A stretch of 38,350 bases of DNA from the IMG/VR virus record IMGVR_UViG_3300031951_000496, positions 1 through 38,350 of that record; one strand, written 5' to 3'. The stretch is from a virus. The notes under the pieces were generated by a model, which was not told where the DNA came from, searched no databases, and saw nothing but the letters and a program-made list of their open reading frames with translations. The position numbers were made by a program, and so were the translations under genes. Shown piece by piece: positions 1 through 38,350 of the stretch. The number at the start of each line of letters is the position of its first letter. The first letter of the stretch is position 1.

Positions 1-3000
1 CACGTTTAACGTCGTCTTGCGTTACCTCTACGGCAGGACCACTATTAATGTTGTATAGGAAGTTTTCTTTCTTCCCATACTCAACGCCGCGGGCAAGGAT
101 CATGTTGCCAATCTGCAATATTGCATCAGCTTTGACTACGGGCAGCGTAGTGCGCCGGTCATAGAAGTACGCATGACGGGTTGGATCAAATCCTAGCTGA
201 ACGTATCGAGGATCATTAATAGCCTTTTGTGCCATTTCAAATGCGGCAGACGGGGAGACATTGACATACTCACCCTCCATCGTCTGAAGCGCATCTTTAG
301 CAGACCCGGCAGCAATCTCTAATGCTTTAGCCTGGTTGCCAAGGGCGAACGTCACATTTTTTGCAAGCGCTACGCTGCGGTATCCAATCGCTAAGCCAGG
401 CTTTGGCGATGTAACTTTGGGACGACCTTCATGGATCGACACAACAAAGGTCTTATGATTGTTCCACGCGGGGATATCTAGGCGCAGGCCCACCTTCGTA
501 CCATCGGGGATAGATACGTTGGCTTTCGGTTTCTTATCCGACGACAGGGCATTGACTACCTGATCATCTGTTGCAGGCGTCAAAGGCTCCGTATATAACG
601 GAATGGGACGGAACCGATTGACCGCTTGGTCGTATTCCTCTTTGGTTACCTTTCCTTCCTGGAGGAGTTCTGCCAGTGCAGCCAGCTCAGGCGAACGGCC
701 AGGAGGCAGCTTCTTCTTGGCTTTGGGCAGGTTTTCATCGAGGTCTTTGATGGTCTTTGCATCTTCGCCAAAGAGGTCAGACTGAGGCTCTTGCACTTTG
801 ATGGTTACTTGCTCTTCCATCAACTTACGCATATCAGACCAACTAAAGTATTGATAACCACGTTGGCTCGGTACTTTGGGTATCCGTAAAAAATCAAAGA
901 GCTTAGATGTGTCTGGTGTTACTACACCCGGACGATCATCTGGGAAAAGGAATTTTGTTCTCCTACCAAACATCTGAGAGAACCGTTCGTACTGACCATT
1001 TGGTTTGATCCAAATGCCGTCTTCGACCGATGGTCCAACTTTCTTAAGTGCATCCCTATCTCTCGATGCAACCAACAGACGACCGCCGCTTTGTGAAATA
1101 GCTAACCTAAATAGTGTTCGTGTGACTTGTTCAGGCGTTTTGTTTTTAAACGCATCATTGTCAATAGTTGTGATGCCGGTTATGCTCAAGTCGTTGCCAA
1201 GAGCAATAACAACCATGGATTGTGGATTTTCGTCTACACGTTTTGCTATCTCAAATGGGTGAAAAGCCTCGGACGCTGTCAAAGGATTTTTTTGCAGAAG
1301 TTCTTTCTGCCCCATATCCTTGGAATAAGTCTGTACGTATCCTTCAGGAGTAATTACTGAATACTTATTTGTGTCTATAACGATATGGCCTTTGTACGTC
1401 AGCTTTGTAAAAGCATTGGTAAAAGTCTTCGTCACAGATTTATCCCCATCACTTACTTCCACGTTCCCGCTTGGATGGTTGTGTAACATCCAGACGCCAG
1501 TAGCACCAGCTTGCACAGCCGCCTCTTGCACTTTTTTCATGTACTCAATGTTGTTATCACCAACAATTGGAACGGCTGCTGCTGGCAAGCGGCTTGTCAC
1601 ACCTAACTGGGAAACAATTTCATTCGCGTCATTGACAAAGAACAAACGGAATGTCTCAAACCGAGGATGTCGGTAGACCTGGGAAAGAATTGCTAAATCA
1701 TCGTAGCCAGTTACTTTTTGTCCAACGAGACTGACCCGCTGTCGTCTTGCGTAGTCTGTGGAGAGGGCCAAGGCGAGAGGGGTGTCGGTGGACTGTAAAG
1801 CATCCACGGTGGACACAGCCTCCCGTCTCGCAGTTTTACCGGCTTGATTGTTTTCGTTGGAGGGTAGCTGGCTATTAGCAAAGAGGGAGAGTTGTTCTGC
1901 ATTTTCTTTTTTCCTTTTGGTAACTTTCTCCGGGGTGACCTGCTCCAGACCTTCAACACCAAACAGATCCTTCTGAGCACCAGGAGGCGTCGTTTTTCCT
2001 GGTGGCGTGGGCGGAGTAAGGCTAAAGAAGTCGCGCTCTAGTTCCGCTCTTCTTCGTTCTTCTGGGGTTGGCTCTCTAAGTTGAGGCGTTTCAACTCTTC
2101 CAAGATCCGCTTCTGGGATTGCAGGGGTAACTCCTTCAACCTCTCCAGTGCGTTCTTCGGCTGCGATTTCTGCGAGTCGGGCGTTAATTTGTCCAAGGGT
2201 CAGCTCCTTTGATAATTTTTCAATGTTTTCATCTATCACCCGCAACGCCATCTTGTCGTCTTCGTTCAAGAAGTCATTGTTCTCAATGCGCTCGATGATG
2301 TAGTCAACAGCATTACGAACCTTTGAGAATTCGTTGGGATCGTAAACATCTTCTGCGCGCACGAATACTTTGAGGCCATCAGGCAGGAAGTCATTGAGCT
2401 GCTCGTCTTCAATCATCTGCTGCAATGGCTTGCCGCGACCTGTCTTGCTAACAAAACTATTACGCCGGAGTGTTGCCCCTCGGCCCACGCCAAAGTCAAC
2501 ACGCTTCAGATCTTCATCGAGCGTTAGCATCCCATCTGGCAATGGGCGATCAGCGCCTTCAATTTTTGCAGGCTGGGCTGCTCTACCAGACAACAGATCA
2601 GCAAGGTTATTGAATCCCTTAGTGCCCTTGATGCGGTTGTACTGAATGTTTAGCGCTCTCTGCTTGTCGCTAATGTCTTTGCGTGCAGTCAGCTCTTCCT
2701 CGGACAGGATTGGCTCTTTGCCAAACATCTTCTCTTCAAAGACTGTCTTTGGACCTTTCGCTGGTAACTCTGGTACAGCCTCGACCTCGGGAGCAGTGAC
2801 CTCTGGGGGAAGTGTTGGCGGTGTCGTAAGGGCAATCTTCTCAGCCTCAAAGGTGCTGAGCTTAGCCGCTGCCAAGTCCACTGCCTCTTGACCAACCTTG
2901 TTCTTTTTAAACGCTGTCTCGGCCCGTTTCAGTTCCTGCCGGGCTTTGTTAATGTCCGTTTGTATCTCTTTTGCAGGACGACCAGCAGGTTTAATAACAG

Positions 3001-4441
3001 GTGGCGTAGGGGGCGTGATCGTACCAGCAGGGGGAGTAGGAGGCGTGACTGTCCCGGCAGGAGGAGTTGGTGTTGGCGGCGTAGGAGGCGTAACGCTTAC
3101 GCCCGTAGGAGTTACGGGAGGTGTAACAGCAGGAGGCACTGTAACATTTGTTACAGTAGGCGCGACACCAGCAATCTGGGCGGCTATGTTATTGGCTTCA
3201 TCGAAGGTGCCAAACGTTCCACCATCCTGGGTCTGTCCTGTTGCCGTATCTATCATCAAGACTTGGAACTGACCGTTCGGAGCCGGGATGATCTGCGTTT
3301 CTGTCTGATCTGCGGGGTTTGTATATCCACCCAGGATTCCTGCCGACGGTGTAACAGGTGTTACAGGAGAAGGCCCAGCGGGTGGCGTAGTAGGTGCAGC
3401 GGCAGTTGGCGCAGCAGATGGGGTAGCAGCGGGCGGCGTAGTAGTAGGAGCAGCGGCAGGGGTGGTTGGTGTCTGAGGCCCCTTGTACGCATCAATAGCT
3501 TCTTTCGTTGCTTGAACAGTAGAGCCAAGTCCACCGCCAACAATCGCTCCTTCTAGCCCTGCTAAAGCAGCCTCTTCTAAATCAAATCCTCTTTGAGTCC
3601 CAGCGGTTTCTGCTGAATAGGTACCAAACTCTTCTGCAAACTCTGTGCCTGCTTGAACCCCAGTCTCTTTGGCAATTCTTCCGGGAGCCGTTTTTCCTGT
3701 TACCCCAGCACCAGGCAACAATCTGCCAGTAGCAAATTTTTCAAATAATGTTTCAAACGCAGCGGCGCTAGCAGCGGCAGACACATCACCAACCGTAGCT
3801 TCGGCTAAGGTCTTCTTGTCATTTTCAACACGTGACTTCAGTATCTCATTGGTTCGTGCGGCAAAGTATGCCGGGGCCATTGAAACCGCAGCCGCCATGT
3901 CCGGGATGGAAGTTATTACTCGTTCAGCAATAAACGGAACGGCGTTTAAAGGATTTTCTGTAAGGTCTTTAAGCTCTGTGCTTGGCGCGTAACCAACGTC
4001 TTTCTCGTAGTTCAACGCCTTGTCCGCAAACTTCTTGCCTACTGTGTCAATTGGAAGTTCAAATACCTGGTCTTTCGGAAGGCCAGTAAGGTTTGACATC
4101 AATTGAGCCAGCGTATCTGGAACTTCTAGTGCGGCACCAGCCAACCCAGCAGTCCTGGCCACAGCGCCCATCAATGGGTTTTGCGTCTTTACTTCGCCCG
4201 GTGCAATCGCTTGCGTCGGCGCAGACTCAGGAAGTATTTCTGGCCTTGCCGCACTTAAGAATTTATCTAAGAAGCCCTGTTCTTCTTCTTTTTTAAACGG
4301 GTCTGCGATCTGCCACTCGTTATTGACTAGATATGCAAACTGTCCAGTCTCTGGATTCCGAGCGGTTTGTGACGGAGGAACCCACTGATCATTAACGAGG
4401 AACAGCACCTCACCAGTTTGAGGATTGACTGCTCTCTGCAT
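1..4441 (-). CDS. Giant polyvalent virion-type protein with embedded RadC-like JAB domain (partial)
   Basis: The frame is open from ATG at 4441 to the window edge: 1,480 residues with no stop, so the C-terminus is missing. Residues 6-21 and 29-44 are two copies of a short NPxTG..LVN..W motif. Residues 240-310 hold an Ala/Gly-rich stretch (GTEFAEEFGTYSAET) of the kind seen in large ejected phage proteins. Thr/Pro linkers lie near 320-367 and 434-485. Residues 915-1030 match the RadC/JAB (MPN) fold, with the JAMM metal motif H987-N-H989-PSGNVEV-S997-xx-D1000 complete. Polyvalent proteins (Aravind group) join such domains in one injected chain, and that is the inferred role: a virion polyprotein whose JAB domain acts as a peptidase or deubiquitinase-like enzyme or in DNA metabolism. 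It is last after two internal virion genes, which supports ejection. The JAB call is firm; virion location is inferred. Confidence 0.88.
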   Translation of the reverse strand, partial: MQRAVNPQTGEVLFLVNDQWVPPSQTARNPETGQFAYLVNNEWQIADPFKKEEEQGFLDKFLSAARPEILPESAPTQAIAPGEVKTQNPLMGAVARTAGLAGAALEVPDTLAQLMSNLTGLPKDQVFELPIDTVGKKFADKALNYEKDVGYAPSTELKDLTENPLNAVPFIAERVITSIPDMAAAVSMAPAYFAARTNEILKSRVENDKKTLAEATVGDVSAAASAAAFETLFEKFATGRLLPGAGVTGKTAPGRIAKETGVQAGTEFAEEFGTYSAETAGTQRGFDLEEAALAGLEGAIVGGGLGSTVQATKEAIDAYKGPQTPTTPAAAPTTTPPAATPSAAPTAAAPTTPPAGPSPVTPVTPSAGILGGYTNPADQTETQIIPAPNGQFQVLMIDTATGQTQDGGTFGTFDEANNIAAQIAGVAPTVTNVTVPPAVTPPVTPTGVSVTPPTPPTPTPPAGTVTPPTPPAGTITPPTPPVIKPAGRPAKEIQTDINKARQELKRAETAFKKNKVGQEAVDLAAAKLSTFEAEKIALTTPPTLPPEVTAPEVEAVPELPAKGPKTVFEEKMFGKEPILSEEELTARKDISDKQRALNIQYNRIKGTKGFNNLADLLSGRAAQPAKIEGADRPLPDGMLTLDEDLKRVDFGVGRGATLRRNSFVSKTGRGKPLQQMIEDEQLNDFLPDGLKVFVRAEDVYDPNEFSKVRNAVDYIIERIENNDFLNEDDKMALRVIDENIEKLSKELTLGQINARLAEIAAEERTGEVEGVTPAIPEADLGRVETPQLREPTPEERRRAELERDFFSLTPPTPPGKTTPPGAQKDLFGVEGLEQVTPEKVTKRKKENAEQLSLFANSQLPSNENNQAGKTARREAVSTVDALQSTDTPLALALSTDYARRQRVSLVGQKVTGYDDLAILSQVYRHPRFETFRLFFVNDANEIVSQLGVTSRLPAAAVPIVGDNNIEYMKKVQEAAVQAGATGVWMLHNHPSGNVEVSDGDKSVTKTFTNAFTKLTYKGHIVIDTNKYSVITPEGYVQTYSKDMGQKELLQKNPLTASEAFHPFEIAKRVDENPQSMVVIALGNDLSITGITTIDNDAFKNKTPEQVTRTLFRLAISQSGGRLLVASRDRDALKKVGPSVEDGIWIKPNGQYERFSQMFGRRTKFLFPDDRPGVVTPDTSKLFDFLRIPKVPSQRGYQYFSWSDMRKLMEEQVTIKVQEPQSDLFGEDAKTIKDLDENLPKAKKKLPPGRSPELAALAELLQEGKVTKEEYDQAVNRFRPIPLYTEPLTPATDDQVVNALSSDKKPKANVSIPDGTKVGLRLDIPAWNNHKTFVVSIHEGRPKVTSPKPGLAIGYRSVALAKNVTFALGNQAKALEIAAGSAKDALQTMEGEYVNVSPSAAFEMAQKAINDPRYVQLGFDPTRHAYFYDRRTTLPVVKADAILQIGNMILARGVEYGKKENFLYNINSGPAVEVTQDDVKR
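3138..3157. repeat. Palindrome copy 1 (TGTAACA-N2-TGTTACA family)
   Basis: ACTGTAACATTTGTTACAGT is a perfect 20-base palindrome apart from its two central bases. It is identical to the copy at 23676-23695. It codes T-V-T-N-V-T on the minus strand, inside the Thr/Pro linker of the giant protein. Confidence 0.9.
3350..3365. repeat. Palindrome copy 2 (TGTAACA-N2-TGTTACA family)
   Basis: TGTAACAGGTGTTACA is a 16-base palindrome with centre GG. It codes P-V-T-P-V-T in the first Thr/Pro linker of the giant protein, about 200 bases from copy 1. Confidence 0.9.
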
Positions 4442-4450
4442 TTTTAATCC

Positions 4451-5992
4451 TTATGGTTGTAATACAAATCCAGGAGGTAAAGCAGGCGGCTTTCCAGTTG
4501 TACTTGACGCGCCCGTTGGAGATCCTATACGCAATAATAAATTTACTTGATCTTGTAACTTTTGTCGGTCTTTTGGATCTGAAAGGTCAAGCTGCTTACC
4601 GTAGTCTGTTGATAATACTTTAGTCACGGCTTCTTCTCTAGTCATGGTGCCAGCACCTACCGACCACATTTGAGCAAAGAACTGAGGAGTAACAGGAACG
4701 CCCTGACGTTTAGCCTCTGCCTCTGCAAGCGACCACTTCTTATCAAAGTCGGTCATACGCGCTCCAATCGTGGACCGCGCAACATCTTTTTGAATCTCGC
4801 CAGAAAGCATCGTATTGGTAAGGTTTGTTATAGCGCGATCCCGGCTATCAGCCCTCTTCTCAACGCGATCTCGGGCTTTATCAATTTGCCCTTGAGTGAT
4901 ATTGGCCTTACCCATCGCGGCTTCGTTCTGCTTGAGCAACAGGTTCTGCTCGGCCAGTTGATACTCGCGCTCTGCCTTCTTAATCTCTTTAATGTCAGAC
5001 GACAGTCCTTTGAGTGCGGGTGTTGCGCCCTTGCCAATGTTTTCAAAGGCATTTGCTGAAGTGCCACTCATAATTCCAAGGCCAGCCTCGATTAACCGAT
5101 ATGCCTTTGCTTCAGAACGGTCAGCGTCCAAACCTTCTCGCTGCTTCGCAATATCTTGACCCATGCGCTTGAGCAAGCCTTCGTCGTAACCAGACTTCTG
5201 CAATAGTTCGGTTGTTTGCTTAGACGCTTCTTCAGTGGTCGGAACGAACTCATCAGGTCTCGGCCCGAAACCTAAAGCATCGGTTAGTCGTGTGGCTTGA
5301 TTAACCAAAGAACCTATGTCCATTTGACTTCGACCAGAGGGTGCAACAGGAACCTCCTCATCCATCGGAGGAGCAATACCTGTATCAGCTCCAGGCACTC
5401 CCTGCCCTTGCCGCGCAAACTTTGCAGATTCTCGATTCATGTCAGCGCTAGAAATACCTGTACCAGGAACTCCTTGGCCTTGACGCATAAACTTCGCTGC
5501 CTCTCTATCGCTGATCTGAGCAATTAACCGCTTGCGCTCATCTGGCGACGCATCAGCAATTGCCTGTCTCAAGAGTGAAGTATTAAATGACGGATCTTTT
5601 TGAACCATCATTTGTATAGCTTGCTCAAGCATCATGTCATCGCTGACAAGACCCTGGTTCTGGAATCGCTGCACCTGTCCACCATCTTCAAACGCTACGA
5701 TCCCACCACCAGCAAACTCTGGTGCCTCGATGGGGAGTTGGTCTATACCACCCTCATCCATCATCTGTTGATTCTGCGCCTGGTCCATGACCTGCTCAGC
5801 AATCGTAGGCTCCTGACCTTGTGCCATACGGGCTGCTGCGGCTGAACGCATCCGCTGCTCAAAGGCGATCTTTTCTTCCAGGAGAGGCACGCCCATGTAG
5901 GCCGGGATAGTCCCAGACTGAATGGCCTGCTGTAGCTGGGGGATGCTGAGCTTTTCTGCCGTATCCAGACGGCTAAGAGCGCTTCCGATCAT
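4451..5992 (-). CDS. Internal (ejected) virion protein with KGG-type motif
   Basis: 513 residues. The N-terminus (about 14-50) has the SIPQLQQAIQSGTIPAYMG segment that I recognise from many aquatic podovirus proteins. Residues 94-107 carry a Gly-rich signature, AGGGIVAFEDGG. Residues 163-186 and 187-208 are a tandem repeat built on KFxRQGQGVPG. The second half (250-420) is charged and helical with likely coiled coils. It starts 4 bases inside the preceding gene (ATGA), and the giant JAB protein follows. Position between a Gly/Gln-rich internal protein and a huge polyvalent protein matches the gp14/15/16 core block of T7-like phages, so an inner-core or ejection role is likely. No enzyme motif is visible. 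Confidence 0.88.
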   Translation of the reverse strand: MIGSALSRLDTAEKLSIPQLQQAIQSGTIPAYMGVPLLEEKIAFEQRMRSAAAARMAQGQEPTIAEQVMDQAQNQQMMDEGGIDQLPIEAPEFAGGGIVAFEDGGQVQRFQNQGLVSDDMMLEQAIQMMVQKDPSFNTSLLRQAIADASPDERKRLIAQISDREAAKFMRQGQGVPGTGISSADMNRESAKFARQGQGVPGADTGIAPPMDEEVPVAPSGRSQMDIGSLVNQATRLTDALGFGPRPDEFVPTTEEASKQTTELLQKSGYDEGLLKRMGQDIAKQREGLDADRSEAKAYRLIEAGLGIMSGTSANAFENIGKGATPALKGLSSDIKEIKKAEREYQLAEQNLLLKQNEAAMGKANITQGQIDKARDRVEKRADSRDRAITNLTNTMLSGEIQKDVARSTIGARMTDFDKKWSLAEAEAKRQGVPVTPQFFAQMWSVGAGTMTREEAVTKVLSTDYGKQLDLSDPKDRQKLQDQVNLLLRIGSPTGASSTTGKPPALPPGFVLQP

Positions 5993-7614
5993 GCTGCCAC
6001 CTTTTTCATAGCTTTTTGAAGGGCTAGGGTATCAATTCCTTCTTCGATCTTACCGCCTTCTTTCTTGCCCTGGCCTGCACCTGCTAACTGAGAGAACCCA
6101 TATGCGGCTGTACCCAAACCTGCTAGTTGAGACACGGGGCTTGGTGCTGCCTGGTATTGAGATACCGTAGTGACCGGAGTCTGATAGCCACGTAACAGAG
6201 CGTTGTACGCCGCCAGTTGCTGCTGCGGGTACTGTTGGGCCATCGCGTAGTTCTGGATAGCTTGGTTGATGATCTGCTGCTGTTGCTCTTGGCTTTTGCC
6301 GCCCATCGCCTCTTGGAACTGTAACCGAGCAATGTCTGCCGCCTGTTGTTGCTGAGCAATATCTGCAAGTGACCGGCCCATCTGGCCCATAAGTCCGTAG
6401 CCAGCCTGTGCACCAGATACGCCTTGGAGTCCCACACCTGCTCCGCGCATACCCTGTTCTGTGCCTGCGAGCTGCTGCTGAAGACCTTGGAGTCCAACAC
6501 CAGCGCCTTGCATACCCAGACCGTAGAGTTGACCAGCCTGACCAAGACCACGAAGACCAGCTTCTTGCCCAGCCATCGCCTGGCCGATACCAGACAGACC
6601 AAGCTGCCCGCCCTGTAGCGCCGTTCCAAGTCCGGCCTGTGCACCCTGGAGACCTTGCATACCAGCCGTAACGCCAAACTGTTGTGCCTGTTGAGCCTGC
6701 TCGTATGCTCTTTGAAGACCTTGGGCCTGGATGTCGCTGAGCTGCTGCTGTAAACCGGCCTCACGCTGTCCTTGGAGAAGCGCCTGGCGAGCACCACCGT
6801 ATGTACCGGTGCGGACGGAACCTAGATTCTGGCCAAGTTGAGCACGTTGGGCATCATCAATGGCCTTGCGCTTAGCAATCTCTGTGACGTTTTGCTGGTA
6901 CGGAGACATGTAGGCTTGCATAGCCCTAGGATCTGTAGCCATACGCTCATAAGTACCGCCCATGCCTGCTGCTTGCCGAGCGTACATGCGAGCTTCTTCT
7001 CCCACATCCCTGCCTAATTCTTCAGCACGGAGGCCCATACCACCAATGTCTGCTGCTGTCCGGCCATATAGCTGTGCTTCAGGAGCCATACCAGCCCCCA
7101 TCATTCCGTAGCCAGCACCTAGACCACCGTACTGAGCACCGCCCTGAGTACCTAAACGAGCACCAGCCGCACCGTAGTTAGCGCCCATTTGACCGTAGTC
7201 ATAAGCACCCTGAGCGGTTTCCATGCCGCCCATGCCAGCACCACCAACCATCCCCTGGCCCATACCAAACCCACCAGGCCGCTGCATCATCCCTGCTTCG
7301 TACATGGACTGCTGCTGCATTGGACTAAACGGCGCAAAGTAGTCACGGGGATCAGCGCTGTACGGTGTGAAAGGTTTGACGCCTGTGATCTCGTAAGTAC
7401 CTTCTGGGGTACGCTGAGTCTGGAAAGTCTCTTGCGTCGCAGCACCAAGGAGGGCTTCGGTCTGAGGTCTTAGCCAATCAGGGATTGAAGACTGAGTGAC
7501 CGTGCTGGTTGTGTGACCGCCGCCACCGCCACCGCTGCCCTCTAAAGTCATGCCGCCAAAAGGGCGCTTTTGAAAAGCCCGCTCGGGCAGCATCGAAAAG
7601 TGATCGTATCTCAT
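5989..7614 (-). CDS. Gly/Ala/Gln-rich internal virion protein
   Basis: 541 residues. It opens with the MRYDHFSMLPERAF...GGMTLEG leader and a run of Gly, then a Met/Gly/Ala-rich half (110-210). A helical middle (about 230-300) holds the MSPYQQNVTEIAKRKA and GSVRTGTYGGARQAL signatures, followed by degenerate GLxGxGxxxAG repeats (310-410) and Gln-rich helices. The C-terminus, KKEGGKIEEGIDTL, is shared with the protein at 8039-8722. Proteins of this build sit beside internal core genes in podovirus genomes, so it is probably a core or ejected protein of the gp14 class. Its start overlaps the gp13-like gene stop by 4 bases, suggesting translational coupling. Confidence 0.88.
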   Translation of the reverse strand: MRYDHFSMLPERAFQKRPFGGMTLEGSGGGGGGHTTSTVTQSSIPDWLRPQTEALLGAATQETFQTQRTPEGTYEITGVKPFTPYSADPRDYFAPFSPMQQQSMYEAGMMQRPGGFGMGQGMVGGAGMGGMETAQGAYDYGQMGANYGAAGARLGTQGGAQYGGLGAGYGMMGAGMAPEAQLYGRTAADIGGMGLRAEELGRDVGEEARMYARQAAGMGGTYERMATDPRAMQAYMSPYQQNVTEIAKRKAIDDAQRAQLGQNLGSVRTGTYGGARQALLQGQREAGLQQQLSDIQAQGLQRAYEQAQQAQQFGVTAGMQGLQGAQAGLGTALQGGQLGLSGIGQAMAGQEAGLRGLGQAGQLYGLGMQGAGVGLQGLQQQLAGTEQGMRGAGVGLQGVSGAQAGYGLMGQMGRSLADIAQQQQAADIARLQFQEAMGGKSQEQQQQIINQAIQNYAMAQQYPQQQLAAYNALLRGYQTPVTTVSQYQAAPSPVSQLAGLGTAAYGFSQLAGAGQGKKEGGKIEEGIDTLALQKAMKKVAA

Positions 7615-8042
7615 AGTTGTACTTCCACTAAAGTAGTTCGTGGCTCAAAGCCGTACCGTTTCCATAAACGCACGATAGATTCTCTACCGTATCCCTGGAC
7701 TTTTGTCGCCCCGCGCTGCTTTAGAATCATCTTCAACTGCTCAAACGTGTCTCTGTTTGAAATCAACTTCCCGCCGATAAGAGTGATGAACGCCACTCGG
7801 GCCATCGGGTAGTTTGCAAAAGACACTGTGGCTGCGCCGTGGATTTCTCTTTGCTCATCTACAGCCACCAACAACAACCAGATACCGCTTGTTAAGAATC
7901 CTTGGACATGATGTATGTTGTAACAGTTACTCCACTCCGGCGCATCATTGTCTTTAATTAGAGCGTCGATTAAGAAATTGTCTACACGCGGCCATACCTG
8001 GGCAATGTAGTTTGTATCAACAACCTGGATAGAAAGATTCAT
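7611..8042 (-). CDS. GNAT-fold protein, T7 gp13-like internal virion protein
   Basis: 143 residues. The C-terminal half (AFITLIGGKLISNRDTF followed by GATKVQGYGRESIVRLWKRYGF) has the GNAT acetyltransferase layout: core strands, then a helix and a terminal YGFEPR strand. The T7 gp13 family (a DUF2833/GNAT-like group) has this size and lies directly before the internal core genes, as here. In T7, gp13 is needed for assembly of the inner core. A true acetyl-CoA site is not obvious, so a structural or maturation role is as likely as catalysis. It overlaps both neighbours by 4 bases. The family call is good; activity is unknown. Confidence 0.85.
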   Translation of the reverse strand: MNLSIQVVDTNYIAQVWPRVDNFLIDALIKDNDAPEWSNCYNIHHVQGFLTSGIWLLLVAVDEQREIHGAATVSFANYPMARVAFITLIGGKLISNRDTFEQLKMILKQRGATKVQGYGRESIVRLWKRYGFEPRTTLVEVQL

Positions 8043-8722
8043 TTTTTCAACAGTGAGTCAATACCTTCTTCTACGCCACCACCTTTTTTAAACCCACCTC
8101 CATCAAAACTTGGCGGAGGAGCTGCCGCCGCTGCATCTGCTGCCGTTCTAGCATCAACCTGGGTTTGTGTCATATAAGGAATAGGTCGGTACTGTGACTG
8201 CATCGGCTGCGGGGAGAGCATGGGTTGGAAACGCTGTTGCTGCATTCCACCTTGCAATCTGGACTGTGACATGGGTTCCGACAAAACACTCCTTCTTTCA
8301 CCGGCAGGCCCAAATATATCCGCAGCCGGTCTGAACATGTCCTGTTGTTGTGGCATCTGCCTTAACGCCGCTTGTCCCTGATCCGATATATCTGTAGCTG
8401 GCCCAAACATGTTTTGTCGTTGCGGTTGCTGCAACATTTGGTTACCAAACCGCTGACCGAATCCCATCATGGGAGGCTGATAAAACCCACCAAAAGGTGC
8501 TTGGCCATAACCCATCGGAGAGAACTGTGAGTAGCTCGGTTGATAGATAGGCTGATAAAACTGTTGGTTCGGACCATACGGCATATAGTTCGGCCTACGT
8601 GATGCTGTGTAGGGGTCGTATTGAGGCGAAGCCCGTGCTATGTCCATTGGGGACAATACACGCAATCCACCGAATGGACTGCCGCCAATTGCTGGCCCAA
8701 CACTTCCTGATGACTGGCCCAT
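8039..8722 (-). CDS. Pro/Gln/Met-rich low-complexity protein with C-terminal GGG-VEEGID tag
   Basis: 227 residues, mostly low complexity: Tyr/Pro/Gln-rich from 30 to 100, then degenerate QDMFRPAADIFGPAG-type repeats (QNMFGPATDI, QDMFRPAADI) around 100-140. No enzyme domain is visible. The last residues (KKGGGVEEGIDSLLKK) match the end of the internal virion protein two genes on, so both may share a partner or packaging route. A ribosome-binding site (AGGAG) lies just upstream. It follows an HNH endonuclease gene after a 37-base gap. Function is unknown; a virion component is inferred from tag and position. Confidence 0.82.
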   Translation of the reverse strand: MGQSSGSVGPAIGGSPFGGLRVLSPMDIARASPQYDPYTASRRPNYMPYGPNQQFYQPIYQPSYSQFSPMGYGQAPFGGFYQPPMMGFGQRFGNQMLQQPQRQNMFGPATDISDQGQAALRQMPQQQDMFRPAADIFGPAGERRSVLSEPMSQSRLQGGMQQQRFQPMLSPQPMQSQYRPIPYMTQTQVDARTAADAAAAAPPPSFDGGGFKKGGGVEEGIDSLLKK

Positions 8723-8734
8723 GTCTATCTCCTA

Positions 8735-8817
8735 CGCAGGAAGGTATTGTTAATGATCTTCATTTTGGGGTGTACCTATTGTTTTTTCTGAGATTTTCAA
8801 TCGCTGGAAGGTATTGT
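8735..8817. repeat. Short direct repeat at the 3' end of the HNH gene
   Basis: CGCAGGAAGGTATTGT (8735-8750) and CGCTGGAAGGTATTGT (8802-8817) match at 15 of 16 bases, 67 bases apart. The second copy codes part of the HNH motif region (LQYLPA) of the endonuclease; the first lies in the gap after its stop codon. It may mark duplicated endonuclease sequence or an old insertion junction. Confidence 0.6.
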
Positions 8818-9308
8818 AAGTTCTCAACCGTATGGAATCCAGACACATATTTGCCGCGCAATGGAAGCACGTGATCCACATGAAAACCATCTGGGCAGTT
8901 TTTGTAAAACTCAACAATAGATCTTAAGTCTGCCCATTTGGGTGTTCTTGCTCCCTTGTCTGCTACGTACTTACGCTTAAGCGCATTTCTGTGATGCGGG
9001 TTTTGCTTTCTCCACTCCCGACTTCTTAGTTTTGCAACTTCTCGTTCAGCATCGGGATTGGCAGCGTACATCTCTCTACGTTTTTGTCTAAGTTTGTCAG
9101 CATTTTTTTTATATTTATTTTTTGTTCGCAACTTTGTTGCTTCTGCATTAGCGTGATAACGTTCTTTTTCTTTTACACGACGACACTCCAAACACGTTCC
9201 GGTGCTTGTAATACGGGCGACAAGATGACCACGTTTACATGGTTTTTCTGGCATGTAAAACTTTTCGCCCTTTTGTTGGGCTTCGTAGCGTGGTCCCCTA
9301 GCACTCAT
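8760..9308 (-). CDS. HNH homing endonuclease (zinc-binding N-terminus)
   Basis: 182 residues. N-terminal C24xxxH28...C39xxC42 looks like a zinc site. The middle (45-115) is extremely Lys/Arg-rich and would bind DNA. The C-terminal HNH core is H143-V-D145-H146...N163LQYLP...EN, the form common in free-standing phage HNH endonucleases. Such enzymes cut cognate DNA lacking the gene and spread by repair. ATG overlaps the stop of the upstream virion-type gene by 4 bases (ATGA), so it is probably translated by coupling. It has no role in the virion and is best seen as a selfish insert. Active-site residues look intact. Confidence 0.92.
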   Translation of the reverse strand: MSARGPRYEAQQKGEKFYMPEKPCKRGHLVARITSTGTCLECRRVKEKERYHANAEATKLRTKNKYKKNADKLRQKRREMYAANPDAEREVAKLRSREWRKQNPHHRNALKRKYVADKGARTPKWADLRSIVEFYKNCPDGFHVDHVLPLRGKYVSGFHTVENLQYLPAIENLRKNNRYTPK

Positions 9309-10255
9309 GCTGGCAAATACTTTCGTGGGTTAATTTCTTTGCCTTGGCTCTTCCGACCGGTTCGTGCTTTACGAACTCGATCCATCATTTCATAAAGTTT
9401 TCTAGCACCCGCATCCGTCGATCCGTTACCAAGATGAGACACCACATCTGCTGGCACAACAAACTCAGAATCGGCAAGCCTGGCTGGTTGTTTTCCGCCT
9501 ATGCTGGCAGGAATGCTGTCAGACATTCCATCGCCCGGCCCTTTTAGTAGACGGCCACCATCGGAGTAAGAACCCAGATGACCACCTTTCATGTAGCGCT
9601 GTGCTACTGCGGTGTCTGCTAGACCACCACCTGCCATTGCCGTGCGATACCGGTCAGGGTTGTAGCTGAATCGACTGAGGGGACCGCTGTACTCTTCTTC
9701 TTCGGGAAGACCTGGTCTGTCATAAGACTGCCCAATCGCCGCCGTCGTTGCGCCCAAACCAGCAGGCATAAGCACGGGATTTCTAGCGTAAAAGGAATTG
9801 ATGGACGGGAAAGTAGGAGACCCTGCCGTGCCCATTTGGCTAGCACCAACATCAGACGCTAAGTTTTGAGCCATAGCAGAATCTGCTGCTACTTGAAAAC
9901 CTTGGGACGGGGCAAACGATCCCCCAGCCAACATATCTGTTCCATATCCAGCAGTAGTCGGCGCTGATAGCCCTTGACCAAGCCCCATAGTTGCTGACTG
10001 AGTAGGAGCGACACTTGCTAAATTGGCGGCTTCCGCTGCCGTTGCAACCTGCGAACCGGCGTTAACACCTGTCTGAACACCCGTGCTTGTTGCCCCGGTA
10101 GCTGCACCAGTCCCTGCTCCGGCTATTCCAGCCCCAACGCCACCACCGGCAGCGCCTAAAAGAGCACCCTTAAGCGGGTCTCCACCTGTGATTGCAGAAG
10201 TACCAGCGCCTGTTACGGCACCAATGATCATCGCCTCGCCTACGCCCGTACCCAT
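9305..10255 (-). CDS. Virion-type protein with Gly/Ala-rich hydrophobic N-terminus
   Basis: 316 residues. Residues 5-60 are a Gly/Ala-rich hydrophobic stretch with small-residue packing (GALLGAAGGGVGAGIAGAGTG), able to cross or bind a membrane. Residues 205-250 carry the MAGGGLADT, MKGGHLG and DGGRLLKGPGDGMSDSIPA segments. The C-terminal 70 residues (ARLADSEFVVPADVVSHLGNG to RKYLPA) are a signature seen in many aquatic phage genomes; I know no biochemical function for it. A strong ribosome-binding site, AGGAGG at 10266-10261, sits 5 bases before ATG. A structural or ejected role is inferred from its place between a fibre-like gene and the core block. Confidence 0.88.
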   Translation of the reverse strand: MGTGVGEAMIIGAVTGAGTSAITGGDPLKGALLGAAGGGVGAGIAGAGTGAATGATSTGVQTGVNAGSQVATAAEAANLASVAPTQSATMGLGQGLSAPTTAGYGTDMLAGGSFAPSQGFQVAADSAMAQNLASDVGASQMGTAGSPTFPSINSFYARNPVLMPAGLGATTAAIGQSYDRPGLPEEEEYSGPLSRFSYNPDRYRTAMAGGGLADTAVAQRYMKGGHLGSYSDGGRLLKGPGDGMSDSIPASIGGKQPARLADSEFVVPADVVSHLGNGSTDAGARKLYEMMDRVRKARTGRKSQGKEINPRKYLPA

Positions 10256-10260
10256 GAAAT

Positions 10261-10266
10261 CCTCCT
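10261..10266 (-). promoter_or_regulatory. Strong ribosome-binding site in a 55-base intergenic gap
   Basis: AGGAGG, 5 bases from the ATG at 10255. The gap 10256-10310 is one of the two longest in the window. I see no convincing promoter or terminator hairpin in it. Confidence 0.8.
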
Positions 10267-10310
10267 AAACGCTTGAATTGACATATTATCCGCGATTTAT
10301 TAGCCATTGA

Positions 10311-11204
10311 CTAGGCTACGGTCACCGTCGGAGCTGATCCAGAAATCACCAAAGTATCTATGCTCGGCTTGACTGTTACGTCTGGTAACGCTGATACAAA
10401 CGCAATAGATCCTATTGCCGAGGGTATTGCCGGTCTTGCAAACGGAGAAACCTGCGCTCCGTCGTGAAGCAGGAAAACCCCATCAGTGGGTGTGGTTGGG
10501 TTTCCAGCTAAATCAGTCGCCCAATACAGCTCTACTTCATCCCCAATCTGCATGGAAAATGTTATTTCTGAGTACGCCGACAGAAACCCTTCCTCACCAG
10601 GACTGGCGCTCTTACGGCCAGGAACGGTAAAGATTGTTGCTGTGTTAACTATATCTACGCCATTTACCTTTACCCATGCCGTAGCGTAGTGGATAGCATT
10701 TGCAGTGTTAATGAACTGCAATCTAAACGTGATCTTGTAGACCCCAGAAAATTCTGCGGTGGCCGAGCCTGGAGAGTTAAGCGTCCAACCGTATCCCGAA
10801 TCCAGCGTGTTCCACTTAACGACCGTAGGCGTATTGTCGCCGCCAGCAATCTGGTCTGTCGAGTCTGAGGCAGCGATATGAGGAAAGATAATCCTATGCC
10901 CATGCCCAACAAACGTCCCGCCTACAAACTGCTGCCCACTGAAATGACCGCCGTTGAAATAGCTGCCGTTAAAGACCGTACCGTTAAACGTGTTGCCAGT
11001 AAACACATCGCCAGTGTAGTCATCCCCGCTAAAGTCTCCCCCGATAAACTCATCTGCCCGGTAAGAGTTGGCCTGTTGAGGGGTAAGCGAATCCAACTGG
11101 TTGAAGTACAACCGTAAAGCATTGATTAACTGATCCATCTGCTGACGGTCATACTGCTCCCGTGGCAGAGGAAGAGCTGGGGCGCGGAATCCTATAAGGG
11201 CCAT
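10311..11204 (-). CDS. Fibre-like protein: pentapeptide-type repeats plus jelly-roll domain
   Basis: 297 residues. After a helical head (10-48), residues 53-100 are ten unbroken five-residue units of the form F/Y-x-G-x-x (F53, F58, Y63, F68, F73, F78, F83, F88, F93, F98), each with Gly two residues on. This is the spacing of a right-handed pentapeptide beta-helix, with Phe/Tyr in the usual Leu/Phe place. Residues 120-250 look like a C1q/TNF-type beta sandwich (SGVYKITFRLQFINT, IGDEVELYW). The build suits a fibre or tail appendage: attachment helix, beta-helical shaft, globular tip. It overlaps the nozzle gene stop by 1 base. Receptor or enzymatic role is unknown. Confidence 0.88.
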   Translation of the reverse strand: MALIGFRAPALPLPREQYDRQQMDQLINALRLYFNQLDSLTPQQANSYRADEFIGGDFSGDDYTGDVFTGNTFNGTVFNGSYFNGGHFSGQQFVGGTFVGHGHRIIFPHIAASDSTDQIAGGDNTPTVVKWNTLDSGYGWTLNSPGSATAEFSGVYKITFRLQFINTANAIHYATAWVKVNGVDIVNTATIFTVPGRKSASPGEEGFLSAYSEITFSMQIGDEVELYWATDLAGNPTTPTDGVFLLHDGAQVSPFARPAIPSAIGSIAFVSALPDVTVKPSIDTLVISGSAPTVTVA

Positions 11205-13423
11205 TACCGTTTGCCGTCTGGCTGCGCGTCCAACCTAGGAGCGCCGAGCTGCCACTGCACCCCAAGTCCGTCGGAACTGATCCGTATGGCCATCTGGCGT
11301 CCTCTGGTACGGATGAACACCTGTTCTGTGTACTGGTCTACCGTGGTCTGAATGACCGGCTTCTCGTTCAGAGCGTTGTTGGTAAACACCGAACCAGGGA
11401 AGTTACGGGACCGAACGCCCATAGTAACTTCAGGATCGTTGGCTGTGGAACCACTAAAGTTAATGTCTGGGATCACCCGCTTGGTCAGCATCAGCTTGTC
11501 ACCGTCATCAATGTCAAAGTCAGATGACTGGATAAATGCTTCTAGCGGCAGCGTGTTGTCATTCACCCCTACCTCATGGGTATAGAGGATGCCTGGATTC
11601 TGATCCTGATCCGTAGATACCGCCGTGGGAAAGTCTCTGGAAGATACATCGAGCCACGCCGTGCGAGTCAGGTTGCCGTAGTACCAGATCCGATCTAGGT
11701 GGTTATAGATTACATATCGGTCAACCCAGTTGGAGTTGGCGCTGCAATAGAACCACCAGACTTCGTTGTAGCCTTCGTTCGTTCCGCAGATAACCTGGTC
11801 GGCCTGGTCAAAGTTGATGTCTTTGAAGACATACTCTCTCAGTGTGCATGGCAGCGTCTGTACCCTACCATCATAGGCATAGAACTTATCCAGCCCCATC
11901 CAGTACGTCACGTTGTTCACTGAGATACAAGCCCGTGGCGACATGATGGAAATGTTGTCGGCCAGCTCCTGGAGACCAAACACCTCAATAGTGCCTAGGA
12001 ACTGGAAGCTGTACAGGTGTGTATCTGTGAAGACCACAATCTCCTGCTTGGTCGGCAGCGCCCGGACAATCCTTGATCCACGGGATACCCGAATAAACCC
12101 AGCCGAGTTTGTCAGCAAAGGCGTCCAGACGTTTGGCTGATCCTGGGTGGCCCACCGGATAAGGAGTGGGTCAAAATCACCGACAGACCCAGCGTAAGGC
12201 TGGCATCCAAAGGCAAGAAGGTGTTTATCGTTCTGTGAGACTAAAATCTGATACGCCGACTCTGGTACATCTGCCGGGGCCACACCATCTAAGGTTAGTC
12301 CAGACAAAAGAACGGCTCTAGTATTGAGAGATGACTGTGGCGTTGTAGCCGTACCGCGCACCCAATAATAAATTGGACCACCAGTAGCGAGACCTGTTCC
12401 AGTCGTAATGGCCCGGATGTTCATCACCAGGTCATTGTCAAAATTATCAAAGAACCAATCCCGCTGCGGAAGGTTTACCGGAACCGGGCTGGCCAATCCC
12501 CATCCAGTAGGAGAAGCTACAAGCTGAGCGCTATGCGTACCACTTTGACTGCCAGTTGTATTGATAGCTGCGCCAGCTTGAGTCAAAGATAAGCTGCACG
12601 TACTGCCAGTTGCCCCAACCACGTAATAGGCCACGCCAGCAGAAAGCCCAGTGGGAAGAGCGCCGGTCGTGCTTAAAAGAATAACGGTGTTATCTGCTGG
12701 AGTGTGTGACGCAAATGTCAGTACCGCTGGGGATGCGATGGTCACTGTGAATGTACCAATTGAAGACAGACCCGTTGTTCCACCGAAGCCACCTGTCCCC
12801 CATCCATAACCCGCCGTCTGCGATGCGAAACCTGGGTGGATCTGGCATCCAACAAAAATAGATGTTCCGCCACCACCCGTGACCGTAGATGTAGCCGCTG
12901 TTGATACAACAATCGTAAAGTTATTCGCGTCTGTAACAGATGTTACAGTGTGCTCACCATTCAAAACCGCACTAGGTATGCCGCCGACATCTACCGCTCC
13001 GGCAATCGTGATGTAATCCCCGACCAGGCATCCATGCGCCGTGATGTTGATATTGACTGTGGTTGAACCGTTGGTCGTATCAATGCAATTGTCGGTCGTA
13101 GGAGTCTTAAATGTGTACTCTTGATCCGGCGAAGCAAGTGGGCTACGGATCGGCGTAATGTCATAGAACAGGCCACCAACTTCGATATAGACCTTCTGGT
13201 CCGTACCAAGCGCCAGGAAGTTATCTGAGTACGAAGTAACCCAGTTCCATAGCTGCCGACACGTTCCGATGAACCGTTCGGTCGTGGCCTCTACCCAACC
13301 GCCAATCTTCTGCGGGAATCCTGAATAAAACCGAACTTTGTCGCACTCGTAATAGCCGCCCTCGTTGGCGTAGTTCGTGGTGTCACGATTGACACCAGGA
13401 CGCAGGACGATCTTTTTGAGCAT
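11204..13423 (-). CDS. Tail nozzle protein (P22 gp10 / T7 gp12-like)
   Basis: 739 residues. The N-terminus (MLKKIVLRPGVNRDTTNYAN, then YECDKVRFYSGFPQKIGGW) and the middle (YWMGLDKFYAYDGRVQTLPC, EVWWFYCS, DRIWYYGNLTRTAWLD) are a conserved set from podovirus genomes, usually placed with the beta-propeller nozzle proteins that close the short tail. The C-terminus (FIRTRGRQMAIRISSDGLGV) is also typical. Residues 115-310 contain an inserted Thr/Ser/Gly-rich beta region, probably accessory. It follows the endopeptidase gene by two bases. Family recognition is good; the fold assignment is by analogy. Confidence 0.88.
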   Translation of the reverse strand: MLKKIVLRPGVNRDTTNYANEGGYYECDKVRFYSGFPQKIGGWVEATTERFIGTCRQLWNWVTSYSDNFLALGTDQKVYIEVGGLFYDITPIRSPLASPDQEYTFKTPTTDNCIDTTNGSTTVNINITAHGCLVGDYITIAGAVDVGGIPSAVLNGEHTVTSVTDANNFTIVVSTAATSTVTGGGGTSIFVGCQIHPGFASQTAGYGWGTGGFGGTTGLSSIGTFTVTIASPAVLTFASHTPADNTVILLSTTGALPTGLSAGVAYYVVGATGSTCSLSLTQAGAAINTTGSQSGTHSAQLVASPTGWGLASPVPVNLPQRDWFFDNFDNDLVMNIRAITTGTGLATGGPIYYWVRGTATTPQSSLNTRAVLLSGLTLDGVAPADVPESAYQILVSQNDKHLLAFGCQPYAGSVGDFDPLLIRWATQDQPNVWTPLLTNSAGFIRVSRGSRIVRALPTKQEIVVFTDTHLYSFQFLGTIEVFGLQELADNISIMSPRACISVNNVTYWMGLDKFYAYDGRVQTLPCTLREYVFKDINFDQADQVICGTNEGYNEVWWFYCSANSNWVDRYVIYNHLDRIWYYGNLTRTAWLDVSSRDFPTAVSTDQDQNPGILYTHEVGVNDNTLPLEAFIQSSDFDIDDGDKLMLTKRVIPDINFSGSTANDPEVTMGVRSRNFPGSVFTNNALNEKPVIQTTVDQYTEQVFIRTRGRQMAIRISSDGLGVQWQLGAPRLDAQPDGKR
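12931..12948. repeat. Palindrome copy 3 (TGTAACA-N2-TGTTACA family)
   Basis: CTGTAACAGATGTTACAG is an 18-base palindrome with centre GA, identical over these bases to the copy at 16636-16653. It codes T-V-T-S-V-T in the inserted beta region of the nozzle protein. Confidence 0.9.
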
Positions 13424-13425
13424 GA

Positions 13426-13893
13426 TTAGGCAACCAATCCAGTCAGATAGACCGTCTTCCCATCTTTCTTGGTAGCGGTCAAAACCTGTTTCTTCAGATC
13501 TTTGTCATCGTAACTAACATGAACCCAACCACTGTCAGGTACGCCAGGAGTATAAAATTCCAAAATAAGCTGTGTGTAAGCCAGGTTGTCTCTAATATAA
13601 GCAGCAAGCTCTGCATTTGGCACCCCCGGTATCTCAATATCAGCAGCCATCCCCCGGCAGTGATCCGAGGTTCTCGACCCCCCTACTTTAGCATTTACGT
13701 CTGGCGAGCGATAGCCTGAGTTGACCTTGACGCCTTTTTGATAGTGGTCACGGATAGGCTGTAGTACGTTGGCGCAGAGGTTCAATAGGTTGTTTAGTTC
13801 ATCTGGGCCAGGGTTGTTTGGTAGGTCGTGGCGCAGCGCAGTCTCAGACTTCACCATCTCGGCAAGGCTAAAGTTCTTAGTCAGTTGGGTCAT
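13426..13893 (-). CDS. Endolysin-type peptidase, M15 D-Ala-D-Ala carboxypeptidase family
   Basis: 155 residues, matching a single Peptidase_M15_3 domain. The zinc motif S76-D-H78-CRGMAA-D85 and the distal W123-V-H125 are present; NSGYRSPDVN (58-67) is the usual N-side signature. These enzymes cleave peptide cross-links in peptidoglycan. No signal peptide is seen, so release would depend on the holin encoded just upstream, whose stop it overlaps by 4 bases. It lies in a run of membrane protein genes, consistent with a lysis cassette. A virion-borne wall-degrading role is less likely but possible because the nozzle gene follows. Confidence 0.94.
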   Translation of the reverse strand: MTQLTKNFSLAEMVKSETALRHDLPNNPGPDELNNLLNLCANVLQPIRDHYQKGVKVNSGYRSPDVNAKVGGSRTSDHCRGMAADIEIPGVPNAELAAYIRDNLAYTQLILEFYTPGVPDSGWVHVSYDDKDLKKQVLTATKKDGKTVYLTGLVA

Positions 13894-14288
13894 TTCTTGT
13901 CCTTCATAGCCAGAATCTTCTCAAGCGTCCGACCGCCAAAGTAGAAACTCATTATTAACATCCCCCACTGGCCAAGCAAAGTTACATAGGCTTCATTAGC
14001 GTTATGCCCAAAAGCAGACATCATGGCAAATACCGTATAGACCACCAGAATAAAGATCAGCGTCATAGGCCGAATGTTCTTTGACAACCAAGAGTCAGAT
14101 GCCATGTCATTCTTGGCACGCTCTGTGAGGTTGTCTTGCTCATTCATGTCGGCCTGAAGTTCAGCTAACTGCCCTTTCTGCGCCATCTCCATGAGCTTAG
14201 CCTGGGCCTCTGCCTTGGCAGCAGGATCGGGAAGTACCTTGTCTAGTACCTTCTCTCCGATGGATAGCAGTGCGGCAATGGGTAGCAT
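13890..14288 (-). CDS. Holin, 3TM-type family
   Basis: 132 residues. Residues 1-60 form an amphipathic, charged segment (LPDPAAKAEAQAKLMEMAQ) typical of the Holin_3TM family. Hydrophobic segments at about 73-94 and 100-118 cross the membrane, and the tail is basic. Family members form membrane lesions that free the endolysin at the end of infection. It is directly followed by the M15 endopeptidase with a 4-base overlap, which strongly supports the role. A ribosome-binding site (AGGAAA) precedes ATG. Confidence 0.9.
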   Translation of the reverse strand: MLPIAALLSIGEKVLDKVLPDPAAKAEAQAKLMEMAQKGQLAELQADMNEQDNLTERAKNDMASDSWLSKNIRPMTLIFILVVYTVFAMMSAFGHNANEAYVTLLGQWGMLIMSFYFGGRTLEKILAMKDKK

Positions 14289-14567
14289 TTACTTTCCTAT
14301 CTTCGTACTTGCGACACCTGAGATCACGCCAATCGCTACCAGCATGATCTCTTTCAGAATCTCAAGAAACTTCTGGTCTATGGGGGCCATGTAGTTAAGG
14401 TCATGGTCTACAAACAATACGCTTAGGATGATGCCAAGAGTCGAGATAACCAGCAACGACAGCACGCCAATAACCACTGTGGCCCAAACCATCGTTTGAA
14501 TTTCTTCTGCTGTGTATTTCATACCAGATCCTTTAAGTATGTTCCACACCCTGTGCTTCTCATTCAT
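14289..14567 (-). CDS. Small two-helix membrane protein of the lysis block
   Basis: 92 residues from the ATG at 14567, which overlaps the upstream stop as ATGA. A second start at 14522 (MKYTAEEIQTM) has an AAAGGA site 6 bases upstream and may be the real one; an upstream ATG at 14594 would overlap more. A long hydrophobic helix (about 26-53) and a second segment (about 69-87) flank a soluble acidic loop (DHDLNYMAPIDQKFLEI). Similar proteins occur in cyanophage genomes next to lysis genes. A holin partner, antiholin or membrane anchor is plausible; sequence alone does not decide. Confidence 0.8.
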   Translation of the reverse strand: MNEKHRVWNILKGSGMKYTAEEIQTMVWATVVIGVLSLLVISTLGIILSVLFVDHDLNYMAPIDQKFLEILKEIMLVAIGVISGVASTKIGK

Positions 14568-15037
14568 GACCGGCCTTTGAGCATATACAGCCAAATAGCA
14601 CCAATCATCAGCCCCACAAATATCGACCCCGCCACAAACAACCAGAATCCCAAGAGGATCTGTTCCATCAACCTTGCACGGCGAGCCTTTTTTTCCTGCG
14701 CTGCTTTTGCTATTTCCCGTGCCGCCGCTTCTCTGTTCTGCCGAGCCTTAACCTGAAACGCCTGCCAGTCATCCCACAACCCAGGTCGGCCCTGGTAGAT
14801 AAACATCTCACGCAGTTCTTGCTCTTGCTTCTTTAACTGCTCCAGCGCAAAGAATTCTTCTAGGTCGTTGCGCTTGTGATCAGGTGTTGCTACTACCTTC
14901 TCTTGGATCTTTGCCTTGTTGTCAAAATAGTCAAATACCGCCTTACCAGCCTGGATGATCTCCCCGCTGTTATTTATTGCTTCCTTTATTACTGCAAAGG
15001 CTGCGTTGGCAGCGGCAAGTTCCAACAACATAATCAC
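14564..15037 (-). CDS. Coiled-coil protein with C-terminal transmembrane helix
   Basis: 157 residues. The N-terminus (ELAAANAAFAVIKEAI) is a mildly hydrophobic helix; 40-125 is strongly charged and helical, with the conserved stretch ELREMFIYQGRPGLWDDWQAF. Residues 127-152 form one transmembrane segment, followed by a basic tail. I recognise the family from aquatic phage and cyanophage genomes, but no function is established. First gene of the lysis block, with an AGGAG site before ATG. An inner-membrane lysis accessory (spanin-like or holin regulator) is a reasonable guess only. Confidence 0.82.
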   Translation of the reverse strand: MIMLLELAAANAAFAVIKEAINNSGEIIQAGKAVFDYFDNKAKIQEKVVATPDHKRNDLEEFFALEQLKKQEQELREMFIYQGRPGLWDDWQAFQVKARQNREAAAREIAKAAQEKKARRARLMEQILLGFWLFVAGSIFVGLMIGAIWLYMLKGRS

Positions 15038-15048
15038 TCCTGTTCACG

Positions 15049-15375
15049 TCAACCCCACGGAGGCGTCATAGGCCCGCTAGTTGGGTTCTTTTTCTGCTGT
15101 AACTGAACCGCCAACTTTTCTTTGTAGATCTGCACCTTCACCTGACCCAACGCCTGCTCAGTCCATGCCTGCACTTGTTCTGGTGTTACTTGATCGTATG
15201 GCGTAAACGACGCTGGATTTGGCGCTGAAAGGTTTATAGACCCCGGCATATAGACAGACACACCGTCTTCTTCGGCTATGAGGTTGTAGTATGAAGTTGA
15301 GACTACATCTGTCAACGTACCTTCGCTATACGTCACACCCAGCGTCGGGAACTCCCACCGATATTCAATAGCCAT
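15049..15375 (-). CDS. Small conserved phage protein (DUF7936-like)
   Basis: 108 residues. The pattern MAIEYRWEFPTLGVTYSE, then TPYDQVTPEQVQAWTEQALG and a Lys/Gln-rich helix ending in a Pro-rich tail, is a family common beside tail-fibre genes. I believe it corresponds to DUF7936, but could not check. The N-terminal half looks like a small beta domain. It directly follows the S74 fibre gene, where fibre-assembly helpers often lie; the role is unproved. Confidence 0.82.
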   Translation of the reverse strand: MAIEYRWEFPTLGVTYSEGTLTDVVSTSYYNLIAEEDGVSVYMPGSINLSAPNPASFTPYDQVTPEQVQAWTEQALGQVKVQIYKEKLAVQLQQKKNPTSGPMTPPWG

Positions 15376-15376
15376 G

Positions 15377-17110
15377 TTAGTTACCTTTCATTGCAGCAAG
15401 CTCGGCTTTGACTGCATCTAGTTCATCCTTCAGTTCTTGTATGGCTTTTGTCAGTACAGGTATAAGGCTTTGATACGCCACACTTAGGTACTCACCACCG
15501 GTCTGCACTACACCTTCTACATATTCTTGACCGTCTAATGCGGATTGTAGGTCTTGAGCAATAAATCCAGCATGAGTCCTTATGTCCGTTGTATACCCAG
15601 TGTCTTGGCGATATGTATAAGAAACGGGGCGAATCTTTTGAACAATTGCTAAACCTGCGGTTATGTCCTTGATGTTTTCTTTAAGTCTTTCATCAGACCC
15701 GTCCACATAAGGCCCAGCACCCCAAACGCCAGTACCACCCACTTGTAGGTTGTACGCACCTCGGTCAGAAGTATTCATAACCCACACTTCACCGTCTGAC
15801 CTGATGTTCAATCTAACAGCGCCATTAGTAGCTAGGCTTAGTTCTTTGGCATTGGTTGTACCAATAGCAAAGTTACTTGATGGTGCGCCAGTAAAAAGAA
15901 TTTGACCAACGTTGCTTGCTCCTAACTGACAGGAAATGGAGTTGCTAGTAGCAGAATAGTACGCATCAGCACCAGAATTAAAAATGTGCATTCGCGAAGT
16001 TGGATTGGTTAACCCTATACCTACATTGCCTGTGTCTGTGATACGTGCTTTTTCAACGTCTTCTATTTGTAAAGATAAAAACGTTGACCCCCCAATAGTG
16101 CTTATTGCTGATCCACCATTTACCGAACTAACACGCCCAACATCTAAAACCCCATCTACATCGGGAGCTGGAGCCCAAACAGGTTTTTTAAAAGCAATGT
16201 ATTCAGTAGTAGGGCTTACAGTTTTTGTAGAGTCAAACAACATCATCTCTACACCGCCAGTAGCGACTGCCATTTTGTCGGCGGCAGGAAAATAAATTCC
16301 AGTATTAGTATCTGCTGTTGCTGCCAAAGACGGCACCGTAACCGTTCCGTTACCGAGCAAAATTGTATTAGATGCTTGCCAGGCTGATGCTGTGGAGTTC
16401 CACGCCGGTACTTGTCCGTTGATCGTTCCAGCAAGCCCGGCAATTGCAGACCCACCATTACCAAGCAACAGAGTTCCAGCAGTGATACTTGTCTGGCCTG
16501 TGCCACCATTGGTCACTGGAAGCGTTCCAGTCACCGCTGATGCAAGGTTTACGTTGGACAACGTACCGCCAAGAGTCAGTGATCCGGTAGATGTAACCGT
16601 CCCTGTAAGAGTCAGTCCATTAACCGTACCAGCCCCTGTAACAGATGTTACAGTTCCCCCGCCTGTACCAATAGCAATTCCGCCAACAGTAGCTCCGGTT
16701 GGAAGGTTGGTCACTGCGTTTACTACATCCGTCCCATTATTGTAGAGGTGCATCGTGGCACCGTTAGGAACCGATACTCCTGTCTGACCGGTTACTTTGA
16801 CCGTAACCGCAAAACCACCAGTCGTACCATTCTTGACCACATAGGCTTTTTGCACCGCCGGGACATTGAGTGTTGCAGCTCCGCCAGGCGTACCCGTAAG
16901 GTTGAGGTAAAGCGCCCGAGCGTTTTGTGCGGCATTGGTATCAGTCAGCGTCAACGTTTCAGATGTGCTCGACATTGTCACATCTGCTTTACCCCCTATG
17001 GCCTGCTCAATGGCTGTGCCCAGGTTAGTGTTCGTCGTCTGGCCCCAGGTGGCTACCTGTTCACCCGTTCCAATCAGCTCGACTTTTAAAGGGCTGTATG
17101 TGCTCGCCAT
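15377..17110 (-). CDS. Tail fibre/spike with S74 intramolecular chaperone
   Basis: 577 residues. The N-terminus (MASTYSPLKVELIGTGEQVA) is a known attachment-type leader. Residues 151-235 (GGTVTSVTGAGTVNG, then TLPVTNGGTG) are a fibre module also found in the gene at 20406-21473. The C-terminus is a complete Peptidase_S74 domain: S472-D-E-R-L-K-E-N-I, then the IRPVSYTY and GFIAQDLQSAL motifs and a final coiled coil. S74 domains help the fibre trimerise, then cut themselves off at the Ser of SD. The protein should therefore mature by losing about 105 residues. The region between (240-470) probably binds the receptor. Confidence 0.93.
   Translation of the reverse strand: MASTYSPLKVELIGTGEQVATWGQTTNTNLGTAIEQAIGGKADVTMSSTSETLTLTDTNAAQNARALYLNLTGTPGGAATLNVPAVQKAYVVKNGTTGGFAVTVKVTGQTGVSVPNGATMHLYNNGTDVVNAVTNLPTGATVGGIAIGTGGGTVTSVTGAGTVNGLTLTGTVTSTGSLTLGGTLSNVNLASAVTGTLPVTNGGTGQTSITAGTLLLGNGGSAIAGLAGTINGQVPAWNSTASAWQASNTILLGNGTVTVPSLAATADTNTGIYFPAADKMAVATGGVEMMLFDSTKTVSPTTEYIAFKKPVWAPAPDVDGVLDVGRVSSVNGGSAISTIGGSTFLSLQIEDVEKARITDTGNVGIGLTNPTSRMHIFNSGADAYYSATSNSISCQLGASNVGQILFTGAPSSNFAIGTTNAKELSLATNGAVRLNIRSDGEVWVMNTSDRGAYNLQVGGTGVWGAGPYVDGSDERLKENIKDITAGLAIVQKIRPVSYTYRQDTGYTTDIRTHAGFIAQDLQSALDGQEYVEGVVQTGGEYLSVAYQSLIPVLTKAIQELKDELDAVKAELAAMKGN
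16636..16653. repeat. Palindrome copy 4 (TGTAACA-N2-TGTTACA family)
   Basis: CTGTAACAGATGTTACAG, the same 18 bases as copy 3. It codes T-V-T-S-V-T at the start of the shared fibre module in the S74 fibre gene. Confidence 0.9.
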
Positions 17111-17113
17111 GAT

Positions 17114-17485
17114 TTACTCCGTAGTTTCTGTCTGCATCGCTACCCAAGAACCCGTGACTTCGTCCCACGTATACATACCACCTTCAGGCATAGGTATAGG
17201 AGGTTCCCATTTGGCTATTGTCTCATTCAGTACCCAAGAAGGATAGGGTTTAGGTGGGACAAACGCATCTATGTCGACGTTGTATGTGTACCCGATACCA
17301 GCGTAGTTCTTGCGGATGTTGCCGTGATAGGAGGTCTGTTTCCATGTGCCGCCAAACAATCGTTCGCAAAACGCTGCACCGATGTATTCTTTTTCAACTC
17401 CTGCGGCATCAGCGCAGTCTTTGTTATCCACCACGATGACTTGAGTCACCACATTGTTTTCATCAAGTTTAGCGAAATGCGCCAT
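17114..17485 (-). CDS. Conserved phage protein of unknown function (MAHFAKLDENNVV family)
   Basis: 123 residues. The signature MAHFAKLDENNVVTQVIVV, then FGGTWKQTSYHGNIRKNYAG and MYTWDEVTGSW, marks a family I have seen in many cyanophages and other marine phages, usually near fibre genes. The predicted fold is small and beta-rich with many aromatic residues. No catalytic motif is seen. An AAGGAAG site lies before ATG. A small structural or fibre-associated role is likely from context. Confidence 0.85.
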   Translation of the reverse strand: MAHFAKLDENNVVTQVIVVDNKDCADAAGVEKEYIGAAFCERLFGGTWKQTSYHGNIRKNYAGIGYTYNVDIDAFVPPKPYPSWVLNETIAKWEPPIPMPEGGMYTWDEVTGSWVAMQTETTE

Positions 17486-17499
17486 TTATCTTCCTTTAC

Positions 17500-18099
17500 T
17501 TAGAGATGCAGCCCGGTCAAAGAATCGTCTTGACCAAAGTTACCAATGGGAAAAGTATTGAACGACAGACTGATCCGTGTGTCTTTTCCTGCTACCGTCT
17601 CGACCATGTGTGTTAGGTGAGAGGGGAATATAAACATTCTGCCCGTGTAGACTTCCATCCACCAGGACTCAGAGTTGTAAGTGTTCCAGTCTTGTGTCGG
17701 TGTCTTTAGCTGCTGATAACCGTCACGGTAAAAATATATCTTGTCTGTCTTTTTGTCGGCCTGGGGGTACAGCACACCACTGATGAATGAGTTAGGGTGA
17801 GCGTGTTTGTGATGGAACTGCCCAGGCTCGGTGTAATTGCACCAAGACTGCGTGATACGCAACGTAGTCTCGTTCTTAGGGGCGTAGACAGATTTGAAGT
17901 AGCTGGCAACAGACTGCTCAACAAAGTCCTTGATACCTTTTAGTTCTGGGTTCTTGAGTATTGTGTTATCTGCGCTAGTGGTGTTACCCATGTTGTTGCG
18001 CTTCTCTTGGTTTTTGATAAACGCAATTTCTGTCTCGGTAAAGTCTCTCCCGAGATTAAACATACCAAGCGCAGTAGGAAATAAGTTATGAATTTCCAA
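17500..18099 (-). CDS. 2-oxoglutarate/Fe(II) oxygenase (TIGR02466 / 2OG-FeII_Oxy_5 type)
   Basis: 199 residues from a TTG start at 18099, chosen because GAGGA (18109-18105) lies 5 bases upstream, the overlap with the preceding gene is then only 14 bases, and the length suits the family. An ATG at 18180 would add 27 unrelated residues. The iron site is H97/H99/H101 (HHKHAHPNSFISGVLY) with distal H164 in FPSHLTHMV, and R175 in RISLSFNTF binds the keto acid. Family members hydroxylate an unknown substrate. Such oxygenases are frequent auxiliary genes in aquatic phages. Its place among fibre genes suggests modification of a fibre or host surface molecule, but this is inference. Confidence 0.88.
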   Translation of the reverse strand: MEIHNLFPTALGMFNLGRDFTETEIAFIKNQEKRNNMGNTTSADNTILKNPELKGIKDFVEQSVASYFKSVYAPKNETTLRITQSWCNYTEPGQFHHKHAHPNSFISGVLYPQADKKTDKIYFYRDGYQQLKTPTQDWNTYNSESWWMEVYTGRMFIFPSHLTHMVETVAGKDTRISLSFNTFPIGNFGQDDSLTGLHL

Positions 18100-18349
18100 T
18101 TGCGTCCTCAAGCACCTTTTGCTGGCCCATGATCTCTTCGATCTGCTCTGGTAGCCATATAGTGTTGATAGAGTCTTCAAAGGCTTTTATCTTTGCCATT
18201 GTGTCTTCTATCTCTTCTTTTGTCGGCTGTGGCCTAGGATCTTCCCAACGAGTAAACCCAACACCCCCAGTCCACTCCCACTTAGCACCTGGACGAAGCA
18301 AGTGCATAGCCATGTCAATACCCCAAAAACGATAGATTTGTGTTTTCAT
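18086..18349 (-). CDS. Small XkdW-like tail-region protein
   Basis: 87 residues. The N-terminus (FWGIDMAMHLLRPGAKWEW) and the central PRPQPTKEEIEDTM resemble the XkdW-type family of short proteins encoded beside tail fibres, in which a LRPGA motif precedes a Trp-rich strand and a PTxEEI helix. The C-terminal half is an acidic helix. It starts 4 bases inside the Gly-rich fibre gene stop. It may help fibre assembly; no direct evidence. Confidence 0.8.
   Translation of the reverse strand: MKTQIYRFWGIDMAMHLLRPGAKWEWTGGVGFTRWEDPRPQPTKEEIEDTMAKIKAFEDSINTIWLPEQIEEIMGQQKVLEDAIGNS
18105..18109 (-). promoter_or_regulatory. Ribosome-binding site that fixes a TTG start
   Basis: GAGGA lies 5 bases before the TTG at 18099, inside the last codons of the XkdW-like gene. 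It decides the start of the oxygenase gene. Confidence 0.65.
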
Positions 18350-20022
18350 TGATTTGTCTTAATGATTACTACCCCTGACCCACCAGCAGCACCAGCCAAT
18401 CCCTGACCACCACCGCCACCGCCACCGCCTGTATTTGTTGTTCCTGCTGTAGCACTACCTGTGGAGTGTTTACCAGCACCACCACCACCTGTGCCACCTG
18501 TACCATCAGTTCCAGTAAGGTACCCTGCTCCGCCGCCACCACCGGCGTATGTAACAGAGGTTCCTGTAATAGAAGACGCAGTTCCATTACCACCATTACC
18601 ACCATTGTTGCCAGAACCAGCACTACCTGTTGCACTTGCACCTCCACCACCGCCGCCAGAAGACCCGCCAGGAGCGCCAGCGCCACCATTACTACCTTGA
18701 GATGGAGATGTATTTGGTGTATTGCCTGCTCCTCCAGCCCCATCCTGTGCGCCTCCGCCACCTGAGCCTCCAGAGCCTCCAGCAAGAGGAGAAACATACC
18801 CGTTACCAAACCCACCACCAGTAGATGTAATGCTACTAAATACAGAATCAGAGCCTTTTACTCCGTTTGATTCTGACGCTGCACCACCAGCACCGCCGCC
18901 GCCAACAGTAATTGTGTATTCAGTACCGGCAGTTACTGAAAGGCCTGTACCGGCTAAATACCCACCAGCACCACCAGCACCTCGTCCACCGCCAGGACCA
19001 GATGCGCCTCCACCTCCACCTCCACCGGCTATCACTAGGTAGTCAATAGACGTAACACCAGTAGGGCACACCCATTTAGTAGACGATTTAAATGTAAATA
19101 CAGATTGGTTAGGGGCTGTGTATTTAAGAACAATAATTCCAGAGCCACCAGAGCCACCTACCGAGTTTGTGCTTGGGGCTGTGACACCGCCACCACCGCC
19201 ACCTCCACCTGTATTAACACCACCACCCACACCATTTACAGTTCCTGATATGGAACCCGCACCGCCTCCGCCTGTTCCACCAGTACCAGCAGTCCCGCCC
19301 GCAAAAGTGCCACCACCACCACCACCAGCTCTAGTGACCGATGTTCCTGTAATTGATGATGCAGTCCCTGCCCCACCATTTCCACCAGCAGTAGATGTTC
19401 CATTTGCTCCCACTGCACTTGCTCCGCCGCCTCCACCACCACCATAGTTAGGTGCTGAGTCCGAACCAGAGCCGCCATCGTTTCCTTGTGATGGCGACGT
19501 ATTGGGTGTGTTTCCTAATCCACCAGACCCGCCCCTAGCACCACCGCCACCTGAACCACCATTAAGACCTGTAATACTGCCGCCTCGCCCTCCTCCACCG
19601 CCACCTGCTGAAGATATTGTGCTAAATGTTGAAGTTGATCCAGAGGTTCCAACGGCATTGTCCCCACCAGCACCGCCACCGCCAACAGTAATTGTATAAT
19701 CCGTTCCAGCAGTTACCGATAAACCGGTTCCTGTTCTGTATCCACCAGCGCCGCCACCAGCACCGACACCAGCACCACCGTCGATGCCGCCACCCCCACC
19801 GCCACCTCCAGCAACTACAAGATATTCAACTACAGTAACCCCTGTGGGGCTAGTCCAAGTACCAGATGCGGTAAAAATCTGTGTAACAACATAGCCTTTT
19901 CCAGGCCAAGTATTTGACTGTAGTGCGTAGTACATAGCGCTCAATGACCATATACCACTTGCGCCTAATAAAGACGGAGCATTCTGCTTACCTAAAATAC
20001 TACCGTTGTCACGGATAGTCAT
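18346..20022 (-). CDS. Glycine-rich tail fibre/adhesin with internal duplication
   Basis: 558 residues. After a short head (1-46), two related halves follow, about 47-300 and 307-558. Each starts with a beta unit (TASGTWTSPTGVTVVEYLVVAGG; FKSSTKWVCPTGVTSIDYLVIAGG), then alternates long Gly runs with Ser/Thr-rich strands. LSVTAGT-D/E-YTITVGGGGAGG recurs at 101-120 and 361-380, exactly 260 residues apart. Such Gly-rich domains form packed polyglycine helices in phage adhesins that recognise surface receptors. ATG overlaps the upstream stop by 1 base. The long Pro-rich open frames on the other strand are reflections of GGN codons. Confidence 0.9.
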   Translation of the reverse strand: MTIRDNGSILGKQNAPSLLGASGIWSLSAMYYALQSNTWPGKGYVVTQIFTASGTWTSPTGVTVVEYLVVAGGGGGGGGIDGGAGVGAGGGAGGYRTGTGLSVTAGTDYTITVGGGGAGGDNAVGTSGSTSTFSTISSAGGGGGGRGGSITGLNGGSGGGGARGGSGGLGNTPNTSPSQGNDGGSGSDSAPNYGGGGGGGASAVGANGTSTAGGNGGAGTASSITGTSVTRAGGGGGGTFAGGTAGTGGTGGGGAGSISGTVNGVGGGVNTGGGGGGGGVTAPSTNSVGGSGGSGIIVLKYTAPNQSVFTFKSSTKWVCPTGVTSIDYLVIAGGGGGGGASGPGGGRGAGGAGGYLAGTGLSVTAGTEYTITVGGGGAGGAASESNGVKGSDSVFSSITSTGGGFGNGYVSPLAGGSGGSGGGGAQDGAGGAGNTPNTSPSQGSNGGAGAPGGSSGGGGGGASATGSAGSGNNGGNGGNGTASSITGTSVTYAGGGGGAGYLTGTDGTGGTGGGGAGKHSTGSATAGTTNTGGGGGGGGQGLAGAAGGSGVVIIKTNQ

Positions 20023-20396
20023 TAGCTGATTTCCTCATAAGAGCAGACCACCTTCAGGTCACTTGCCGCACTAGCCGTAGCCCCGATGGACTTGTCTTCT
20101 TCTAAGTATATGTAGCTGTCTTTGTCGATGACTATTAGCGTAGCATCAGCAGGTACTGTCGCCGTGCTAACAATCTGTGTCGCCGTTCCACCAATATCAT
20201 CTTGGGAATAAACGCTGACCGTTATGTCTGCGGCTGTTGACCCGTCTACATTAGATACGTACAGAGAGTTAATTTTAAATACTTTGCCAGAGCTGGCGGC
20301 ATTACTTACAACAGCGGTGGCGTTCGTGGTACTTAAATCAACAACCGCTGTTTTGCCTGTAATGGTTGTCGGGCTTGCAATGTTTGGCGCTGCCAT
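20022..20396 (-). CDS. Small beta-rich virion-type protein
   Basis: 124 residues, Ala/Thr/Ser-rich and beta-rich (KTAVVDLSTTNATAVVSNAA, VFKINSLYVSNVDGSTAADI). The composition and strand pattern suit an Ig-like or jelly-roll accessory domain. Proteins of this type sit between fibre genes in aquatic phages. No signal peptide or enzyme motif. A clear ribosome-binding site (TAGGAG) precedes ATG. Function unknown; structural by context. Confidence 0.82.
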   Translation of the reverse strand: MAAPNIASPTTITGKTAVVDLSTTNATAVVSNAASSGKVFKINSLYVSNVDGSTAADITVSVYSQDDIGGTATQIVSTATVPADATLIVIDKDSYIYLEEDKSIGATASAASDLKVVCSYEEIS

Positions 20397-20405
20397 TTAA
20401 AACTC

Positions 20406-21473
20406 CTATCCAAAAATCATTGAGTACATGACTGCCTGCGCTTTGGTCGCACCAGCCGCTGTAGGGGCCGCACTTGTCCATGTCGTTCCGTTAGATGTAA
20501 GCACATTACCATTAGTGCCAGGAGCAACAAACTGGACTGCTGAACCGCCATTACCAAGAATTACGTTATTTGCAGTAAGTGTCGTAGCACCAGTACCACC
20601 ATTTCCAACGGGTAGTGTTCCCGTAATTTGGGTTGCAAGATTTACTCCTGACAACGTACCACCAAGGGTTAGGTTCCCAGAGGTAGTTACGCTTCCCGTA
20701 AGTGTGATGCCGTTGACAGTGCCTGTTCCACCTACGCTTGTTACCGTACCGTTCCCTGTGCCTGCGCCTATAGCTGTGCGGAAGTCTGTGTCTGACAAAG
20801 AAGAAACGCTGTTGTCGGCGTTAAAGCGAGGGAAGGTAATAGCGCTTGGGTTGGTTATGGTGAATAGATTTGCACCTAGGGTAGTAGCTCCCAATCCAGT
20901 ACGGGCCGCTGACTGAGAAGTACCACCCGTACCACCATTAGTAACTGCTAAAGCCCCTGTAACCGCATCAGAAGAAGCCAGGTTTACCGCACCAAACGCA
21001 AGAGATGTTCCTGACCGGCGCAAGACTTGGTTGTCTGTACCAGCAGCGATGCTTGCATTATCTGCCGTAGAGTTACCGGTGACCCCCAAAACAGAAAGGG
21101 CTGAACCTTGGGCTAGGTTAGCAAACCCAAGCCTGGCTGATATGGCTGGCGTAATAGTCGTTCCATCTACATACATCGACCGTTCAGCAGGGTAGGTTAC
21201 GAAAATGTCTTTGGTGCCAGCGCCCCAGTTAACGGCATTGCCTGAATTAGAGGACTCTAAAATTGTGTCTCGGCTAAGTGTGGTACCTGAAGACGTATAG
21301 GTTCCAATCCCTACTTCCCAATCGGTGCCGTTTGTTACAGCGTAGTACGTGGTGTTTCCATCTCCGATCACCGAAAACGATTGGTATCCTGTTACCGCAC
21401 CCGCAAGCGTATATGCGCCAGTGCTAGTGGTTGTCGTTGTTTCTTTAACTCTGTCTTTTAAAACAAGTGGCAT
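20406..21473 (-). CDS. Tail fibre protein
   Basis: 355 residues. The N-terminus (MPLVLKDRVKETTTTTSTGA, then YTLAGAVTGYQSFSVIGDGN) is the common phage-fibre leader, with the conserved AERSMYVDG segment ending it near 137. Residues 240-330 are the GTVTSVGGTGTVNG / LPVGNGGTG module shared with the S74 fibre. The C-terminus (AGATKAQAVMYSMIFG) replaces a chaperone domain with a short helix, a form also seen in marine phages. It probably forms the proximal or side fibre. A GAGGATAG site precedes ATG. Confidence 0.88.
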   Translation of the reverse strand: MPLVLKDRVKETTTTTSTGAYTLAGAVTGYQSFSVIGDGNTTYYAVTNGTDWEVGIGTYTSSGTTLSRDTILESSNSGNAVNWGAGTKDIFVTYPAERSMYVDGTTITPAISARLGFANLAQGSALSVLGVTGNSTADNASIAAGTDNQVLRRSGTSLAFGAVNLASSDAVTGALAVTNGGTGGTSQSAARTGLGATTLGANLFTITNPSAITFPRFNADNSVSSLSDTDFRTAIGAGTGNGTVTSVGGTGTVNGITLTGSVTTSGNLTLGGTLSGVNLATQITGTLPVGNGGTGATTLTANNVILGNGGSAVQFVAPGTNGNVLTSNGTTWTSAAPTAAGATKAQAVMYSMIFG

Positions 21474-21483
21474 GATCTATCCT

Positions 21484-22107
21484 CTATGCGGCAATTGGCA
21501 ACCAATTTGCTGTCTGCTGATCATCAATTTCTACCCAATTAGGATTTTGTTGATCATCAATCTCACCCCAATTTGCAATCTGAGCATCATTAATGACTAA
21601 CCAATTTGGGCTTTGCCTTTTTGGAGCAAAAGTAACTATTACTAAATTTGCTGTTCCTGGCGTTATTACAATACTTTGAACGACATTTGGGGCACTGGTA
21701 GTTGTTACTATTGCTCCAGTTCCAGGGAACGATACCGCACCAATGGCTATGTTTGGTGCGAATCCAGCAAACGTTGCTGCTCCCGTTAAAGTTTCAATTG
21801 CTCTATTTGTGACTGGATCCTGACCTTGCGCTGTTATGACACCAGTTCCGGGTATAACACTAAAATGAAGGCTTGGAGCAGCACCAACAATAGATACGGC
21901 ACCAGTAGACGGAATTGATACTTGACCAGCAATAACAACGCTTGGAGCAGACCCTATTAAAACAGTCTGACCAGTTGGCGTTATATATACTTCTCTAAAT
22001 GTCGGAGCATAGCCCTGGGTCGTAATGCTCCCAGTTGCAGGAACAATTGATATTCCCCCCTCTTCAGATGCAAAGGGGACTCCAGAAAACGGGGCTTGTG
22101 CAAACAT
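21484..22107 (-). CDS. Repetitive beta protein with C-terminal NW repeats
   Basis: 207 residues. Residues 20-160 hold about six loosely related units of 22-27 residues with the core P-x-TG-x(4-6)-G-x-AP (PATGSITTQGYAPTF, PSTGAVSIVGAAPSL). The end is three 11-residue repeats, NWxxI-N/D-D-x-Q-xx, plus a fourth partial NW. Repeats of this NW type finish phage fibre-region proteins I have seen. Between two other virion-type genes; probably a fibre or decoration subunit. No recognised catalytic domain. Confidence 0.82.
   Translation of the reverse strand: MFAQAPFSGVPFASEEGGISIVPATGSITTQGYAPTFREVYITPTGQTVLIGSAPSVVIAGQVSIPSTGAVSIVGAAPSLHFSVIPGTGVITAQGQDPVTNRAIETLTGAATFAGFAPNIAIGAVSFPGTGAIVTTTSAPNVVQSIVITPGTANLVIVTFAPKRQSPNWLVINDAQIANWGEIDDQQNPNWVEIDDQQTANWLPIAA
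21487..21606 (-). repeat. 33-base tandem repeat coding NW-x2-I-(N/D)-D-x-Q units
   Basis: Three full units of 33 bases and one partial lie at the 3' end of the gene. GATCATCAAT recurs in the first two on the plus strand. The period matches 11 residues. Confidence 0.8.
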
Positions 22108-22123
22108 CTTGCCCCCTTACTGT

Positions 22124-22591
22124 TTAGGTAAGAGTGAAGACGCCAGTAGCTGCCGGGAGAACCGTAAGAGTATTGGGCGAAGTGACTGTAAATTGTGAGC
22201 TTGATAGCTGGCAGAAACAAACCAACTTACGAGCAGAAGCCACACCCGCCGATGTTCCATACGTAATCACAGCGTACCGAATGTTTGTTAACGACGCACC
22301 GGAAGCAGTAAATGTCAAACCCGCTGTTGAGTAGGTGAACTTCATTTGCTTAGCCGATGCGCCCGTTGTCCACTGGCCGGTAGCCGGAACAAGAGCTTTA
22401 CCACCACTCACGTATCCGCCGGTCGCAGAGATCTGGGCCGTCAGAGAAGCAAACGTGCTGAGGGTAAAGGTCGAAGCATTACTGGAAGTACGGAACAGCG
22501 CCATCTTGAAGTTACCAGCACCGAGTTCAATCGTCCCGTTGCCGATGTAGCGTTTGGCAGTGTTATACAGTTGCCATGCGGTTGCAGCCAT
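22124..22591 (-). CDS. Small virion-type protein (MAATAWQLYNTAK family)
   Basis: 155 residues. It begins with MAATAWQLYNTAKRYIGNG, followed by IELGAGNFKMALFRTSSNAST and a Thr/Ser-rich beta region; this order is shared by a family of phage structural proteins with the protein at 23459-23875 (SFKEELYEGIHNLLTDTIKI...). A GAGGAG site precedes ATG. No enzyme features. It probably decorates the tail or head; name unknown. Confidence 0.84.
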   Translation of the reverse strand: MAATAWQLYNTAKRYIGNGTIELGAGNFKMALFRTSSNASTFTLSTFASLTAQISATGGYVSGGKALVPATGQWTTGASAKQMKFTYSTAGLTFTASGASLTNIRYAVITYGTSAGVASARKLVCFCQLSSSQFTVTSPNTLTVLPAATGVFTLT

Positions 22592-22592
22592 T

Positions 22593-23459
22593 TTAAATCT
22601 CCTCTAAGTCTGCGCGAGAAGCGCCAGTTTCCAAAATTTGACGAAGTAATCCGCCGTAGATTTCCAACTCCATCACATCACCCATACAGGCAATTAAGTC
22701 AATAAACTCTTTGGCCTGCGAAACCATCCACGGATTACAGTGAAAAACTTTGCCGCCGACACGCACAGGAATGACCATCTGATCATCATTTTCTTGCTGC
22801 TCGTAAGCATGGTGCGATCCATCTTCCAAACAAGAATCACACCCAAAGATGTGAAAACGCTTGAATCCCAACATTCTAAACAAAGGCAAAGCCCGTAACA
22901 AGACGGTAGAACCGCCAGGAACGGGATACCAATTGGCGTATTCGGTCGCCAGAATGTCACTAATCTCTTCCGCGCTGGTGTGCCAGATATACGTCCTGTC
23001 CTTGGGCAGCTTGTCAAAGACCGTCGGGTCACACTGCGATGCAATAAAGTATTTGCAGTCCGGGATGATGTTTTCTACAAACCGTGCATTGAACGGCCTG
23101 GCGTCTACCATGACCATCGCAGAAGGCATCACCCCCGCGTCGATACAGTATTGGTAGGCGTTGTTCAAAGTAATGAGCTTCACGCCCTGGCGGCGCAGGC
23201 TCTTAATCTCTTGGATGTACTCACGCAGGGACGGTCCGCCCCCAACAATCATCGCCTCCACCTCGTTAGTCGGATGGGGAGCAATCTGCTGGAAGCCCTT
23301 GCTGATGTTAGTTGCAACGTTCTTCTTTAAGAGATCCAGGTCTATGTTTAACGACCCACACATCTCAAAGTCTTCCGCTGGCATCCAGGTCTCATGCTCA
23401 GTCGGCGGAATCTGAGATACCACTACAGTCGGTGGCTCGGAGAAAAACGAAGCGAACAT
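22593..23459 (-). CDS. MptE-like / DUF115 family protein
   Basis: 288 residues. Motifs of the DUF115 group (6-hydroxymethylpterin diphosphokinase MptE-like, also found in motility accessory and glycosylation proteins) are seen: IVGGGPSL (71-78), VKLITLNNA (93-101), VDARP (118-122), GGSTV (182-186), FGCDSC (205-210) and HHAYEQ (216-221). A nucleotide-sugar or diphosphate-linked transfer is inferred for this Rossmann-like fold, with no substrate known. It overlaps the previous stop by 1 base and is embedded in fibre genes, so it could modify phage fibres or a host polysaccharide. The family call is solid; activity is not. Confidence 0.88.
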   Translation of the reverse strand: MFASFFSEPPTVVVSQIPPTEHETWMPAEDFEMCGSLNIDLDLLKKNVATNISKGFQQIAPHPTNEVEAMIVGGGPSLREYIQEIKSLRRQGVKLITLNNAYQYCIDAGVMPSAMVMVDARPFNARFVENIIPDCKYFIASQCDPTVFDKLPKDRTYIWHTSAEEISDILATEYANWYPVPGGSTVLLRALPLFRMLGFKRFHIFGCDSCLEDGSHHAYEQQENDDQMVIPVRVGGKVFHCNPWMVSQAKEFIDLIACMGDVMELEIYGGLLRQILETGASRADLEEI

Positions 23460-23875
23460 TATTGAGACCTTATCAGGGCGGTTGTAGCCGTGTTGGCAGG
23501 CATCGTGACCGTGAATGTTCCGTTAGTCACAATCTTGTCGTTGCCAAAGTTTAGGACTGCTATGGACCTATTTGCCTTGCTAGAGTTGTATATCAAAGCG
23601 CCTCGGCAGGTAAATGACGCCCCGGTCCACTGAGGATTGTCAAAGCTCACATACGCGGTTGTTCCAGACGATTCCACTGTAACATTTGTTACAGTAACTC
23701 CACCGGCTGTGTAGCCTGTTCCAGTGACTTCTTGGTCCGTGGTGTAGACCGTCGTGGATGCCCCTAAATCGGCGTTTGCGGTGTAGAGGGCGATCTTGAT
23801 GGTGTCGGTCAAAAGATTGTGGATACCCTCGTAGAGTTCCTCTTTGAACGACGTTGTCTGTGTTTGAGTGATCAT
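23459..23875 (-). CDS. Conserved virion-type protein, beta-rich
   Basis: 138 residues. The helix SFKEELYEGIHNLLTD at 9-24 precedes a beta domain (YTTDQEVTGTGYTAGGVTVTN, FTCRGALIYNS, ANRSIAVLNFG). This is a widespread family in phages with fibre-rich tails, of unknown function. It carries palindrome copy 5. ATG overlaps the adaptor stop by 4 bases. Probably a tail or decoration subunit. Confidence 0.85.
   Translation of the reverse strand: MITQTQTTSFKEELYEGIHNLLTDTIKIALYTANADLGASTTVYTTDQEVTGTGYTAGGVTVTNVTVESSGTTAYVSFDNPQWTGASFTCRGALIYNSSKANRSIAVLNFGNDKIVTNGTFTVTMPANTATTALIRSQ
23676..23695. repeat. Palindrome copy 5 (TGTAACA-N2-TGTTACA family)
   Basis: ACTGTAACATTTGTTACAGT, identical in all 20 bases to copy 1, which is about 20.5 kb away in an unrelated gene. 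It codes T-V-T-N-V-T. Confidence 0.9.
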
Positions 23876-24528
23876 CTAATCGGCACTCTAATCTGGCCAT
23901 TACGGTAGGCGTCTGACCGGTTCTTACCTTCGCTGAGCTGTTTCAGAACGCTCATAGCCTCGTTGTACCGGGCCGTGTAATTGGCAATCGTATCTGGCTC
24001 GCTCTTCATGAACGCCGCGGCCTCCAGCAGAGCACCGTACAGCAGCACCGAATCAAAGTTATCCCCAAGCCAGGACGTACCAGCCGTCACAATCGACTCG
24101 GGGTAATAGAAGTAGTGCAGCTCCATCGTGTAGTTAGCGTCCGGCGTCGGTCCCAGGATGAACGTGTTCTCATCCCATAGGCCGTAGTACAGCGGCTTGC
24201 CTGATGTCGTCGGATACGGATACGCCTGGCGGATGAAGTTCACATCCTTGTCCAGCAGGTACTCGTACTCGCCTGTCACGGGATCAATGACCGCCAAGGA
24301 GAAGGTAGACAGCCAATCTACGGGGGCGGACAGATACTGATTCCCACCGGTTGTTATACCAGTAGAGTTCTTCCGCAGGGCAAGAATCTGAATTGAATTG
24401 TAGATCCGCTGTTCTGCTTCTTGTACAAACGTAGCTATCTGGCTGGCAGAGGTAAACGATCCCACTGTTTCTGGGAACTCATTCTCCGCGTAGCCCTTAA
24501 TTGCAGCGGTCAATTCTGTGTAATTCAC
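23872..24528 (-). CDS. Head-tail adaptor (SU10-type)
   Basis: 218 residues, mainly helical at both ends with a beta core. The layout (NYTELTAAIKGYAENEF, FVQEAEQRIYNSI, LSAPVDWLSTFSLAV, KPLYYGLWDENTFILGPTPD, YGALLEAAAFMKSEPD) is that of the phage adaptor family described for SU10-like podoviruses, which forms a ring under the portal. An adaptor is the expected partner of the nozzle protein encoded downstream. It overlaps both neighbours by 4 bases. Good confidence in family. Confidence 0.9.
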   Translation of the reverse strand: MNYTELTAAIKGYAENEFPETVGSFTSASQIATFVQEAEQRIYNSIQILALRKNSTGITTGGNQYLSAPVDWLSTFSLAVIDPVTGEYEYLLDKDVNFIRQAYPYPTTSGKPLYYGLWDENTFILGPTPDANYTMELHYFYYPESIVTAGTSWLGDNFDSVLLYGALLEAAAFMKSEPDTIANYTARYNEAMSVLKQLSEGKNRSDAYRNGQIRVPIR

Positions 24529-24815
24529 GCCATCGGCCCTCTAGCCATTACGCCCTTGGTTGCTGCCCCGGTTCCACGGATTTTGATCCCGTCGGTCTTG
24601 ACATAGTCACGGCCAGGATCGCCAAAGCTCACACGGCCAGCCGGAGTGTTACAAGTAAAGTCCTTGGCAGACAGAGTATTGGGATCGGGAGGACGGCTGA
24701 CAGACAACTTTGCTGCCTTCTCATCGACCACAGAACCCTTCATGGTATGGGGCGTGGCATACAGCTCACCGCTGCCCACCTCTTTGCCCATCACTTTTTT
24801 GCTGAACTTAGCCAT
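24525..24815 (-). CDS. Small protein with RGTGAATKG-MARGPMA C-terminus
   Basis: 96 residues, basic. The last 24 residues (KTDGIKIRGTGAATKG followed by VMARGPMA) are a C-terminal signature I know from many phage genomes, adjacent to head-tail genes. The N-terminal part (MAKFSKKVMGKEVGSGELYA) is lysine-rich. Unknown function. Placed directly before the adaptor and after another basic small gene; a virion or DNA-associated role is inferred. Confidence 0.82.
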   Translation of the reverse strand: MAKFSKKVMGKEVGSGELYATPHTMKGSVVDEKAAKLSVSRPPDPNTLSAKDFTCNTPAGRVSFGDPGRDYVKTDGIKIRGTGAATKGVMARGPMA

Positions 24816-24997
24816 TATCGCCCCCTTACGGATTGACGCTGGTTCATTACCTTTGCCATGCCACGGCCATACTTCTTCATGTCGAGAGAAGTCGGGCCAC
24901 CGGCCTTCATCTTTTTAGCCTTGTGCATAGAAGCCTCATGACCCTTGACGGCCTTCATGGCTTCCTTCTTGGCTACGCTACGCATCTGTTTAGTCAT
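24815..24997 (-). CDS. Tiny basic KAGG-type protein
   Basis: 60 residues, about a third Lys/Arg. The core MKAGG, then MKKYGRGMAKVMNQ, resembles short proteins of aquatic phages in which a Gly-Gly motif separates a basic helix from an MxxxGRxMAKVxNQ tail. The upstream 30 residues are almost all Lys, Ala, Met and Glu. It overlaps the following gene by 1 base. Function unknown; nucleic acid binding is plausible from charge. Confidence 0.78.
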   Translation of the reverse strand: MTKQMRSVAKKEAMKAVKGHEASMHKAKKMKAGGPTSLDMKKYGRGMAKVMNQRQSVRGR

Positions 24998-25006
24998 TTT
25001 GGACTC

Positions 25007-25435
25007 CTAAGATATTGAGATTGTTACCGATCCTACTGCTGTTTTAGCCACTAAATCGTTCGGCGTCAACTCCGCATCAAAGTAGGATGAACCACCGACT
25101 GGATACCATCCCCACTGAAATACCCGACTCCCCTCTAAAGGGAAACCAAAGCCCAGCGGGGAGGTGCTATTGGTCGTCAGTTCTTGCAATCCACTCGTAC
25201 CAGACTGTTGATAACTCACATCCGGGCGCGGCTCACGGACGGCTTGTGGATCGTTAACCGGAAACATACCAAGCTGGAGCTGCGGCTGATCAGGGTCGTA
25301 GCACGCTCGACACACCTTAATTTTAAAAGGTCTGGTTTTAACGGTTTGTATCCGCAATTCCTTGAGCATAAAGCGTTGATCACACCGATCACACTCCGCA
25401 ATCGCAAACTTACCAGAGGCGAACTGATTAGGCAT
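25007..25435 (-). CDS. Zinc-ribbon protein, head-tail region
   Basis: 142 residues. C15-xx-C18 and C42-xx-C45, 23 residues apart, form a zinc ribbon at the N-terminus (MPNQFASGKFAIAECDRC). It is followed by DPDQPQLQLGMFPVNDPQA and a beta-rich tail. I know this family from podovirus genomes beside adaptor genes, with no established function. It may help build or stabilise the head-tail junction; the ribbon could bind DNA or a protein partner. It follows the probable adaptor at 25439 by 3 bases. Confidence 0.86.
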   Translation of the reverse strand: MPNQFASGKFAIAECDRCDQRFMLKELRIQTVKTRPFKIKVCRACYDPDQPQLQLGMFPVNDPQAVREPRPDVSYQQSGTSGLQELTTNSTSPLGFGFPLEGSRVFQWGWYPVGGSSYFDAELTPNDLVAKTAVGSVTISIS

Positions 25436-25438
25436 AAC

Positions 25439-26371
25439 TTATCCGTAGTAGAACATGTTGCGCGGGACAATCCGCAGCGGAGCTGTCTCACGGTCCTCTT
25501 GGGAGGCCAGGGTCCACTGCTCTTCATAGTCCATCTTGAGCATCTGAATCCTGGTGGGGTCTACCCCTGGTAGCTTCATGCCGAGGTAATACGCCAGGCC
25601 AGCCACCATACACGGGATAAGCCTGAACGGAATGTCCTGTACCGTTGTTCCATTCCCGGCGTCTTGCATCCGGCGCAGTCTCCAGTAGACAAATGTGTAC
25701 TGGTCTCCAGGAGGATTAGGCGTCGGCCAAAGGTTTACACACGGGAGGTTCTGCACCGTGATCGGGGGTGTGCCAATGACCGCATGGCTTGTTGCCGTAG
25801 TACCGTTCTGTCCACGGGCGCAGTTGATAAGCGAGTTACCCGAGATATTGGGATAACTGATTGTCTCGTTGTTGATCTTGATAAAGCCTGCCGCAGCCAA
25901 GCCTGTAGTCGTGCTCAGCTCAATCGTCGTATCCGTGGCGTTGATATCTTGGGCCAGGGTAATGGCCGTAATGTTCTCGTTCCCAGACTGCCGGTTGAAC
26001 CAATACTGAATCGGGCGTCCCTGGGTGAGCTTGTTTGGAATTGAAGAATAGGTTGGCTCAGCAATGTTGCTGATGTTGATGTCGATCTGGTTCAGCGTAC
26101 CGGGGTTCTGCCGGATGACCGTATCAAGGATCTGGATGGTATCCGAGGGAATGGGATAGATGGCCTGGCCTGTAACCAGCGGGAACGATCCCTGCTCCAT
26201 CGTCCACAAATTCACGCCACGATTTGACCACTCTATCGTCAACAGATTTAATGACCGCCTGGCCGTCCGCAGATCGTAACCAGAACGCAGCTCACCACCG
26301 ACGCGCTCAAACGCCTCTTCAATAAGATTGGAGAGGTCTAGGTTAAACGCTACGGTACCGGAGGTAGGCAT
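25439..26371 (-). CDS. Probable head-tail adaptor/connector-region protein
   Basis: 310 residues. The N-terminal helices (NLIEEAFERVGGELRSGYDL, ARRSLNLLTIEWSNRGVNLW) and the C-terminal helices (PFRLIPCMVAGLAYYLGMKL) bracket a beta region (75-235). Residues 133-206 are a common inserted beta domain (TLAQDINATDTTIEL...CARGQNGTTATSHA). The helix-beta-helix plan is like that of the SU10-type adaptor encoded three genes on, so a second ring or stopper protein is likely. It may instead be a P22 gp4/gp26-class factor. Gene position supports the connector role. Confidence 0.86.
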   Translation of the reverse strand: MPTSGTVAFNLDLSNLIEEAFERVGGELRSGYDLRTARRSLNLLTIEWSNRGVNLWTMEQGSFPLVTGQAIYPIPSDTIQILDTVIRQNPGTLNQIDINISNIAEPTYSSIPNKLTQGRPIQYWFNRQSGNENITAITLAQDINATDTTIELSTTTGLAAAGFIKINNETISYPNISGNSLINCARGQNGTTATSHAVIGTPPITVQNLPCVNLWPTPNPPGDQYTFVYWRLRRMQDAGNGTTVQDIPFRLIPCMVAGLAYYLGMKLPGVDPTRIQMLKMDYEEQWTLASQEDRETAPLRIVPRNMFYYG

Positions 26372-26372
26372 T

Positions 26373-26645
26373 TTACTTTCCTAGTTTCTTCAATGTCTGA
26401 GCCAGGCGAGCACGCTGGCCCATCTTGCCAGGCTTCTTGGCAGCGGCAGCAAGTTTACCGGCAGGGATCTTCTCACCCTTCTTGACGCCAAGAGAGGCGC
26501 GTAACGCACCAGGCTTCTTGATTGCGTCTTTGATAAAACCACCAGACTTTGCAATAACAGTTTTGCCTTTACCCTTCTTGATCTGATCAATCGGGTCTTT
26601 GCTCATCTGGTCTTCTTTAGCCGGGTTAGGTGTAACCGTTTTCAT
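26373..26645 (-). CDS. Small basic protein with KKPGKMGQRARLA motif
   Basis: 90 residues, very Lys-rich. The second half (KPGALRASLGVKKGEKIPAG, then KLAAAAKKPGKMGQRARLAQ) is a conserved block I recognise from cyanophage and virus genomes, with the form GALRxxLGxxxGEKIPAxKL. Start chosen at 26645 because it overlaps the upstream stop as ATGA; a later ATG at 26606 is possible. Unknown function; nucleic acid binding is plausible from charge. Confidence 0.82.
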   Translation of the reverse strand: MKTVTPNPAKEDQMSKDPIDQIKKGKGKTVIAKSGGFIKDAIKKPGALRASLGVKKGEKIPAGKLAAAAKKPGKMGQRARLAQTLKKLGK

Positions 26646-26881
26646 CTGAACCTCGCTGTTTTTGCTGCAATTCGTTTTGGCTGTTTAACAAACTGTTTTC
26701 CAGCAGCTTTACCAGCTCTTTTCGCTCTAGTCGTCGCTGCATACTCTGAACTAGAAAGTGCGTTGATCGCCTTCTCTGGGAGGTAGCGCTCGCCGGTAAC
26801 GGACGACGGTTTACCACTTCGTGTTGTCCATTTCTGCTGGCCCCATTCTTTTAAGCTCTGTTGTGGCTTCTTTAGCGGCAT
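26642..26881 (-). CDS. Small basic protein, KQPKRIAAKTARFR family
   Basis: 79 residues. The layout MPLKKPQQSLKEWGQQKW, then SSVTGERYLPEKAINAL and AATTRAKRAGKAAGKQF, ending KQPKRIAAKTARFR, is conserved in aquatic phages, including cyanophages. It is strongly basic with many Lys/Arg helices. I know no assigned function. Its first 70 bases overlap the possible GTG-started gene in another frame. Confidence 0.84.
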   Translation of the reverse strand: MPLKKPQQSLKEWGQQKWTTRSGKPSSVTGERYLPEKAINALSSSEYAATTRAKRAGKAAGKQFVKQPKRIAAKTARFR

Positions 26882-26984
26882 CGCGTTCAGTCCTTTTTCT
26901 CATCCGGTATACCTCTGCTGCTTTCAAAACCCAGGAAAACACATTCCCGTCTCGCTTCGGGTCGTATACCGGTGCCCGGATCAC
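26811..26984 (-). CDS. Candidate small gene with GTG start
   Basis: 57 residues. GTG (26984-26982) overlaps the upstream TGA as GTGA, the usual coupling form in this genome. The frame runs to TAA at 26811. It reads as a basic protein (V-IRAPVYDPKRDGNVFSWVLK) continuing as a likely amphipathic helix rich in Lys/Arg/Glu. It fills the otherwise empty 26882-26980. The last 70 bases overlap the next gene out of frame, which counts against it. No family recognised. Confidence 0.42.
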   Translation of the reverse strand: MIRAPVYDPKRDGNVFSWVLKAAEVYRMRKRTERDAAKEATTELKRMGPAEMDNTKW

Positions 26985-27262
26985 TTATATCCACCCCCCT
27001 TAGCTTTGTACTGCTTAGCCAAGAGCTGTGCTTTGCGGGCTGACCACTGACCCGCAGCAGTCCCCTGAGTCGCGGAACCTTTAATCTTTTCAAAAAGGCT
27101 CTTACGCATCCCAGGCTTCGTATAAGTACCTGCCTCATTGACGCGAGACTTGACTTTGCCACCCTCTTTATACTGAGTGAAAGTGTCTCCATCTTTCCGC
27201 CTCCCGGTTTTGGCAGTTGGCATTTTGGACGCCCGGACAGCGCCCATCCCACGGCTAGGCAT
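26981..27262 (-). CDS. DUF5872-like basic protein
   Basis: 93 residues from ATG at 27262, chosen because it overlaps the HNH stop (TGATG) and has a GGAGGT site 8 bases upstream; an ATG at 27280 has no such site. The core (KEGGKVKSRVNEAGTYTKPG, then MRKSLFEKIKG...AGQWSARKAQLLAKQYKAKG) matches what I remember as DUF5872 from cyanophage genomes. It is Lys-rich with a terminal Gly-Gly-Gly-Tyr-Lys. No function known. Confidence 0.85.
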   Translation of the reverse strand: MPSRGMGAVRASKMPTAKTGRRKDGDTFTQYKEGGKVKSRVNEAGTYTKPGMRKSLFEKIKGSATQGTAAGQWSARKAQLLAKQYKAKGGGYK

Positions 27263-27726
27263 CAATTTACACCTCCACATCTCACATTGTTGACTATTCT
27301 ACTAACATGAGATTGCCGAACACCATATCTTTTTGCTAGCTGTGATTGACTAAACATCGAAGCAAAATATAGCCCTCTAATTTCTTTTACCTGAGAATTG
27401 CAAAGTTTTGCCATACCATTTGTTTGTCCATGCAACTTTGGTGCTTTGCTGCGACCTTTTTGAACTCTATCTTTTATGTTGTCCAAATTTGTTCCAACAA
27501 ATAAATGACTTGGGTTGCAACATTTTGGATTGTCGCATGAGTGCAAAACATGCAAAGGTGTAGACAAAGAATCTATAAGCCCAGATAAAAAAGCTGCAAC
27601 TCTGTGAGCATATGTACTTTTGGAGCCCGCATTAAACCAACCGTATCCTTTCCGGCTCAATGCGTTTTTCCACTCCCAACATCCGTCATTGGAAGTGTTT
27701 ACTTTGCTCCAAAACCTATCTTGCAT
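27262..27726 (-). CDS. HNH homing endonuclease with C-terminal helix-turn-helix
   Basis: 154 residues. It has the NUMOD4-free HNH_3 layout: WEWKNALSRKGYGWFN (17-32), A40-H41-RVAA, H62-S-C64-DNPKC69-C70-NPSH74-LFVGTNLDNIKDR. H41, H62 and H74 would bind metal and DNA, and C64/C69/C70 a structural zinc. Residues 108-147 (NSQVKEIRGLY...SQSQLAKRYGVRQSHVSRIV) form a helix-turn-helix. This is the common phage-borne selfish endonuclease. It abuts the KGG gene start (TAA-ATG) and its stop overlaps the next ATG. It likely spread by homing. Confidence 0.93.
   Translation of the reverse strand: MQDRFWSKVNTSNDGCWEWKNALSRKGYGWFNAGSKSTYAHRVAAFLSGLIDSLSTPLHVLHSCDNPKCCNPSHLFVGTNLDNIKDRVQKGRSKAPKLHGQTNGMAKLCNSQVKEIRGLYFASMFSQSQLAKRYGVRQSHVSRIVNNVRCGGVN
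27271..27276 (-). promoter_or_regulatory. Ribosome-binding site embedded in the HNH gene's last codons
   Basis: GGAGGT, 8 bases before the ATG at 27262 of the DUF5872-like gene, coded by Gly-Gly near the C-terminus of the HNH protein (RCGGVN). Confidence 0.7.
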
Positions 27727-27960
27727 TTAGCACTTCCCGCCGCCGCGCTTCATAGCCATACCGCCTTTGGCCATCTTGCCCTTGCCATCAGCAGCAAACG
27801 CCGGGACTTTCTTCCCGCCCTTCACAACCATCGGCATACCACCAGCGGCCATCTTGACCATCTTGCCTTTGGTAGCGCCTTTTTTGATAACGCCATCAGG
27901 TTTGCTAGAGGTTTTGACAGCGCCCATTTTGGTAGCGCCCATACCAGTCATCTTTTTCAT
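27727..27960 (-). CDS. Lys/Met/Gly-rich protein with KGG repeats
   Basis: 77 residues. It is almost wholly Lys, Met, Gly and Ala. Repeated cores are KPDGVIKKGATKGKMVKMAA (20-39; degenerate copy of the neighbours' C-terminal tag, here internal), KGGKK, KGGMAMK and a final GGGKC. No domain. It starts 4 bases inside the upstream gene stop. Likely a virion or nucleic-acid-associated micro-protein; function unknown. Confidence 0.8.
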   Translation of the reverse strand: MKKMTGMGATKMGAVKTSSKPDGVIKKGATKGKMVKMAAGGMPMVVKGGKKVPAFAADGKGKMAKGGMAMKRGGGKC

Positions 27961-28196
27961 ACCATTTTCCCTTTCGTCTTACCACGGACTGCACACCCAT
28001 CAGCACGTTTAGATGCTGATGACACTTTTCCGCCTTTTTTCATTCCTGCCTGTTGCCGCTTTTTTTCTTCGTCACGATCTTCAATGTCTTCGGCCATTAC
28101 ATTTCCAACGACACCAAAACCACGAAGTAAATCTGGGTTCTTTGCAAGAATTGCGGGGCCAATCCCGAGCGCACCACTTTTGAGAGCGTCCCTCAT
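27957..28196 (-). CDS. Small protein with ADGCAVRGKTKGKMV C-terminal tag
   Basis: 79 residues from ATG at 28196, 2 bases after the previous stop (TAACC-ATG). An ATG at 28238 would overlap by 40 bases and is less likely. The body (MRDALKSGALGIGPAILAKN) has a mildly hydrophobic helix, then an acidic helix, then KRADGCAVRGKTKGKMV at the end. The tag repeats in two upstream neighbours. Unknown function. Confidence 0.8.
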   Translation of the reverse strand: MRDALKSGALGIGPAILAKNPDLLRGFGVVGNVMAEDIEDRDEEKKRQQAGMKKGGKVSSASKRADGCAVRGKTKGKMV

Positions 28197-28198
28197 GG

Positions 28199-28444
28199 TT
28201 ACACCATCTTCCCGCGAGTTTTGCCACGCTGAGCGCAACCATCGGCAGAACGCACATAACCGCCCTTGGCCTTTTTAATCGGCTTACTGTATTCCTCTTC
28301 CTGGGTGTAGCCCATACGATCAGCTAATTCACTAGCCTTCGTCGTAGCGTATTTGACACCCTTTTTGATGCCTAAGAAGTCATCTTCAATCTTTGCTTCT
28401 TTGATCTTCTTGGTGCGGGTAGAGTCTTTGCGTTCCTGTTCCAT
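28199..28444 (-). CDS. Small charged protein with ADGCAQRGKTRGKMV C-terminal tag
   Basis: 81 residues, Lys/Glu-rich helices in the first 60, then KKAKGGYVRSADGCAQRGKT and RGKMV. ATG follows the previous stop directly (TAA-ATG). The C-terminal 16 residues are near-identical to those in flanking genes, while codons differ, so the tag is kept at protein level. Function unknown. Confidence 0.82.
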   Translation of the reverse strand: MEQERKDSTRTKKIKEAKIEDDFLGIKKGVKYATTKASELADRMGYTQEEEYSKPIKKAKGGYVRSADGCAQRGKTRGKMV

Positions 28445-29092
28445 TTAGATAATCCTTCCACGGGTTTTGCCGCGCTGAGCAATACCGTCTGCGCGTTTAG
28501 ATGCGACCATGCCACCTTTCTTCATACCACCAGCCTGCTCGCGCATCCTGGTTCTAAATGCTTCAGCCTTGCGAGCAAGACGCTCAGAACCTGTCTGAGT
28601 ATCTTCTTTCTTGCGGGCCTGTTCTTTCATGTATGCAGCACGTTCTTTCTGCATATCTGCTGCGCGTTTAGCGGCTGCTGTAGCGTCCTTGCCTTGCTCG
28701 TATGCTCTACGCTCATCACGGATATTGGAGGCCGTCAGAGCGGATTCCATGCGGTCTATGTCCTGTCCGCTTGGACCCATGGATTTTGGTGCTGCCGGAG
28801 CTGCTGCAGAACCACGACGGGTCAGACCACGCTGAGCATTGAGATAGTCACGCAGGTTATCAAACCCGGCAGACTTCATCTGCTCTTTGGTGACAATCGG
28901 AGCTTTGGCTGTATTAGCAGGAGTCTTAGTGCGCTCTACAAACTGGCGAATGCTTTCGGTAGCACCTGGCTCATCACTCATTTGGCTACGGCTATAGTCC
29001 ATCGCTTCACGCTTGGACGCAGCCATAAGATTCTTAGCGTCATCGGACTCTAAGTATCCGCCGTTCTCATACCGTTTGACTTTGCGTTTCAT
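28445..29092 (-). CDS. Lys/Arg/Ala-rich protein with ADGIAQRGKTRGRII C-terminal tag
   Basis: 215 residues. The largest member of the tagged group, mostly charged helix with coiled-coil potential (125-190: RRAYEQGKDATAAAKRAADM...). It ends MKKGGMVASKRADGIAQRGK then TRGRII. The N-terminus (MKRKVKRYENGGYLESDDAK) is also basic with a Gly-Gly. It overlaps the previous stop by 4 bases. Possibly a scaffold, core or DNA-binding protein; no family with known function recognised. Confidence 0.84.
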   Translation of the reverse strand: MKRKVKRYENGGYLESDDAKNLMAASKREAMDYSRSQMSDEPGATESIRQFVERTKTPANTAKAPIVTKEQMKSAGFDNLRDYLNAQRGLTRRGSAAAPAAPKSMGPSGQDIDRMESALTASNIRDERRAYEQGKDATAAAKRAADMQKERAAYMKEQARKKEDTQTGSERLARKAEAFRTRMREQAGGMKKGGMVASKRADGIAQRGKTRGRII

Positions 29093-29337
29093 AATTTCCT
29101 CTGCGCCATCGCGTCAAGTTTGGCTTCTAGTCTGCGGAAGCCGTCGTCAAAATGTTCACGGATCTTATCCAGATCCTGCCGCACTTCTGCACGGGTAATG
29201 TGCTCCCGAGCTACTTCTTCCCGCGTCCTATTAAGCAGGATGCTCAGACGATTGAGTTCGTCGAACTTACTTTTAAGCAGCATACCCATAATTGCCACTA
29301 TCGCACTCAAAGCGATATTCCAAAGCATCATTTCCAT
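29089..29337 (-). CDS. Small membrane-anchored coiled-coil protein
   Basis: 82 residues: one N-terminal transmembrane helix (about 3-22, MMLWNIALSAIVAIMGMLL), then a long charged helix with coiled-coil heptads (Lys/Glu/Arg, 24-78). Overlap with the next gene is 4 bases. This build occurs in short phage proteins, including spanin-like and holin-like ones, but the position far from the lysis genes argues against a lysis role. Function unknown. Confidence 0.8.
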   Translation of the reverse strand: MEMMLWNIALSAIVAIMGMLLKSKFDELNRLSILLNRTREEVAREHITRAEVRQDLDKIREHFDDGFRRLEAKLDAMAQRKL

Positions 29338-29631
29338 TTAGCACTTCCACCTTTTTCTCGCTTGCCGAATACGGCTGTTGGGATCTTTGGCGGCTTCTGG
29401 AAACTGCTTCATCTGTCCAGCCGACCGTGCACAAAATGATTTGCGGCGCTTTGCCCGTTCTCCAGTAGGCTTATCCTCTGTTACGGCAGTCTTGAGCTTT
29501 GACCCTGGATTGGCACGGCGATACGCTGCCACGCCTTTATCTGTCATACCAGCGCCCTGCTTAGTCGGACGAAAGTTGCCCGACTTCACAGAGGTCTTGA
29601 TGCCCATGCCCTTAGCCATGATTATGCCCAA
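29338..29631 (-). CDS. Small basic protein, DUF6321-like
   Basis: 97 residues. The core TDKGVAAYRRANPGSKLKTAV, then RRKSFCARSAGQMKQF and the terminal RKRWKC, is what I recall as DUF6321 from cyanophage and algal-virus genomes. Cys in SFCAR and the terminal Cys could bind metal. An in-frame Met at residue 5 is another start. It overlaps the preceding gene by 10 bases. Function unknown. Confidence 0.83.
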   Translation of the reverse strand: MGIIMAKGMGIKTSVKSGNFRPTKQGAGMTDKGVAAYRRANPGSKLKTAVTEDKPTGERAKRRKSFCARSAGQMKQFPEAAKDPNSRIRQARKRWKC

Positions 29632-29912
29632 ACTCTTTGTGGAGTGTTAGGTGCTTCTATCACCGGCAACAAAGCCAGCACATCTTCAGGCAACTCCTCA
29701 CACCGCAGGTTTGCATGGTATCCAGGCACAGGCTTCATCTCAAGATACTCACCTTCCTCACCTTTGATGATCTTGCCTGTAGGGGTATAGATAGTGCCTA
29801 TGACATCCAAGGCATACCCAGGTAGGGGTAGGCTATCCAAGGTGATCTCAGCGGCTTCTAGTGCCGCAAACAAGGCTTCCTCTGATGCTGCTTTTAAGTA
29901 GTAGTCAGTCAT
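29622..29912 (-). CDS. Conserved small phage protein near fibre genes
   Basis: 96 residues, acidic. It has MTDYYLKAASEEALFAALEA, LPGYALDVIGTIYTPTGKI, then VPGYHANLRC and TPQRVWA at the end. This order is widespread in phages, close to tail-fibre genes, with no established function. It may be a fibre chaperone or baseplate accessory. It follows the lectin-like fibre gene by 4 bases. Confidence 0.84.
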   Translation of the reverse strand: MTDYYLKAASEEALFAALEAAEITLDSLPLPGYALDVIGTIYTPTGKIIKGEEGEYLEMKPVPGYHANLRCEELPEDVLALLPVIEAPNTPQRVWA

Positions 29913-29916
29913 GTTG

Positions 29917-31269
29917 TCACCGAGTTAATGCTTGGAGTTGATCGTTGCTAAGACGAACGGGGTAGTAGGCTATGCGGCGGATGTGACCGTTGAGTTGGTA
30001 TGGCGTTGTTCCTCCAGCATCTGCTGTTCCAATCATAAATTCATTTTGCGTGTCTAAACCAAAAACGGTATTTGTGGAGCTAACCAAACCAGAGTTTACG
30101 CTTAACGTAAAATTTGCATCAATAACAGCGGCTGTTTTTAATAACTGATCGGCTACTACAACCCCGAAATTAGAAGGTAATGATGGAGCGGTTGCGCCAG
30201 AACGTCCGACTAAAGTTGGGCTAATTGTGTTGTTGCGTGTGCTTCTTACACCATAACCATCTAAACCTGCTGTAGCAGTATTTCTTATACCCCACACATA
30301 AGATGCCTGTGTGCTAGTAGAAGTCGCATCAATAGAATACTCAGCATAAAACGTACTTACGCTTTGATTAAACCAACTACTAAAGTTAGTACCAGTCATC
30401 GTCGCAACATCAGCATTGCGGGTGACTGTGGCAGCGACTGTGGGTATGTAAGAGGTGGGGAAGGCTCCGGCTTCTAGTTGTGCGCCCCAGAGGTAGATGC
30501 CTGAGGTGCCGTCGCCGGTGTAAAGATCGCCATTAATAGTTCCATCTGTTGCTAAGTTAATTTGAGCGTCAAATCCTGTGCCTGCTGCTGTGCTTGGGAT
30601 ACCTGTTATAAAACACCTAAACCAACCATTTCCAACAGAAACTGCAGCAGCGTTAGAAAACGATCCAGTACCACCAAAACCACTTGCAGATGTGGCTCCC
30701 GTATTTAAATTAAAAGATACTCGAATATTGTTTCCAGAAAACCCGTTTAAAAATACCCTGCAAAAACTTCTTTCCGCTGCTTTTGCAAAAAAAGAAAAAG
30801 TATATGTTGCGTTTTTAGTGGCAGTTGATGTTTGAATTACCAGATGACTGTTAGTTGCGCTTGTGTCTTCAACCAACTTATCGCCAGTCAAAGTCCCATC
30901 AGGCGCAACAATTGTATTTGCCGTGATACTACTGCGAGTTTTCGTCCAAGCCGCATTGTCAAACTCAGACGAGTAAGTCAGCAAATTCGTCCTCTGCTCC
31001 TCTATCAGCAAGCCTAGGGACTGTAGTGTGGTGGGGTTGTGATCGAATCTGGCTACACCGCTACTAGCAGTCTGCATCACACCGTTGGCATCAAAGTAAG
31101 TAGCATTGGATGCACGAGTGAAGGTGATGCGAGTATCTAAAGAATTGGTACCAGCAAAGTTTAGGTCTAGCGTTGGAAATGGTATGGACAACCCATTGGG
31201 AAGCGATACACCGAGGCCAGAGACCCCGGTATATAAGAAGCTGGATACCCCGCCGGTACCGACGCCCAT
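29917..31269 (-). CDS. Lectin-like (concanavalin-fold) fibre/head-spike protein
   Basis: 450 residues. The N-terminal part has TRASNATYFDANGVMQTA and SLGLLIEEQRTNLLTYSSEF, the start of the phage head-spike fibre family. Residues 110-275 look like a carbohydrate-binding beta sandwich ending YLWGAQLEAGAFPTSYIPT. Residues 290-450 form a second LamG/concanavalin-like sandwich (NGHIRRIAYYPVRLSNDQLQ). Host surface glycan binding is inferred from the fold. It lies close to the capsid genes, so a head fibre is as likely as a tail fibre. Confidence 0.9.
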   Translation of the reverse strand: MGVGTGGVSSFLYTGVSGLGVSLPNGLSIPFPTLDLNFAGTNSLDTRITFTRASNATYFDANGVMQTASSGVARFDHNPTTLQSLGLLIEEQRTNLLTYSSEFDNAAWTKTRSSITANTIVAPDGTLTGDKLVEDTSATNSHLVIQTSTATKNATYTFSFFAKAAERSFCRVFLNGFSGNNIRVSFNLNTGATSASGFGGTGSFSNAAAVSVGNGWFRCFITGIPSTAAGTGFDAQINLATDGTINGDLYTGDGTSGIYLWGAQLEAGAFPTSYIPTVAATVTRNADVATMTGTNFSSWFNQSVSTFYAEYSIDATSTSTQASYVWGIRNTATAGLDGYGVRSTRNNTISPTLVGRSGATAPSLPSNFGVVVADQLLKTAAVIDANFTLSVNSGLVSSTNTVFGLDTQNEFMIGTADAGGTTPYQLNGHIRRIAYYPVRLSNDQLQALTR

Positions 31270-31270
31270 T

Positions 31271-31597
31271 TTATTGCCCCGGCATTCCGGCTTGGATAAT
31301 TGTTACTGTTACCGTTCCAGACCCAGAGTTCACATTGACTCTAATGCCACGAACCGGAAACGCATAGTTGCCGTCTTGGTTTGTCGTTTGACTGACCAAC
31401 ACTTCATGGTTAAACCATGTCGCCGTTGACGCATTAAAGTTTTCTGCAAAAACATCATCAAACGTATGCTGGATTGTGTAGTTCACCGTTCCAGATACCA
31501 CTGCCCCAATGGATACATTAAACACCGCCATGTAGTGATCCATCGGTGCAACAGCAGAGGCTCCTGAACCCGTTTTAGAAATTACAATAGGACGCAT
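31271..31597 (-). CDS. Small beta-rich virion protein
   Basis: 108 residues, beta-rich (MDHYMAVFNVSIGAVVSGTV, YTIQHTFDDVFA, VRGIRVNVNSGSGTVTVTII). The pattern suits a jelly-roll decoration or cement protein and is frequent beside capsid genes in aquatic phages. No catalytic residues. It ends two bases before the spike-fibre gene. The role is inferred from composition and position. Confidence 0.83.
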   Translation of the reverse strand: MRPIVISKTGSGASAVAPMDHYMAVFNVSIGAVVSGTVNYTIQHTFDDVFAENFNASTATWFNHEVLVSQTTNQDGNYAFPVRGIRVNVNSGSGTVTVTIIQAGMPGQ

Positions 31598-31599
31598 AT

Positions 31600-31782
31600 C
31601 TACCCCTGTTCTTCAAGTTTACTTTTTGCGCCTGTATCCGGTTCATCAAGTTCAAGACGGGCCAGCATAGCTTTCATCGTATCTATGGCGGCTTGGGAAG
31701 CAACGGCCACGTCATGTGCGTGAGCGCGTTGCTGTTCCATTTGCTTGATCTCTTCTAGCAGAAACTCTTTAGTTATCTGCAT
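31600..31782 (-). CDS. Small coiled-coil protein
   Basis: 60 residues, one long helix with heptads (MQITKEFLLEEIKQMEQQRA, then AAIDTMKAMLARLELDE). Proteins with this start occur widely near capsid and lysis genes, function unknown. ATG overlaps the upstream stop by 1 base. It may multimerise or bind a capsid subunit. Confidence 0.78.
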   Translation of the reverse strand: MQITKEFLLEEIKQMEQQRAHAHDVAVASQAAIDTMKAMLARLELDEPDTGAKSKLEEQG

Positions 31783-32372
31783 TAGGCAATCGTACTTACC
31801 ATGATGTAGTACGTAGTGCCGTTATCACTGATCACAGGGATCGTGTGGGTAGCAGCCGGAGTTCCAGCGGCAGCACGGAAGACCGTACCAGCAGAAGGAG
31901 CAGGAACGCGCAACAGAGCGCTAACAGTTCCAGTTCCGCTATTCGTACAACGCAGGTAAGTAGCACCAGACCAAGAGCCGCCCGAAGCAAAATCAGAGTC
32001 CAGTTGGATTGCAGAAATCGTACCGCCAGGAGCAGTAGAAGATCCACCGAGAGTTACGCGCAGAGCATTACCGGCACCAGAGATCGTTCCAGATCCATTA
32101 ATGGACAGGGAGATATGAGCACCGTTGACTGTGCCGCCAGTAGCAGCGCCAGCACCAGTTACGCGGGTAAGAAAACGAGCTGTCTCACCAGAACCGGTAG
32201 AGGTAAAGGTCAGACGGGAATAGTTCAGTCGTACATCACCGGTCGTATTTGATGCGGTAACGTAAGAAGAAGAAACGTTGGAAGTAGAGGTAACCGCAAT
32301 TTCATCAGTAGCGGTGCCGGAGATAAACCCGTTATCCGAGGCGACTGGGCCAGAAAATCGTGTTTGAGCCAT
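31782..32372 (-). CDS. Virion-type beta-rich protein after GIY-YIG insert
   Basis: 196 residues, Thr/Ser/Gly-rich, beta-rich throughout (MAQTRFSGPVASDNGFISGT, then LTFTSTGSGETARFLTRV, GNALRVTLGG, GTTYYIMVSTIA). The leader MAQTRFSGPVASDNG is a common marine phage structural signature. It sits next to the capsid gene, apart from the endonuclease insert. ATG overlaps the endonuclease stop (TAATG), and the ribosome-binding site lies in that gene. Likely a decoration or fibre-base protein. Confidence 0.86.
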   Translation of the reverse strand: MAQTRFSGPVASDNGFISGTATDEIAVTSTSNVSSSYVTASNTTGDVRLNYSRLTFTSTGSGETARFLTRVTGAGAATGGTVNGAHISLSINGSGTISGAGNALRVTLGGSSTAPGGTISAIQLDSDFASGGSWSGATYLRCTNSGTGTVSALLRVPAPSAGTVFRAAAGTPAATHTIPVISDNGTTYYIMVSTIA

Positions 32373-32962
32373 TATAAAACTCCTTTAAGGTGTTGATACT
32401 TTAACGCAAGACGCCTTACAGAGCTAGTATCGGAACCCAATCGTCTAGCACGTTCTGCGTAAGACATATGATCATTCTCAAGCACAAACTTCAGTTTATC
32501 AATAAATTTTGGGTCCGAGTGAAAACGTGCCATTTGCGCCTTTGAAAGTGTTTGCCTGTACTCTGAGCTTTTGTAATCAAACGTCGTAGCTCTTCTTCCA
32601 AGTCGAATGCGTTTTTTTACCTCTTCACTATGCGTCTTGCCTCTCATTGGAGCTTTTGCAAAGTCCGCTATGTTGTAAACGGTTGGCTCATCAAACCACG
32701 CATCTCCACATAAAAACGCATTTTCTAAATGGTCAAGTTCATCTAAGTTGTTGCACTCCACTTCTATAGCACCATAAAAATTTTTCGCGCCGTACTTGTT
32801 GTACGCATTCTGTAGATGGGGGTTTGTGTGCTTGTTCCATCTCAGCAACCGGAAATGTTCTTTGATTCTTTTTTTAACTCTTTGCGATTGCCCTACATAG
32901 CACTGGCCTGTGACCTTGTTAACCAACTTGTAAATTCCGCACACATCAATTTTGTATGGCAT
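32372..32962 (-). CDS. GIY-YIG homing endonuclease with NUMOD3
   Basis: 196 residues. G9-I-Y11 with YVG at 22-24, R32 in QRVKKRIKEH and E80 in DHLENAF give the GIY-YIG catalytic set. Residues 105-119 (PMRGKTHSEEVKKRI) are a NUMOD3 DNA-binding motif, repeated in weaker form later. The C-terminus (MSYAERARRLGSDTSSVRRL) is a helix-turn-helix. It lies between the capsid terminator and a structural gene, so it is a free-standing homing gene. A GGAG site is 7 bases upstream of ATG. The active site looks intact. Confidence 0.94.
   Translation of the reverse strand: MPYKIDVCGIYKLVNKVTGQCYVGQSQRVKKRIKEHFRLLRWNKHTNPHLQNAYNKYGAKNFYGAIEVECNNLDELDHLENAFLCGDAWFDEPTVYNIADFAKAPMRGKTHSEEVKKRIRLGRRATTFDYKSSEYRQTLSKAQMARFHSDPKFIDKLKFVLENDHMSYAERARRLGSDTSSVRRLALKYQHLKGVL
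32380..32384 (-). promoter_or_regulatory. Ribosome-binding site embedded in the GIY-YIG gene's last codons
   Basis: AGGAG, 7 bases before the ATG at 32372, coded within the last codons of the endonuclease (KGVL-stop). Confidence 0.7.
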
Positions 32963-33000
32963 GAAGAACTCCGTTTTGTGTAGTTTATGCCATAACAGAG

Positions 33001-33030
33001 AAATTAAAAAGGGGCCGAAGCCCCTTTCTA
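33001..33030 (-). terminator. Rho-independent terminator with UUCG loop
   Basis: On the minus strand AAAGGGGC-TTCG-GCCCCTTT (33027-33008) makes a perfect 8-pair stem with a UUCG tetraloop, followed by TTTTTAATTT. It begins 23 bases after the capsid gene stop. The gap 32963-33049 has no other feature I can support. It is the only strong terminator I saw in the window. Confidence 0.92.
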
Positions 33031-33049
33031 AACCCTTGAACTACAAGGA

Positions 33050-33955
33050 TTATCCCTGCGAACCGTACATGCCCAAGGGATCCGAGAATCCAAAGGAATA
33101 ACGCTCACGACTCTTGTAACGAACGTTACCAGTGTCGAAGTCACCGTCCATCGAGTTCTGCAACGGTACGCGCACAAAGTGCTTCATACCATTAGGAACG
33201 TCAGTGGTCAGGAACCAGGCGTTGGTGTCCGTCAAGAAGTTGTTAACGGTATACCCTTCAGGGATAGAACCGTTATTCTTGATGGCGTTGATGTCGTTGT
33301 CCGCCGTACCAACACGCAGCTCAGTCTCAAGGAGACGGGTAGCCACGAACTGGAGGGCAGGAGGAACGACGAGCTTCTTGGGCTTGGCTGCAATCAGCAG
33401 TCCGCGCTCATCCGTCCATGCAGCGATCTGGATCACTGCGTTCTCAAGAGAGGTCTCGTTGAGATCGGTAGGAGTCGTGGGGATGTTGCTGTTTGTGCCA
33501 CCAGAAACCAAGGGGTGTGCGTTCGAGAACAAAGGTTGACCGTCGCCACCAGCAAAGGCAGAGTCAAATCCATTGTTCAGAACCGCAGCGGCCTTAATCT
33601 GCTTGGTGTAAGCCATAGCACGGGCCAGGGCTTTGGTGTAACGAGCAGACAGGCTGTCGTACAGGTTGTCCTCGATGGCCTCTTCGGTCAGCGAGAAACC
33701 CAAAGCAATGGTTTCGTGGTTATAGCGAGCAGACCATGCTTCCTGGGCGTTGTCATAAGCGATGGCAGAACCTTCGTTCTTAACCGGCGCTGCTGAGAAG
33801 CCAGAGAGCTTGGTTTCCTCTTCAAACGAACGCTCGGAAGTCTCAGTTTCGTAGATTTCCTTGTGCTGTTCGCCGTAACGAGCATACTCCAGACCAAACA
33901 AAGCGTTCAGGCCAGGGAGAAGCTCTTTCAGTAGTTGTGCGCGTGAAATAGCCAT
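33050..33955 (-). CDS. Major capsid protein (Mu gpT-like)
   Basis: 301 residues. The N-terminus MAISRAQLLKELLPGLNALFG, then LEYARYGEQHKEIYETETSE, and middle signatures (AYDNAQEAWSARYNHETIAL, SARYTKALARAMAYTKQIKA, LFSNAHPLVSGGTNSN) match the Mu gpT major head subunit family with an HK97 fold. It forms the icosahedral shell and needs the scaffold and probably the co-chaperonin encoded upstream. A strong AAGGAG site lies before ATG, and the terminator after its stop is expected for a highly made product. Confidence 0.95.
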   Translation of the reverse strand: MAISRAQLLKELLPGLNALFGLEYARYGEQHKEIYETETSERSFEEETKLSGFSAAPVKNEGSAIAYDNAQEAWSARYNHETIALGFSLTEEAIEDNLYDSLSARYTKALARAMAYTKQIKAAAVLNNGFDSAFAGGDGQPLFSNAHPLVSGGTNSNIPTTPTDLNETSLENAVIQIAAWTDERGLLIAAKPKKLVVPPALQFVATRLLETELRVGTADNDINAIKNNGSIPEGYTVNNFLTDTNAWFLTTDVPNGMKHFVRVPLQNSMDGDFDTGNVRYKSRERYSFGFSDPLGMYGSQG

Positions 33956-33966
33956 TTATATTCTCC

Positions 33967-34587
33967 TTAAGCCGTGTACGCAGTGCCGGTCAGCGCCGTG
34001 TATTGCGGGTCGTTAATCTTCACAATGACTTCAGGGTAAATAACAACACCACTGGAGACAAAGGAAGTATCAGGAACGACAGCAATAACGCGGAACGGAA
34101 GCGTGGTAACAGCACCAGCGCCGTTGGCCGGAAGAACAACAGAAGACCCGGAATCGCCTGTAGCAGTCGAACCGGTACCATAAACAGTAGCTACGTTAGC
34201 GCCAACGATAGTCTGGTTTGCACCAGTCACCACAGCCGTATCACCAGAAGTCGTGATAGCCACTTTGTACGCAGCCGACGGATCAACCACTACGTAGGCG
34301 ATGGCGTTAGTAACTGCCGTGCCGGGATAGTATTGAGCCTGAACGGTCTGCCCAGACGAGTTGGTGTACTGGCATCCCATGAACACACCAACAATGGTGC
34401 CGCTCGTAGTTGCGCCAGAAAGCTCGATAGAACCACCCGCAACGACTTTAACCGTGTCACCGAAATAGATGGCCGTGTTGTAGGTGCCAGCAATACGAAT
34501 CTGCTGCGTAGCACCAGCATACGGTAGACCATCAATACGGTTAACAGGCTTAAAGCCGTAGGGCTTACTAATAGTAGGATAAGCCAT
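33967..34587 (-). CDS. Probable head decoration / capsid-associated protein
   Basis: 206 residues. MAYPTISKPYGFKPVNRIDG, then YNTAIYFGDTVKVVAGGSIE and CQYTNSSGQTVQAQYYPGTA form a family located immediately before Mu-like capsid genes. It is beta-rich and Thr/Ser/Gly-rich, fitting a cement or decoration protein. A TAGGAG site precedes ATG. No enzyme motif. Name and location on the capsid are inferred. Confidence 0.86.
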   Translation of the reverse strand: MAYPTISKPYGFKPVNRIDGLPYAGATQQIRIAGTYNTAIYFGDTVKVVAGGSIELSGATTSGTIVGVFMGCQYTNSSGQTVQAQYYPGTAVTNAIAYVVVDPSAAYKVAITTSGDTAVVTGANQTIVGANVATVYGTGSTATGDSGSSVVLPANGAGAVTTLPFRVIAVVPDTSFVSSGVVIYPEVIVKINDPQYTALTGTAYTA

Positions 34588-34603
34588 TGTTAACTCCTAA
34601 AGA

Positions 34604-35056
34604 TTAAGTTCCTTTACCAAAGCTACTCGTAGACTTCCGCTCTTTAAAGAGGGGCATCCTTGGGTCGCTTTGCCGCATTAAATTATTGTCCACGGCTTCC
34701 GTCTGAGATGCGGTCTGGTTACGGTACCAATCCGAACGCTGATCTACAAACTCTTCTGGTGCCTTGCACAACAATAGTCCACCGATCTCAATGTTGTCTT
34801 TGAAACGACTTGAAGGATCGATGAGCAGTTTAAATTTAGGTTGCTCTTCAACGGATACCGGCTCCCATCCCTCTCTCATTTTGGTAGAGAGGTTACGTGG
34901 ATCAGCCTGGTTCAACATTGAGACGCGAATCCAGCGATACGCATACCCAACCTGTTTGTCTGGTTCGGGGAGAAGCTCAGGGGGCATCCACTGCTTGGGA
35001 CGCTCTGTGACTGCTCGGGTTGCTACTTCGCGTGTTGCTCGATTTTGCTCAGCCAT
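34604..35056 (-). CDS. Conserved unknown protein between scaffold and decoration genes
   Basis: 150 residues. PKQWMPPELLPEPDKQVGYA, then YRWIRVSMLNQADPRNLSTK and MREGWEPVSVEEQPKFKLL are a conserved set in aquatic podoviruses, always by the scaffold. Residues near 85-110 (DNIEIGGLLLCKAPEEF) look like a short beta element, and the tail is polar and flexible (RKSTSSFGKGT). It overlaps the scaffold stop by 8 bases. A capsid-assembly helper is inferred only. Confidence 0.84.
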   Translation of the reverse strand: MAEQNRATREVATRAVTERPKQWMPPELLPEPDKQVGYAYRWIRVSMLNQADPRNLSTKMREGWEPVSVEEQPKFKLLIDPSSRFKDNIEIGGLLLCKAPEEFVDQRSDWYRNQTASQTEAVDNNLMRQSDPRMPLFKERKSTSSFGKGT

Positions 35057-36011
35057 TTTGGGCCTCCAATTTTTTAAGTTCTAAGGCGTACTGCTCTGGT
35101 GTTAATCCCAACTTCTTAGCCAATTGAACCTGGCTCGCTCTCAACCGTATCTTGTTAGATGCGGTGCTGCGTACTGCTGGGGCTACTACCGTGCTCGATC
35201 TTGTACGAGACTCAGCTTTTGCCTTTGGAACCTCGGCTTCCTCAAAATTCTCAGGAAACCGTTTGCGAATTGTTCTGTCCAAAATCGCGTAATACTCATC
35301 AGACCCTATTTGCACCTCGCCGCTCTTCTTGAGTTTTTCGTGTAAACCCAAGGCCGCAGCGGTCATCTCGTCGTCTTGGCCATACCAGGGATTTCGGTCC
35401 TGCCATGACTGTAACTTCGGATTTGCCCGAGGTTGCGGGGTCTCGTATGTATTTTGTACCTGAAAATTTTCTTCTTGTAAAGCAGGCATTTGGAAGTTCT
35501 GTGCCTGCATAGACCGGATTTGGGCAGTTTGAAGCTCTTTCTGGGCCTCTAACACCTTGTCAGAATCCCCAGAATCATAGGCTTCTTTGTACTGCACTTC
35601 AGCCATTTTGAGCTTTAACGCGGCAGCTTCTTGTAAAGTAGTGGCATATTCTTTCCCACCAGTATCAAGAATCTGTTTAATCCGCTTGTTCTCATTCATG
35701 AGCTGCTGCGCCAGGCGTACAGCCTCTTGCTGCTCTCGATATGCGGCCTCTTTCTCGCGGCGCTCGTCGTGCCAAACCTTCCGCATTTGCTTGAGTTTTT
35801 GTTTGACCTCGTCGTCATAAGCCTCTAGGTCATCTTTCTCAAGCTCCTCTTTGAGAGGGGCGGGCAATGGCTGACGGCCACGATCCTCTTCAGGCGTGTC
35901 GTCTTCTATTTCGACTTCGACCTTATCGTTTTTGTCGTTTCCAATAGTGACGCTCAGTTCATTAGTCTGTTCGTCGGGGAATTTAAATTCATCTTTTTCA
36001 AATTCAGGCAT
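35049..36011 (-). CDS. Capsid scaffolding/assembly protein
   Basis: 320 residues. The first 60 residues are very acidic (DKNDKVEVEIEDDTPEEDRG), 65-170 is a long coiled coil, and about 200-260 holds NPWYGQDDEMTAAALGLHEK with YYAILDRTIRKRFPENF. The basic C-terminus (RLRASQVQLAKKLGLTPEQY) resembles the helix-turn-helix capsid-binding tail of scaffold proteins. It is expected to form the internal scaffold that guides capsid assembly. An AGGAGG site precedes ATG. It directly precedes the capsid cluster. Confidence 0.9.
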   Translation of the reverse strand: MPEFEKDEFKFPDEQTNELSVTIGNDKNDKVEVEIEDDTPEEDRGRQPLPAPLKEELEKDDLEAYDDEVKQKLKQMRKVWHDERREKEAAYREQQEAVRLAQQLMNENKRIKQILDTGGKEYATTLQEAAALKLKMAEVQYKEAYDSGDSDKVLEAQKELQTAQIRSMQAQNFQMPALQEENFQVQNTYETPQPRANPKLQSWQDRNPWYGQDDEMTAAALGLHEKLKKSGEVQIGSDEYYAILDRTIRKRFPENFEEAEVPKAKAESRTRSSTVVAPAVRSTASNKIRLRASQVQLAKKLGLTPEQYALELKKLEAQNG

Positions 36012-36023
36012 CTTGTCCTCCTG

Positions 36024-36440
36024 TTACTTACGTTTGATTCCGCGAGGGTCCATCACCGTTGCCTCTACTGAGTCATCGTTAATGAGTCGAAACTCGCGTC
36101 CGTGGATTAATAGCCGTGTACCGGCGTTTGGCCTTACCAATACAAAATCACCTTTCTTGCACCACGGTCCCGTGGGGAATCGAGAAGTGTCTTTGTAACA
36201 GTCTGGGCCTAGATCAATGACAAACAACACCGTCGTTAAGATCTCTTCATAGTGAATGGTTGTATCTGCTTTAACCAATCCACTGTCGTACTCTTTCTCT
36301 ACTTCTGGTATTGCACACAGAATCCTATAGCCAGAGGGCTTTGGAAGCTGCCTTGCTTTCTCTTCGTTGGTTGCTTCTAGGTTAATTGCGCCTACGACCT
36401 GCGGTTTATCGGGATTTGTGCCGATTAGCAGACTACTCAT
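36024..36440 (-). CDS. GroES-like co-chaperonin
   Basis: 138 residues. From 34 onward, PKPSGYRILCAIPEVEKEYD SGLVK, VIDLGPDCY, W-CKKGDFVLVRPNAGTRL and EFRLINDDSVEATV follow the Cpn10 fold order (N-strand, mobile loop, Gly-rich turn, GDxVL, terminal strand). The mobile loop region (about 48-63) is where GroEL would bind. Phage versions such as T4 gp31 replace host GroES so that the capsid protein folds; its place between portal and scaffold fits this. The sequence is divergent, so the exact host partner cannot be read. Confidence 0.86.
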   Translation of the reverse strand: MSSLLIGTNPDKPQVVGAINLEATNEEKARQLPKPSGYRILCAIPEVEKEYDSGLVKADTTIHYEEILTTVLFVIDLGPDCYKDTSRFPTGPWCKKGDFVLVRPNAGTRLLIHGREFRLINDDSVEATVMDPRGIKRK

Positions 36441-36621
36441 CAGTGTTCTCCATCTTTTGTTTAAGGTCTAATGCGTACCCCCTTGCAGTGAGCAGACCCC
36501 GGATCTCACCGCAAATTCTTTTGTATTCCTCAAGACTTTCGCACTTCCCTTCTGCCAAGAAGTCTTTCAGTTGAGAAACTTTGTCGTCTGTTTGTTCGAC
36601 GATTACTTCTAGTTCAGTCAT
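36433..36621 (-). CDS. Small acidic coiled-coil protein after portal
   Basis: 62 residues, Glu/Lys-rich helix (MTELEVIVEQTDDKVSQLKD, then LEEYKRICGEIRGLLTARGY). ATG overlaps the portal TGA (ATGA), and the next gene overlaps it by 8 bases, so it is very likely real and coupled. Similar short genes lie after portal genes in aquatic podoviruses; function unknown. Confidence 0.82.
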   Translation of the reverse strand: MTELEVIVEQTDDKVSQLKDFLAEGKCESLEEYKRICGEIRGLLTARGYALDLKQKMENTDE

Positions 36622-38350
36622 TTGTTAGCCTTTGGTTGTTGGGGGCGTTGCTGCTGTACTTCTTTTTGATGTGCCTGGCTAGACAACTGTTTTGCAATGT
36701 CTACGCCCATGCGAATGATTTCCTTCTCTCGGCCATCGCGCATTTCGGCTGCGGTGCGAATAGCCTCAAGCTCCGTATCACTCTGTAACTTCTGCTTTTG
36801 GAACTCAGCCTGCGAAATAATCCGACCGGCTTCGATCTCTTGCTGGCGTTTACGCAACTCAATATCAGCCATGTCCTTCTGGGCCTTGCGTTGAATCTCT
36901 GCTTGTTTCATCGCAAGCTCTTGCTGCTGCATCTGAATGATCGGATCTTGGGCCTGCTGCTGCGCTTGTTGTTGCGCGACCTGAGCCTGGTTCTGCGACA
37001 GAAGCCGTTGTGCAGCTTGAGCCAACATCGGTGCCAGGCGAGCTTCGACTTCAGGATTCATACCAACCTCTTCACCCATCTCATCTTCTTTGGGCGGCAG
37101 GTTAAATCCAAGCTGTAGCTCGATCTGCTTGCGATACTCCATACCCAAGTGCTCGTTGATATGGTTCATCATTGCCGCTTGCATCTGTGTGGCCATCGGG
37201 TTGTTCTTCAGCAACTCTTGGATCATTGGATCTTGCATAGCAGACATGTGCACCGTGATATGCGCTCTGTGATCCTGGTACGCAAACGCTTTAACCGGCT
37301 TGTTACGGAGGATGTTTTGGTTCTCTGTTACAGGATCTGCTGGCTTCTGATCCTCGTCCATCGGCACTAGCTTCTGTGCATCTTTAATTCCAAGCACATC
37401 GAGCATTTGTCGGTGAAGTAGTGGCAGGTTATATAACTGTGGAGCCGCCTGCGCCAACTGCATGACCGCCTGATACTGAACGATCTTTTGCGCCATCGTC
37501 GAGGCATTTGGGTCTGAAACCGGGATAACATCAACATCGTCATAGTCTGTTTTCTTCGCCCGGCGGTGCCCATCTACTGGTTCATAGCTGTACTCATCAG
37601 GCGTATATGCCGCGATGATCTGCTTGAGTAACCCCAGCTCCTGCTTCATCGAGTAATGAACGCGAGCTTGGACCGCCGACATTGTTTTCAGTGTCCGCTC
37701 AAGAATGGCCAGCGTAGTTCCCACTGGTGCCTGGGCAGACATATCTGAAATCTGGAGATCTGCCGTGTTAGCAAACCTCCGACCTTCATCAATAATCGTT
37801 TGGAACAACTGGAAGAGAGTCTGACTTGGCTCTTTGTACGGCAGCGGCATCAGGTTGTCTTTGATAGACCCCGATGGAACGTCTACGTCTCTAAACTCTC
37901 CGGGTGCTATCGGTGTGTCATCGCCTTTAACGCGCAGACCCCGCGCTTTAAAGCCTCCCGGCAGATTCGCCAGTGTTCCTGCATCAACCAACTGACGAAT
38001 GAGAGAAGTACCAGACTTGGCAAAAGCACCAACAAGGTGAATAAGGCCGAAATAGTAAAAACCAAAGCCGGGAACATATCCGTAATGAACAAAATGCTGT
38101 CGCTTCGCATACGTTTCATCGTCTGGCTCCCAGTTACGCCGAATGGCTAGGATCTGATTCGATCCCTTCTCAATAGTCACTACATACGGCAGCGCAATAC
38201 CTGTTAACTCGTCGTCTTCATCCCTGTGCTCATGGCCAGGCAGGTCCAACTCCACGTGCATTTCAAGAATCTTGTACCGCGAGTCGGTCGAAGCACGGAA
38301 TCCCAGCTTCTCAGCGATCTTTTTCTCTACTTCGTCCAACATATTGTTGG
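36618..38350 (-). CDS. Portal protein (5' end off window)
   Basis: 577 residues are visible and the frame is open to the window edge (upstream codons read N-N-M-L), so the ATG at 38342 is probably internal and 100 or more N-terminal residues are missing. Hallmarks: LPYVVTIEKGSNQILAIRRN (about 50), HFVHYGYVPGFGFYYFGLIH (about 84), then TSLIRQLVDAGTLANLPGGF and DLQISDMSAQAPVGTTLAIL. The C-terminus (450-560) is a Gln/Glu/Ala coiled coil, a barrel-like tail as in podovirus portals. The dodecameric portal is the DNA gate and anchors the adaptor rings. Confidence 0.94.
   Translation of the reverse strand, partial: NNMLDEVEKKIAEKLGFRASTDSRYKILEMHVELDLPGHEHRDEDDELTGIALPYVVTIEKGSNQILAIRRNWEPDDETYAKRQHFVHYGYVPGFGFYYFGLIHLVGAFAKSGTSLIRQLVDAGTLANLPGGFKARGLRVKGDDTPIAPGEFRDVDVPSGSIKDNLMPLPYKEPSQTLFQLFQTIIDEGRRFANTADLQISDMSAQAPVGTTLAILERTLKTMSAVQARVHYSMKQELGLLKQIIAAYTPDEYSYEPVDGHRRAKKTDYDDVDVIPVSDPNASTMAQKIVQYQAVMQLAQAAPQLYNLPLLHRQMLDVLGIKDAQKLVPMDEDQKPADPVTENQNILRNKPVKAFAYQDHRAHITVHMSAMQDPMIQELLKNNPMATQMQAAMMNHINEHLGMEYRKQIELQLGFNLPPKEDEMGEEVGMNPEVEARLAPMLAQAAQRLLSQNQAQVAQQQAQQQAQDPIIQMQQQELAMKQAEIQRKAQKDMADIELRKRQQEIEAGRIISQAEFQKQKLQSDTELEAIRTAAEMRDGREKEIIRMGVDIAKQLSSQAHQKEVQQQRPQQPKANK

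What the first reader, a model, noticed from the sequence alone, without database searches (positions are those of the whole stretch)
27727..29092. Shared C-terminal tag ADGxAQRGKTRGKMV in four consecutive genes
Genes ending at 28445, 28199 and 27957 finish with near-identical 15-16 residue tags, and the one at 27727 has an internal degenerate copy (PDGVIKKGATKGKMV). Codons differ between copies, so amino acids, not DNA, are kept. Bodies are unrelated. A common tag on unrelated bodies suggests a targeting, packaging or protease-recognition signal.
Basis: partly seen in the sequence, partly recalled or inferred. Interest (0 to 1): 0.65.

Follow-up and report, generated by a model that had tools for sequence, protein, structure and literature searches.

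The report
Shared tail-end tag on phage proteins
A large group of mostly uncultured freshwater phages puts the same 15-residue tag on the ends of several otherwise unrelated small proteins encoded next to the head-and-tail genes, which looks like an address label, probably for loading proteins into the virus particle, though that function is not yet shown.

Summary
Three consecutive genes end in ADG(I/C)A(Q/V)RGKT(R/K)G(K/R)(M/I)(V/I), and the fourth carries a degenerate internal copy. Scanning viral contigs mainly with the motif alone gave 340 loci with 855 tagged ORFs; 336 of 340 sit beside the same head/adaptor genes. In loci holding both genes, 328 of 346 tagged ORFs lie between major capsid protein and adaptor on the same strand. 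Selection is on the protein: the commonest peptide has 39 DNA encodings in 41 copies. Among 716 pairs of tagged bodies sharing a contig, none is alignable. The tag is therefore not recent duplication, although it is confined to one capsid-protein clade, present in 28 of 32 contigs chosen without reference to it. It is modular: DUF6321 occurs with and without it, and some copies are internal or N-terminal. A cultured genome carries it (Planktothrix phage Pag-Yong1; identical protein in MinM2 and Pra-JY27), so it can be tested. Best explanation (confidence about 0.45): a virion-sorting tag that works like T4's capsid-targeting sequence, placed at the other end of the protein, on hypervariable cargo. 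Packaging, receptor and cleavage are not shown. I found no description of the tag in Pfam, PHROGs or held papers.

The parts
28445..29092 (-). Tagged gene 1 (215 aa): N-terminal MKRKVKRYxxGG, predicted helical body, C-terminal tag
   Evidence: ORF list; ten relatives in viral contigs share both ends; AlphaFold model with pTM 0.19 and pLDDT under 50 over residues 190-215, i.e. the tag
28448..28492 (-). Tag copy 1, ADGIAQRGKTRGRII, directly before the stop
28199..28444 (-). Tagged gene 2 (81 aa)
   Evidence: ORF list; cluster of 21 tagged relatives at 70% coverage; no Pfam or PHROG match
28202..28246 (-). Tag copy 2, ADGCAQRGKTRGKMV, directly before the stop
27957..28196 (-). Tagged gene 3 (79 aa from the ATG at 28196)
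   Evidence: ORF list and sequence; no Pfam or PHROG match
27960..28004 (-). Tag copy 3, ADGCAVRGKTKGKMV, directly before the stop
27727..27960 (-). Gene 4 (77 aa), GG-rich, ends GGGKC, with internal degenerate copy of the tag; resembles class II proteins elsewhere (motif, then a short tail with MxxGG and a C-terminal Cys)
27856..27900 (-). Degenerate internal tag copy, PDGVIKKGATKGKMV
29338..29619 (-). DUF6321 gene, untagged here but tagged in a cluster of 22 related proteins: the modular control
   Evidence: Pfam E 1.3e-14; tagged and untagged forms
33050..33955 (-). Major capsid protein, upstream limit of the tag cluster
   Evidence: PHROG major head protein E 4e-26; annotated relatives
25439..26371 (-). 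Head-tail adaptor, downstream limit of the tag cluster
   Evidence: relatives annotated adaptor or tail adaptor

Best explanation
This is a clade-specific, protein-level recognition tag, usually C-terminal, carried by 1-6 small late proteins per locus with fast-changing, mostly disordered bodies. Shown: the tag, its conservation as protein, its fixed genomic setting, body diversity and modular gain or loss. Inferred: during head assembly the tag (consensus KGG-x-V...SAS-K-R-A-D-G-I/C-A-x-R-G-K-T-K/R-G-K/R-M/I-V/C-stop) is bound by one shared head component such as scaffold, capsid inner face or portal/adaptor, which brings unrelated cargo proteins into the virion, from which some may be delivered into the host with the DNA. 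It would work like the T4 capsid-targeting sequence but at the opposite end of the protein. The receptor and any cleavage are unknown.
For: Fixed place: 336 of 340 tag loci have head or adaptor-region genes, and 328 of 346 tagged ORFs lie between capsid protein and adaptor on the same strand. Near-universal in the clade: 28 of 32 contigs picked by capsid protein. Peptide-level selection: same-codon rate 0.44 within and 0.41 between contigs against about 0.37 expected; 39 encodings in 41 copies. Unrelated bodies: 0 of 716 same-contig pairs alignable. Modularity: DUF6321 with and without tag. Low hydrophobic content of bodies and no predicted structure at the tag fit a docking peptide. Class II tagged proteins start with a module shared with PHROG families annotated virion structural protein, and one tagged body matches part of a 2564-aa phage protein annotated endolysin. 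Known precedent for short targeting sequences on divergent internal head proteins: T4 CTS (PMC9026906).
Against: No proteomic or cryo-EM evidence that any tagged protein is in a particle. PHROG annotations are inherited names. Sister phages with the same capsid protein lack the tag, so it is not required for this head in general. No co-occurring receptor gene could be singled out.
Confidence: 0.45

Rival explanations
1. Anchor for accessory structural proteins: the tag fastens small proteins to the outside of the head or to the portal/adaptor as assembly or decoration factors; nothing is loaded inside or injected.
For: Gene position between capsid protein and adaptor; small size; virion structural protein labels for the shared SKKQHxFM module.
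Against: Decoration and neck proteins normally have conserved folded bodies, whereas these bodies are low in hydrophobic residues and change from phage to phage.
Confidence: 0.22
2. Nucleic-acid binding tail: the basic tag binds packaged DNA or RNA, and the proteins condense or neutralise the genome.
For: Four to five Arg/Lys in 15 residues and slightly basic bodies.
Against: An acidic residue and small residues (A-D-G, G, T, G) are kept at fixed spacing rather than charge alone, which fits a specific binding partner better; that tag set was selected with a pattern fixing some of these positions.
Confidence: 0.15
3. No common binding role for a detachable tag: all tagged genes descend from one ancestor whose body evolves very fast, and the tag is simply the slowest part of one family.
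For: One clade, one locus, and shared N-terminal pattern MxxKxxRxxxGG in many tagged proteins.
Against: The tag occurs on DUF6321 and on proteins with the SKKQHxFM module, both found far more often untagged, and at N-terminal positions; no same-contig pair is alignable. Even if true, the tag would still need a function to be conserved.
Confidence: 0.1
4. Protease or degradation signal: the tag is cut by a maturation protease or recognised by a host protease such as ClpXP.
For: 571 copies have exactly three residues between GKT(K/R)G and the stop; the basic-then-hydrophobic end loosely resembles one class of ClpX C-motif (own knowledge, not tested).
Against: Internal and N-terminal copies; terminal residues vary (V, C, I, L, R, Y); no prohead protease was recognised among the head genes scanned.
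Confidence: 0.08

Closest known systems
T4 capsid-targeting sequence (CTS) of internal proteins IPI, IPII, IPIII (PMC9026906)
   Same: Short conserved peptide on small, basic, divergent late proteins; [quoted passage not shown] variable cargo.
   Different: T4's is N-terminal, 10-19 residues, and is removed by protease gp21; here it is mostly C-terminal, unrelated in sequence, and neither packaging nor cleavage is shown.
Encapsulin cargo-loading peptides (own knowledge)
   Same: Short C-terminal peptide on unrelated cargo, bound by an HK97-fold shell.
   Different: Different sequence; phage rather than cellular compartment; binding to the shell not tested here.
DUF6321 (PF19846) and SKKQHxFM-type proteins (phrog_16759, phrog_22033, phrog_25121)
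   Same: Known domains or modules that form the body, or part of it, in some tagged proteins.
   Different: These families are defined by the body and mostly lack the tag; no library entry was found for the tag itself.

Membership tests
T4-type capsid-targeting sequence | Short conserved peptide shared by otherwise divergent proteins | tested here: met
   855 tagged ORFs, 358-443 body clusters, 0 of 716 same-contig pairs alignable
T4-type capsid-targeting sequence | N-terminal position | tested here: not met
   571 copies end three residues after the motif; N-terminal copies are a minority
T4-type capsid-targeting sequence | Targets its protein into the prohead | not testable with these tools
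   needs virion proteomics or reporter packaging
T4-type capsid-targeting sequence | Removed by a prohead protease | not testable with these tools
   no protease recognised among the window head genes scanned, which does not prove absence
Encapsulin cargo-loading peptide | C-terminal peptide bound by the shell's inner face | not testable with these tools
   position fits in most copies; binding not testable
Family of recent gene duplicates | Bodies of neighbouring copies align | tested here: not met
   0 of 716 same-contig pairs at E below 1e-4, complexity filter on
DNA repeat or recombination site | Nucleotide conservation beyond that needed for the peptide | tested here: not met
   same-codon 0.44/0.41 against about 0.37 expected; 39 encodings in 41 copies
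C-terminal degron (ssrA-like) | Motif required at the free C-terminus | tested here: not met
   internal and N-terminal copies exist
Known family in Pfam or PHROGs | Profile match covering the tag | tested here: inconclusive
   No match for the window's tagged genes in Pfam and none below E 0.44 in PHROGs; the stretches shown for other tagged proteins lie in bodies; per-member positions were not shown for the 106-protein scans

The most novel reading that the evidence does not exclude
A dedicated C-terminal cargo code: one phage clade loads a rapidly changing set of unrelated, partly effector-like proteins into its particles by a single recognition tag and delivers them with the genome, so that new cargo needs only to acquire the tag.
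Probability: 0.33. Interest if true: 0.85.

Novelty: new variant of a known kind. Interest (0 to 1): 0.62.

Why it matters
Most proteins of uncultured phages have no assigned role. If this tag marks virion cargo, several hundred unannotated proteins gain a testable role at once, and the tag becomes a handle for finding more cargo and for studying how proteins are loaded into a phage head. It would also extend the T4 targeting principle to an unrelated, widespread freshwater phage group that has a cultured representative.

Tried and rejected
tblastn of the 31-aa tag against cultured phages gave nothing, possibly because of low-complexity masking; I found the cultured copy by reading the capsid-adaptor interval of relatives instead. 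Recent duplication was rejected, as was a DNA repeat. I looked for a partner gene present only with the tag and found none that discriminates, with only four tag-lacking contigs to compare. I suspected an ADP-ribosyltransferase-like domain in seven tagged proteins by eye, but the model was weak (mean pLDDT 45) and the fold search gave nothing at E 0.001 or better, so I do not claim it. The species-genome scan gave five hits: L146 is a phage contig binned with a gammaproteobacterium and carries the head genes; L149 and L150 look like chance; L147 showed no matching open frame in my check; L148 ends in a genuine-looking tag on what is probably a chimeric contig. A first attempt to draw the capsid tree failed on group labels and was redone with fewer rows. 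Paper searches for the tag, for the phage names and for the DUF names found nothing relevant.

Full report
Observation. The three genes ending at 28445, 28199 and 27957 (minus strand) finish with ADGIAQRGKTRGRII, ADGCAQRGKTRGKMV and ADGCAVRGKTKGKMV, each directly before a stop codon; the gene at 27727 holds PDGVIKKGATKGKMV internally. Of all 28,203 pairs of C-terminal 15-mers in the window, the three tag pairs share 13, 11 and 9 residues and no other pair more than 6. The bodies do not align to each other.

Setting. The window is a virus record. From the right it encodes portal, GroES, a protein in the scaffold position with an acidic start, two unknown proteins, major capsid protein, a GIY-YIG type gene, several small genes, DUF6321, the tagged genes, an HNH type gene, three conserved small basic proteins, the head-tail adaptor, and further left a nozzle at 11204-13423. 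Names of the scaffold and endonucleases rest on position or on reading the sequence. Relatives of the capsid protein include Planktothrix phage Pag-Yong1 (71% identity), Pelagibacter phages HTVC023P and HTVC027P, phage DSL-LC04 and Roseobacter phages CRP-901/902.

How widespread. These loci, together with the 15 found by protein similarity to gene 1 and a few others, give 855 tagged ORFs in 340 loci; a few loci may repeat a contig fetched twice. The same pattern in 257 billion bases of bacterial and archaeal genomes gave five hits: L146 is a phage contig of this kind, L148 ends in a real-looking tag, L149 and L150 look like chance, and L147 showed no matching open frame in my check. In the viral loci 571 copies end exactly three residues after GKT(K/R)G. 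A second class has a short tail after the motif, often with MxxGG and a cysteine near the end. A third class puts the motif at the N-terminus of a small protein downstream of the adaptor.

Where it sits. 336 of 340 tag loci have at least one of the window's head or adaptor-region genes. In the 128 loci holding both capsid protein and adaptor, 328 of 346 tagged ORFs lie between them on the same strand. Starting from the capsid protein instead, 28 of 32 contigs with at least 4.5 kb downstream carry the tag, all 61 tag matches downstream on the same strand. At least three of the four negatives hold a degenerate relic such as DGIAEKGKTKGKNV or GIEIKGKTKGKMI. That set is biased to capsid proteins at least 84% identical to the query. 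In a capsid-protein tree all tag-bearing contigs and Pag-Yong1 fall in one supported clade (98/99), with the marine and DSL-LC04 relatives outside it; four untagged tips lie inside the clade. I set the Pag-Yong1 label to tagged by hand, because its variant DGCAKRGRTKGRFI falls below my profile cut-off.

What is conserved. In the 166 distinct tags used to build the profile, positions -14 A, -13 D, -12 G, -7 G, -5 T and -3 G are invariant, -10 is A in 160 and -6 is K in 165. Since that set was selected with patterns fixing several of these positions, this overstates invariance; later loci show variants such as GDG, KGHTKG and RGKTRA. At the DNA level there is almost no extra conservation: same-codon use at identical residues is 0.44 within and 0.41 between contigs against about 0.37 expected, and ADGIAQRGKTRGKMC has 39 encodings in 41 copies. 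Selection therefore acts on the peptide.

Bodies. 798 bodies fall into 358 clusters at 50% mutual coverage and 443 at 70%. Among 716 pairs in the same contig none matches at E below 1e-4 with the low-complexity filter on, which lowers sensitivity for such bodies. Bodies are low in hydrophobic residues (median 0.148 against 0.283 for ORFs over 250 aa) and slightly basic. An alignment of 106 tagged proteins keeps only the ends: MxxKxxRxxxGG at the start and KKGGxV...SASxRADGIAQRGKTRGKM at the finish. AlphaFold gives gene 1 a helical body with no overall fold (pTM 0.19) and leaves the tag unstructured.

Modularity. DUF6321 is untagged in the window and in the four untagged contigs, and tagged in a cluster of 22 proteins. 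Several class II proteins start with an SKKQHxFM module shared with PHROG families annotated virion structural protein. One tagged body matches the C-terminal part of a 2564-aa phage protein annotated endolysin (E 3.5e-4). Seven tagged proteins share a folded-looking domain whose function I could not establish.

Reading. A strictly conserved, apparently unstructured peptide on unrelated proteins encoded beside the capsid gene is best explained as a docking tag for one common partner in virion assembly. The nearest known system is T4, where a short N-terminal sequence carries divergent internal proteins, and by fusion also foreign proteins, into the head; Alt, an ADP-ribosyltransferase, is also carried there and ejected (PMC9026906). 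I give the packaging reading 0.45, an outside or neck anchor 0.22, nucleic-acid binding 0.15, pure ancestry 0.10 and protease or degron 0.08. None is demonstrated. Pag-Yong1 carries one tagged protein (UMO75986.1); an identical protein is present in MinM2 and Pra-JY27, whose records have the same length, so a direct virion test is possible.

Limits. No proteomic data were available; the host of the window phage is unknown; viral scans were capped; body comparison was by BLAST only; and the four untagged contigs are too few to search for a partner gene.

Noticed in passing
window 24525-24815 (-): A second C-terminal motif, TDGIKIRGTGAATKGVMARGPMA: 245 ORFs in 240 loci end with RGxG(A/C)Ax(K/R)G and up to 12 more residues, nearly always one per locus; 213 are homologs of this gene, and a few of the other 32 are in fact RADG-type tags. 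Untagged relative HTVC023P has two proteins ending in similar RGxGAAxRG motifs.
   Followed up: partly
window 4451-5992, 8039-8722, 9305-10255 (-); Pag-Yong1 OL906435: An aromatic-or-Met xxGG(x)hydrophobic motif, also found just before the tag, recurs in other late proteins; in Pag-Yong1 8 matches in 9357 late residues and none in 8536 early residues.
   Followed up: partly
OL906435, OQ594354, PP438419: Three records of exactly 65,014 bases with an identical tagged protein, listed from Planktothrix, Synechococcus and Planktothricoides; likely the same phage.
   Followed up: no
window 25439-26371 (-), residues about 130-200: The head-tail adaptor carries an inserted domain resembling stretches of baseplate wedge and tail fibre proteins; the adaptor of L364 lacks it and that of L421 has a similar insert.
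   Followed up: no
window 32372-32962, 27262-27726, 8760-9308 (-): Three probable homing-type endonuclease genes (GIY-YIG and HNH-like by reading the sequence) are scattered among the structural genes.
   Followed up: no
L148 (JALRCL010000652.1) 162-2132 (-): A Patulibacter MAG contig has a membrane acyltransferase-like ORF that ends in a complete tag (MKRYAKGGNVSASKRADGCAQRGKTKGRMI) at the contig edge; probably a chimeric assembly.
   Followed up: no
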